A DNA stretch of 64,000 nt from Climacium dendroides. Taxonomy: Eukaryota > Streptophyta > Bryopsida > Hypnales > Climaciaceae. The notes under the pieces are model-generated. The model saw only the letters and a program-made list of their open reading frames with translations, was not told the origin of the DNA and did no database searches. Shown piece by piece: positions 1-64,000 of this stretch (the stretch's first letter is position 1; the number at the start of each line of letters is the position of its first letter). A program made the position numbers and the translations under genes. Location: positions 27,793,538 through 27,857,537 of the forward strand of contig OX467091.1 of the NCBI GenBank assembly GCA_950106755.1. Reading direction: 5' to 3'.

Positions 1-3000
1 AACTTTAATGCACGGCAGGGGACCATTTCAGGTCGATCCACTTGAAGTGCAGAGCATTGCAGGGAAGCACTTCAGGTCGGGTCGACCTGAACTTTAAAGC
101 ACGGCAGGGGACCATTTCAGGTCAATCCAACGTGAAGTGCAGAGCATTGCAAGGAAGCACTTTAGGTCGGGTCGACCTGAACTTTAGAGCACGGCAGGGG
201 ACCATTTCAGGTCGACCCAACTTGAAGTGCAGAGCATCGCAGGGAAGCATTTCAAGTCGGGTCGACCTGAACTTTAGAGCACGGCAGGGGACCATTTCAG
301 GTCGACCCAACGTGAAGTGCAGAGCATTGCAGGGGAGCACTTCAGGTCGGGTCGACCTGAACTTTAAAGCACGGCAGGGGACCATTTCAGGTCAATCCAA
401 CGTGAAGTGCAGAGCATTGCAAGGAAGCACTTTAGGTCGGGTCGACCTGAACTTTAGAGCACGGCAGGGGACCATTTCAGGTCGACCCAACTTGAAGTGC
501 AGAGCATTGCAGGGGAGCACTTCAGGTCGGGTCGACCTGAACTTTAGAGCACGGCAGGGGACCATTTCAGGTCGACCCAATCTGATGTGCAGAGCATTGC
601 AGGGGAGCACTTCAGGTCGGGTCGACCTGAACTTTAGAGCACGGCACGGGACCATTTCAGGTCCACCCAACGTGAAGTGCAGAGCATTGCAGGGAAGCAC
701 TTGAGGTCGGGACGACCTGAAGTTTAGAACACGGTAGGGGACCATTTCAGGTCGACCCAACCTGAAGTGCAGAGTATTGCAGGGAAGCACTTCAGGTCGG
801 GTCGACCTGAACTTTAGAGTACGGCAGGGGACCATTTCAGGTCGATCCACCTGAAGTGCAGAGCATTGCAGGGGAGCACTTCAGGTCGGGTCGACCTGAA
901 CTTTAAAGCACGGCAGGGGACCATTTCAGGTCAATCCAACGTGAAGTGCAGAGCATTGCAAGGAAGCACTTTAGGTCGGGTCGACCTGAACTTTAGAGCA
1001 CGGCAGGGGACCATTTCAGGTCGACCCAACTTGAAGTGCAGAGCATTGCAGGGGAGCACTTCAGGTCGGGTCGACCTGAACTTTAGAGCACGGCAGGGGA
1101 CCATTTCAGGTCGACCCAATCTGATGTGCAGAGCATTGCAGGGGAGCACTTCAGGTCGGGTCGACCTGAACTTTAGAGCACGGCACGGGACCATTTCAGG
1201 TCCACCCAACGTGAAGTGCAGAGCATTGCAGGGAAGCACTTGAGGTCGGGACGACCTGAAGTTTAGAACACGGTAGGGGACCATTTCAGGTCGACCCAAC
1301 CTGAAGTGCAGAGTATTGCAGGGAAGCACTTCAGGTCGGGTCGACCTGAACTTTAGAGTACGGCAGGGGACCATTTCAGGTCGACCCAACGTGAAGTGCA
1401 GAGCATTGCAGGGGAGCACTTGAGGTCGGGTCGACCTGAACTTTAGAGCACGGCAGGGGACCATTTCAGGTCCACCCAACGTGAAGTGCAGAGCATTGCA
1501 GGGGAGCACTTCACGTCGGGTCGACCTGAAGTTTAGAGCACGGCAGGGGACCATTTCAGGTCGACCCAACTTGAAGTGCAGAGCATTGCAGGGGAGCACT
1601 TCAGGTCGGGTCGACCTGAACTTTAGAGTACGGCAGGGGACCATTTCAGGTCGATCCACCTGAAGTGCAGAGCATTGCAGGGAAGCACTTCAGGTCGGGT
1701 CGACCTGAACTTTAGAGCACGGCAGGGGACCATTTCAGGTCGACCCAACTTGAAGTGCAGAGCATCGCAGGGAAGCATTTCAAGTCGGGTCGACCTGAAC
1801 TTTAAAGCACGGCAGGGGACCATTTCAGGTCAATCCAACCTGAAGTGCAGAGCATTGCAAGGAAGCACTTTAGGTCGGGTCGACCTGAACTTTAGAGCAC
1901 GGCAGGGGACCATTTCAGGTCGACCCAACTTGAAGTGCAGAGCATCGCAGGGAAGCATTTCAAGTCGGGTCGACCTGAACTTTAGAGCACGGTAGGGGAC
2001 CATTTCAGGTCCACCCAACCTGAAGTGCAGAGCATTGCAGGGGAGCACTTCACGTCGGGTCGACCTGAAGTTTAGAGCACGGCAGGGGACCATTTCAGAT
2101 CGACCCAATCTGAAGTGCAGAGCATTGCAGGGGAGCACTTCAGGTCGGGTCGACCTGAACTTTAGAGCACGGCAGGGGACCATTTCAGGTCCACCCAACG
2201 TGAAGTGCAGAGCATTGCAGGGCAGCACTTGAGGTCGGGTCGACCTGAAGTTTAGAGCACGGTAGGGGACCATTTCAGGTCGACCCAACGTGAAGTGCAG
2301 AGCATTGCAGGGAAGCACTTGAGGTCGGGTCGACCTGAAGTTTAGAGCACGGTAGGGGACCATTTCAGGTCCACCCAACGTGAAGTGCAGAGCATTGCAG
2401 GGGAGCACTTGAAGTCGGGTCGACCTGAACTTTAGAGCACGCCAGGGGACCATGTCAGGTCGACCCAACTTCAAGTGCAGAGGATCGCAGGGAAGCACTT
2501 CAGGTCGGGTCGACCTCAACTTTAGAGCACGGCAGGGGACCATTTCAGGTCGACCCAACTTGAAGTGCAGAGCATCGCAGGGAAGCATTTCAGGTCGGGT
2601 CGACCTGAACTTTAGAGCACGGCAGGGGACCATGTCAGGTCGACCCTACCTGAAGTGCCGAGCATTGCAGGGGAGCATTTCAGGTCGGGTCGACCTAAAC
2701 TTTAGAGCACGGCAGGGGACCATTTCAGGTCGACCCAATTTGAAGTGCAGAGCATTGCAGGGGAGCATTTCAGGTCGGGTCGACCTGAACTTTAGAGCGC
2801 GGCAGGGGACCATTTCAGGTCGACCCAATCTGATGTGCAGAGCATTGCAGGGGAGCACTTCAGGTCGGGTCGACCTGAACTTTAGAGCACGGCACGGGAC
2901 CATTTCAGGTCCACCCAACGTGAAGTGCAGAGCATTGCAGGGAAGCACTTGAGGTCGGGACGACCTGAAGTTTAGAACACGGTAGGGGACCATTTCAGGT

Positions 3001-5959
3001 CGACCCAACCTGAAGTGCAGAGTATTGCAGGGAAGCACTTCAGGTCGGGTCGACCTGAACTTTAGAGTACGGCAGGGGACCATTTCAGGTCGATCCACCT
3101 GAAGTGCAGAGCATTGCAGGGAAGCACTTCAGGTCGGGTCGACCTGAACTTTAAAGCACGGCAGGGGACCATTTCAGGTCCACCCAATCTGAAGTGCAGA
3201 GCATTGCAGGGAAGCACTTGAGGTCGGGTCGACCTGAACTTTAGAGCACGGCAGGGGACCATTTCAGGTCCACCCAACGTGAAGTGCAGAGCATTGCAGG
3301 GGAGCACTTCAGGTCGGGTCGACCTGAACTTTAGAGTACGGCAGGGGACCATTTCAGGTCGATCCATCTGAAGTGCAGAGCATTGCAGGGAAGCACTTCA
3401 GGTCGGGTCGACCTGAACTTTAAAGCACGGCAGGGGACCATTTCAGATCAACCCAATCTGAAGTGCAGAGCATTGCAGGGAAGCACTTGAGGTCGGGTCG
3501 ACCTGAAGTTTAGAGCACGGTAGGGGACCATTTCAGGACCACCCAACGTGAAGTGCAGAGCATTGCAGGGGAGCACTTCAGGTCGGGTCGACCTGAACTT
3601 TAATGCACGGCAGGGGACCATTTCAGGTCGATCCACTTGAAGTGCAGAGCATTGCAGGGAAGCACTTCAGGTCGGGTCGACCTGAACTTTAAAGCACGGC
3701 AGGGGACCATTTCAGGTCAATCCAACGTGAAGTGCAGAGCATTGCAAGGAAGCACTTTAGGTCGGGTCGACCTGAACTTTAGAGCACGGCAGGGGACCAT
3801 TTCAGGTCGACCCAACTTGAAGTGCAGAGCATCGCAGGGAAGCATTTCAAGTCGGGTCGACCTGAACTTTAGAGCACGGCAGGGGACCATTTCAGGTCGA
3901 CCCAACGTGAAGTGCAGAGCTTTGCAGGGGAGCACTTCAGGTCGGGTCGACCTGAACTTTAAAGCACGGCAGGGGACCATTTCAGGTCAATCCAACCTGA
4001 AGTGCAGAGCATTGCAAGGAAGCACTTTAGGTCGGGTCGACCTGAACTTTAGAGCACGGCAGGGGACCATTTCAGGTCGACCCAACTTGAAGTGCAGAGC
4101 ATTGCAGGGGAGCACTTCAGATCGGGTCGACCTGAACTTTAGACCACGGCAGGGGACCATTTCAGGTCGACCCAACTTGAAGTGCAGAGCATTGCAGGGG
4201 AGCACTTCAGATCGGGTCGACCTGAACTTTAGAGCACGGCAGGGGACCATGTCAGGTCGACCCAACTTCAAGTGCAGAGGATCGCAGGGAAGCACTTCAA
4301 GTCGGGTCGACCTAAACTTTAGAGTACGGCAGGGGACCATTTCAGGTCGACCCAGCTTGAAGTGCAGAGCATCGCAGGGAAGCATTTCAGGTCGGGTCGA
4401 CCTAAACTTTAGAGCACGGCAGGGGACCATTTCAGGTCGACCCAACTTGAAGTGCAGAGCATTGCAGGGGAGCACTTCAGGTCGGGTCGACCTAAACTTT
4501 AGAGCACGGCAGGGGACCATTTCAGGTCGACCCAATTTGAAGTGCAGAGCATTGCAGGGGAGCATTTCAGGTCGGGTCGACCTAAACTTTAGAGCACGGC
4601 AGGGGACCATTTCAGGTCCACCCAACGTGAAGTGCAGAGCATTGCAGGGGAGCACTTCAGGTCGGGTCGACCTGAACTTTAGAGCACGGCAGGGGACCAT
4701 TTCAGGTCGACCCAATTTGAAGTGCAGAGCATTGCAGGGGAGCATTTCAGGTCGGGTCGACCTAAACTTTAGAGCACGGCAGGGGACCATTTCAGGTCGA
4801 CCCAATCTGAAGTGTAGAGCATTGCAGGGGAGCACTTCAGGTCGGGTCGACCTGAACTTTAGAGTACGGCAGGGGACCATTTCAGGTCGATCCACCTGAA
4901 GTGCAGAGCATTGCAGGGAAGCACTTCAGGTCGGGTCGACCTGAACTTTAAAGCACGGCAGGGGACCATTTCAGGTCCACCCAATCTGAAGTGCAGAGCA
5001 TTGCAGGGAAGCACTTGAGGTCGGGTCGACCTGAAGTTTAGAGCACGGCAGGGGACCATTTCAGGTCCACCCAACGTGAAGTGCAGAGCATTGCAGGGGA
5101 GCACTTCAGGTCGGGTCGACCTGAACTTTAGAGTACGGCAGGGGACCATTTCAGGTCGATCCACCTGAAGTGCAGAGCATTGCAGGGGAGCACTTCAGGT
5201 CGGGTCGACCTGAACTTTAGAGCACGGCAGGGGACCATTTCAGGTCGACCCAACGTGAAGTGCAGAGCATTGCAGGGGAGCACTTCAGGTCGGGTCGACC
5301 TGAACTTTAAAGCACGGCAGGGGACCATTTCAGGTCAATCCAACCTGAAGTGCAGAGCATTGCAAGGAAGCACTTTAGGTCGGGTCGACCTGAACTTTAG
5401 AGCACGGCAGGGGACCATTTCAGGTCGACCCAATCTGAAGTGCAGAGCATTGCAGGGAAGCACTTGAGGTCGGGTCGACCTGAAGTTTAGAGCACGGTAG
5501 GGGACCATTTCAGGTCGACCCAACTTGAAGTGCAGAGCATTGCAGGGGAGCATTTCAGGTCGGGTCGACCTGAACTTTAGAGCACGGCAGGGGACCATTT
5601 CAGGTCCACCCAACGTGAAGTGCAGAGCATTGCAGGGGAGCACTTCACGTCGGGTCGACCTGAAGTTTAGAGCACGGCAGGGGACCATTTCAGGTCCACC
5701 CAACCTGAAGTGCAGAGCATTGCAGGGGAGCACTTCACGTCGGGTCGACCTGAAGTTTAGAGCACGGCAGGGGACCATTTCAGGTTGACCCAATCTGAAG
5801 TGCAGAGCATTGCAGGGGAGCACTTCAGGTCGGGTCGACCTGAACTTTAGAGCACGGCAGGGGACCATTTCAGGTCGACCCAACGTGAAGTGCAGAGCAT
5901 TGCAGGGGAGCACTTGAGGTCGGGTCGACCTGAACTTTAGAGCACGGCAGGGGACCATT

Positions 5960-8860
5960 TCAGGTCCACCCAACGTGAAGTGCAGAGCATTGCAGGGGAG
6001 CACTTCACGTCGGGTCGACCTGAAGTTTAGAGCACGGCAGGGGACCATTTCAGGTCGACCCAATTTGAAGTGCAGAGCATTGCAAGGGAGCATTTCAGTT
6101 CGGGTCGACCTGAACTTTAGAGCACGGCAGGGGACCATTTCAGGTCGACCCAATCTGAAGTGTAGAGCATTGCAGGGGAGCACTTCAGGTCGGGTCGACC
6201 TGAACTTTAGAGCACGGTAGGGGACCATTTCAGGTCCACCCAACGTGAAGTGCAGAGCATTGCAGGGAAGCACTTGAGGTCGGGTCGACCTGAAGTTTAG
6301 AGCACGGTAGGGGACCATTTCAGGTCGACCCAACGTGAAGTGCAGAGCATTGCAGGGAAGCACTTGAGGTCGGGTCGACCTGAAGTTTAGAGCACGGTAG
6401 GGGACCATTTCAGGTCGACCCAACGTGAAGTGCAGAGCATTGCAGGGGAGCACTTCAAGTCGGGTCGACCTGAAGTTTAGAGCACGGCAGGGGACCATTT
6501 CAGGTCCACCCAACCTGAAGTGCAGAGCATGGCAGGGGAGCACTTCACGTCGGGTCGACCTGAAGTTTAGAGCACGGCAGGGGACCATTTCAGGTCGACC
6601 CAACGTGAAGTGCAGAGCATTGCAGGGGAGCACTTGAGGTCGGGTCGACCTGAACTTTAGAGCACGGCAGGGGACCATTTCAGGTCCACCCAACGTGAAG
6701 TGCAGAGCATTGCAGGGGAGCACTTCACGTCGGGTCGACCTGAAGTTTAGAGCACGGCAGGGGACCATTTCAGGTCGACCCAATTTGAAGTGCAGAGCAT
6801 TGCAAGGGAGCATTTCAGTTCGGGTCGACCTGAACTTTAGAGCACGGCAGGGGACCATTTCAGGTCGACCCAATCTGAAGTGTAGAGCATTGCAGGGGAG
6901 CACTTCAGGTCGGGTCGACCTGAACTTTAGAGCACGGTAGGGGACCATTTCAGGTCCACCCAACGTGAAGTGCAGAGCATTGCAGGGGAGCACTTCACGT
7001 CGGGTCGACCTGAAGTTTAGAGCACGGCAGGGGACCATTTCAGGTCGACCCAATTTGAAGTGCAGAGCATTGCAAGGGAGCATTTCAGTTCGGGTCGACC
7101 TGAAGTTTAGAGCACGGCAGGGGACCATTTCAGGTCCACCCAACCTGAAGTGCAGAGCATTGCAGGGGAGCACTTCACGTCGGGTCGACCTGAAGTTTAG
7201 AGCACGGCAGGGGACCATTTCAGGTTGACCCAATCTGAAGTGCAGAGCATTGCAGGGGAGCACTTCAGGTCGGGTCGACCTGAACTTTAGAGCACGGCAG
7301 GGGACCATTTCAGGTCGACCCAACGTGAAGTGCAGAGCATTGCAGGGGAGCACTTGAGGTCGGGTCGACCTGAACTTTAGAGCACGGCAGGGGACCATTT
7401 CAGGTCCACCCAACGTGAAGTGCAGAGCATTGCAGGGGAGCACTTCACGTCGGGTCGACCTGAAGTTTAGAGCACGGCAGGGGACCATTTCAGGTCGACC
7501 CAATTTGAAGTGCAGAGCATTGCAAGGGAGCATTTCAGTTCGGGTCGACCTGAACTTTAGAGCACGGCAGGGGACCATTTCAGGTCGACCCAATCTGAAG
7601 TGTAGAGCATTGCAGGGGAGCACTTCAGGTCGGGTCGACCTGAACTTTAGAGCACGGTAGGGGACCATTTCAGGTCCACCCAACGTGAAGTGCAGAGCAT
7701 TGCAGGGAAGCACTTGAGGTCGGGTCGACCTGAAGTTTAGAGCACGGTAGGGGACCATTTCAGGTCGACCCAACGTGAAGTGCAGAGCATTGCAGGGAAG
7801 CACTTGAGGTCGGGTCGACCTGAAGTTTAGAGCACGGTAGGGGACCATTTCAGGTCGACCCAACGTGAAGTGCAGAGCATTGCAGGGGAGCACTTCAAGT
7901 CGGGTCGACCTGAAGTTTAGAGCACGGCAGGGGACCATTTCAGGTCCACCCAACCTGAAGTGCAGAGCATGGCAGGGGAGCACTTCACGTCGGGTCGACC
8001 TGAAGTTTAGAGCACGGCAGGGGACCATTTCAGGTCGACCCAACGTGAAGTGCAGAGCATTGCAGGGGAGCACTTGAGGTCGGGTCGACCTGAACTTTAG
8101 AGCACGGCAGGGGACCATTTCAGGTCCACCCAACGTGAAGTGCAGAGCATTGCAGGGGAGCACTTCACGTCGGGTCGACCTGAAGTTTAGAGCACGGCAG
8201 GGGACCATTTCAGGTCGACCCAATTTGAAGTGCAGAGCATTGCAAGGGAGCATTTCAGTTCGGGTCGACCTGAACTTTAGAGCACGGCAGGGGACCATTT
8301 CAGGTCGACCCAATCTGAAGTGTAGAGCATTGCAGGGGAGCACTTCAGGTCGGGTCGACCTGAACTTTAGAGCACGGTAGGGGACCATTTCAGGTCCACC
8401 CAACGTGAAGTGCAGAGCATTGCAGGGAAGCACTTGAGGTCGGGTCGACCTGAAGTTTAGAGCACGGTAGGGGACCATTTCAGGTCGACCCAACGTGAAG
8501 TGCAGAGCATTGCAGGGAAGCACTTGAGGTCGGGTCGACCTGAAGTTTAGAGCACGGTAGGGGACCATTTCAGGTCGACCCAACGTGAAGTGCAGAGCAT
8601 TGCAGGGGAGCACTTCAAGTCGGGTCGACCTGAAGTTTAGAGCACGGCAGGGGACCATTTCAGGTCCACCCAACCTGAAGTGCAGAGCATGGCAGGGGAG
8701 CACTTCACGTCGGGTCGACCTGAAGTTTAGAGCACGGCAGGGGACCATTTCAGATCGACCCAATCTGAAGTGCAGAGTATTGCAGGGAAGCACTTCAGGT
8801 CGGGTCGACCTGAACTTTAAAGCACGGCAGGGGACCATTTCAGGTCGATCCACCTGAAGT
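5960..8860. repeat. 720-bp higher-order repeat (8 monomers) within the satellite
   Basis: Diagnostic monomer variants recur at a fixed spacing. The variant with TTCACGTCGGG begins at about 5975, 6695, 7415 and 8135, exactly 720 bp apart. Variants with a TTCAAGTCGGG half recur at 6425, 7865 and 8585. One copy (about 6965-7414) has a different internal order, so one repeat was rearranged by unequal exchange. The same pattern reappears at 10383-11360. Confidence 0.9.
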
Positions 8861-11800
8861 GCAGAGCATTGCAAGGAAGCACTTGAGGTCGGGTCGACCT
8901 GAACTTTAAAGCACGGCAGGGGACCATATCAGATCAACCCAAGCTGAAGTGCAGAGCATTGCAGGGAAGCACTTGAGGTCCAGTCGACCTGAACTTTAGA
9001 GCACGGCAGGGGACCATTTCAGGTCGACCCAACTTGAAGTGCAGAGCATTGCAGGGGAGCACTTGAGGTCGGGTCGACCTGAACTTTAGAGCACGGCAGG
9101 GGACCATGTCAGGTCGACCCAACTTCAAGTGCAGAGGATCGCAGGGAAGCACTTCAAGTCGGGTCGACCTAAACTTTAGAGTACGGCAGGGGACCATTTC
9201 AGGTCGACCCAGCTTGAAGTGCAGAGCATCGCAGGGAAGCATTTCAGGTCGGGTCGACCTAAACTTTAGAGCACGGCAGGGGACCATTTCAGGTCGACCC
9301 AACTTGAAGTGCAGAGCATTGCAGGGGAGCACTTCAGGTCGGGTCGACCTAAACTTTAGAGCACGGCAGGGGACCATTTCAGGTCGACCCAATTTGAAGT
9401 GCAGAGCATTGCAGGGGAGCATTTCAGGTCGGGTCGACCTAAACTTTAGAGCACGGCAGGGGACCATTTCAGGTCCACCCAACGTGAAGTGCAGAGCATT
9501 GCAGGGGAGCACTTCAGGTCGGGTCGACCTGAACTTTAGAGCACGGCAGGGGACCATTTCAGGTCGACCCAATCTGAAGTGCAGAGCATTGCAGGGGAGC
9601 ACTTCAGGTCGGGTCGACCTGAAGTTTAGAGCACGGCAGGGGACCATTTCAGGTCCACCCAACGTGAAGTGCAGAGCATTGCAGGGGAGCACTTCAGGTC
9701 GGGTCGACCTGGACTTTAGAGCACGGCAGGGGACCATTTCAGATCGACCCAATCTGAAGTGCAGAGCATTGCAGGGAAGCACTTGAGGTCGGGTCGACCT
9801 GAACTTTAGAGCACGGCAGGGGACCATTTCAGGTCGATCCACCTGAAGTGCAGAGCATTGCAGGGAAGCACTTGAGGTCGGGTCGACCTGAACTTTAAAG
9901 CACGGCAGGGGACCATTTCAGGTCAACCCAATCTGAAGTGCAGAGCATTGCAGGGAAGCACTTGAGGTCGGGTCGACCTGAAGTTTAGAGCACGGCAGGG
10001 GACCATTTCAGGTCGACCCAATTTGAAGTGCAGAGCATTGCAAGGGAGCATTTCAGTTCGGGTCGACCTGAACTTTAGAGCACGGCAGGGGACCATTTCA
10101 GGTCGACCCAATCTGAAGTGTAGAGCATTGCAGGGGAGCACTTCAGGTCGGGTCGACCTGAACTTTAGAGCACGGTAGGGGACCATTTCAGGTCCACCCA
10201 ACGTGAAGTGCAGAGCATTGCAGGGAAGCACTTGAGGTCGGGTCGACCTGAAGTTTAGAGCACGGTAGGGGACCATTTCAGGTCGACCCAACGTGAAGTG
10301 CAGAGCATTGCAGGGAAGCACTTGAGGTCGGGTCGACCTGAAGTTTAGAGCACGGTAGGGGACCATTTCAGGTCGACCCAACGTGAAGTGCAGAGCATTG
10401 CAGGGGAGCACTTCAAGTCGGGTCGACCTGAAGTTTAGAGCACGGCAGGGGACCATTTCAGGTCCACCCAACCTGAAGTGCAGAGCATGGCAGGGGAGCA
10501 CTTCACGTCGGGTCGACCTGAAGTTTAGAGCACGGCAGGGGACCATTTCAGGTCGACCCAACGTGAAGTGCAGAGCATTGCAGGGGAGCACTTGAGGTCG
10601 GGTCGACCTGAACTTTAGAGCACGGCAGGGGACCATTTCAGGTCCACCCAACGTGAAGTGCAGAGCATTGCAGGGGAGCACTTCACGTCGGGTCGACCTG
10701 AAGTTTAGAGCACGGCAGGGGACCATTTCAGGTCGACCCAATTTGAAGTGCAGAGCATTGCAAGGGAGCATTTCAGTTCGGGTCGACCTGAACTTTAGAG
10801 CACGGCAGGGGACCATTTCAGGTCGACCCAATCTGAAGTGTAGAGCATTGCAGGGGAGCACTTCAGGTCGGGTCGACCTGAACTTTAGAGCACGGTAGGG
10901 GACCATTTCAGGTCCACCCAACGTGAAGTGCAGAGCATTGCAGGGAAGCACTTGAGGTCGGGTCGACCTGAAGTTTAGAGCACGGTAGGGGACCATTTCA
11001 GGTCGACCCAACGTGAAGTGCAGAGCATTGCAGGGAAGCACTTGAGGTCGGGTCGACCTGAAGTTTAGAGCACGGTAGGGGACCATTTCAGGTCGACCCA
11101 ACGTGAAGTGCAGAGCATTGCAGGGGAGCACTTCAAGTCGGGTCGACCTGAAGTTTAGAGCACGGCAGGGGACCATTTCAGGTCCACCCAACCTGAAGTG
11201 CAGAGCATGGCAGGGGAGCACTTCACGTCGGGTCGACCTGAAGTTTAGAGCACGGCAGGGGACCATTTCAGATCGACCCAATCTGAAGTGCAGAGTATTG
11301 CAGGGAAGCACTTCAGGTCGGGTCGACCTGAACTTTAAAGCACGGCAGGGGACCATTTGAGGTCGATCCACCTGAAGTGCAGAGCATTGCAAGGAAGCAC
11401 TTGAGGTCGGGTCGACCTGAACTTTAAAGCACGGCAGGGGACCATATCAGATCAACCCAAGCTGAAGTGCAGAGCATTGCAGGGAAGCACTTGAGGTCCA
11501 GTCGACCTGAACTTTAGAGCACGGCAGGGGACCATTTCAGGTCGACCCAACTTGAAGTGCAGAGCATTGCAGGGGAGCACTTGAGGTCGGGTCGACCTGA
11601 ACTTTAGAGCACGGCAGGGGACCATGTCAGGTCGACCCAACTTCAAGTGCAGAGGATCGCAGGGAAGCACTTCAAGTCGGGTCGACCTAAACTTTAGAGT
11701 ACGGCAGGGGACCATTTCAGGTCGACCCAGCTTGAAGTGCAGAGCATCGCAGGGAAGCATTTCAGGTCGGGTCGACCTAAACTTTAGAGCACGGCAGGGG

Positions 11801-12540
11801 ACCATTTCAGGTCGACCCAACTTGAAGTGCAGAGCATTGCAGGGGAGCACTTCAGGTCGGGTCGACCTAAACTTTAGAGCACGGCAGGGGACCATTTCAG
11901 GTCGACCCAATTTGAAGTGCAGAGCATTGCAGGGGAGCATTTCAGGTCGGGTCGACCTAAACTTTAGAGCACGGCAGGGGACCATTTCAGGTCCACCCAA
12001 CGTGAAGTGCAGAGCATTGCAGGGGAGCACTTCAGGTCGGGTCGACCTGAACTTTAGAGCACGGCAGGGGACCATTTCAGGTCGACCCAATCTGAAGTGC
12101 AGAGCATTGCAGGGGAGCACTTCAGGTCGGGTCGACCTGAAGTTTAGAGCACGGCAGGGGACCATTTCAGGTCCACCCAACGTGAAGTGCAGAGCATTGC
12201 AGGGGAGCACTTCAGGTCGGGTCGACCTGAACTTTAGAGCACGGCAGGGGACCATTTCAGGTCGACCCAATCTGAAGTGCAGAGCATTGCAGGGGAGCAC
12301 TTCAGGTCGGGTCGACCTGAAGTTTAGAGCACGGCAGGGGACCATTTCAGGTCCACCCAACGTGAAGTGCAGAGCATTGCAGGGGAGCACTTCAGGTCGG
12401 GTCGACCTGGACTTTAGAGCACGGCAGGGGACCATTTCAGATCGACCCAATCTGAAGTGCAGAGCATTGCAGGGAAGCACTTGAGGTCGGGTCGACCTGA
12501 ACTTTAGAGCACGGCAGGGGACCATTTCAGGTCGATCCAC
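7490..12540. repeat. 2.5-kb segmental duplication inside the satellite (offset 2518 bp)
   Basis: Landmark monomers at 7865, 8135, 8585, 8934 and 9106 reappear at 10383, 10653, 11103, 11452 and 11624, each shifted by 2518 bp (28 monomers minus 2 bp). The second copy carries 180 bp (two monomers) more in its distal part, so it ends at 12540 where the first ends at 9842. A further offset of 3595 bp links about 42-500 to about 3637-4095. Confidence 0.88.
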
Positions 12541-13299
12541 CTGAAGTGCAGAGCATTGCAGGGAAGCACTTGAGGTCGGGTCGACCTGAACTTTAAAGCA
12601 CGGCAGGGGACCATTTCAGGTCAACCCAATCTGAAGTGCAGAGCATTGCAGGGAAGCACTTGAGGTCGGGTCGACCTGAAGTTTAGAGCACGGCAGGGGA
12701 CCATTTCCGGTCCACCCAACGTGAAGTGCAGAGCATTGCAGGGAAGCACTTCAGGTCGGGTCGACCTGAACTTTAGAGCACGGTAGGGGACCATTTCAGG
12801 TCCGCCCAACGTGAATTGCAGAGCATTGCAGGGGAGCACTTCAGGTCGGGTCGACCTGAACTTTAGAGCACGGCAGGGGACCATTTCAGGTCGACCCAAT
12901 CTGAAGTGCAGAGCATTGCAGGGGAGCACTTCAGGTCGGGTCGACTTGAAGTTTAGAGCACGGCAGGGGACCATTTCAGGTCGACCCAACTTGAAGTGCA
13001 GAGCATTGCAGGGGAGCACTTCAGGTCGGGTCAATCTGAACTTTAGAGCACGGCAGGGAACCATTTCAGGTCCATCCAAGCTGAAGTGAAGAGCTGCAGG
13101 GAAGCACTTGAGGTCGGGTCGACCTGAACTTTAGACCACGGCAGGGGACCATTTCAGGTCGACCCAACCTTAAGTGCAGAGCATTGCAGGGGAGCACTTT
13201 AGGTCGGGTCGACCTGAACTTTAGAGCGCGGTAGGGGACCATTTGAGATTGACCCAATCTGAAGTATAGAGCATTGCAGGGGAACACTTCAGGTCGGGT

Positions 13300-13745
13300 T
13301 GACTTGAAGTGAGACCAACTATGGAGGACACTTCAGGTCCACCCGACCTGAAGTTAAGCATTCTCATTTTATCATTAATAGTTCTGAAAATGAAAACGGA
13401 TAATTTCTGCAAACATAATCTGTACATTCATCAAATGGGATTTTGGTATTTAGGATTTAGGGACACCTGTGGTCTCCAAAAACACTTCAAGTTGGTTTGA
13501 CCTAAAGTGGAGACGAGTACAAGTGGCACTTCAGGTCGACCCAACCTAAAGTTGAGGACTAGGAGGAGGTTCTGTACGTGTCCGTCTTTTTGGATTAGGG
13601 GTGCACCTATAAAGAATTATGGACTTCAGTTCCATTCGACCTGAATACCAAGCTGACAAATGTGTTCCTGCAATGCACTCTAATTATTTTATTCCAAGGA
13701 TTCGTTAAATGATTGATCGTTCAGGTCGGTTTGACCTTAACTAAA
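13300..13745. repeat. Dispersed diverged palindromes related to the satellite
   Basis: Beyond the regular array, isolated copies of the satellite's inverted-repeat core occur between unrelated AT-rich sequence. One at about 13329-13353 has perfect 9-bp arms, ACTTCAGGT and ACCTGAAGT, around a 7-bp centre. Weaker ones lie near 13484-13510, 13529-13555, 13622-13652 and 13719-13741. They end just before the transposon-like gene that starts at 13812. They could be decayed monomers, or the seed sequence from which the satellite arose. Confidence 0.7.
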
Positions 13746-13811
13746 ATGAGACTGCATTATCCTTGCTTCAATTCAATTAACATATTCTACACTGCAACTT
13801 CTCAAGTACCC

Positions 13812-16697
13812 ATGGATACCGCAGGTGACCCTGACAATATGGAGGTGTCATCGGAATCTAAATCTAGTGAATTAAAGCCTGCTGAGGAGGATTTTATGGC
13901 GTCTTCAGAGGATGAATTTCAAAATGTCGAAGCAATGAATGTTGGGGTGCTGGAATGCGAAGGTCTACCGCGTCGGCTTTGGAATACTCGAGTGGTCACC
14001 TTGTACAATGAGGCGGGAACACTTGTGGGTGAAGGTGTCTGTCATAGTGTGAACTTGGATCTCGTTCTGGGTGCCAATGGTGCACTGGGTGACACACATG
14101 TGGCAATCTACATCTCAAAAACACATAGCAAAGAAGACCTACCGGAGGAACAAGTGTGCTCATTGTTGGCTTGGCCTAATGGCCTATTCATCTGGTCCAT
14201 TGTTGTGGTGCTAGCCTTAGAGACCATGAGGCTAGGGACAACTTCAACAAGCTCTAGCAGGCTTTCTTGAATTTGTCCTCTTCGACTTCCTCGAGGCCAT
14301 ACACTAGTGTCATCCGAAATGCACCTCGTCCGGCAAGCTTGAAGTCGAAGGAGCTTCTTACCCAAGAGTCTATACTCGCAGTGTCCACCAAATTATTTTG
14401 TAGTCGAAACTGTATTCAGCCGTTTCCTAGAGATAAGATTTGAGCCTTCCGTGAACACATGTATCGCAACTCCACTTTCAAGCATAGGGCCTACATGAAA
14501 ATGGATGTGCATAGACATGTGCATATCGATGACCGTGGTAGACGGATGGTGTCAATTGACAACACACCGATATATATGCAAGCGTGGATGCATACTGCAG
14601 GGGGCCTTGAGGCTACATTCTATCGCTATCAATCGTCCATGAAGCGTGGTCGAGAGGCAAAGGACCATGGCAATACTGGAACAGTGAAGGTGAGGAAGCA
14701 CACTCAATAAGCTACAGCAACATTGAAGTGCATATTGGAGAAAGAAGCTGATCACATGCCTCATCGCACAAAGACCTTAAAATCGGGAGAGAAAGTTGTG
14801 GCCAAGATCCTATCCTCTACCTTCCAATGGAAGGGTAAGATGAAAGAACTCAATGACATTAATGCTGCTTTTGGGCTGAATGAGGTGTCAGCTTCAAATT
14901 TGAGTAAGATTAGGTGCTCCAAGTTCCCAGAGTATGAGGTGAAGAAGCCTGGAGACAATTTTGCGCAGTGTGGGACGTGTGACAAATTGAATGACCTCAA
15001 AGAGGGTGCTATAAGTGGGTCTCATAATGAATTGAAGTTCTCTCGGAAGTTAGATAGGCACCACGCAATTGCTCGTGCTCATAGAGAGTTGTATTATGCA
15101 AATCGTCACCGTTCGGTAGCTTTTCCACACGAATGTCTGACAGATATGCATGACAAGATGGATCATGCGAAGACTACTTCCCCAGTTTTTTCCCATAGGA
15201 GTAAAGAGTTTGATGGCCTCGTGAAATTGCTTGTGTCTGTCACCGGCATGATTGCTCATGGACATAGAGATGTGCGTTATGCACATTATGGTTTGGATCT
15301 CTTCAAACACGATTCGAACTACACAATTGGTTCAATGGCAAAGTTGTTGCGGGATTTGGAATTGCCACCCAAGTCTTCTTCTAGGTAGTTATTCTCTGGG
15401 TCAGGGTCTTCAAATTTGTTCAAGGCGGTACTCCAGGGTAAAGAGATGTGCGACGTATCACTTCCTCCGCCTCCAGTGTCTGCAGTTCCAGCAACGCCTT
15501 TGCCTCCTATATTGAACGTGCAAATGGACAATGCCTCTGACGACAACAAGAACAGATATGTTTTCTGATTCTGGTCTCTACTTGTTGCTAAGAAGATCTT
15601 TCGAGAAGTGTACGTCAACTTCATGATAGTTGGTCACACACATGACGACATTGATGCATTATTTGGAAGATGGAGCATGTAGTTGAAGAAGGAGAACTTT
15701 CCAACAATCCCGGCGCTCATGAAGTCGTTTATGGATGTGGAGTCCGTTCCTACTATCCCTCACCTCATAGAGGAGGTGCCTGATTTCAAGCATTTCATAG
15801 TAGAAAAATGGATGGATGGTGATGAGATCCTTGTAGGGCACACAAGACCGCAACAAGTGAAGTTCTACCTTGATGCTGCTGGATGCCCAGTCATAAAGTA
15901 CAAGTTGAAGTGCACGGATGCAAATTGGTTAGGCAGACATGGTCAAGCCATCAAGTTGTGGAAAGAAGACGAAGAAGGACGAAGTCTGTGGCCATGTGGT
16001 GTGCCAAAACTAGTGCCACTGAAGCCGATGAAAGGTGTCAATGACATTGTTAAAGGTTTATCAGGATTCATAAACTATTGGGACGACTTGTGCAAAGCAG
16101 ACGTGAGTGGAGAACATCGGAGGCGCTATGAGAATGTGGTGCGCTATTGGCACGGTGTGAAGGCAGCTCTTCAAGAGCCATTACCTGTTTCTAGTGTTTT
16201 AAAGGATGGTTTCTGGCCAACTACTCGTGTTGAAGCAATGGAAGCTAATCATTTGATGAAGATGGGGAAGATCTCGAGGAGTATGGAGAAGATGAGCCTT
16301 ATGTTGGGCCCTTGAGGGATCACCCGCAACCATCCTTCAGGGTGGCTCGAGATCTATATGAAGGGTATTTTGTTGCAGTCCACCCTGCGTCCCTGCAGAT
16401 GGTGATAGCAGACCGGTTTGGATTGCCAGAGCATTGTCTGATCCAAACTCTAACCCTGAGCAACCAAATTGTATACTCATTCAGTACTTTTGGCCAACAT
16501 CACGCAATCAAGAAGTTCAAGACTTCTATGCAAGATGGGATAGTGACAGAGGTTTGTTCCAGAGGGTTGATGAAACTGAAGAACTTGTGTGGGAGACAAC
16601 AAATGCTTTGATTACAGCATGGAAATCTCAGAACAGAAGAGGTACTCGCCAATGCAGAATCGAAATCATCAACCAGAGTTTGGCTTCATATACATGA
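13812..16697 (+). pseudogene. Decayed DUF7869-type transposon protein
   Basis: A reading frame starts at ATG 13812 with an acidic Ser/Glu-rich N terminus, followed by a domain containing TLVGEGVCHSV and LGDTHVAIYI. It resumes at about 14400 in another frame with a segment like plant transposon proteins (RNCIQPFPR, then CNSTF/YMKMDVHRHVH-like residues). The best landmark is at about 15515-15675, where QMDNASDDNKNRYVF is followed by VGHTHDDIDALF. From memory this is the conserved core of DUF7869, an RNase-H-like family found in repetitive genes of many eukaryotes. In-frame stops lie at about 14708, 15386, 15566 and 15679, and frame changes near 14260, 16312 and 16430, so it is a pseudogene. The family assignment rests on recall of the motif. 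Confidence 0.65.
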
Positions 16698-17462
16698 TAT
16701 GGAGAAATTGTAGACATACATCATTTGGATGCATGTTAACTATGACATTCAGATAGAGGGTATTGTTGTTTTCTACGTCATTCTTATTTTAGGTTGTTTT
16801 TATTGCATAAGTGTTGAACTCTAAATATTGCAATAGATGATAGTTGTTTGAGGTGTTATTAGAAGATACAAGTTTGAGTTCATTGATTATATTTTATTAC
16901 TTGGTATTGCGTGAATGTTTCCAAGTGTACATTTTGTGTTTATAAAACAATGGAAATTAAATATAATCTTAATATAGTTCATTGAATATATTTTATTTGA
17001 TATTGCATTTTGTTTGGGAAAAAAAATGTAGTGGAAATATCCACTATTTATTTGGTTAATTTGTAAAGCACTTGTCACATTTAGGGTAGGGGGCCAGTTG
17101 GTTGTTACAACTTTCTTGTCTGCAAAGCTCACTACAAATCCAACGGGAATCGGACCCGGACCACTTCAATGAGACCCTACAACCCCTTACAATCAACCGT
17201 GGAGCACATGACTTGGTATTCAAGAGATGTTGTTCTTGTCACTTATATCAATCAAAACATTTACCCTAAACAAAACAACAAGTGTTTGAACAATCCATCA
17301 TTGAAAAGACTCTCATTTTAATAGAAACTGTGCATTATATCTAGAAAAGTTAGTATATGCCACCCTAAACTAGCTAACATTACAATTCACTTTTCAGGGC
17401 CTAAATAGAAAATATTATTTTGAGAGGCCCCAAACCTTTCAAAATATTGAATACAGTGTTAT
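16698..17462. other. AT-rich spacer with a tRNA-like B-box motif
   Basis: No credible gene was seen in this stretch. On the minus strand, 17156-17146 reads GGTCCGATTCC, close to the pol III B-box consensus GGTTCGANTCC, flanked by CGGG. This may be a SINE or tRNA relic, but no convincing A box or cloverleaf was found. Confidence 0.3.
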
Positions 17463-17707
17463 TGTTGGACCAGAGGGATCCGGTCGTGTTTGTCCAAGGA
17501 AACAAGGAGACCAAGCGGAAGTTCCGGTCTATTGTTTTGCTTGGGGTTTTGTGTTTGTGTGTCTTGTGACCATCACTCTACCATTTTCCGGTAATTGTGA
17601 ACCTAGGAAATTCGATTTTCGTGGGAACAATACTCGAGTCACTTTAAGGCCTCTTTTAAGAAATATTGAGCCTTAGAGAAGGATTTTTGCTTTCCTGTGC
17701 TACGACA
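17463..17707 (+). repeat. 5' LTR (or its 3' part) of element A
   Basis: It begins TGTTGGACC and ends CTACGACA (TG...CA) and matches 46231-46466 with about 3% differences, mostly G/A and C/T transitions plus small indels in a GTGTTT run. Homology to the other LTR stops at the upstream boundary, so the segment is either the full LTR or a 5'-truncated one. Confidence 0.85.
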
Positions 17708-17715
17708 CGGAAAAG

Positions 17716-17733
17716 TGGCGCCGCTGCCGGGGA
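17716..17733 (+). other. Primer-binding site, tRNA-Asp type
   Basis: TGGCGCCGCTGCCGGGGA lies 8 bp after the LTR end and is nearly complementary to the 3' end of plant tRNA-Asp, the primer used by Athila-group elements (one difference from the usual TGGCGCCGTTGCCGGGGA). It marks the start of minus-strand DNA synthesis. Confidence 0.8.
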
Positions 17734-17878
17734 TCGAAAATACTTAGAATTAGCGATCCGGTCTCTGGGAGAGACGGTCACGAAAAGTTAAACTTCTGTA
17801 GGAGTGTAGTATTTGAGTTCGTTAAATCTGTTCAGAAGATATCTGAGAATTGCTGAACAGAGAACATAGAACTTATCC

Positions 17879-20255
17879 ATGAATAGAGCGGGAGGAGAAG
17901 GAACTTCGTCTGGGAGATCTGCCCGGAATATTCGTGGAGACGTTCTTGTTCATGCGCTACCTAGTGTAAACGTCAACCCAAGATTACACCCTGTGTCTGG
18001 GGACATTGTACCAGCAGAAGTTGAAGCGTTAGAAGTAATTGTTGAAGTTCCTGAACCTGAGCCAGTTATAGTTCAGATTCAGGAGATTCCGGTCGACGAG
18101 TCCGAGGAGGAGGAAGAGTCAGTCCACACGGAACCAAAAAGTGACACTATGGTAGGATCCACTCGCCTAAAGTATAGTAGTTTCAAAGGGGACGGCAGTC
18201 AGGATGTAGATGATTGGCTGTGTGAGTTTAAGTCCATTGTTTTGGTCAACCAAGAAGAATATGAAGCCAAATAGCGGATATTCCAAGGACTGCTAAAGGG
18301 TGAAGCGCTGAAATGATACCAAGATGTTCCAGATGCAACCCGGAATAACTGGGACTAGCTCACAGACCTGTTCGTCATGACGTTTAGAGAAACCAGTGGA
18401 GAATGGTGATTGCAAGAAACACTTGTACTATTTTCTGTCACACGTTGCGAGCTGAGTTGTTTTTTGGCCATAACTTTTGTGTTTTAACTTCGAATGACTT
18501 AAGACTTACAAAGAAGGTATTCATGACTATCCTACAACTTCCTTGATTTTTTGGTAATTTTCAAAGATAATTTACTATCCAAAAATAGGCCCGAAATAAA
18601 TGTCACACTTGCCAATTTGGAGGTTTTTAGTACTTTTGAGTACCTTTTTCATATACCCTACATCAAGAGAATTATATGGAGTTCTTCCTTACATATAAAT
18701 ACAACTTTTCACCGAAGGGTTTTTAAAAATAACTAATTTTGTGTGGTGTGGAAGTCTGTGAAGGGAGTTTCCTTCTGCTTGCATTTTGAAACATATAAAA
18801 TATTATTTTTGTAAGTTTTTTGGTGAATGACCATCTTCATAAAGTTCTTAAAAATGGCCACTTTTTATTATTTGTATTTACTTGTTTTTACTATTTTTAA
18901 CTAATTTTCACATCAAAAGTCCTATTTTCTTGAGATTTGGTACTTTTCAAGTTCTCCTAGTTAGAGAATTTTCCTACACATTTCCTTCCTTGCAAACCTT
19001 CATTTTAGAAGTATATACATAATTCATATTTTTTTAATTTAAAAAAAATTAGTTTTCTATTTTTAAAGTACTACAGAAGAAAAACCATGAGTATTGTGAA
19101 AACGCAACAAAATCGACAGGTGTTTCTTGCAATCACCCAAAAGCTTGAGCGTTAGGACGGCTTAGTGTCATGACTATAAAACCTTCAGAATCAGTAAGAA
19201 GGTATGGACAGCGGGTGAAGGCTCTTATTCAAAAGCTAGATATGGAGGTAAACCCAAACGTCCAAGTTGAATGGTATGTTGCAGGATTTCCAGACGAGAT
19301 GGGATTTCACATTCGGCAGCAACATCCAGCTACATTACGGGAGGCCATGGAAGCAGCCCACAACTATGAGAATGCATCTCATTCCATCCGGAATGCCTTG
19401 AAGAGAAGCGACCGGAAGGGAAAGCGGCACTTTCGGAAGGAGAGCAGAAGAAAGAAGTACTCCAGCAGTTCTGAATCAGAGTCGAGTGAAAGTTCGAAGT
19501 CTTCATCAAAAGATTCTGGACTGGAACCGGAAGAAGCATCTGGATCCAAATCCAGACATCGATATCATCATTCTAAGTACAAGCAAGAGAAGGCGAAAAA
19601 GACTAAGGCTCTTGGTCAGGTCAAGATCGAGAAGGACGAGTCAAAGGAGTTCATGAAGAAGGTTGCAACAACTTTGGAGGCAATCAAGGTGAACTTGACG
19701 GAGAACCGGAATCCCAGGCGGACCGTACCAACAAACCGAACAAACATTTGGTGTCCGAGGTGTGGAGAAATGGGACACTACCCGAGTGAGTGTAACCGAC
19801 CTTTCGTCAGATGAGTCAATTACGTGAATCCAGTGGACGAGATCTACTACGCCAATCCAGAAGAGGAAGATGATATGGAGATGAATCCGGTCTACTAGAT
19901 TCAGCCGACCTATGTAAGGGGACGACCACCACAACAAATCATGAGAAACAACTTTGTACCAAGGTTAGCTCCAGTGGCAGGTAACCAAGTTGCTATCACC
20001 CCACCCAGACCTTATGGGTTTTGTTTTATTTATGGAGGAGGGGATCACTATGCCAATGTCTGTCCATATAGACCCGGTCAGGGTGCACCCTTAGTTCTTC
20101 CTTGCCAGAATTGTCAAGAATACGGTCACAATTCTTCTCAGTGTCCAAAACCTGCCCAGAATCGTATAGTCTACAAACAAGTAGAGATTCCACCACGGGA
20201 GCAAACGGCACTAACCTATGGTTCGAAGACCGGAATTGAGAATCCGGATAAATGA
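17879..20255 (+). pseudogene. Element A gag, interrupted by a MITE and by stop codons
   Basis: Gag is the structural particle protein of the retrotransposon. ATG 17879 opens an acidic N terminus, then the retrotransposon gag domain (FKGDGSQDVDDWLCEF). In-frame stops occur at about 18272, 18314 and 18356, and the reading is cut at 18405 by a MITE. After the MITE it continues from about 19170 in frame 0 (SVRRYGQRVKALIQKLD), through a Ser/Lys-rich linker, to zinc knuckles at about 19754-19797 (CPRCGEMGHYPSEC, complete), 20022-20060 (one Cys replaced by Tyr) and about 20104-20150 (CQNCQEYGHNSSQC, complete). More stops follow at about 19812 and 19896. The order and knuckles are typical of Athila/Tat-group Gag. 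Confidence 0.85.
18405..19137. mobile_element. 0.73-kb MITE-like element inserted in gag of element A
   Basis: The ends are perfect 18-bp inverted repeats: GGTGATTGCAAGAAACAC at 18405-18422 and its complement at 19120-19137. Similarity continues weakly inward (a GTTGCG motif on both sides). The interior is AT-rich with no gene. Gag-like coding lies on both sides. I could not find a target-site duplication, so the superfamily is uncertain; a Mutator-like or other TIR element is possible. Confidence 0.8.
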
Positions 20256-20264
20256 CATAGTAGG

Positions 20265-21132
20265 GTGGAGTTACCAATAGCAGTAGAGTCATTAGTTCAT
20301 AGAGTAGGTACACGTAGCTCCACCGAGAAAAATAGAATAGAAAAGCATAGGAAAAGACTTGGTAGGAAAAATAGAATAGTTAAGAGTTGGGAACCGGATT
20401 CAAGTGATTCTAATCACTCAGATGAATCCAACTTAGGACCACTCTTAGCAAACGCAGAAAATGGGGTAGAGCCTATAGAGGTTCCTGAGGACATCAGCGA
20501 GCAGGTTAGACAGGACCTAGAGCAACCCAATCCTATACCACAGGAAAGGGAAATTCCGGTTTCCGGTCGACCTAGCTCACCGAAACGAGTTAGATTTGAT
20601 GACACCCCAGTTTTCATTCAACCAGAAAGGGTGTATAGTCAGTACAACATCTTGCAAGACATTAGGGAGCAGAAAGCCAATGTCACCATTGGCCAACTAC
20701 TTGATGACAACGCCAACTACCAAAAGCTAATCAGAGATGCATGGTTGAAGAGAAGGAGAGGAAATTTAGACTTTCGGTAGTTGCTGTCAACTTCGCCAAT
20801 GTAGAAGATTACGGTCCACTAGAGGTCGTGGTAGAAGTGGAGGGTTGTACCATCCCTAAGGTACTTGTAGATGGAGGATCAGGAGTAATTTGATGCTGGA
20901 GGATACGGCATTTGACTTGGGATTCACCACGTTTGAGCAAACCAACCAAGTCTTGAGAATGGCGGATCAATCTAGAGTGATTCCGGTCGGATGACTTTCT
21001 CAGGTCCCGACCGGATTCGAGAACTGACTTACTTAGTTGAACTTTGTCATCATACGGGTGGACAAAGGAAGACCATTTCCAATTTTGCTTAGAAGACCAT
21101 GGTTGTATGCCGCAAGGGTGATCGTGGATTGG
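20265..21132 (+). pseudogene. Element A gag-pol linker and aspartic protease (decayed)
   Basis: A 172-codon frame (20265-20780) encodes a basic-to-acidic linker of unknown role. Coding then moves to another frame at about 20760-20785 and shows a retroviral-type aspartic protease: VNFANVEDYGPLEV, then VLVDGGSG, where DGGSG replaces the usual DTG/DSG active-site motif, as in Athila/Tat proteases. Stops follow at about 20891, 20989 and further on. The sequence is cut at 21132 by insertion of element B, and the continuation is at 42391. Confidence 0.75.
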
Positions 21133-21366
21133 GGACATGTCGCAACCTAACTTTTTTATTTTTCTCTCAATCGTGTCCTATAACACGGAAACCGGATTAA
21201 GTAGACTCGGATTGGCACGGAAGAGGAAAGAAAAGCCAAGAGTTAGAAAGACTAGAAACATAAGCCTTGAAGGAACCAGATTAGAGAGCGAAACGGATAT
21301 CGGATACGGATCCGGTCTAGTCCCCTAATCGAAGGAACGGATCATTCCAGGATTCGCGTCCGGAAA

Positions 21367-21603
21367 ATCAAAAAAAAAAAAAAAAATAATGATGAGGTTT
21401 TTAGGGTATAAAAGAGACTGTATTAGGGTTTGTCTGTCATTTGCACCTGGGAGAACCAGCGTACTTGGCACGCTCTCAGTGCTTTGAGTTTGTGTTTGCA
21501 AATTGAATGTGTTTTTGTGTGAATTGTGCAAAGTCTAAGAGTTGTGAGTGGGCGCGTTTGTTTTCTTTACATAGGCGCAAAGATTAGAATAAGATTGAGT
21601 GCG
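21367..21603 (+). promoter_or_regulatory. Probable promoter and leader of element B
   Basis: A 17-base A run is followed by GGTATAAAAGAGACTG near 21405-21420, a good TATA box, about 285 bp before the ATG at 21696. Element C has a comparable GTATAAGAGG at about 60605, also roughly 200 bp before its gene, which supports a conserved promoter position. Confidence 0.5.
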
Positions 21604-21695
21604 TGAGCGAGGCGAAAATTGAGAGAGAGAGAAAGGGAGCACCGCGGTACTTGTGCATTGAGCGATTTGGTCGAGGTCGAGGAGTGTGTGAGGAA

Positions 21696-22288
21696 ATGGG
21701 ACGTGCGGCTAGGAGAGGAGGTAGTGATCTAAAAGAGAGACGGATGCCGCAATTAAAGCGCAATCGAAATCAAGGACCAGCGAGCGCTCAGAGGATAGAA
21801 ATTAGAGTAAGGAAAGTGGCTCCTTTAGAGCCCAGTAGTAAGCGGGAGAGAGCCGAATTGATGGAGGACCTCTCTGCCATGGGTTGCGCAGGGTTCCTGG
21901 GGAAGCCCTGGAGGTTTCAGAATGAGGCGATAGTGAGGGAGCTCATCGAAGGAGCCCCTAACTAGTTCGACAACACTATTCGGCCGGTTCTGCCCATGTG
22001 GACCAGGGAGATCTGGAGGAAAGTTTACGAGCTGGAGGAAGGCGACGTGGAACAGGCCAGTCGGAAGGGAGACTTCGTACGTGGAAAGTTCCGGGGAGCA
22101 GCTAACCCCAAGGACGGGTACGCAATCGAAAACTGCGTCAATGCGCGGCACAGGCGACTGTTGGAGTTCCTGGTCCCGATTCTACATTCGAAAAAACCTA
22201 CCCGGATGACTTCCACGCTCGGAAACGCGATCTTTGGAGCCCTGAGCGAAGACAAGCGGATGGATTGGGCGGCATTCATTCAGACGAT
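21696..22288 (+). pseudogene. Gag-like protein of element B, N-terminal part (cut by the hAT element)
   Basis: ATG 21696 opens a basic N terminus, then a domain related to the gag-like protein of element C: MGCAGFLGKPW here against MGCDGLLKVPW there, and IFGALSEDKRMDWAAF here against ILGSLQGKMMMDWAAI there. An in-frame TAG at 21963 lies in the domain. The frame runs straight into the hAT target site (22281-22288) and resumes in the same frame at 40008. I do not know its biochemical role; by position and coiled-coil content it is Gag-like. Confidence 0.7.
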
Positions 22289-22306
22289 CAGGGTTACATG
22301 GACGTC
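22281..22306. other. Left target duplication and left terminal inverted repeat of the giant hAT
   Basis: The 8-bp CAGACGAT (22281-22288) is followed by CAGGGTTACATGGACGT. An 8-bp duplication and CAGGG ends are hallmarks of the hAT superfamily. The same end, CAGGGTTACATG, starts the second copy at 58131. Confidence 0.93.
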
Positions 22307-22735
22307 AGGACGTCCAGCGTCTACGTCCGCCGGTTCCCGAACGTCCGCCGACATAGGACGTTCTGACCGTCCAGCGGACGGGGAGGCGGACGGGGCGGAC
22401 GGGAGGCGGACAGGACGGCGGACGGGGAGGGCGGACGGGGAGCCGGACGGGGAGCCGGACGGGAGGGCGGACGGGGAGGGCGGACGGGGAGCTGGACGGT
22501 AGGGCAGACGGGGAGGGCGGACGAGGAAGGCGGACGGGGAGGGCGGACGGCGAGAGCGGACGGGGAGGGCGGACGGGGAGGCGGACGGGGAGGCGGACGA
22601 GAGGCGGACGGGAGGGCGGACGGGAGGGCGGACCAGGAGGCGGATCGGGAGGCGGATGGGGAGCCGGACGGGAAGGCGGACGGGGCAGACGGGTCGGTGT
22701 GGGGTCGTCTGATCGGGGCATCTGGCGGAAAATGG
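22300..22735. repeat. GC block 1: left subterminal (GGACGG)n repeats of the hAT element
   Basis: After a short unique part (22311-22375, shared with 58172-58235), short units such as GCGGACGGG and GGGAGGCGGACGG repeat to about 22690 on the plus strand. Subterminal short repeats are transposase-binding sites in hAT elements such as Ac, whose protein binds AAACGG; binding here is inferred. Open frames through the block (Pro/Arg/Ala-rich) are not genes. Confidence 0.85.
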
Positions 22736-22739
22736 GGTA

Positions 22740-24150
22740 AACTTCGGTGTAGGTTTAGATGAGTAACATTTGATGTGCACAATTTCATCCAATTTTTTTT
22801 CTTTCAAATTCGAGCAATTTGGCATTATCATCCAATTTTTCTTCAAATTTAACCTATAGATTTGGTGCAGTCCATTTTTTTTTAGGCATTTGGGCCTTCA
22901 ATTGGCCCAAGAAAACAATGGTTCATGGTTCAAACAAATTCAATCATCCAAATAACCATAGGATGTTGTAACCCCTACATGCCCAAGCCTTGTTTTTCAA
23001 ATTTCAACTTCCTCTAATTTGCTCTAAATTGAACAAAGAGCCCACATTTTGGTAAGATGTATCAATTTTTTTGGAATTGTAACCATACAAATTCAAACTA
23101 GACTTGTTAGAGATTGCATAGGAAAAGAAAGCACAACAATATCACTTGTAGAGTGAAAGATTATAACATTTGACAATGATGCTGTTAAAATCACAAAAAA
23201 AAGTTGAAGCCTTTTTGGCAAGGCAAATCTAAAATGTTGGGGACCCAAAGAATATGAGGTTAATGGACCAAACTTGCCCAATCAATTTACAGCTTTGCAA
23301 AATTTACTCTATAATTTTTAATATGAATTTCCAATATGAATTTTCCTCCAAGATCTACTGTATTTGAGGCTCATTTCCAAAAGCTCTTAACACAAAAGAA
23401 AAGTCAAGATTGCACAAGGTACCCTTGCATAATATCTCTTTCAGAAAAATCATTGTCCTTTAATTGCAAGATCGGACTTCTCACTTCTGGAGCCAAAAGT
23501 AGACTTCAAAAAGAATTTCCCAAAATTATTACCTCACTAAAATGATGAAAAATAGTTAGGTTTTACTGAACTTCTAAGTTTTGCAAACACCATATTCAAT
23601 ATTTTGGGTCCTCAAGCATTTAGGGGGTAATTACTATTTTTTTTTAACATGTTAATGAAGCCGACAAACTCGTTGCATGCAAAAAATTAACAACACACCA
23701 TTAATACCAAACAAAAAACCATGCTTCTAGAATCTTGAAGACAATTTACAATTATACATAATACATTGTCCAATTGAATATCTTCAACCATACATGGCAA
23801 ATTCAAGAATTGGAAGACCATACAATTTAAAACAAAAACTTCCCAATCTTGCAAATACCAACTTAAAAAATCACAATTTTCGTAATTGCAGGGTTTTAGA
23901 CTTTTCTATGCAAAATTGCAAACCAACAATGACCAAAGATAGGGACAATTCACACACTTTAAAAATCATTATCAATTAAAATATCCTCGTCAATTACAAA
24001 GGCACATAAAAGTCCAACTACATTGGCATTCATTGGTCTTAAAAAATCAAAATGGTGCACATATGCTATGCAACTATGTAATTCACATACATACTACTTG
24101 GCATCTATGCATACTACCAACCTATATACTTATATGAACTATTCTTGAAC
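22740..24150. other. AT-rich spacer of the hAT left arm
   Basis: No gene is seen. The stretch is nearly identical to 58675-60072 in the second copy. Part of it (about 23060-23450) is also related to about 26400-26770 in the same orientation and to about 29120-29260 in inverted orientation, so this spacer is itself a repeated module of the element. Confidence 0.75.
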
Positions 24151-24151
24151 T

Positions 24152-25639
24152 TCAATATGAACCACGGAAGTGTTCATCTGGAACAGGCCAGTTGAATGAA
24201 GTACTAAAACGGAAGATGACTTGTGCCAAAGTACTCTCTTTGTTTTGAACGCGCTTCAAGTAAGTATCAAACACCTGTGCAAATTGTAGATGGAGGTACT
24301 TGACATGTGGGCTACTTGATTCACGCTGCAATTTGTGATACGCCTTCAACATGCACTGCCTACTGATCCGTTCAGCTAATTTAGCAACAGCATATTGCTC
24401 GGATTGCATGGAAAGAGAAGGGATGTTTTGCACATCCGCATCTCTTCCGTATACATAAGTAACACTGGGATCCACCCACCACCTCATCTTTATAGCTTCG
24501 TCCTTTTCAGCTGTTGATGTGAATGTATACAACGACTTCATAGGCTCGCTCAACACTGTAGTCATTCCCCAATCACAAACTCCAATGTAAACCCGGGACT
24601 CATCTTCAGGAAAATGAAACATGATGTTGTCCGGAGAAATGTCGTTGTGGAGATGTCCAGCGGTGTGCACCGCATTCATGATGTACAGTAATGCCCATGC
24701 AAGCTCCACGCGTTTGGCTCTAAATCGCTTCAGATTTTTAGCAACAATGATTTCTTCTTCTGTTATACGCGGCTCATACAGCACTCGAAGGGCTATATTG
24801 TCTGGATAGTCGTCATCCCGACGCATTATTTCACGCAATGTACCGCCGTTCCACCAGAATGAGTATCCTTCATTCTTTTTGGAATGCACTGCAAAAAAAC
24901 GTATCACTCCAACATGCAGAATCCTTACTGCCATAGTCTCAGTATTGTGTTCCATCTTTGCAAAAGCAGGTCGTTCACCTTCTTGGAGAGACATCTTTGC
25001 TGCAAACTCCCATGATGGATGAATCTCCCCACATCCTTCTATTCGCACTCTCCGAATTGTAGCATAGCCACCCCGCATGATTTTGTTATTTACGGGAATC
25101 ACCGTGGCCGTTTCCGGAAGGGCTATTAGAAGGCGACGTGTATTTTGTGCTTGGTCTATTCCAGGCTTGCTCGTCCACCAACCAATTGACCCTGCTCTAT
25201 TCTGCCTCCTCTTAAATGGTTGGCACCTTTTGGTGAATAAATCCGCTTTCATAATGACATGCTCGAAGGCTTCATCATTTTCGCGTTTCTTCCTCCAATA
25301 TTTATTCAAAATGACCGAAGCATTCCATAATGCATCATGCACCTTGCTGTCAAGAAAGTTGGGGAAATTCTTCTTCTCCGTTTCATCAATCCACTGCGGT
25401 ACGTGCAAGGCGTTCAACATCCTCTACCTCATATCCACGAAGAATTTCTCGATGCAGTCCTCTTCATATCGCACATATTTAGTGTCAAGAGACACTGTAG
25501 TCTCTGTCTCATAAAACTTCACAATCAATTCGATTAAGAATGCTTTGCAACTCTCCGAGGGATTCTCCCTTGTCCACTGAATAGAGGGCACTTTTTTTTT
25601 TTCCTTCGACTCCTTGGAAGCCTTCTTCGCCCTCGGCAT
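24152..25639 (-). pseudogene. Protein-kinase-like cargo gene of the hAT element (one in-frame TAG)
   Basis: One minus-strand frame runs from ATG 25639 to the stop at 24152, broken only by a TAG at 25426-25424; ATG 25420 follows at once and could start a 422-residue product by itself. Counting from that second Met, it shows a glycine loop GGYATIRRV (117-125), an AAK motif with the ATP-binding Lys at about 142, a catalytic loop HNDISPDN (258-265) in place of HRDLKPEN, and DWG (283-285) in place of DFG. All catalytic Lys, Asp, Asn and Asp residues are present, so the fold could be active. The N-terminal 71 codons are Lys-rich with a possible Myb/SANT-like stretch (weak). It starts about 190 bp from a TATA-like motif in GC block 2. 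The substrate is unknown. A second copy of its 3' end is at 60073. Confidence 0.75.
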
Positions 25640-25794
25640 GTTGATAACCCGGTAGAATGATGAATGTCAAAGTTCTATAAAAAAATTGGCAAGAGTTACC
25701 CCAAATATTAGACTCTTACCCACCCAAAGAAAGGAGCCATTGGAGGTCAAACCACCAGCTCTCCGCTCTCTCTTGCATGCAAGGGGGAAGGCAA

Positions 25795-26170
25795 AAGTGA
25801 GAGCGGACGGTCCGTCCGCTTGTCTTATATAAGGCGGACGGCCTCATTCCAGTCCTACAGCGGACGGAGGCCGTCCGATCGGGCGGATTGACTGGCCGTC
25901 CGCCTCTTCCTGGCCGTCCGAGCGGACGGTCTGGGGTTGGCGGCCGCCTCGTCCGGTCCACATGGTCGAACAGAGGCCGTCCGCCTCTTCCTGGCCGTCC
26001 GAGCGGACGGTTTAGGGTTGGCGGACGCCTCGTCCGGTCCGCACGGTCGAACAGAGGCCGTCCGATCGGGTGGACGGGGTGGCCGTCCGCCCCCTCTGGC
26101 CCGTCCGATCGGGCGGACGGACAGTCTGAGTGATCGGACGATCCAGAGGGGGCGATTTTTAGATCGTCCG
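25795..26170. promoter_or_regulatory. GC block 2: (GGACGG/CCGTCC)n upstream of the kinase gene, with TATA
   Basis: Units such as GCGGACGG, CCGTCCGC and GGCCGTCCG occur in both orientations. CTTATATAAG at 25824-25833 is a palindromic TATA-like motif about 190 bp upstream of the kinase ATG (minus strand). I infer a promoter that shares its repeat motif with the transposon ends. Confidence 0.6.
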
Positions 26171-26174
26171 CTTC

Positions 26175-27036
26175 ATTTCTACTGTCTCATTTTTAGGGTG
26201 ATTTTTCCCCCTTTTCATTCAATAAGCTTCATGTAGGTCTTCTTGTTTGGGAGGAATTGGGCATTTGGGCATTTCAATGCCTAATAATTAAAAAAATAGA
26301 CCCAAGGCTTCTTCTCGACTTTCTTCAATTTCTTAAAATTTTTACTTCTAAAGAAATGTCAATATTTTCATTACATTTATCACTTTCTTGGAATTTCGAG
26401 TTTTTAACCGTACAAATTCAAACTAGACATGCTAGACATTATGGAAAAAAAGAAAGCACAACAATATCCCTTATGGAGTTAAAAATTATAATGTTTACCT
26501 ATGAGGGTGTTCAAATTGCAAAAAAGAGTTCAAATATTTCTTGCAAGTCAAACCTATGAACTTCGTGACACAAAAAATTGGAAGGCTTAATGTGTATAAG
26601 CTCAATTACATTAGGGCTAATCAAAATCCACAATACTATTATACAATTCTTCCAAATGAATTTGGATTCTAATTTATTTTCCAGAACTAATTGCATTTCA
26701 ATCTCATTTCCAACTTCCAAGAGCAGGTAAAGAATACAGAAAGTCAATATTGCATTCGGTACCCTTGCACTAAATCTAAAAAAGAAAAAACACTGTCAAG
26801 CATTTCCAAGAAGAGATTTTTGATACTACAACTAAACATGTTCAATAGATGTGCATGTTCAAAGTTTTAAATAGTGACATCATTGACCACTAATGGTCAC
26901 AAAAGTGGTCACCAAAATACATTTAAACAATAATAGTAAATCCATAACCTCTGAATAAGTCAAAAGACATTTTCTACTCTACCCTTAAATAGTTAAATTA
27001 CATTATACTCTATTCTGAATCCGAACTACTATCGTC
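26175..27036. other. AT-rich spacer, related to 22740-24150
   Basis: No gene is seen. About 26400-26770 matches about 23070-23450 (for example the phrases around CAAATTCAAACTAGAC and GAAAGCACAACAATATC), in the same orientation but much more diverged than the 58-kb copy. It is the 3' spacer of gene 2. Confidence 0.65.
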
Positions 27037-27039
27037 ATT

Positions 27040-28116
27040 TCAACCTTCGGGTGTGGGACCGAAGCCACCACATCGCCCATATCCGCCAGACCCTCCTCCA
27101 TGTCCGTAATCGGAGAAGTATGGACCTCCAAATGGTGGAGGTGGATTAGGTGATGCATTTGCCTCGGACCCTCTTATCCCTCGTTCGCTTGAGCCGGTGT
27201 AGTATGAGCTTTCGCGAGGCCCATATGAGTCCGGCCCTCCCGTCCCCGGATAGAATTGCGACCCACCATATTGAGATCCACCGTAGTCCATGAACCTTGT
27301 GCTTCCATGGCTTCCTCGTATGTTTTGGAAGTCATCGTGGGGGCCAGGGCTAAAATGCAAACTTCCTCCTCCATATTGCGGGCAACGCACATCACAATCA
27401 TGACGAGGTGGTGACCGTTGTTGACGCGGGCGACCTTGATCCAAAATACTATTTCTTGTTGCCTCTCGCAATTGATTTTGGAAGTCCAAGTCTTCGCGCT
27501 CTTCTCGACGTACGTGCCTTTGTGGAAGTGGAGGTGGAGGTGGTAAGTCTTCTTCGTCATCATCATCATTGTCCTCTGCATCTGGCAATGGTTCCGGAAG
27601 AAATCCAAATTGACCCCGATTAGACCACTCCGGCATGCAATCGCTTGGGCCAACCCAATTGGTGTCTATCACCGCTTTGTCACAGCTCAATTTGGTCTTC
27701 TTGTCCTTTGCAGGCACCGTACGCCAATCCACATCTTTCTGGAGTACAATCTCCGCCCAAATCATTGCTATGGTGGAATAGTTCATGATATTTGGTTTGG
27801 AAGCACCTAGACCGCAAGATGCCCAAATCTCCTTGTATCTCTGCTTGAAATGTTCACTCTTGCAAGTGTTCATGGGACCTTCCCATCGTCTCACTTATCT
27901 CTCTAATACAACCGTGTTATCTGCTAGCCAGAGTTTCGCAATGTGTGACATTTTCACATACTCTCGGCACGTTGTGCAAGTCCATATTGCTTTGGGCTCA
28001 TATTGCCATCCCTCTTCAGCCACACAGAAGTGGTTGAAGTAGGCGTCCCAATCCATGTCTTGTGATTTTTCCTTCTTCCTCTTCTTCAGCGGATTGGGAA
28101 ATCCTTTTGGAGCCAT
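27040..28116 (-). pseudogene. hAT cargo gene 2: unknown protein with low-complexity tail (one in-frame TAA)
   Basis: ATG 28116-28114 opens a Lys/Arg-rich N terminus, then a domain with WTCTTCREYVKMSHIAKLW and, after one TAA at about 27897, NYSTIAMIWAEIVLQKDVDW. These two blocks match the start of gene 3 (CRKYVKMYHIGKLW and INYSLAGMVYVELILSRQVDW), so the genes are paralogues. An acidic stretch (DDDDEEDLPPPPP) and a long Gly/Tyr/Ser/Pro-rich tail follow. A basic start, a small domain and a low-complexity tail would suit a nucleic-acid-binding nuclear protein, but I do not recognise the family. TATAAAGA at 28338-28331 (minus strand) lies about 215 bp upstream. Confidence 0.65.
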
Positions 28117-28309
28117 GGTAATCCTTCTTTTCCGTACCGAATGCAATGTTTGAGTGAGAAGTTTACAATTTCTATAATTGAGAAGGTGATGAAGAGATTA
28201 CAAAAAATTAAGTTAATTCATTCATAGTTGTTCACGCTCCAAGTCGGAAGGGGCTCACAGATACCAATTGGCGCTGGATGTGCCCACTCCGCAAGGGAAA
28301 CAACTGCGC

Positions 28310-28728
28310 GGAATGGGCCGTCCGCGCCCCTCTTTATACCGTCCACCAATGTTGACATCATTGCCCAAATCCGACGGGCGGACGGGGCGACCGCCAGATC
28401 GGACGGGCAATATGCCCCGGCGCGTCCAATCGCACGGCCTCGACGGACTGCGGACGACTGCATCGGACGGAGCCCGCGGACGGACGCTCTGACCGCGCGG
28501 CGGACGGACAGCGGGCGGCGGACTGTCGGACGGATAGCGGACGGACAGCGGACGGGAGGACGGACAGCAGAGGGGAGGACGGACAGCGGACGGGAGGACG
28601 GACAGCAGAGGGGAGGACGGACAGTGGACAGGAGGACGGACAGCGGACGGGAGGACGGACAGCGGACGGCGGACGGGCGGACAGGTGGACGGCGGACGAG
28701 CGGAGGACGAACGGGCCGTTCTTATACA
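28310..28728. promoter_or_regulatory. GC block 3: (GGACGG)n upstream of gene 2, with TATA
   Basis: The plus strand reads GGCGGACGG, GGACAGCGGACGG and similar units, at their most regular between 28490 and 28690 (about 10-20 bp period). The minus-strand TATAAAGA at 28338-28331 points to gene 2. Overlapping Pro/Arg-rich open frames on both strands are by-products of the repeat. Confidence 0.6.
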
Positions 28729-28729
28729 C

Positions 28730-30830
28730 ATTGAAGTTCATCATGCTCGAGTCAGATTCGTTAAAAATTAATTAAAAAATAAAATAAATATGGCATGTAG
28801 TGAAATTTTCAGAATTTATAACAGGACATAAGTTGAAATCTCAAAAAAAATTGATGAAAACAAATTGAAATCTCATAACAAATCTTAATTAAATGAATTA
28901 AAGCATCCTAAATACTAAATAAGAAAGAAAATTATCTATGAGAATAGAGATTCTAAGTCTAATAATACTTAACCAAGTTGCTATTCTTAGTAGTTTATAT
29001 ATATATATATATAAGTTTATTTTAAATCTAACTTTAGCATCAAAAATCCAATTTTCAAAATGATTGATTATGATTTTCTTATTCAAGATTTTGTACAAGA
29101 GTTTCCATCACAAACTTGACTTTCATAGTGTTGAGGGCTTTTGGAAATGAGCCTCAAATACACTAAATCTTGGAGAAAAAACCACATTAAAGATTCATTT
29201 CAAAAATTGTAGAGTAGATTTTGAAATGCACGTTAGGCCCTTTATCCTCATATTTTTTTGGTGACTTGATTTCCTTCATATTTTTTAAATCTTTCTGTAA
29301 TTAGTTATGAATTTTTTTAAGTTGAAAGGCAACGGTCATTAAAAGTGACCATGTCCTAAAATGTGCTAGTACATTCACTAAAGCAAAATGTACCTCTCCG
29401 TCATGATCACTCTTAGAGCACGGGTGTTCTTAGAGCAACTCCCTTATGGATTTACTTAATTTAATTTTAAAGGAAAATCATCTAAGTGACTACAATAAAG
29501 TACCTATGTTTTAGCATTAAACATGTTGATTACAAATGCATATTCTATATAAGAGGAAAACCAAAATATTAAATTTTTATTTTATTTTTAAGTAATCAAT
29601 AAATAAACTTCTTTTTGTATTTTAGAAATAAAATGTATAGAAATAAAAAGAAAAATGAAACAAAAGAAAAAAATCTTTGTTTTTAATTAAAAAAGAAATA
29701 AAAGATAAACATGCATATTTTTATTGACGTTTTTTAATTGAGCCTTGATAAAATTGAAGAGCACATGAATTGAAAATCCGGCCCAAGGGGTTTAGACTTT
29801 AGATTAAGTAGGGCCGGATGGAAAAAACTAGGGCCGGATTGAAGAATGGATCGAAGGCAAATCTGGCCGGACTTTCATCCGGCCTTAGGCACAGTATAAA
29901 CCCAGCCTTAGATAAAAGAAGAACTTATACATTATACAAATAGAAACTAAAATTTTTTTATTGCTTCACGTTGCAAATTCTCCAAGAAAATATATATATA
30001 TATATATATATATAACAAAAACAAAAAACACAAAAACATATCTTTTATGGATTAGAAGATTATAATGCTTTTCACAATGAATAAGGATTTTACAGTTCTA
30101 CTAATTTCAGAAATGTTGTGAAGTCTTACACTCTTTGTATATCCTTACTTTTAAAACAATCCTAATCAAAAAAGGGCATTACAAAATACAGTACAAACAT
30201 GGCGTTGCAGTGTGTGACATGCATAAGTTATATACATTTTTGGCTTCTCTATAAGTCCATATGTACAAAACACCTTGAAGTCAATGGAAATTGTCCATGA
30301 CGTTCAAAACTAGAACCAAAACCAAACCCCTTGAAGTAATTGTTGTGATTGTAGCACCATCTCAATTTGGTCAATTGGGAATTATAACGTTTCACTTCAT
30401 CACTAATATTGATCATGTTTTTGTTTTTTTCTTTTCCTTCGAAATATCCTACATGATGAAAAAATAAATCAAAAAATAATATCCTTTATATCTAGTTAAA
30501 ATTTGTATGCATACAATTTCAAATGAATAATACAAATTTACAATTTGCTCAAAACAATGGCGTAATCTGAAATGTAGGAGACTAAAAGTTGAGGGTGTTA
30601 GGGTTCTAGGGTTTTAGGGTTTAGGGTCTCACTATAAACTTCAAAGAACTCTAAATGATTATTTAAAATCTAATTATAACTTGTCTATTTCTTATTTTCT
30701 GGGTTAATGAGAAAAGCATAGGATGCTGAAACTTTAATTGACCCCCAAAAAATGACAGTAAGTAAAGGCGGACAAGAAGAATCCTAGGCTTCATGCCAAA
30801 TTCTCAAAAATTTGGACGCCTCGAAATAAT
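28730..30830. other. Central AT-rich spacer of the hAT element
   Basis: This is 2.1 kb without a credible gene. About 29120-29260 is an inverted relative of about 23280-23400, which marks the switch from left arm to right arm. It holds TA microsatellites at about 28997-29012 and 29991-30013. A GGCCGGATG (29812-29820) and CATCCGGCC (29876-29884) pair could form a hairpin. The original centre may have contained another gene that is now lost. Confidence 0.65.
30594..30630 (+). repeat. Short degenerate telomere-like tract (TTTAGGG)
   Basis: Four to five consecutive units close to TTTAGGG (GTTAGGG, TTCTAGGG, TTTTAGGG, TTTAGGG) lie in the middle of the hAT element. The unit is the plant-type telomere motif. 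At this length it is an interstitial relic or chance; it may also be a telo-box-like site. Confidence 0.6.
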
Positions 30831-30837
30831 AGGCGAC

Positions 30838-31145
30838 GGGCTAGGCGGATGGGGCGGACGGGGCGGTCGGATGCAGTCGAGTCGTCCGCTTGGTCGGCGG
30901 ACAGGGTAGCTTTGTCTGCCCGTCCACCGGGCGGACTTGAACGCTGGCCGCTTCGTCGGCGGACGGGGCAGCTTCGTCCGCCCGTCCGCCGGGCGGACCT
31001 GGCTGGCCGGGCCGGCCGTCCGCTTCGGCGGCGGCTGGGGCAGCTCCGTCCGCCCGTCCGCTGGCTCGGGCCACGTCCGCGTGGTCCACGATAGGTCCGG
31101 TCCCGGGCCTCTTTTAGGTCTGGGAGCGGACGGGTATATTGGTGG
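30838..31145. promoter_or_regulatory. GC block 4: mixed GGACGG/CCGTCC repeats upstream of gene 3
   Basis: Units such as GTCCGCCCGTCCGCC and GGGCGGACG are present in both orientations. TATATT at 31135-31140 sits at the downstream edge, about 275 bp before ATG 31415. The pattern (GC repeats, TATA-like motif, 190-280 bp leader, gene) is the same as for the kinase gene and gene 2. Confidence 0.6.
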
Positions 31146-31414
31146 ACGGCCAACACACATCTCCTCACTTTCACTCTTCCATTTGGGAATCACTGCCACG
31201 TCGGATGTGCTACTATTGCTTCATGCGCTAGTTGCTCCTATGTGGTGAAGAGTGGGGGTCATATTTTGATCATACTACATTGGATTTTGGTCCTTGGTTA
31301 CTTACATACGTTTGGAGATAGTAAAGCACATTATATATTTTTGAGAGAACGGGGATTATATATTGGAAATTTCCATTCTAAAATTGCAAGTGAGTACTCG
31401 ACAATCAAGCAGTC

Positions 31415-34400
31415 ATGGCGGGGGCAAGTAGTGCTGCAACTGAAGGCAAGAAGAAGTCAAAGCCAAAGGGCGTTGGTCATGAGCTACGGTTTGACATTTT
31501 GGATGACGTCAGCATCAAGGCTGAGACGGGTTGGGAAAAAGAGGATGTGGAGTATTGGACCTCTAAATTGTGCCGCAAATACGTGAAAATGTATCACATT
31601 GGGAAGTTGTGGCCTCGAGAGTGTCACCCTCTTCACACCCGTGAATATTGTTTTAAACCATTGAATTGCCTCAATGATCATTTTGTGCACCGTTCGATGG
31701 AAGTGTGGAAGGCCTTATTTCCGGAGAAGGCTATGAGCAAGGGCAAAATTAACTACAGCTTGGCAGGCATGGTTTACGTTGAACTCATACTGAGCCGTCA
31801 AGTGGATTGGAGTACGTATCCTACGATAGCGACATTGCCACTTGCGATTGGCAGACGTCAGAAACATATCCCTGATATGTTTCTTCCGAAGGCGCAACTT
31901 CCTGAAGCAAGTGAAAAAAAGAAAGCATTAGAGGATGCTGTGGAATCAATTCAGATCCCTCTTGAAATCCAAGTGCGTCGTACGGAAGTACTGAATGGAA
32001 AGAAAATGGCGGTAGAACCGGTTTGTATGGGGGACCCCACAAAAGGAAGCACTTGTCTTGTGGACGGTGTGGAGGGAGAGGTGTTTTTGACTCCACCGAC
32101 GGATTTGAACCCTACACAAAACGTGTTAGAAGGGGTACCAGAAAGCAACGTTGCAATGAAGCTCCCTCGGCCAACAGAACATGGATCTACATCGATGTCA
32201 CAGAAGCACTAAGAAGAGGATCCTATAAAAGACATTGAAGATAGAGAAGACATTCAAGACGTGAAGGAGGCTCACGCTTATATTGACCGGTTTTTAGCAG
32301 ATACAGCACAAGACATCATGTTTTATGTCCCTCCGTCTCCTAAATCAAGGAAAAAACCAAGCCTACTGTCCAGACTTGAAAATGCAATTCGGACTTCACC
32401 AAACCAAAATGAAGAGCATCCAACTCAACCGACAAATGTAAGGATAGACTCTCAAGACGAGGCTGCTGTAAACAACGACAAAGAGACCCCGATTATCCAA
32501 GATCATCCGTTGCTAGCTTTGTTGGGCCCAGAGGATCTCAAGACTCTACAAAAGATGCCTCCATTAGAAGAGATGGAGAACTTGTTGCAGTGTTCCCTCC
32601 GATGGAATCAATTTGAAATTCAGAGAGAAGCAACAAATGGCGGAAATGAAGGGAGCACTATAAACGAAGGTAGCCCTGAGCATGTAGGAGGAAATCCTAA
32701 TGAAGGTGGCACTACAAATGAAGGACGCAGCTCCACTTTAGGCAATTCAACATTAGGATTTGGCGAGATATTTAGAACGGCGTATTGTCTATCAAGAACG
32801 GCGTATTCTCTATCATGTACAGCTAGAGTTGTGGCTGTATTGACGCTTGCTCTTGCGCAAATAACTGATACATTTACGAAAATGACACCATCCATTCTTC
32901 ATGGTGCTTTGGCTTTCAAAAAGTTTGTCAAGTTTGCGGACAAACTACAAGACGAGAAGTTGGAAGACCTTAAGCAAAAAAAATTTTGGGAACAGTAGAA
33001 TTTGGAGTTGAAGGAGGTGCGTTACTCCAAAGAAGATTATGATGACCTCAAGGCAAAGTATGAGATATTGGAGAGCAAATACAACACGTTGTATTGGAGG
33101 CCGATCCCAAACTTGAAGCCCTTGGGTAATGCCTATGAGAGTGTCAAGAAAAATAACAAGACTTTGAAGCGAACGAATGACAATTTGAAGGCCATGAATG
33201 AGAATCTCAAGGCTATGAATGAGAAGTTGGTGTTGGAGTTGAAGACATGCAAAGAGATGTTAGAAGAGCATCGCAAAACATTGTAGACATTACAGAACGA
33301 GAAGGCAAGTCAACAATCGCTTGGCGAAACAGGGCTATTAGAGGCAAGTGAACCAACACAAGAGAGCGATCAACTATCTCTTCCTCTTGACGAGGGCAAA
33401 GCTGAGGATGGGACCGTAGAACTCCGACAACGCATTCCAAATCCTAAATCCATAGTTCTCCCCTCATTTGAAGATGCTTCCATGCAATCACAAAATCCAG
33501 AAGTTGAAGAGTAAAGGCATCAATTGGACTTGGCAATTCGAGGAAAGAATGAGGCCGAATCAACAATGAAACGAATGATGGAAGTAGGGATACTAAGTGA
33601 AATCCTTCCAAAGGAAAATGCGGATTTACGGTGGATGGTGTGGGTGCAGCAACTATAAGATCATTCCTCAGTATCATCCGGACTCATGAACGGGCTCTTG
33701 AGGTATGCATTGCAATCGGACACAGCATACGAGAATGTGAAGAGTTCTTATGAGCGTTTTGTGGAGAAGTTGGAGGAAGAAAGAAAGGACCCTAATTTAA
33801 AACTTACGGTTTGGGGGAACATGGATAGGATGTATGAGCGGCTAAACCACGGAAAGACCTATGATACGGAGAACATTGATTGGACTTTGGAAGCGGAGGA
33901 AGGATGGGTCCCTTATGGCACGTTGTCAGCTCACTTCTAGCAACATGAGAAGGAGCTTGTGTTAGGAAGTTTTCCAAATACTCCCATCTTGGAGGGTCAT
34001 TGTTCTCTTTGCCAAGGTTGTTTTGGGCCCGAAGGAGCTATAGCATTGGGATAGTGTCGCCATACATTCCATGTGTTTTGCATTCAAAGATCGGCGGAAT
34101 TTCAACGCCGTTGTCCCGAATGCCGTATTCCTCTTAATCCAAGGCTGTATGAAATGCTAGGGATTTTGTACCGTATGCCTACGGGGCACGAATACAATCG
34201 ATGGAACCTTCCACTTGACCAAGAGCCATACAAATTTCAGAACTATTTGCATTGGGGGAAACCAATGAAGTGGGATGCTCGATCATAAATATATGAGCTA
34301 TATGATGGCCCATTTCCCACCAAAGATAAATTCTTTTGGATGACGTCTAACGTGGAGGTTGAGTTGCGTGCCTTCGAGATTAAGAACAACGAGGCTCGAG

Positions 34401-35062
34401 AGTTGTTCTGTCGCAGCATGGGCGGACATTGGAGCACACAGCACCAAAAGTTCTTTCGAATTCCCGAGAAGGAATGGAAGAGAGAGGGTCCAAATGACCT
34501 CTTGGTGGAGGTTGAGTGTGATCCAAAAGTCATAAAGCAATTTGCGGGCTACAATACGGATTTGATAGGGCGGGCCCTCATTTTGTCGAAGTTGGAAGAA
34601 GCAGCAAGAGTTCGTTCTGTGGTGGACCTAAACGGTAAATCATCTACAGAGCATAAAATGGAAGACGTTGCAAGGGCATTTGACATGAACATGAAGGACA
34701 TTATAACTAAGTGGAGGAAGTATCTAGGAGAGGGAGGCGAACAAACTTGGATGATGAAAAGCGAGGATGAAATGATAAAACAACTGATGGATGACATAGA
34801 TTGTGCTGTGAGGGCTTTAAGGGCCCACGAAGTGGAGCTGTCTCCGAAGAAGAAGAATAAACGGAAGATTGAAGAGGAGGATGACCACTCTCCGGAAACC
34901 AAACGACAATTTGAGAGGGTTGACATGCAGGTACAAGCTAACTGCGGAGGGAGCAGCCATGGAAATAGTCCGCAACCGGTGCCTCGTCGAACAAGTAGAA
35001 GACTCATGGCGAGGGAGGGGACATCTCGTGATGCCGAAGAAGATAATAGTGTGTTGAAGTAA
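31415..35062 (+). pseudogene. hAT cargo gene 3: paralogue of gene 2 with coiled coil and RING-like finger; stops in frame
   Basis: A single frame stays open in sense from ATG 31415 to 35062 (1215 codons) with no frameshift, interrupted by TAA or TAG at about 32210, 32996, 33284, 33512, 33656, 33938, 34052 and 34286. Parts in order: Lys-rich start and the domain shared with gene 2 (31500-31815); an acidic middle; a heptad-like coiled coil at 33002-33286 (KNNKTLKRTNDNLKAMNE); a RING-like finger at about 33999-34125 (CSLC, CRHTFHVFC, CPEC), with one stop inside; a C-terminal domain at 34340-34850; and a basic tail (PKKKNKRK), probably a nuclear signal. RING fingers usually recruit E2 enzymes for ubiquitination; that role is inference. 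Some stops sit where Gln or Trp would be expected from context. Confidence 0.65.
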
Positions 35063-35509
35063 TTGTGAAATGTTTAATTTCCTATGTAGTCGTATTTTAA
35101 TGGCACTCAAGATATAATTATGTAGTGTGGGCTTCATTTTTTTTTATGACTAGTAGTATTGTACGTGGCCCACCATGTCCATCATGACTTTTTTGTATTG
35201 CATATACATGTAGTGAAGAAAAACATGTTGCAAGTAATTATTTATTTATTTGAATATATATATATAATGTTTTTATCATAAAATTCATTTTCTTGGACTA
35301 AGTTTTATTGAAAATTTGAAATGTGCATGTTATGCCCAATTTTTAGTGAATTGTGTCGTTGATTGAGAATTTTGTTGTAGTACTTAACACTTGTTTTCTA
35401 CTACTTTCGTAATCTAGTTATCCCTAGGATGGAATGCAACCAACTGAACCAAGAGCCCAAAAGTTCAAAGTAAAGAAATAACTAAGTAAAATTGACCACC
35501 CTAAAAGGC
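35063..35509. other. AT-rich spacer after gene 3
   Basis: This is 3' untranslated-like AT-rich sequence with no gene. A short TA microsatellite lies near 35258-35267. Confidence 0.6.
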
Positions 35510-35725
35510 TAAAACCGCCCTGTCCGCACGACCGACCGTCCGACCCGTTCGACCCGCCCGCCCGTCAGCCCCGTCCACCCCGTCCGCCCTCCTGTCCGCC
35601 CCCCCCGTCCTACTGTCCGCCCCCCCCCGTCCTACCGCCCGCCCCCCCGTCCTACCGGCCGGCCGCCTTGACCGACCCGGCCGACCATCTGTCCGCCCTG
35701 TCCGTCCACCCCATTCGCCGGGTTT
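35510..35725. promoter_or_regulatory. GC block 5: (CCGTCC)n upstream of the hAT transposase
   Basis: The plus strand reads GTCCGCCC, CGTCCTACC and similar units, with C runs of 6-8 bases. It lies about 310 bp before ATG 36039. The orientation (CCGTCC on the coding strand) mirrors the left-arm blocks relative to their genes. A TATATTTG near 35937 could be the TATA box. Confidence 0.5.
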
Positions 35726-36038
35726 TTTGACCGTTGGCAACGGTTACTTCTAAGGCATAGAACATTCAACAAATTAGGAGTATAAGAGCAAGGAAGAAGG
35801 CATTTACAAGCACTTCTGAGAAACTGAACGTTAAGATTTCCAAGGGCTAGGAGCTGCAATCTTTGTGTCCCTTGCTTGGTAATGCATAGTTCAGTGGACA
35901 GGGGGGCTTTGGTTTCCAAGGCTTTGCTTACAGACTATATTTGATACATGTGACATGGTGATTTGAACCTAAACATTTGGAACTAAAGACAAGATTGGAA
36001 CTTGAACTTAGACTTGAACTTGAACGGAGCTTTCCACA

Positions 36039-39000
36039 ATGAGTAAGGATTTTTCCGGTTGGTATGTTGTTCCATCAAGCGGTAAAGTGCAGTGCAAGGC
36101 ATGTGACTTGGTGTTTGCAAATCAAAAGTATCGCATGTTGAGCCACCTTGGATATGAAGGCAAAGACGGTGTTCGCGACAGGGGGGTAAGCATATGTCCA
36201 AAATTGACTTCGTCAATTCGAACTCTTTTTGCCGGTTGTAATGGGTTATTTCCACGAAGATCGGCCCTTGACAATGTAGATGGTGAAAACATAGGGAGGG
36301 TTGCAAGCAATGCCTCAAATGGAAGGGATTTTTCACGTTCAACACAAGAGGACTCGTGTGCAGCGCCGTCTGAAATTCATCGTGCGTCTTCAAGGGTACA
36401 TCAAAGTGTGGAAACATCAAGTGAACAATGTCCAACTCCATCCTCTTCCATCAATCGGTTACGAAGACAAAGTCGGCTAGTAGATGGGTTTGAACAAGCT
36501 GATAGACGCAATTTGAATGCGTTGTGGGCCAATTTCTTCTATTCAGCCAACATACCATTTGCGGTAGCTCGAAGTGAGGCCTTCAAAGAAGCAGTGAAGA
36601 AAACAGCTGAGTTTGGTAAGCCATACAGCCCACCATCATACGACGCTCTACGAACCAAATTACTAGAAGAAGCGAAAGAAGATGTCAAGCTAAAGTTGCA
36701 GAAGAGGACCAAGGATAGTATCAAAAAGTTTGGAGCAACCTTGTCTATTGATGGATGGAGTTCGGTTACAAATCGGCCATTGTATGCTTGTATCTTCTAC
36801 AGGGGAGCAATTTTTGGGATCGGTGGACACAAGTGGGTTCGTAAAAAACGCAGAGTACTTGGCCTCTATTTTGGACAAATTCATACAGGAGGTGGGTCCG
36901 CATAATGTGGTGCAAATAACAACAGACAATGCTCCTATAAACCCTCGAGCATGTAGAATCATAAAAGACAAATATCCTCACATTTCTTTTCAAGGTTGTG
37001 TGGTGCACGCCTTGAATTTGTTGCTAAAAGATTGGGGGAAGGAAGCATGGGTGGCGGATGTCGTGGCCAAAGCTCGTATGGTTCTTACGTTTTTTACAAA
37101 GCGGCACATGCCGCTTGCAATATTTCGTTCATACGAAAAAGAGCACTGCTTATTGATGCCAGGCGAAACAAGATTTGCTTCAAATTTCATTGCGTTTGAA
37201 CGCTTGTTGAAAGTGAAGGGAGCACTTCAACAAAGTGTGACAGATCCGCGTTGGGAACAATATGTGAGGACGTTGGATGACAAGAAAAAGAAGAACCGTA
37301 CAAAGTCTCGGTATACAAAGAAGATAATAAACAATGAGCATTTCTGGAGGCGTTGCACGAATTTTGTGCAATTGATGGGCGTTGTTGTGTATGGCCTTCG
37401 TGATTTAGATGCAAAGACGCCATGTTCAGGGAAAATTTTGCATATTATGAGGAAGATACGGTCGCATGTGGGAGGGTTAGAAAATCCGCCTTTTCTATTG
37501 AGCCCCGAATTTGCCAAACCATTGAAAGAGGCGTTCAACGCTAGATAGGAAATGGTAGAGACCGATCTCCAATATGCAGGAGCTCTTTTGAATCCCTATC
37601 TTTTGCACGATAAAGAACTAGCCGACGATTCAGAGGCCACCGAGGCATGCAAGCGTGTTCTCATGCGAATATGTAAACCTACGGACTACGCGGACGTTGT
37701 CAAGGAATTCATGGCGTTTCGACATAGGGAGCCTCCCTTCCACAACATGTTGGATCCAAGTGAACAAAAATTATCGGCACACGCTTGGTGGGATTTTGAA
37801 GGCGCATGTGGGAAGCTCATTGCTCCAATTGCAAGGAGAATATTGGGCCAACCGGTATCTTCATCTTCATGTGAACGGAATTGGAGTAGCTATTCTTTTG
37901 TTCACAACAAATCTCGGAATAAGTTGAGAACAAAGAGAGCTGTGGATTTGGTGTATGTGTACACTAATTCAAGAGTGTTGGCCGCATCCAAGGAGAGGGA
38001 TGAGAAGAAGTGGTACCTTGAAAATGTAGATTCAGAAGAATCGGAGGGACCAAACAAAGATGACGAGAGCAGCGAAGATGAAGAAGAAGGTGTTCGTGTG
38101 GATGGGAATGAAGCACATGGACAAGAAGCAAATTGGTACGACCCAATATTCAATGAAGAAGAAGATTTGGATGGCAACACATACAATTTTGGAGGTGAAC
38201 CATTTGGAAGAGTAATTATGGATGATGATGACATGGGCAACAATGACCGAGACGAGTACGACTTTCCAATGGACAATAATGATTGTGGAAACGATGAAGG
38301 CGTACCTTCCATAGCAAGGTTTGTAGATGGAAATCGATTTCTAAGTAGTGACAAGGTCCTCAATCTAAATGAAGAGGACGCAAATGTCCAAGCCCTGACT
38401 TCTAATGGAACCATAGCATCCAATGCTAGAACTTCCGAAATAGATGAAGTGATTGGAAGCGGTAGGTCTCCATCCATAGTGGTGGCCCAACTAGAAAAGA
38501 ATGACAACGTTGAGGACCGTGAGCAAATGAATGTGGACAAGATAAGCGTGGAGTCTCTAGGAGGATTGGCAAGCAAAAGCAACAGGGAACCAAGTAGTCT
38601 AAACCATGAAGCGAGTGGGACACAAGACAATGTATGTTCGCGTTTGATAGAATGTGGAAGTCCGAACTTGCTTCACAATGGCCAAGGCACAAAGGAAAAC
38701 ATGACAAGTTTTGTACGTCCACCGCGTAGCATTCCTCCAATAGGTGCACGCTCACTATTTAATAGTGTAAGCACTACTTTGGTGGGTTCAGGAAGTTCTC
38801 AACGTCCGACACGAGCTTCCATCATTTCGAAAGAAATAGAACGTACCGAAAATCGAAGATTGTAGATTTCTTCATTCACCGATGACGAGGAAGATGAGAC
38901 GTTGGCCTCAATGTTAAAGAAGCAAGGAAACCGCCTACCAGCATCTTCAACAAGGCTAGCGGACCCGACACTAGAATCTTCAAATGCTATAGAAGCATTC

Positions 39001-39414
39001 ACTGAAGAAGGGAGAAAGGCAGGGATGGCAATGATGATGGAAGAACCCTCTAAAGCAAAGAACAAATGAGTAATGGAGCCGTTTGCTATCTCTCCAGCGA
39101 AGAAAGTGAATGCAGGAAAACCCCCCCTTGATAAGCGTTTGTCTATTCCAGAACTTCCGTTGAGAAAAGGAAAAGCGGTTGATCGCCTCCGTGAACGTGT
39201 AGGGAAAACCTTGATGAAAGCAAAGAACGAGCAAATGATGGGCAAGCCTAAGAAAGCTCGTGTATCTTCAACAGTACAAGAGAAAAGAGGGGAAACTCAA
39301 ACACTTTCATCAGACGATGAAGAGAACACCATGAGTGATGAAGATGATGGATTCCAATCAAGAGAATACAGTAGCGGGGCAGAGGTGAAAGGAGATAGTG
39401 ATTACCACCCCTAG
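36039..39414 (+). pseudogene. hAT transposase (BED finger, DUF659, dimerisation domain), frameshifted
   Basis: This enzyme cuts and rejoins the transposon ends in the nucleus. ATG 36039 opens a BED-type zinc finger (Cys19, Cys22, His36), then a DUF659-type RNase H core (IDGWSSVTNRPLYACI, then VQITTDNAP and CVVHALNLLLKDWG). Near the end are AWWDFEGACGKLIAPIA and SSSCERNWSSYSFVHNKSRN, the conserved hAT C-terminal dimerisation domain. A frameshift near 36785-36800 moves coding from frame 0 to frame 1. A TAG at 37546 precedes the dimerisation region, and the acidic tail has stops at 38863 and 39067. The gene is inactive as read, although every key block can be recognised. The dimerisation domain is about 60% along; the long Asp/Glu-rich tail is unusual. 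Confidence 0.88.
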
Positions 39415-39794
39415 GCATTCAAATTTAGAAAGGATTTGAATGAAGAACATTTACAAAACTTGGTGCTCAAATGCTTACGATTTAGAGAGATGAATAGCTA
39501 AGATTTATTAGTTCTCGGAGCATTTCTTAGTCGTACAAGGTTGCCAAATTATCTTGAAAAAATTAATGAAACTATCATTTTGGGGGGATTTGGTCCCAAG
39601 TGATATTGAAGAAATCTTCATTGTGTTATTTTTTGTTCTCAATTTCAAGTGTGTAGCACGTAAAAATTTCTGAAGCACCAAAACTCACAAATATGTAAGA
39701 AGAACCCTAAAACAAACTGAAAATCATGCAAAATTGCAAAATGAAAAGTTACAAACCCTCACTCTCTCAGTCGGTCACTCCTAGACTCCCTAAA
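39415..39794. other. AT-rich spacer after the transposase
   Basis: No gene is seen; this is 3' untranslated-like sequence between the transposase stop and the right subterminal repeats. Confidence 0.55.
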
Positions 39795-40000
39795 CCCCTT
39801 GGCCCTTGAACCATTCGCGCGTCCGCCCGTCCGCCCATCCGTCCGCCCGTCCGCTGGCCCGTCTGCCCGTCCGCCAAGAAAAACGGCCATCTGTCCGCCC
39901 GCCCGCCCGCAGGACGGCGACCGAGGACTGTCCGTCTGCGTCCGCAGGGTCCGGACGTCCGATTTTGGACGCAATTTCGCCGCGGACGCACGTCCACGAC
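39795..40000. repeat. GC block 6: right subterminal (CCGTCC)n repeats of the hAT element
   Basis: Plus-strand units GTCCGCCCGTCCGCC run to about 39905 with more scattered CCG/CGG motifs after it. They are in inverted orientation to block 1, as expected for subterminal transposase-binding repeats at opposite ends. Confidence 0.8.
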
Positions 40001-40015
40001 AACCCTGCAGACGAT
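39990..40015. other. Right terminal inverted repeat and target duplication of the giant hAT
   Basis: ACGTCCACGACAACCCTG ends at 40007, followed by CAGACGAT (40008-40015), identical to 22281-22288. Seven terminal bases match the left end exactly, and TGGACGT matches again with a 1-bp offset. Confidence 0.92.
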
Positions 40016-41219
40016 GGTGAATGTTTTAGTCTCAAATGTGGGAAAAAGTAGGGCTACTCCGGTAGGCCCCTACCTTTTCCACCTATACAAGAATCAGAGT
40101 CTCCTAACGTCAGAGGAGAACAAGGAGTGGAGGGCGCAGATGGCTCTCCAGACGTGCGGAGGATCGGCTGAGGAATCCGAGACGGAACCGGAGGAGAAGG
40201 GTGAGAACCCTAAGAAGAGGAATTGGGAAGAAAAGGAAGAGGAGGAAGAGGACATTCCTCTCAACCGAAGGATGAAGAGGACGCCCAGTCTAAGGGGGTC
40301 TCCTTCGAGGCTTCGGAAGGATAAGGGACCAAAACCAGTGGAGCCGGTCATTCCGAAGAAGTAGGAGCCGGTGGAAGCAGTCAGACCGAAACCCGTTCCA
40401 TCGTCCCAGTTGATGGACCTGACGAGTCCATATAACGACCTAATCCGGATTCTCAGTACAGTGAGAGAGGATTAGGAAATGAAGACCACGACGCTTCGTG
40501 AAGTGGTGGATTTGGTAGGAAGTGCTCCGACCAGTTCCCTGCCGAAAGCCGTGGCGAACTGCATCAGCAATCCGGACGAAGTCAAGGAGTTGGAGGATAG
40601 GTTGCTGAAGCAGAATAATAACCACCGGGAGATAGACGAGCAGGTGGTCCGGTTGCGAGGAGAAATCCAAAGCTACCGGAAGGACTTGGATGCGAGTCGC
40701 GACCAAGTGAAGGCCGCAATGTCCCTGCAGGAGGAGACTAGGACAGGAATCAACCAGATGACGGCAGTAGTAGGGGCATCCGATGAGGTAATGGCGAAGG
40801 CCAAATTGTTTGATGAGGGGATACATAAGGATCCGAAACCTTCGGGTACCCATATCGCTCGCATCTTGTCTGACTTTGCCGGGGAATTAGAAGAAGCGAT
40901 GAAGGAATTCCGGAAGGATGCAAAGGGATTAGAGGATAGCGTCCGGAAATTCCAAAGTGGGTTAGTCTCTTTATCTGGGATTTCGATCCCGGATGAGTTC
41001 GATGAGGTAGAGATATTGGAGGGGAAGTTTGCAACTCCAATATCGAAGGAGAAGGAGGCTAGAAGGACTTCTACTTCAGAAGCCCCGCGAACGAGGACAA
41101 GAGTAACTTCTCCTGTAGAACCGGAGCGAGTTCCGGAAGGGGGAGATAAGAGTAGAAATTTGAGTGAGCTCTCCCCCATAGCTACTCCTGATAGTGGTGG
41201 ACCCCCTCAAGAGGGATAG
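40008..41219 (+). pseudogene. Gag-like protein of element B, C-terminal part
   Basis: This continues in frame from 22288. PVGPYLFHLYKNQSLL matches PLPAYLSHLYAHHSLL of element C. A charged, Glu/Lys-rich linker, TAG stops at 40362 and 40474, and a coiled-coil region (LKQNNNHREIDEQVVRLRGE) follow. The segment AMSLQEETRTGINQM, then DEVMAKAKLFDEGIH, corresponds to VVQLRSSLDVPADYINKARL in C. It ends at a TAG at 41217. There is no protease, RT or integrase after it. Confidence 0.7.
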
Positions 41220-42390
41220 GTAGTTAGAAATTAGAGAATAGGAAATTTTGTTAGATCGGACCTCGTTCCAGAAAGTTAGGAAAAGTTCAGATCCGAAAAT
41301 CTCGGCCGGATCAGTGCCGGATTTTTGAGGAGACCTTTTTGTAAAATTCTGTATATAATTCAAGTCTCAAGACTGAGACTGGGAGTTTTTCCTTCTTGCA
41401 TATGCTGTCTCTTGTGTATTGTCTATTGTTTTCCTTGTCTTCCCAAAGATTGACCGGATAAGGGAGGGAGAGATTGAGTATAGACGAGCAGAGAGTGAGA
41501 GGATCTTCTCCCCTTGTTGTCTTCTTGTGATTGCAGGTGCATGTGAACAGGTTGTAAGTGTTGGGAGTGAGTCAAGACACCTCAGTAGGTTTAAAGTTTA
41601 TAATTCCGGGTGAGATAACCAGTGCTAGGCTAGGCAGTAAGAAAAAGGATCCTCAAACTGTGCTAGAGCTGCTAGATGGAATGTCTGGATTAGCCTCTGA
41701 ATACTTGAGAGGTCTCACCATCTGAAGAAGTAAACGGAAGAACGTTAGATTGTGCTGGTACGGGCAGACGCACTTGTAGCCACCTTAGTTTCGCACAGAT
41801 TGCAAAAGGTAGTAAGGTCGTTGTAGTAAGTGAGGGTCGTACGGGGGATCTTTGTATGACCTACAAGTTGAGATTACTTCTAGTTTGTTGTGAAAGATCA
41901 AACTGGATCCTGTTAGGATAGGAGAATAGATTGGCTTAGTGAATTTTCCATCACTATAAAAACCAGGAAGAGAGGAGTGTCTACCTCTCTGAAAATAAGT
42001 GACAATTCCCTCTGAGGTGCTGACAGAGGTTAAACAGAACCGGAATAGAAGTTGAGGAAAGGAAGTCCTCGATTAAAGTGGTATGAGATCCGGTCAAAAG
42101 TGCGGATTCTGGGTTGGTTCTTGTAGGTTGTCAATCGAGTTTGATTCGGGTCAATGTTAGTCTGGACCGGATTAGTTTATAAGAGAATCAGAAAATCATT
42201 CGGTATTTGGAAAAATGGGTGAGAGAGGTATAAAGAAGAATGATAGAATTGAGATACTTTCCTCAAATCACCTAGTAACACGAAACACTTCACAGAGTCT
42301 CTTGGGTTCGATCTTTAGAGTCACTTTATTATGCTTTAAAGAGGTTTTTGTGAGTATAATAGGGAATTTCACTTACCCTGTGTTGCGACA
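41220..42390 (+). other. 3' non-coding part of element B, ending in TTGCGACA
   Basis: This is 1.17 kb without a convincing gene. The last 80 bp (GAGTCACTTTA... to TTGCGACA) resemble the LTR end of element A (GAGTCACTTTAAGG... to CTACGACA), so B ends in an LTR-type 3' end. A TATAAAAACC near 41956 is the only promoter-like motif. Confidence 0.6.
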
Positions 42391-42395
42391 GGACG

Positions 42396-45345
42396 CAAGG
42401 AATTTGTAATTGGAAAACCCAATATCCGTATCCCTTGGAGTTTTGAAGAGCATCTTGGAGAAACAAGTGAATCAGAGGGTTACACAACTGATTGGTTGGA
42501 GGCTGAGGATTCTTCCAACATTTCATCCTACTTCGTCCAAGAATTTGATGGAATTACGGAAGTTGATTTCGACTTTCCGGTTCCGGTCTTGGAATTTGGA
42601 GAAGTCAAGGAGCAGATTCTGTTAGAGCGGAAAGAGAAACAAGTCGAGGACAGATCTTTGGGAGAAGCAAGTGTCCCACTGACGTCAAGCTGGATCAAGC
42701 AGCAAATCGAAGAAGGTAAACTATCCACCGTTAGTTTGAAAGACGGGAGAACTGACCTTCCTTGGAGTGAGATCCGGGCTGAATCAGAAGAGTAGGGACC
42801 GGATCCGGTCAAAAATATTGTTAAACCCTCCGATTATGAGAAGGTAGAAGTTCAAGAAGGAAAAGCCTTCTTCTTGGGAAAATCTCTAAATTCAGTAGAG
42901 TAAAAGAAGTATGTAGACTTGTTGAGGAAGTACTTAGATGTCTTTGCTTGGACGTTTTCAGATTTGAATGGTATTCCCTTAGATCTGGGGGAGCACCGGA
43001 TAGACCTCATTGAGGAAGCTGTTCCGGTCAGGCAACGTCAGTATAGATTAAACTCCAAGTACTCACTCATGGTAAAGGAGGAGATTGATAGTCTACTGAA
43101 GGTAGGATTTATCTATCCGGTCAACAACTTAGAATGGGTGTCGCCCATTGTTGTTGTATCCAAAAAGGTAGGAGCAGATGGAAAAGTGAAGATCCGGGTT
43201 TGTCAAGACTTCAGGAATCTGAATGCTGCGACAAAGAAGGATTATTTCCCTCTGCCATTCACTGATATTATCCTGGATCACGTTTCCGGTCAGGAGTGTT
43301 ACAGCTTCCTGGACGGATTCTCAGGATACAATCAAGTGTTCATTCGATTGGCGGACCAGTTGAAGACCACGTTCACGACGGAATGGGGGACGTTTGCCTT
43401 CAACTGGATGCCATTCGGTCTATGCAATGCACCCAGAACATTTCAAAGGCTCATGATGGATATCTTTCGAGATTTCCTTAGACACTTTTTGGAAGTGTTC
43501 ATTGACGACTTTGCAGTGTTCAGTACAAGGGAGCAGCATTTGGACTTCCTGGAGAAGACTTTTTTTCGTTGTCGCGAGACCGGATTAAAGCTATATCCGG
43601 GTAAGTGTTTCCTAGGAGTTGTATCCGGGATCTTATTGGGTCATGTAGTTAGTAAAAGGGGATTGGAGGTTGACATTGAAAAGGTCAAGGCAATCCTAGC
43701 CCTTGTTCCACCTACCTGTGTAAGGGAGATTAGGGGATTTCTAGGGTGTGTTGGATACTACAGGAGGTTCATTGATGGATATGCAAAGCTAGCAAATCCA
43801 TTAACTGAACTCTTGAAGAAGGAAGTCGAGTTCATCTGGATAAAAGAAAGACAACAGGCCTTTGAAAATTTGAAGAGCCGGTTGGTGAAGGCACCAATCT
43901 TTTCTCCACCAGATTGGACTCGGGAGTTCCATATCACCTTAGATGCGTCAGGATGGTGCCTAGGGGCAATCCTTTGGCAGTCTAAGGAGAAGTCTGAGCA
44001 TCCGGTCTACTATGCAAGTAGACAAATGAGCCCGGTTGAGAAGAATTACACCACGACCGAGAGGGAGGCTCTAGCCATGGTGTATGCCTGCAGAAAGTTT
44101 CGGCATTATTTGCTAGGCTACAAAGTTGTTTTCCATACGGATCACAATTCCTTGAAGTATCTAGTAAATAAACCGGATCTTTCCAATCGGATAGCAAGGT
44201 GGATATTACTGCTACAAGAGTTTAACTACGAGGTGGTAGTTAAACCTGGAAAGGCAAATGAGAATGCTGATTACCTTTCCAGGCAGCAAGGTATGGAAGC
44301 GGCCAATGACATTTCTGCCAATTTCCCCGACGAGTTTCCTCAAGAAAGAGTGCAGAGACTGGAACCAGATTCTGGAGAAGTGAAGGAGGTGGCGGTGTTC
44401 CATATCGGTGAAGTGGAAACTTCAGAGTTCAAAGAAATACTACAGTATCTCTTGAACCAGAAATTTCCAGAAGGATACTCATTTGAAGAGAAGATTGTAT
44501 TTCAGCAAAAGGTAGCTCCTTATACTTTAATACAAGGCGTTCTATTCAAGATGGGGGCAGATGACCAGTTATGAAGGTGTTTGGAGAAGAAGGAGAGGAA
44601 GTAGGTAATGACAGCTCTACATTTTGGTCCCTCGGGGGGACACTTTGCAGGCGTTACGACCGTAAACCGGATCCGGATGGCCGGATACTGGTGGCCTTCG
44701 ATGATAAGGGATGTGAAAGCATTTGTCGCCACATGTGATCAGTGTCAGAGGATGGGCGCACCCTCATTCAAGAATCACTGGCCACTGACCCCGATCATCC
44801 CTCTCACTCTATTCGAAAAGTGGGGAATCGACTTCATTGGACCGATTAATCCGGTCACTGCTAGAAAGAAAAAATACATAATCTTAGTGACAGATTATGC
44901 TATCAAGTGGGTAGAGGCGAAGGCCACAAGGAGGAATGATGCTACAACAGCAGCAACCTTCTTATTTGAAGAAATTATGATGCGGTTTGGACATCCATTA
45001 GAGCTGGTCAGCGATCAAGGAACACATTTCTTGAATGACATGATCCAGGCCATCACAACAACTTACATGATCAAGCATAGGAAGACGACTCCTTACAATC
45101 CAAAGGCCAACGGATTAACGGAGCGAGTTAACAGGATCATCGAGAGGAGTTTGCTGAAGATGGTTTCCGCCCACAAAACTGACTGGGACCGGAAACTACC
45201 TTTCGCTGTGCACGCTTATAATACTTCGGAGAAAACGACCACTGGAAGGAGTCCCTTCTTCCTGGTGTTTGGACAGGCAACGTTGCACAAGATTGAGATG
45301 GAAGTAGAGACACATCGGATCATGGCAGCTAGAAGAGGAGTTTAA
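42396..45345 (+). pseudogene. Element A pol: reverse transcriptase, RNase H, integrase (few stops)
   Basis: Pol copies the RNA to DNA and inserts it. One frame runs from just after element B to 45345, with stops at 42793 (TAG), 42901 (TAA), 44572 (TGA) and one before 44608. RT: RQRQYRLNSKYSLMVKEEI, LPFTDIILDHVSG, WMPFGLCNAPRTFQRLM and the catalytic FIDDF (YVDD-type box). RNase H: ITLDASGWCLGAIL, then TDHNSLKYL. Integrase (44608-45345): GGHFAGV and CDQCQR of the zinc-binding HHCC domain, then WGIDFIGPI, SDQGTHF and NPKANGLTERVN giving the DDE residues. Domain order PR-RT-RH-IN identifies Ty3/gypsy, and the DGGSG protease plus tRNA-Asp primer points to Athila/Tat. Confidence 0.92.
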
Positions 45346-46230
45346 GACCGGAATCTGCAAATCCGGTTGTTGGCAATCGAGGATTTGGAAGAAGCTCGGT
45401 CGGAAGCATTGGAAAGAACTATAGTAGTTCAGTCCAAACGCAAGAGTGATTTCGATGCAAGGTTACCCAAAAATCAGTCCAGACTGGAAAGTGAGTGTAA
45501 GTGGATACAAGGTGTACCCAGATGTTGAGTTTATCCGGTCCAGTATTGGATTAGTGTGTGTGGGCAGAGGCAGAAGGGATCTCTAGTGTGGACTCGGAAT
45601 GGACTCAGAAGGAGTACGGAGGAGGGGTACTCTCCGAAAAGAGTAAGGGTTAGCATGCCTCCGCAGCGCTTGTTTCTCCTTATTGTCCCCGCTAGTTCAG
45701 ACCGGATTTAGGACTAACTTAGTAGGCTGTCGTTGTAGCATTGGTTAGGAGGAATTAGACCGGCTTGCGTGACCTGGTGGACACGACTGCGTTTCCTTTC
45801 CAATTGTGAGGACGGTCTGTTTTCTCATTTGTAGGATTTGAAAGTTTATTTTTGAAAGTTTGATCACATAGTGAAACTTCTGACACTTTAAAATCGGAGG
45901 GTAGGAGTTAAGCTTCCTTCTTAAATCCCAATTAGCAGATCCCTCTTTGTTTAGAGGTTAAACTTGACATGGTTACGAGTAGAGATCTGGACCGAATGTG
46001 AATACTAGAGGTTAAGGTTAGATCTGTGGAAACGCGGATCCCGGTTACGGTCTGTAAAACGTAAATACGGGATACTACTTGAGGTATGTGAACAGAAGTG
46101 TTGGGAGAGTTACGAGGTAGTAAACTAACCAGTTAGAGAGTCTGTGTGATAAACAAGTGGGTGTTAAACTGGATTAAATCCGGTCAGTGTTGTTAGATCA
46201 GGAAGATCCGGTCTAACGTGTATTAGTAAT
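45346..46230 (+). other. Element A 3' non-coding region
   Basis: No gene is seen beyond a decayed extension of pol to about 45525. ATCGGAGGGTAGGAG at about 45893-45907 is purine-rich and the best polypurine-tract candidate. If it is the real one, the 3' LTR starts near 45912 and is about 555 bp, and the 5' LTR is truncated. Confidence 0.5.
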
Positions 46231-46466
46231 TGTTGGACCGGAGGGATCCGGTCATGTTTGTCCAAGGAAACAAGGAGACCAAGCGGAAGTTCCGGTCTAT
46301 TGTTTTGCTTGGGGTTTTGTGTTTTGTGACCATCACTCTACCATTTTCCGGTAATTGTGAACCTAGGAATTCGATCTTCGTGGGAACGATACTCGAGTCA
46401 CTTTAAGGCCTCTTTTAAGAAATATTGAGCCTTAGAGAAGGATTTTTGCTTTCCTGTGCTACGACA
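46231..46466 (+). repeat. 3' LTR (or its 3' part) of element A
   Basis: TGTTGGACC to CTACGACA, matching 17463-17707. It lacks a 9-bp GTGTTT-region insertion present in the other copy, and otherwise differs at a handful of transition sites. Confidence 0.85.
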
Positions 46467-49397
46467 AGTGGTAGTAACTACTCAAAGTAGAAGATGAAAC
46501 TAATCAGTTATTACATTAATACTAGTTATGAAATTCAATGTGACTTAGCCACAATGAACAACTTGTTTTGAACTCACTTATGAATAAGTTATATTAGAGA
46601 AAAATATGATCTATTTGTATTTAGTCAAAATTCAAGATAATTCATTTGTGCTTCTACTAATCTCATTGTTCATATATTGCTTCAAATTGAGACAAGAATC
46701 CAAAGTACTCCTCTAAGTTGTGATATTATCCAAAGCCATTGTGAATTTGTTCATTGATATGTATTTAAAAATTGGTAATTATATTGAACAATTTAACTTG
46801 CACTTGAATAACAACACTATCATTAGAAATAAAGATTCATGTCACACTACCTCCTTTATTATCCATCAATAAGAAGTAGAAACCCACCCTTGAATGGTAG
46901 AATCTACATCTCTATAAAAAATCTATTTAGTTTGATATTAATGCTCATAAACACATGTATGAATATCTATATTTATATATTTATGTATAATACAAATGCA
47001 TAATTGATAGAATACTTATTCTTGTATAAAATAGATGAACATGGCATATGCTTCAATTGTAGCATGCCAATAAGCACTACCCTATGTGTAGGTGAATTTA
47101 AAAAATATTTAGGGAAGAATTGGAGTATGTTTAAAATATAGAGAATTATACAAACATATTGAAAATATGAGAATTTCATTGTTGAAAATTATGAATATTC
47201 AAAAATTATTCTTGAGAATATTTAGTAAAAAAAACATATTCATGTACAAATAGAAAAAATCAAATCATTTCATCAAAGTGTCAAAAAAATTAGAAAGGGT
47301 AACATGCCAAAACTGCTCAAAAGCCAACAAAATTGAATCAAGCTACCAAATTGTCCAAAATGCCAAAATTAAATTATTTCAACACCAAAGTGTTGAATTT
47401 GACATGAATGTATAGTATTGTATATTGATATGCATCCCTCTCTACCTATTAATGCATCCCATTCTATACAAGCATGGACCATGTTTACGCATTCATTGAT
47501 TTTAAATAGAAAAAATTAGTATGTGAATGTAGATGATTTCTTTAGTTGTAGAAAGTAATTGACCCTGAAAAAGTTGAATCCAAAAATTATGACCTTCATC
47601 AATTAATTCTAAATTTCTAATACTTACAAAAAATTATGGCCTTCAGAAGAACCTTCATAAATTAATATTTCTAAAATGCAAATTTTAAAACATGCATGTA
47701 GAAGTTTTTTAATGGACACTTGCCTTTTTTAACTTCAAACTGATGAAATACTGTCATTAATAGATTATTTGTATTGCATGTCTAAATGGGTCAATCCAAA
47801 ATAAAGTCTTGCAATTTGCTATAATGTAAAATTTATAATATTATTAGGCTATTATAAGGTGTTGAAAAATAATTAGAGCTTACCTATTTTTTATTTCACA
47901 TGAAGCCAAAGTATTTACTCTAAACATATAAATGATTTAGATTTATCTCACCATTTAATATACTTTTGTTCCATGTTTATTATTGCTTCAACAATGCACA
48001 AAGTCTTCAACAAAATCTATTTATAACCTGAAATACAAAAAAACATATTGATATGTTACTATACATATTCAAACTTTATCATCAAGTTGGAGTATAAATG
48101 AAGCATTCAATTGATGTAACTAGATTGTGAAGTATTAAACAAATTGAGAACTATTAAAGGCCTAAGGAATTTTAGAACAAACACAATTGTACCTCAAAAT
48201 ATGCTTTTCAAAACTTTATTTAAAATTGTAGTATTGATTCATTTAGGATAATAGATTAAAAAATATAGATTTATAGATTTTTTCAAATCAAATATACATA
48301 AAATAAAAATTGGGCATTCACTAAAATAAAAAAATAATTTAGTTTTGGAATTTGAACTTTTGTAATTGGCTAAGTTTTTTTCACCATTGATTATTGAAAA
48401 AGGGAGAAATTTAATATTAATCATAATGATTTTTCCTAATAGAAATTTTAAAAAATAGATTATATTATACCTTATTTATAATTGAAGAAAAAAACAATAA
48501 AAAATTCTACATCTATTGAAATCATTGACTATATCTACCAAGTTTGTAGAAATTTGAAAAGATAATTAGAACCTTATATTTTCTAGATATATTAAAAAAA
48601 AAGAGTTGGCTTATACAACAATTGCAATAAGCTTTTTGAGTCCCTTAGGAGACTCAAGGTGGAAAATTTTGTTTCTCTAGCAATGGAATGAAAAATAAAG
48701 GTATTACAAGTATTTAGCAACCAAATTAGTGAAGACTAACTTTAGTCTCTAATATTCATTTTTTCACTTAATTTATTTTTTATAGTCCACAAGCAAAATA
48801 CTGTAGGAAGTATAATACTTTTGCCTTATATTCACTCTTCATCTTTTTTCTTATGGTAATGTTTTTTTTAATTACATCAACATCACAATAATTTACATTG
48901 AAAGAATTTTTTTTAATATGTCTATTTTCTATCCAAAAAAGCTATTTGATGTTCAACATCAATGTTAAAATGGTTCTTTAGAGGCTAATTGGTATGTAGA
49001 GGATAAAATGTAAATTATACTTTTAGATAGAATAGTAGTTATAATAAGATAAATAATGGTTCTTTTAAAACAATAGTAATATTATTTATGAAAATATAAA
49101 ACATCTTGATTATTGGAGAGCTATATTAAATACATTTGTCTTTTATAGTAGTACAATCACTAAGTCATGGTAGTATATGTAGCTACACCATAAAATGACC
49201 TCCCCAAAACTCAATTGTTTTATCAATAGAGATGTAAAAAATTAATTGACTTTAGAGATTGAAGTATTAAATTTATAAACATATTTAAAGGCCTAATGCA
49301 AGTGGAAAATTATAAAATAATATTGAAATAATTATTTGAATACACTCAAATTTGATTTAATAATTAGCTTCAATGATGTCAATAGAGAAGCTTGACT
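46467..49397. other. AT-rich intergenic region
   Basis: This is 2.9 kb of AT-rich DNA between element A and the host gene, with no credible coding region, tRNA or transposon end that I can recognise. It would contain the 3' untranslated region of the gene that ends at 49398. Confidence 0.6.
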
Positions 49398-52300
49398 TTA
49401 TGGCTCTATATGTATTGTTAATAGTAAATCATTCAAAAATAAAAAGGATTGTAGTTGGTATAATGCCTCATTAGATTGATCTCCACAATGTTGAGACAAG
49501 CCCCTTCTTGTTCCTTGACTACCTAAGGACTCTGCAACCATGACCTTCAATGACTCCAATAGACCCTTTGGGCCTAATCTTTCAGATGTTGATACTTGCA
49601 CTGCTACTGTTTCTCTACTTGGTGCTTGTGATGTTGTTTTGTGGATTGGTTCTTCTATTGACAATCCAACCCATTCTATATAAAAGAAAGTTTGCACATT
49701 ATTTTCTTAGTCAATCATTACAATTTTATGCCAATTTCAATATATGCATTCAATAGTGCATATGTATTTATTGAAATATTTTAAAATAATCTCAATTTTA
49801 TATATATTTATCATTAAAAATGAATCCAATAAAATTTATGTTAATATATCTTAGATCTAAAGTATAATAAAATGTTCAAATCATCAATGATTTTTGGGTA
49901 TGAATAAGCAATTTTAATTTTATGCAAATTTAATTTTATATAACATATTATATACTATGATTTAATTACCAGGGCCACGTTCATCTTGGAAATAAAATCC
50001 ATGAACCTCTTGTTGTACCTTTTCCACTATTGAGGACATTGCCTTAGTAAAGTCTATGCCTCCACCGTTTAACCGACCTCCCTAAGAAATAACATCAATT
50101 CCATCCAAACAATATTCAAACAGTAAACACAATTTTTCAAATCACTTGAACACATTTTGTAAGTATTTTCCAAAATTGACTGAGTAGCTTTATCAAATAA
50201 AAACATAACCACTAAAATTACCTTTTTGCTACTCTTTGTCATCAATTCAGGTCTAAATGTACACTCAGCCATTTCTTGGTCTTGTTTTTCTTTCCTAAGT
50301 TCTTCCACCCTTTCTTGCCTTCTTTCTTTATCTATACATATTATTTTGTACCATTGTTGGCTTGTACTACACATAGCATTTATCATGGGAATATTAATTG
50401 GTTTTATATATAAGTTAGTAAGTTATAAACTATAAACTAAATATTATTTTAAAAAAATTAACAGATATAAGATCTACCTATCATATTTAGAGAATAAAAA
50501 TGACAATAAATTTATCTTTGTCAAATGAAAAATTACTTGAATTTCCTTCTCCTAGAAGCAAGATTGCGAGATAAACGATCCATTTTGAATTGTTGATTAA
50601 CATTGGTATGGTCAACATGAGGCTTATGCTTGAGGACCAAATTTATAGTCGTTCTACGACATTTTTTCTACAACACTTAAACTCAACAATCTTCAATCAA
50701 TTTATAATTCAAAAAGTAATATTAAAAATCATATAAAGTCTTATAAAATTTGATGAAATAATTATAGGATTTTTTGATACCTCAGCACCTAGCATCAATT
50801 CTATAAACTGAGAGCAAGTGAATGATTTTTCAGCTAAAGTTTGGTCTTTTATCACCTCCATAATGTCTTGAACAACATCAACACTCAACTTATCATAATT
50901 TGCAGTTGCAAGAACAACCTTGCCATCCTGTCAAAGGTTATTAATTCAACCAATAATATAAAAATAGCTATTTCAATTTCAAAAAATATTAATATTTATC
51001 ATATAAAATATGAATATTTTTAAAATAATGAAATTTTATTTTTTTATTATTATTTAAAAAATATTCATAATAAAAATGGCATTTAGTGGCCTAAATGGTG
51101 GAAAACCTTGTCTTCATCTAAACACTCAAATATTTTTTTGAAACCTCTTTCTTCAAGATGTCCTAATAGTTTTTGAGAAGTAGATCCAACATAGTGGCAA
51201 CTAGCTTGTTCTCTTTTTATTTTAGTATCATGAGCAGCAAGCCTTTTTTTTTTGCTATCAAAAGCAAATTTTAATTTATAGAGGTATTCTCCAATTGGCA
51301 AACGGACAGGATTCCTCTGCAAAAATAAAGTAGCCTCAAATTTCCACTACAATGAATTTGGCATCAAACAAGATTGTGGAAATAGATGAAGTGAATGTGG
51401 ATCTTAAAATTAATTAAAGCTTACATCTATTTGGGGTTTTCGTCCTGTGAGGGGTTTAAAAAACCTCCTTCCTGTTGTTGGATCAACTGGTCTATGAACT
51501 AAGTATTCTTGCATTTGTTTTTTTTCTGTTAATTTTGAAGCATATTGCAAAAGTCTATCAAAGACGGTTCCTTCTTGTATACTACAATATTCTCCATCAG
51601 TATCCATTCCATCTGCACGTACTCTATTGATGGCCGGTCGAAATGTCACTCTATACAATATTTTTTGTGTAAATTAATATTAATGGTTCAATATTTGAAT
51701 TACTATTCTAAATAATACAATTTTTGTTCAACAAAAACATTCAAATTATACATTAAAATAAAATTTTATAATTTATTTTTATATACTGACCCTTCTGGAT
51801 ACCATTGTATATATTCTGCTTGTCGCCGCCTTCTGTTCTCGGCATCAAGAAAAAGTTGTTCAAATCGATCACAAGAGCCATTTTTTTCAGCATAAGAATC
51901 ATCTCTTTGATGGTTGATTTGAGGTTTGAAAGTGCATTCCATAAATTGAGCCTCCCACATCTAACATACAATCTAAAACATGTGAGATATTTTATTTTTT
52001 GTATTTAAATTTATAACAAATATTATCAAAATATTTTAATCTATAATTGATGTACAAGTACCTCATTTCGAAGTTCCTGCAATTGGTCTTGCCTTGGCTT
52101 GTCTTCTAATTGATTAAGTCTTTTCCAAACCTTGCCATGCTCCCTTCTTAAATTTTTAGCTCGCTTGCTATAAACAAGTATTGAAATTACTTTGAGATGT
52201 AAATCTACAATAAATAAAAATTTGAGAAAGATAAAGGTCTTACAACATTTGTATGTGTCACAATATATGTATATTTAAAATAAATAAAAGCACATGTTTT

Positions 52301-52907
52301 CCAATTTTTATTTTTTTCTAATTCATTTTTTGTATCTTTAAATTCAATAACAAACAATGAACCATTACTTAAACTAATAATCAATTCCTAATAAAATTTG
52401 CAAAATCTAAACTTGTCCAATAGTCATGAAAAGAATGAAGTTGTATTTTTTAATGTCAATTTTATGTTCTTTCCAAAATGACAACAAGGCATGATCGTAG
52501 ATGTGCAATCAAATTATATTGACCTTTTTTTTTCCCTAAAGTGACATTTTGAATCTTTAAGTCTCAAAGTTCAAAATAATTTTGCATCCCAAATAGTGTT
52601 TATAACATCTTGATTCCTTTTTGCAGTTTAATGTAGGACATTAGAAGAAAAACCTCAAATTAGAAAGAAATGTCTTTACTCAATGCGATTAAACTTTACA
52701 TTGCTACTTTCTATTGTCATGCTCTTTGTCCAAAAAGAAAACAATTGAAAAAATTCCTAGATGCAATATTGAATAAACTTGATAGAAGGACCAAATTAAT
52801 GGTGACATTTAATGACAATGAAAGTCTTTTGATTTGAAAATTATCTATATTTAATCAAAATATTAGTTTTCTTTGGCATTGTATAATATATATAATCAAC
52901 TATAACA

Positions 52908-52970
<63 letters not shown>

Positions 52971-53690
52971 TAAATTTCAAAAAATAACATATTATGTTCT
53001 AAAAATTAAAACTACAAGATTCTATAACCAATAAAATTTCTATTAATAAGGCAATCATTTCTTTGAAAGAATCATATTGAATGCAAAATAATACCAATAG
53101 CATTATATCAAAAGAGATGTAAAAAAGAAAAAAAAGATTGTAATGTACATCAAAATAAAAATTTAATATCATAGTACAATTTTTAGTAATTTTTCTATTA
53201 ATAAAAAAAAAATTTAAGGCATTAATGGACTAACCTGATTTCTGGTATTCCAGTTAATTTAGACAATTCTTTAACTTCATCATCTTTTTTTTTCTTTTCA
53301 ATGAGCTTTTCTTGATTTTTTTTCTTGCTCAATCCTTCTCTATATAAGAGCTCTCCATAATTTCTATATTGTTTCGCAATCTTCCCTCGCATTAACATTA
53401 TTCTCCAAGATTTCTAATATTAAATCCAACAAATTTATGAATAAATTCCTTTGATTCACTTGTATGATAGTCAAGATTAGCATAACTTATTTTGTTATTC
53501 ATTTTTACAACTACAATATAGAAAATATTACGATAATTATAAGAGATTGTGATTTTTTGAGAAGACATCTTTTTTATATTGAAATATCTTTAGATGTAAT
53601 AACATTTATAAACTTTATAATAAAAACATCTCTAGGAAACTAACAATTATAAACCACAATTTTTAGTCAATGGCATGTATTAACCTCTCT

Positions 53691-53746
<56 letters not shown>

Positions 53747-55553
53747 CCAATTTCTAACCTTTGGAATGTTCATTCTATTATTTTCAATCTTTTCTTGATA
53801 TCTTTCAAAGCTACGTTTCTTTTCTTCTTCTTGTTTGTCTTTTTGTCTTATATACTCAGTGTATAGGCGCATGTATACAGCCTTCTATTTAAAAAAATGA
53901 AACTTTAATTTATAATATTATCAATTTTAAATTTAATTCAATATCTTGTCAAAATTGGACTTATCATCCAAAGATATTGTTTTGTAAAACTTACTACTTG
54001 TTCTGGATTGGGCCTTGGAATGTATGGCTTTGGCTTCTCTTGTACATCTAAATATCCACTCTTGGCTAAACTTGTAATAGTAGGAGAAATAAGACGGTTT
54101 GAAATTTTTTTTTGTAATACATTAGGCCTTAATTTTTCTATCAAAGGAGACTTTTGACCTTTGTGAAAGTAATTATTTTCTTTCTCAGATATTGCCAATC
54201 TTTTTCTTGCAATTCGATTGTTGCTACCAAATGACCTAGAAGATTGTTGTTCACACTTAGTGTTATGATGTCCTTGAGGGTTGGTTGCTTCTTTACATGC
54301 CCAATTATCCTCATATGAAGCACATTCATCTTTAGAACAAAATACAATATCTTTGTCGTCCTTACTACATCAACATTAAGAAATTTATAAATTTACCATT
54401 TTGAAAAAAGTTCATTGATTAGTTTATTTTCAATGATGATTCTTCATTTGTTATATTGAAATATCACTATTTTAATGTATATTGCATATTTTAAAGCTAA
54501 TTTTTTATAGTTTGAATAATAATTATAATTTTAAAATTATATAGAATATAATTTTAATAACATATATATGTATAGGTGTTTGCACACCATGATAGACAAT
54601 TTTTATCTATCACAATGCTCTAATGTGCATCAGAGTTCAAAACTTTGAAAATTCATCTTGGAATGTAGATTTGGGGTGGTTTTCAAATGAATGTTTATCA
54701 CGATGTTTATACTTTGAATATATAGATGGTGCAAAAAATTATAGTCTATCCCAAGTTCAATTTCCACAAACGAGGGCAAATTTTTCAAAGTTATAAATTT
54801 TGGTGCACATTGGTGCATTGTGACAAAAAAAAGTTTGTATTCTATAGCATGTAATCATCCATGTATAGATTTTATTTAATTCTTTATAAAAACACATACC
54901 TAATACTGATAATATTGCTAACAATATGTTCAGTGAGTGGAGCCACAAATTGATCAGGAAGATTGTGGTCTTGACAAAATTTCATAGCTACTACTTCAGC
55001 AGAATCACCTTCTTTCATCTCAATATGTTCAATACATCCATCTTCAATCTCCACAGTAATTGCTAATAAAACCCTCCGATTATCATCAATTTTGTTTTCT
55101 GTCAAAAGAAAGTGATAGACAATAGAGTTAATTATAAAGTGATCTCACTTTGTACAAGGGGTGCCAAAAGAAGGTTTAACTAAGGATAGTACAAAAAAAA
55201 CATAGCACCAAATTCCATCACATCCTAATTTGGGTGCTTCAAGGAATTTCACGTTGTGTTTTTTCTTAGACTTAAACTCATGGTCTCTCATTGTACAAAT
55301 TTTACAATCTTTACGCTAGACTTTAACTTAGCTCTAATGCTTCAATATTTTAAGATTGAAAATTTGAAATATATACATTAATGGTGTAAGTATAATCCTA
55401 AATTCATAATGTGAGAGAATTTTTTAAATTTTGCAATTGTAATGTAATGAAGATTAGCTACTTAGTATATATATCACCTTTATTTCCTTGACAGCCATTG
55501 TTGGATGTAGAATTGGTCTTTGACACCCCCTTCATATATTCATCATACTTCAT
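49398..55553 (-). CDS. 14-exon host gene: CTFxPxI-repeat protein with EF-hand-like loop, probably ciliary
   Basis: All 13 introns are GT-AG and the phases fit an 824-residue protein. Exons (minus strand): 55553-55478, 55098-54900, 54364-53995, 53884-53759, 53413-53235, 52167-52062, 51960-51791, 51650-51425, 51316-51107, 50927-50781, 50667-50537, 50366-50222, 50081-49970, 49675-49398. Residues 26-91 hold a small domain (VEIEDGCIEHIEMKEGDS, then HNLPDQFVAPLTEHI). The middle is Lys/Glu-rich. CTF.P.I-type motifs occur at about 361 (CTFKPQI), 410 (VTFRPAI) and 682 (CTFRPEL). An EF-hand-like loop DEDKDGKV at 551-558 is split by an intron. From memory, this combination is typical of flagellar-associated proteins of algae and protists; the role is inferred. 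No in-frame stop occurs. Exon 1 reaches an acceptor at 55563, and the frame upstream is closed, so ATG 55553 is the likely start. Confidence 0.82.
52908..52962. repeat. (TA)n microsatellite in an intron
   Basis: About 25 uninterrupted TA units in the intron between exons 5 and 6 of the host gene. A similar tract is at 53696-53741, in the intron before exon 5. Confidence 0.95.
53696..53741. repeat. (TA)n microsatellite in an intron
   Basis: About 22 TA units in the intron between exons 4 and 5 of the host gene, close to the donor at 53758. Confidence 0.95.
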
Positions 55554-55676
55554 TAAAAAACAACTGCAAGATGTAGATTTTTAATTTTGACAATTTTTAT
55601 AAACAAACCAACCTAAAATATGAATGAATATACTTAAAAACAATAGTTTATTTTTTAATTACTAAAGCATACTTGA

Positions 55677-55820
55677 TAGATAGGAGTGCCTTGATTATTA
55701 GTAGATTTTTGGGGGATATCTTCACTTTATATTTGAGAGGTTGGCTTCAAAATATCATTGTTGCACTTGATCTTTGATTCTTTCAATGTCCTTTCGTGCA
55801 ACATGGTTATATGTGCTGAA
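55677..55820 (-). other. Possible 5' untranslated exon of the host gene
   Basis: On the minus strand a TTTTCAG acceptor at about 55820 and a CAA|GTATGC donor at about 55680 could bound an exon that splices to 55563. Its frames relative to exon 1 are closed by a TGA, so it would be leader sequence. It contains a 22-codon upstream reading frame beginning ATGTTGCACGAAAGG. Confidence 0.35.
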
Positions 55821-58130
55821 AACAATGCATTAAGTTGTTCTTACTTAAAATACTTTTTAATCTCAATAGCATAATAATTTCAAAAAGAAAATGAACATGT
55901 AATTTTTTATGTAGTATATATATTCTACAACAATCAAAATCAATGATTTCTAGAGGACATTATTAGGAATTCCTTTAATATATTTTAAAAATAACAATAT
56001 TACTTCATGTCTTCATTGAATAGGAAACTCATGCATAAGTACATGATATTCAATTGTAAAATGTACATCAACAAAAATTATAATTGAAGTATGAAAAATA
56101 GTTAACACAAAAATTCAATAAATAAATAATTTTGAAGAACATATTTTCATTTTAAACTACAATAAATACAAAGAACATTCACTATTTACTTTGAAATAAA
56201 TATTTGAAATAAAATAAATAAATTGTCTTTGGGTTTTTAATTTTTGACAACCATAACTTCTATATTAAAGCATTGAGGTTGTATCTTAATACTTTCTAGG
56301 TATTAAAGTATAACATTGGAACATTAATAAAATAATATTTTGTTAAAAACTAAAAAATTGTTCTCGTTTTTTTGTCTTATAGGCTTTATTTAGAAACAAA
56401 CAAGTCTTAAGGTTTGCTAACTTTTGAAAAGGTTAGAGTTATTTATTTCTTTATTCATTGTCACATTTTCATAAAGGATATTCAACAGTAGGATATGAAA
56501 CTAAGCCACATATTCTATTAAGTGAAAAATGATTACTTTTCTCCCAAGTCTAATACATCTATTAATCCATCTAAAAATGCTACATTGAACTACACTTTTA
56601 TTTGACCTACATCCTACCTTCAAAGTCAAAAGATGAAACTAGTGTTTCCATGTCATAAAAGATGCATTAAGCAAGTATAATACTAGAAGCTTTAGCACAT
56701 TGCAACTTTGTGGCATCTTTTATAATTTGTAATCTATTCAAAATTCCTCATTGTCAATGTAGCTTTTTCAATACAAGTCCTCTTCTTATTTAGTCTAAAG
56801 CCAATAAATTTTATATATTGATTCAACCATTGCATATCCACCTATTTTATATGTGAATATAGATTTCCTAAAGTATTGTATCTTAAACTATTTTTCAGCT
56901 CAAAAAATGTCTAATTCAATTTAACTTCAATTAGTATGAAGTAAAATATATTTTTTGTATTTGGAAAACTTTAAAAATTGACCATTTAAAGATTTCAAAT
57001 AAATTCTTTAACTTTTGTGAATCAACTTAACTATAAATGCTGAAGTTATATTTATAATATACTACCTTATGGAATGTTATTGCAATTTAGGTAGTCAAAA
57101 CTACAAAAACTCATGTGAAGTTGTTGTTGTACATGCCCATTATAATACGATTTTTAGCTTTTACTAAGCTAATTTCTTCATTTCTTTAAGTATTGTTTAT
57201 ATTTATAGGTTGAGGTACCTCTTCATTTCTAGTGAAAATTTAGCAAAAGAGATGTGTTTGTAAAACATTTTGTGTAGATAGTATGAATAGTATGGGCAAA
57301 AATATTAATTATTTATCTTTTCAAATACAATAAAAATGTTGAAACTAAAGAAAAAAAATGACATAGAGCATTTTATAGTACTACAGGAAAAAAAGACAAA
57401 TTTGCAAAAAAAACCAAGAAGGTACCTTTGAAAAATTGGACATTGATTAAAAAAATCAATGAACAAGAAATAAGATGTAAGGCTATAAATTATTATTTTT
57501 ATTTGAAATACATATAATACTTCCATACCAAACCTCTAGCAATATGTAAGACCTCCACTTTTTAATGAATAGACAATAATCCTAGGTCAAAGTATCTTTC
57601 ATGATAGAGGAAAATTGCCTAACTTTTACAAGACAACTATAAAGCAAGAAAGATTAGGATTTCTATTACTATATTATATATATGACAATTTCAACATATT
57701 CTCTAGAAAACAAGGAGAATGACAAAAGTGCTACAATGCATAACCGCCAATGATATACAATTGTTTACTAATGAATTATTGAAAAAACCCTTGCAATGAT
57801 TCATATGACATAAAAGGAAAGAACAAACAAAACATGAACAAACACGTGAAGGCCTATAAATTAAAAGAAATAGTCAATCATAATGAAGAAGTAGCTACAT
57901 AAATGAAAGATGAACAATAAGACAAGAAAAAGCTCCAATTATATGCATTGGACATTTCTATAAGAAGTGGAAATTGAAAGTTGGAAAGATGAAAAAAATA
58001 GAAAATATTGAGAATAGTAAATAGGAAAATAGGGGATGTTGAGAAACCATAGCTTCATTTTGACTATGTTCCCAATGGTGATAACTCTACTAATGCAAAC
58101 TAAGAGGACATTTTTTCTCTTAGTTTCTCC
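55821..58130. other. AT-rich intergenic region upstream of the host gene
   Basis: This is 2.3 kb of AT-rich DNA with no credible gene. It should include the promoter of the minus-strand host gene, and it ends at the hAT copy at 58131, preceded by GTTTCTCC, the expected left target duplication of that copy. Confidence 0.6.
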
Positions 58131-58199
58131 CAGGGTTACATGAACGTCTGGACGTTCGGACGTTCGGATGGACGTCCAGCGTCTACGTCCGCCGGTTCC

Positions 58200-58530
58200 T
58201 GAACGTCCGCTGACATAGGACGTTCCGACCGTCCCCGTCTAGTGGATGGGGCGGACGGGAGGCAGACAGGAGGGCGGACGGGGATCTGGACGGGAGGGCG
58301 GACGGGGAGGGCGGATGGGGAGCTGGACGGGAAGGCGGATGGGGAGGGCGGACGAGGAGGGCGGACGGGGAGGCGGACGGGGAGGGCGGACAGGGAGGGC
58401 GGATGGGGAGGTGGACGGGAGGCGGACGGGAGGGCGGATGGGGAGGCGGACGGGGAGGTGGACGGGGAGGCGGACGGGGCAGACGGGTCGGTGTGGGGTC
58501 ATCCTATCGGGGCGTCGGGCGGAAAATGGG
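58200..58530. repeat. GC block of the second hAT copy
   Basis: GGACGGG and GGGAGGCGGACGG units on the plus strand, homologous to block 1 but shorter and with different unit order, so the array changes length between copies. Gly/Arg-rich open frames across it are not genes. Confidence 0.85.
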
Positions 58531-60072
58531 ATAAACTTCGGTGTAGGGATGAAACCATGGGTTTAGGTCCAATTTTTGGAGAATTGCTAAAGTGGCAATA
58601 TATGACAAAATAATGTTACTAAATTTTTTAGTATTCATTTATATTTTGGATAGAACTATCTTTTCATCGACATATTTAGATGAGTTACATTTGATGTACG
58701 CAATTTCATCCAATTTTTTTTCTTTCAAATTCGAGCAATTTGGCATTATCATCCAATTTTTCTTCAAATTTAACCTATAGATTTGGTGCAGTCCATTTTT
58801 TTTTTAGGCATTTGGGCCTTCAATTGGCCCAAAAAAACAATGGTTGATGGTTCAAACAAATTCAATCATCCAAATAACCATAGGATGTTGTAACCCCTAC
58901 ATGCCCAAGCCTTGTTTTCAAATTTCAACTTCCTCTAATTTGCTCTAAATTGAACAAAGAGCCCACATTTTGGTAAGATGTATCAATTTTTTTGGAATTG
59001 TAACCATACAAATTCACACTAGACTTGTTAGAGATTGCATAGGAAAAGAAAGCACAACAATATCACTTGTAGAGTGAAAGATTATAACATTTGACTATGA
59101 TGTTGTTAAAATCGCAAAAAAAAGTTGAAGCCTTTTTGGCAAGGCAAATCTAAAATGTTGGGGACCCAAAGAATATGAGGTTAATGGGCCAAACTTGCAC
59201 TACCCCAATCAATTTACAACTTTACAAAATTTACTCTATAATATTTTAATATGAATTTCCAATGTGAATTTTCCTCCAAGATCTACTGTATTTAAGGCTC
59301 ATTTCCAAAAGCTCTTAACACAAAAGAAAAGTCAAGATTGCACAAGGTACCCTTGCACAATATCTCTTTCAAAAAAATCATTGTCCTTTAATTACAAGAT
59401 CGGACTTCTGGAGCCAAAAGTAGACTTCAAAAAGAATTTCCCAAAATTATTAGCTCACTAAAATGATGAAAAATAGTTAGGTTTTACTGAACTTCTAAGT
59501 TTTGCAAACACCATATTTAATATTTTGGTGCCTCAAGTATTTAGGGGGTAATTACTATTTTTTTTTAACATCTTAATGAAGCCGACAAACCCGTTGCATT
59601 CAAAAAATTAACAACACACCATTGATACCAAACAAAAAACCATGCTTCTAAAATCTAGAAGACAATTTACAATTATACATAATACATTGTCCAATTGAAT
59701 ATCTTCAACCATACATGGCAAATTGAACAATTGGAAGACCATACAATTTAAAACAAAAACTTCCCAATCTTGCAAATACCAACTTAAAAAATCACAGTTT
59801 CTGTAATTGCAGGGTTTTAGACTTTTCTATGCAAAATTGCAAACCAACAATGACCAAAGATAGGGACAATTCACACACTTTAAAAATCATTATCAATTAA
59901 AATATCCTCGTCAATTACAAAGGCACATAAAAGTCCAACTACATTGGCATTCATTGGTCTTAAAAAATCAAAATGGTGCACATATGCTATGCAACTATGT
60001 AATTCGCATACATACTACTTGGCATCTATGCATACTACCAACCTATATACTTATATGAACTATTCTTGAACT

Positions 60073-60314
60073 TCAATATGAACCACGGAAGTGTTCATCC
60101 GGAATAGGCTAGTTGAATGAAGTACTAAAACGGAAGATGACTTGTGCCAAAGTACTCTCTTTGTTCTGAACGCGCTTCAAGTAAGTATCAAACACCTGTG
60201 CAAATTGTGGATGGAGGTACTTGACATGTGAGCTACTTGATTCACGCTGCAACTTGTGATACGCCTCCGACATGCACTGCCTACTGATCTGTTCAGCTAA
60301 TTTAGCAACAGCAT
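60073..60314 (-). pseudogene. 3' fragment of the kinase-like cargo gene, second copy
   Basis: This matches the last 80 or so codons of the gene at 24152-25639 (AERISRQCM... to ...EHFRGSY) with few differences. A Trp codon near the end has become TAG. The 5' part is displaced by element C, inserted at 60314/60315. Confidence 0.85.
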
Positions 60315-60807
60315 TGTGGGAATGCGATCCCACATGCTAGACCCATAATACTAGCATAGGATGGAAAAATTCAAAAATTGTCTCCTTCAGAGGGAAAGTT
60401 TTTGAGTTCTCCTAGGAAGTTAGGGCAAATTAGGAAAACCGGATTTCCGGATCCGGAAAAATTTCATTAGGGCTAAAAACCTAAAATCCGGAACCCTAGA
60501 AAGTTCCGGAAATTGGATGATGGCGTCGGCCCTAAAAACCGGAAACCGGATCCGTACTAGGGATAGGGTTTTGCCGCCAAAACCCGTCCCGTACATCGGG
60601 CCAGTATAAGAGGGGGACTGTAGCCGGCCGCAAGCACACTTATCTTCTTTCTTTTGTTCTTCCGCCGGCGTATTTCGTTTTCCTAGCATTGTTAGAATTC
60701 CGGTAGACTGAGGGACTGTGTGAGTTGCGATAGTGTAGGGGTTACCGGAGTGAAAGTTGTGAGCAGAGATTTAGGGAGAGATTGTGTGAGGGTTGTTCGT
60801 GAGCAGG

Positions 60808-62924
60808 ATGACTTCTAGGTCAAGCCGGCGGAAGTTGAAGGATCTGCCTGAGGATTCGGAGGACGAGATGCCGGCACCGGCGCCTCGACCAAGGACCATC
60901 CCGGTGATGAAGGTGGTTCCGGAGGTTCCGACGGAGGAGGACCGGCTGGCGCGCCTACGGGAGCACCTCCACAACATGGGGTGTGACGGACTCCTAAAAG
61001 TGCCGTGGGGGATCCGAGAGGAGAGTTTGGTTTCGGACATACTTCGTCCGGAAAGTAGTATCTTGGATACCACCATTCGGGCGAAGCCAGACCTGTAGAC
61101 GGTGAACACTTGGAGGGCCATCTACAAGTTCCGGGAGTTGCCGGACAAGGTCATGGAGAAGAACTAGGAGGTGATGGAGGGCGAATTCCGGGCGCCCGCC
61201 AACCCGAAGGAAGGTCACCAGGTTTCCGACCTAGTGAATCCGGAGTACTGGGATGTGATAGCGTTTCTCAACCCTATCCTCCATCCCACCAAGCCGTAGC
61301 GAGTAGTAGCGAAGGTGGCCTCCACCATCTTGGGGAGCCTCCAGGGAAAGATGATGATGGACTGGGCAGCCATCATACATGAGTTAGTCGGAGATCTGGT
61401 GCGTGCCCTCCGGTCCGGAAAGAAGAGTCAAAGTCCTCTTCCGGCATATTTGTCTCATTTGTACGCCCACCATTCTCTGCTCAAGGCGAACGAGGAGAGT
61501 GCGTATCAGGACCTAGTCCAACTCCAGTATTACGGAAGAGAGGAGCCCTCGCCTCGAGACGGACTGGACGAGGAGGACACAGAAGAAGAGGAGCCGGTCT
61601 CTCCGCTAAAGAAGAGGAAAAGGCGGAATAGGATGCCGCCGGTAAGTCCGTCAGAGGAACCTCCCACACCGGAACCACAGGAGGAGGTTCAGGAGGAGGT
61701 TCAGGAGGTAAAGACGGAGACCGGACCTATTCCGAAGAAAGTCCAACCATCCATGCAATTGGTTGGGCCGGTACGTCCGCACACCGTCACCACTCAGGCC
61801 GAGGCCGGACCCTCCTGGATCTGGATGATAGAGGTGGAGGAGGGGACCGGACCACCATGCGATTGGGAGGGTCACCCCTAGAAGACATCCAGGAGATGGA
61901 TCAGCATCTGGTGTGGCGGGCAGATGATCTCACCTAGATCTGCGAGAACTATGATGGAGCCCTCAAACGAGTGTGCTAGAAGATGGCGCTAACCGACTGG
62001 AACGCCATTTTTCGGAGGACGGATGCATTGGTAGCAGCGGAGCAGCAGAACGGCCTCCTCGTAGAAGAACGGAAGAATTTGGTGATAGAGCTGGGGACGT
62101 TGCGTGTAGAGAACCGGACGTTGCGAGACCAAGTTCGGAACTCGGAATCCCGCTGTGTGGATTTAGAGAGCACCCTCGCACCGCTCAGGAGACGGCCTGG
62201 CTCACAGAAGAAGACCATCGCCGGCAGATAGCGGCATTGTGCCAAAGTGTAGTTCAGCTCCGGAGCTCTCTGGATGTGCCGGCGGATTATATCAACAAGG
62301 CCCGGCTGTTTGAAACTAACCTCAATGCAGCCGCCAGCTCAAGCCGGGTTCCTATCGTCAAATGCTTACTAGAGCAGATAAGACGAATGGATACATCCCG
62401 GGCCGCGATGAGGGAGATGATGGAGTACTTTATTTCCACGGAGTCGGATCCGGCACCTCAATCTCCCCCGTCAGCGCAGACTTTGGTGGTTTCGGAAAGC
62501 AGCAATCCGGAACCTATGGTTACGGAGGTCTCACCATCCGGTGGTACTGGTGAATCCAGAACTTTCACCACCAGCCGGAAGACCAGAAGGAGTGGACTGG
62601 GGAGCAATGGTACCTCCGGGAAGTGAAAACCTGCTGCCAGTGACTCCGACCATTGACCTGACAGGGGCTTCTCCGGAAGTTCACGCTGGACGGACAGTGC
62701 AGTCTTCTCCGCGTCATAAGAAGACCCAGAAAGATGCTTGGGGGAGTCCGGACACTCAGGTAGTCGGGACCCGGAGTGTAGATAGGGACACTAGTATTGT
62801 GGAAGTCCAAAGATGGGGCCAAAGGGATCCGAATTTGTTTTCTCCGGAGAGTAGCCGGAAAGAGGTAAAGCTGGATCTTCTGAAGGACAATGTTCCTCCC
62901 AAAGATCCGGATTCCAAAGCGTAG
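60808..62924 (+). pseudogene. Gag-like protein of element C (stops and frame changes)
   Basis: ATG 60808 opens MTSRSSRRKLKDLPEDSED, then a domain shared with element B (LREHLHNMGCDGLLKVPW; LGSLQGKMMMDWAA; PAYLSHLYAHHSLL). A Glu/Pro-rich linker with EEVQEEVQEV and a coiled-coil segment (LVIELGTLRVENRTLRDQV) follow. In-frame stops are at 61096, 61165, 61297 and 61879. The frame moves 1 to 0 near 61860 and 0 to 2 near 62190, and probably back to 0 near 62600. One stop (61096) sits where element B has Trp. Gag-like by gene position only; no zinc knuckle is seen. Confidence 0.65.
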
Positions 62925-64000
62925 TATGCAGTAGTGTAGTATAGCGGCAATACCGGAGTCCGGCAGTCAAAGCCAGAAAAATAGGATCTGGGATTTTCTG
63001 GAAATCTAGCGGACCAATAGGAATGTTTTGTAGGATTTTTAGGATGACGTTAGTCTTAGTATAAGTAGGAGCTTTAATGGCCTTTCTGGTCATTTACAGC
63101 CATCTCATAGTTTCAGCATTGTATCTTTTTCTGAGCTTAAATCTAAAGTGTTTTGGAGTATCCAATCTCTTATCTTTCTTGTGTATGGTATATGTTTGTG
63201 AGAGGTGTGAATCCGTTCTTGCGTTTCCGGGACTGAGAACTTACCTTGTGTGGCAAGAGTCGATGTTGTGGGAGTATCCGGATGTATTAACTTGAAGGGG
63301 AGATCAACCGGATGGTTCCGACAGTAGGGTTAGTGTAGTACTGTTCGGATGCCGGTATAGCCTGCGTGTAGGATATAGCCCTAGGTGAAAGGGGTATCTG
63401 AGAGGCTGCTAGCAACTTCCGTGTACAGAAGTATTGCCGGACGTGCTCGAATTCCAGATTGCCGGAATTCCTCGTAGAACAAAGTCAAGCCCTGGCGTAA
63501 GCCCAAGAAAGTACAGGAGAAACCACCCGGTCGATAGGAGGCTCAGTGTTCGGTTAAAGGTTAGAATGTCGTTGTAGTTCTTGATCGTCCCTATGTGCCC
63601 TAATCCGGAAGAACTTCCGGATTTGTGAGGCGACGGAACAGGAGGACACTTCCGGTCCCTGAAGAGTTAGGTTAGTGTTAGTAATAGATAGAGAGAGAGA
63701 GTGAAAGAGAGCGTGTTTCCGGACACAGTAAGCATCCGGACGGTGGATCTGGCCACTCGTCATCCAAACCCAGGGATCCCGGAAGGGACATTGACACGGT
63801 TTCCGGATTCTTCCGGAACCCATCCGGCACTAGTGTCCGGAGCGGACCTATAGTCCGGAGCAGTTTGACGGAGAGAAAAGTGAATGCTTAGATTGGGATA
63901 GCCTATAAATCTGTAATCCACAAGTCCTCATGGGAACGATTCCGGAGTGGTTTACTCTAAGAAGGCCTTTGGTGTGAATTGAGGGCTAACTGGAGGAATA
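62925..64000 (+). other. 3' non-coding part of element C
   Basis: 1.08 kb without a gene, rich in TCCGG-type motifs as in the 3' part of element B. It ends, at the window edge, within sequence like the last part of the A and B termini. Confidence 0.55.

Follow-up and report, generated by a model that had tools for sequence, protein, structure and literature searches.

hAT elements are textbook one-gene transposons, and the locus described here raises the question of how a 17.7-kb unit with hAT ends and several further genes should be understood. The window (the whole stretch of DNA that was analysed, 64,000 nucleotides from the moss Climacium dendroides) had been described in an initial annotation as holding a hAT transposon with base-exact ends, a transposase, and at least three other genes carried as cargo, including a kinase-like gene. 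We consider it probable, and hold this with good confidence, that the window contains a member of a hAT lineage that is multi-gene and high-copy, in which a kinase and a RING protein would be accessory functions and the genes would form a self-regulon.

The element, its target site duplications (TSDs), and a truncated second copy were placed in the window as follows.

22281..22288, no strand: left TSD, CAGACGAT
22289..40007, plus strand: hAT element of 17,719 bp, defined by its ends, its TSD, and other copies
22289..22295, plus strand: left terminus CAGGGTT, the core of the terminal inverted repeat (TIR)
40001..40007, minus strand: right terminus AACCCTG, the inverted CAGGGTT
40008..40015, no strand: right TSD, CAGACGAT
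58131..60314, plus strand: truncated second copy, with the left end and about 2.1 kb (96% identity over 1.6 kb)

The junctions have the layout CAGACGAT / CAGGGTTACATGGACG... ...CGTCCACGACAACCCTG / CAGACGAT. CAGGGTTACATGG starts at 22289 with CAGACGAT just before it, and ...CGACAACCCTG ends at 40007 with CAGACGAT just after it; both the ends and the TSD are exact to the base, as had been claimed. The inverted match between the two ends is 7 exact bp, and beyond that the ends agree loosely. These TIRs are of the CAG...CTG type of the hAT superfamily, and the copies have the same ends. When the element and one TSD were excised in silico, a 223-codon frame ran through the junction (107 codons on the left and 116 on the right). 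Since residues 80–156 of this restored frame, a segment that includes the junction at residue 107, are similar to another frame of the window, which is of Ty3 type (35% identity over 79 aa, E 2e-13), the interrupted host is most likely a Ty3-type retrotransposon. In addition, RT and integrase frames lie downstream of the insertion, at 42.9–45.3 kb. Rfam gave zero matches on the window.

Comparison of the reading frames over the copies gave four long single-exon genes.

24152..25639, minus strand: protein kinase gene K, 495 codons, with one in-frame stop (codon 72) in the window copy
27010..28116, minus strand: gene A, 368 codons, with two in-frame stops in the window copy
31415..35062, plus strand: gene BC, about 1,207 codons in the reference copy, with the domain shared with A and a RING-H2 finger, and with eight in-frame stops in the window copy
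34001..34126, plus strand: RING-H2 finger of BC
36039..39414, plus strand: hAT transposase, about 1,127 codons in the reference copy, with an N-terminal CCHC finger, DUF659, DDE, and hATC

In the window copy the transposase frame is broken near 36.8 kb and interrupted by three in-frame stops. All four genes are lightly broken in this copy, and therefore it is very probably dead. Open frames of the kinase, A, and the transposase were found in other copies. For instance, K is open in C33, A has no stops in 3 of 11 copies, and the transposase is fully open (1,127 codons) in C41_27.9M and lacks in-frame stops but has a frame break in C38_0.6M. BC has at least one stop in every one of the 11 copies.

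For the transposase, Pfam gave DUF659 (E 1.7e-35) and hATC (Dimer_Tnp_hAT, E 6e-7, above the cut-off). At least 34 homologues were found by scoring the candidates that share most words, and the reference and 32 of these were aligned. Among the 33 sequences, D243 and D304 are present in all and E620 in 32; we take these, by motif, to be the DDE residues, and together with the hATC dimerisation domain they agree with a transposase of the hAT superfamily. The finger residues C24, C27, H41, and C58 are kept in 30–31 of the 33 sequences, and Pfam gives no BED hit there. A PDB sequence search with the transposase found nothing to E 0.1.

K has the features of eukaryotic protein kinases (catalytic K, HxD, N, DxG, and a bilobal fold in the predicted model). 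K142, D260, N265, and D283 are invariant in 32 aligned sequences (the window and 31 of 61 homologues). The model has a pLDDT of 85.6, and its best PDB structure matches are protein kinases (E 1.5e-9, TM about 0.6 to the target). The Pfam Pkinase match sits under its cut-off, the PDB sequence search gave matches at E 0.09 only, NCBIfam gave weak matches far under the cut-off that were not used, and a scan of viral contigs with the kinase gave no match. The 61 homologues comprise two Ceratodon purpureus proteins and many unnamed metagenome proteins. The former (KC19_VG055000 and M758_3G001500) are 44–47% identical to the window kinase over 98–100%, and they are named hypothetical or kinase-domain proteins. 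Furthermore, one Ceratodon purpureus relative (P0034) belongs to a cluster of 126 member sequences, which we read as a probable repeat.

About 125 N-terminal residues of A match the N-terminus of BC (36% identity, E 1e-17), and judged by this match the N-terminal domain of A is a paralogue of that of BC. The predicted fold of the shared domain was unusable (pLDDT 38). BC has the eight ordered C3H2C3 ligands of a RING-H2 finger, and these are invariant in the three homologues found, which are 38–45% identical over 97–99% of the query (at least three, from scoring the candidates that share most words). Pfam RING matches to BC are under the cut-off, and PDB RING matches reach E 5e-4.

These results bear out the initial annotation in part. 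The hAT identity holds by the 8-bp TSD, the CAGGGTT/AACCCTG ends, and the DDE/hATC transposase; the transposase was recovered with DUF659, DDE residues, and hATC; the kinase-like gene has invariant catalytic residues and kinase fold matches; and the other genes, of which at least three had been expected, are three (kinase, A, and BC).

To estimate how the element occurs in the genome, we searched the 412.6-Mb, 123-contig assembly with the left end and scored 40 places among 340 candidates. Ten of these places were read as 20-kb stretches, four of them with added right-end sequence. The element parts are present in the same order in all ten, with identities to the window of about 90–98% in long segments and 73–88% in the terminal arrays. 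Some of the ten have nested insertions, and C40_28.2M lacks about 280 bp. A perfect 8-bp TSD, the length typical of the hAT superfamily, flanks 10 of the 11 copies (the window and the ten), with a different octamer every time; in C34_3.9M the right end is altered and there is no TSD. For a second set of 20 left-end places, reading was confined to the left flank and to 1.2 kb at the expected right end. Element sequence was found at the expected right end in 13 of the 20 and both exact ends in 6, where the TSD was perfect in two, matched at 7 of 8 bases in two, and was absent in two. Thus the 17.7-kb unit is mobile as one piece with its four genes. The initial annotation had suggested looking for 8-bp duplications and comparing gene content among copies, and it had named as fatal the lack of any other copy with the same two ends or an origin of the inner genes from separate insertions. 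Copies with both ends exist, and in the copies read the genes travel as one unit.

At least 87 kinase rows (of 785 candidates), 41 transposase rows (of 1,117 candidates), and 105 rows of gene A (of 927 candidates) were scored, and 15 of the 87 and 39 of the 105 are without stops. A listed kinase lies near 26 of the 40 left ends (25 at 1.8–2.5 kb and one at 5.7 kb), and four of the other 14 do have kinase frames in the DNA read. Meanwhile, 25 of the 41 transposases have a listed kinase 9.8–28.8 kb off on the opposite strand, against a mean of 0.22 and a maximum of 3 in the shifted control. That the element is an artefact of assembly, or that its ends match by chance on either side of unrelated genes, is refuted by the copies with different perfect TSDs on several contigs, and the near-constant gene spacing also speaks against it; we give this explanation practically no weight. 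Nothing was found in its favour.

Among the 11 copies, the pooled pN/pS was 0.59 for K, 0.72 for A, 0.48 for BC, and 0.55 for the transposase. Relative to a CpG-aware neutral expectation taken from the non-coding parts of the copies, the nonsynonymous/synonymous values were 0.88, 0.94, 0.77, and 0.78, and the stops were 0.97, 0.71, 1.00, and 0.93, respectively. Non-coding changes were mainly C-to-T and G-to-A and strongest at CpG, as would be expected of methylated, silenced elements. There was no clear signal of selection within the burst among the 11 copies, whose substitutions are in line with CpG decay that is close to neutral. Most of the copies are in decay, as would be expected after a recent burst from few intact sources. 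Because decay within the burst is near-neutral, the copy comparison alone gives no proof that K, A, and BC are needed; within-copy selection was therefore dropped as support for gene function, and constraint may be read only from homologues at about 35–70% identity with invariant functional residues. The near-neutral decay of all four genes also agrees with another explanation, an ordinary hAT element with captured host genes, in which K, A, and BC would be passive cargo as in ToxhAT- or Pack-like elements. We regard this explanation as unlikely, and the evidence against it comes mainly from a second family.

This family was recognised by the BC homologue P0065, for which at least 37 loci were scored (of 1,444 candidates), with an open frame of mostly 1,225 aa. 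One copy was read from the left end inward, in a stretch that stops short of the right end and TSD. In it, the left end CAGGGTTGTCTCGGACG is followed by an array, by BC as an uninterrupted frame of 1,225 aa, and by a transposase that shares 60% identity with the one of the window family. Homology between this copy and eight further loci (a 1.6-kb piece each) runs past the stretch read. In addition, the kinase homologue P0020 found 87 rows, of which 63 are of a second kinase type, split off by open-frame length. At 27 of the 37 BC loci a listed second-type kinase lies 10.5–14.8 kb downstream in the opposite orientation; on the other side of the 37 loci, none of those listed lies within 12 kb. 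A second family without a kinase was thus considered and rejected: the element continues to the right, and the kinase is there. The gene order is K-A-BC-T in the window family versus BC-T-K in the second family, with the kinase on the left and on the right, respectively, and both families link the RING protein, the transposase, and the kinase. Judged by order and strand, the two arrangements would fit a circular permutation. Furthermore, the kinase P0040 and the transposase P0074 are each listed on an 'ena' metagenome contig of exactly 27,639 bases, very probably one and the same, which would link kinase and transposase there too. No gene A turned up in the stretch of the second family that was read, except for the match to the BC N-terminus, and the 105 A rows scored are all 90–100% identical to the query, with no divergent type among them; therefore A may not be universal in the lineage.

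Several observations argue against passive cargo: two families link the RING protein, the transposase, and the kinase in differing gene orders, a further contig very probably has P0040 and P0074 together, every gene has a terminal-type array (see below), and P0034 belongs to a large cluster that is probably a repeat. The extra genes that the initial annotation had called cargo are present, but a one-off pick-up does not stand, since the set recurs in many copies and three of its members are linked again in the second family. The word cargo is misleading here, and these genes are a standing gene set.

The nearest described element that we found is ToxhAT of fungal wheat pathogens, a 14-kb element whose terminal inverted repeats enclose a hAT transposase and several other genes (PMC6737239). 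Among its eight genes are ToxA, an MFS gene, a Patatin-TPR gene, and a Tc1 transposase; it also has internal TIRs and inverted repeats, and its parts are reported to occur separately in other fungi (PMC6737239). That large fungal hAT elements with passenger genes have been described favours passive cargo (PMC6737239). The moss element is like ToxhAT in being a large hAT-type element with a transposase and further genes between terminal inverted repeats. However, its set is kinase, A, RING protein, and transposase, it is high-copy, and the set is partly common to two families. Passengers of the ToxhAT type are unrelated to the element and found separately, whereas RING protein, transposase, and kinase are linked here in two families. 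Pack-type elements are captured host gene fragments without a transposase of their own, whereas the moss element has its own transposase and full-length genes.

A short motif, GGACG/CGTCC, occurs in clusters (three or more occurrences) at six places in the element.

22300..22682, no strand: left subterminal array, 29 GGACG/CGTCC
25805..26169, no strand: array 5′ of K, 21 GGACG/CGTCC
28319..28709, no strand: array 5′ of A, 26 GGACG/CGTCC
30814..31148, no strand: array 5′ of BC, 13 GGACG/CGTCC
35537..35707, no strand: array 5′ of the transposase, 7 CGTCC
39820..39995, no strand: right subterminal array, 12 GGACG/CGTCC

The clusters stand at the two termini and 166–332 bp upstream of each start codon, and the remaining occurrences are single or paired. 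The motif is GC-rich. Six clusters in the same order were found in five of six further copies counted; C33 has no cluster of three or more before the transposase. The layout was matched by 10 of 1,000,000 random placements, a test in which two start codons were about 10 bp off. In a comparison with 200 dinucleotide-based shuffles, the inner arrays before K, A, and BC hold more motifs than any shuffle, and the one before the transposase does not (7 versus a mean of 4.0 and a maximum of 14).

The inner arrays could also be former termini, if the element were a composite of nested or adjacent smaller hAT elements that later moved as one. They resemble the left end (element positions 18–301 against 6145–6427, 69%), A on the minus strand is an inverted paralogue of the N-terminus of BC on the plus strand, and in the second-family copy read the left terminus is immediately followed by the array that precedes BC. 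However, inspection by eye revealed no CAGGGT pair inside the element that is flanked by an 8-bp duplication of its own, the copies read have the same interior, and in the second-family copy an array also precedes the transposase, in an intergenic position. A composite is possible, but we think it doubtful; as past history, such an origin is compatible with the multi-gene hAT lineage proposed here. Nested insertion of the inner genes in the present unit was rejected, as no inner CAGGGT/ACCCTG pair was seen by eye and the interiors are the same across copies.

Returning to the multi-gene lineage, the array layout suggests that an end-binding motif may have been reused at promoters. The transposase of Hermes reads subterminal repeats with its BED fingers (PMC10368747), and by this analogy one protein is proposed for end and promoter binding in the moss element. 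The transposase finger would bind the GGACG/CGTCC arrays at both ends. As such an array also precedes every one of the four genes, this binding might control gene transcription as well, and the element would run its own small regulon. The kinase and the RING protein would be accessory functions raising or timing transposition, not captured host cargo. Possible targets are the transposase and host silencing or repair factors, through phosphorylation or ubiquitin tagging; any role of the kinase, A, and BC is putative. A fuller scenario is a moss lineage of 'regulon' hAT elements with motif-coordinated genes, in which the kinase and a putative RING ligase control transposition or silencing and the gene orders were circularly permuted through a reopened circle of joined ends. 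This scenario is speculative, and we find it rather unlikely in its entirety.

Canonical hAT elements such as Ac and Hermes have CAG-type ends, a DDE and hATC transposase, and one main gene, and to our knowledge none has kinase or RING genes. Accessory proteins beside a transposase are found in the two-protein plant DNA transposons, including TnpA/TnpD of Spm, mudrA/mudrB of MuDR, and the transposase and Myb-like protein of Harbinger, and the moss element resembles them in this respect. In Spm, TnpA recognises subterminal motifs and also acts on its own promoter. These elements belong to other superfamilies, and we know of none with a kinase or RING-H2 protein. Our search of the literature (open-licence PMC papers) found no hAT element with kinase and RING genes and no multi-gene hAT element of mosses. 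Ac is 4.6 kb long (PMC3260210), and Hermes has an 8-bp target site (PMC10368747). The moss element shares with them the CAG-type ends, the 8-bp target site, and the DDE/hATC transposase; it differs in being longer and in having four genes.

If the proposed reading is true, the hAT superfamily would be able to evolve a multi-gene, self-regulated programme. It would also provide a ready explanation for the repeated 'kinase' gene families in moss annotation, for example, the Ceratodon cluster.

The window opens on a satellite:

positions 1-13308 are filled by 148 copies of a 90-bp satellite unit, arranged in tandem and with 93% matches.

In addition, a frame at 14711-15388 matched DUF7869, a domain known from plant transposon proteins, with a score slightly below the DUF7869 cut-off.

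The block at 46000-58000 is AT-rich (GC 23-30%), and it is flanked on both sides by repeat-rich sequence. This block is perhaps a genic island, and it was found to hold only a few short frames. Furthermore, a fragment of the four-gene hAT family was present at 58131-60314 (96% over 1.6 kb). This fragment has the left end only, and no right end was noticed beside it.

Meanwhile, two minus-strand frames (3353-4285 and 8048-8902) lie to the left of the second-family hAT element in L073, the fetched stretch that holds this copy. Judged by eye, they look like parts of a Helitron helicase.

P0005, a homologue belonging to the kinase family of the hAT element, is catalogued under a Bacilli MAG. This label probably reflects plant contamination in the metagenome bin.
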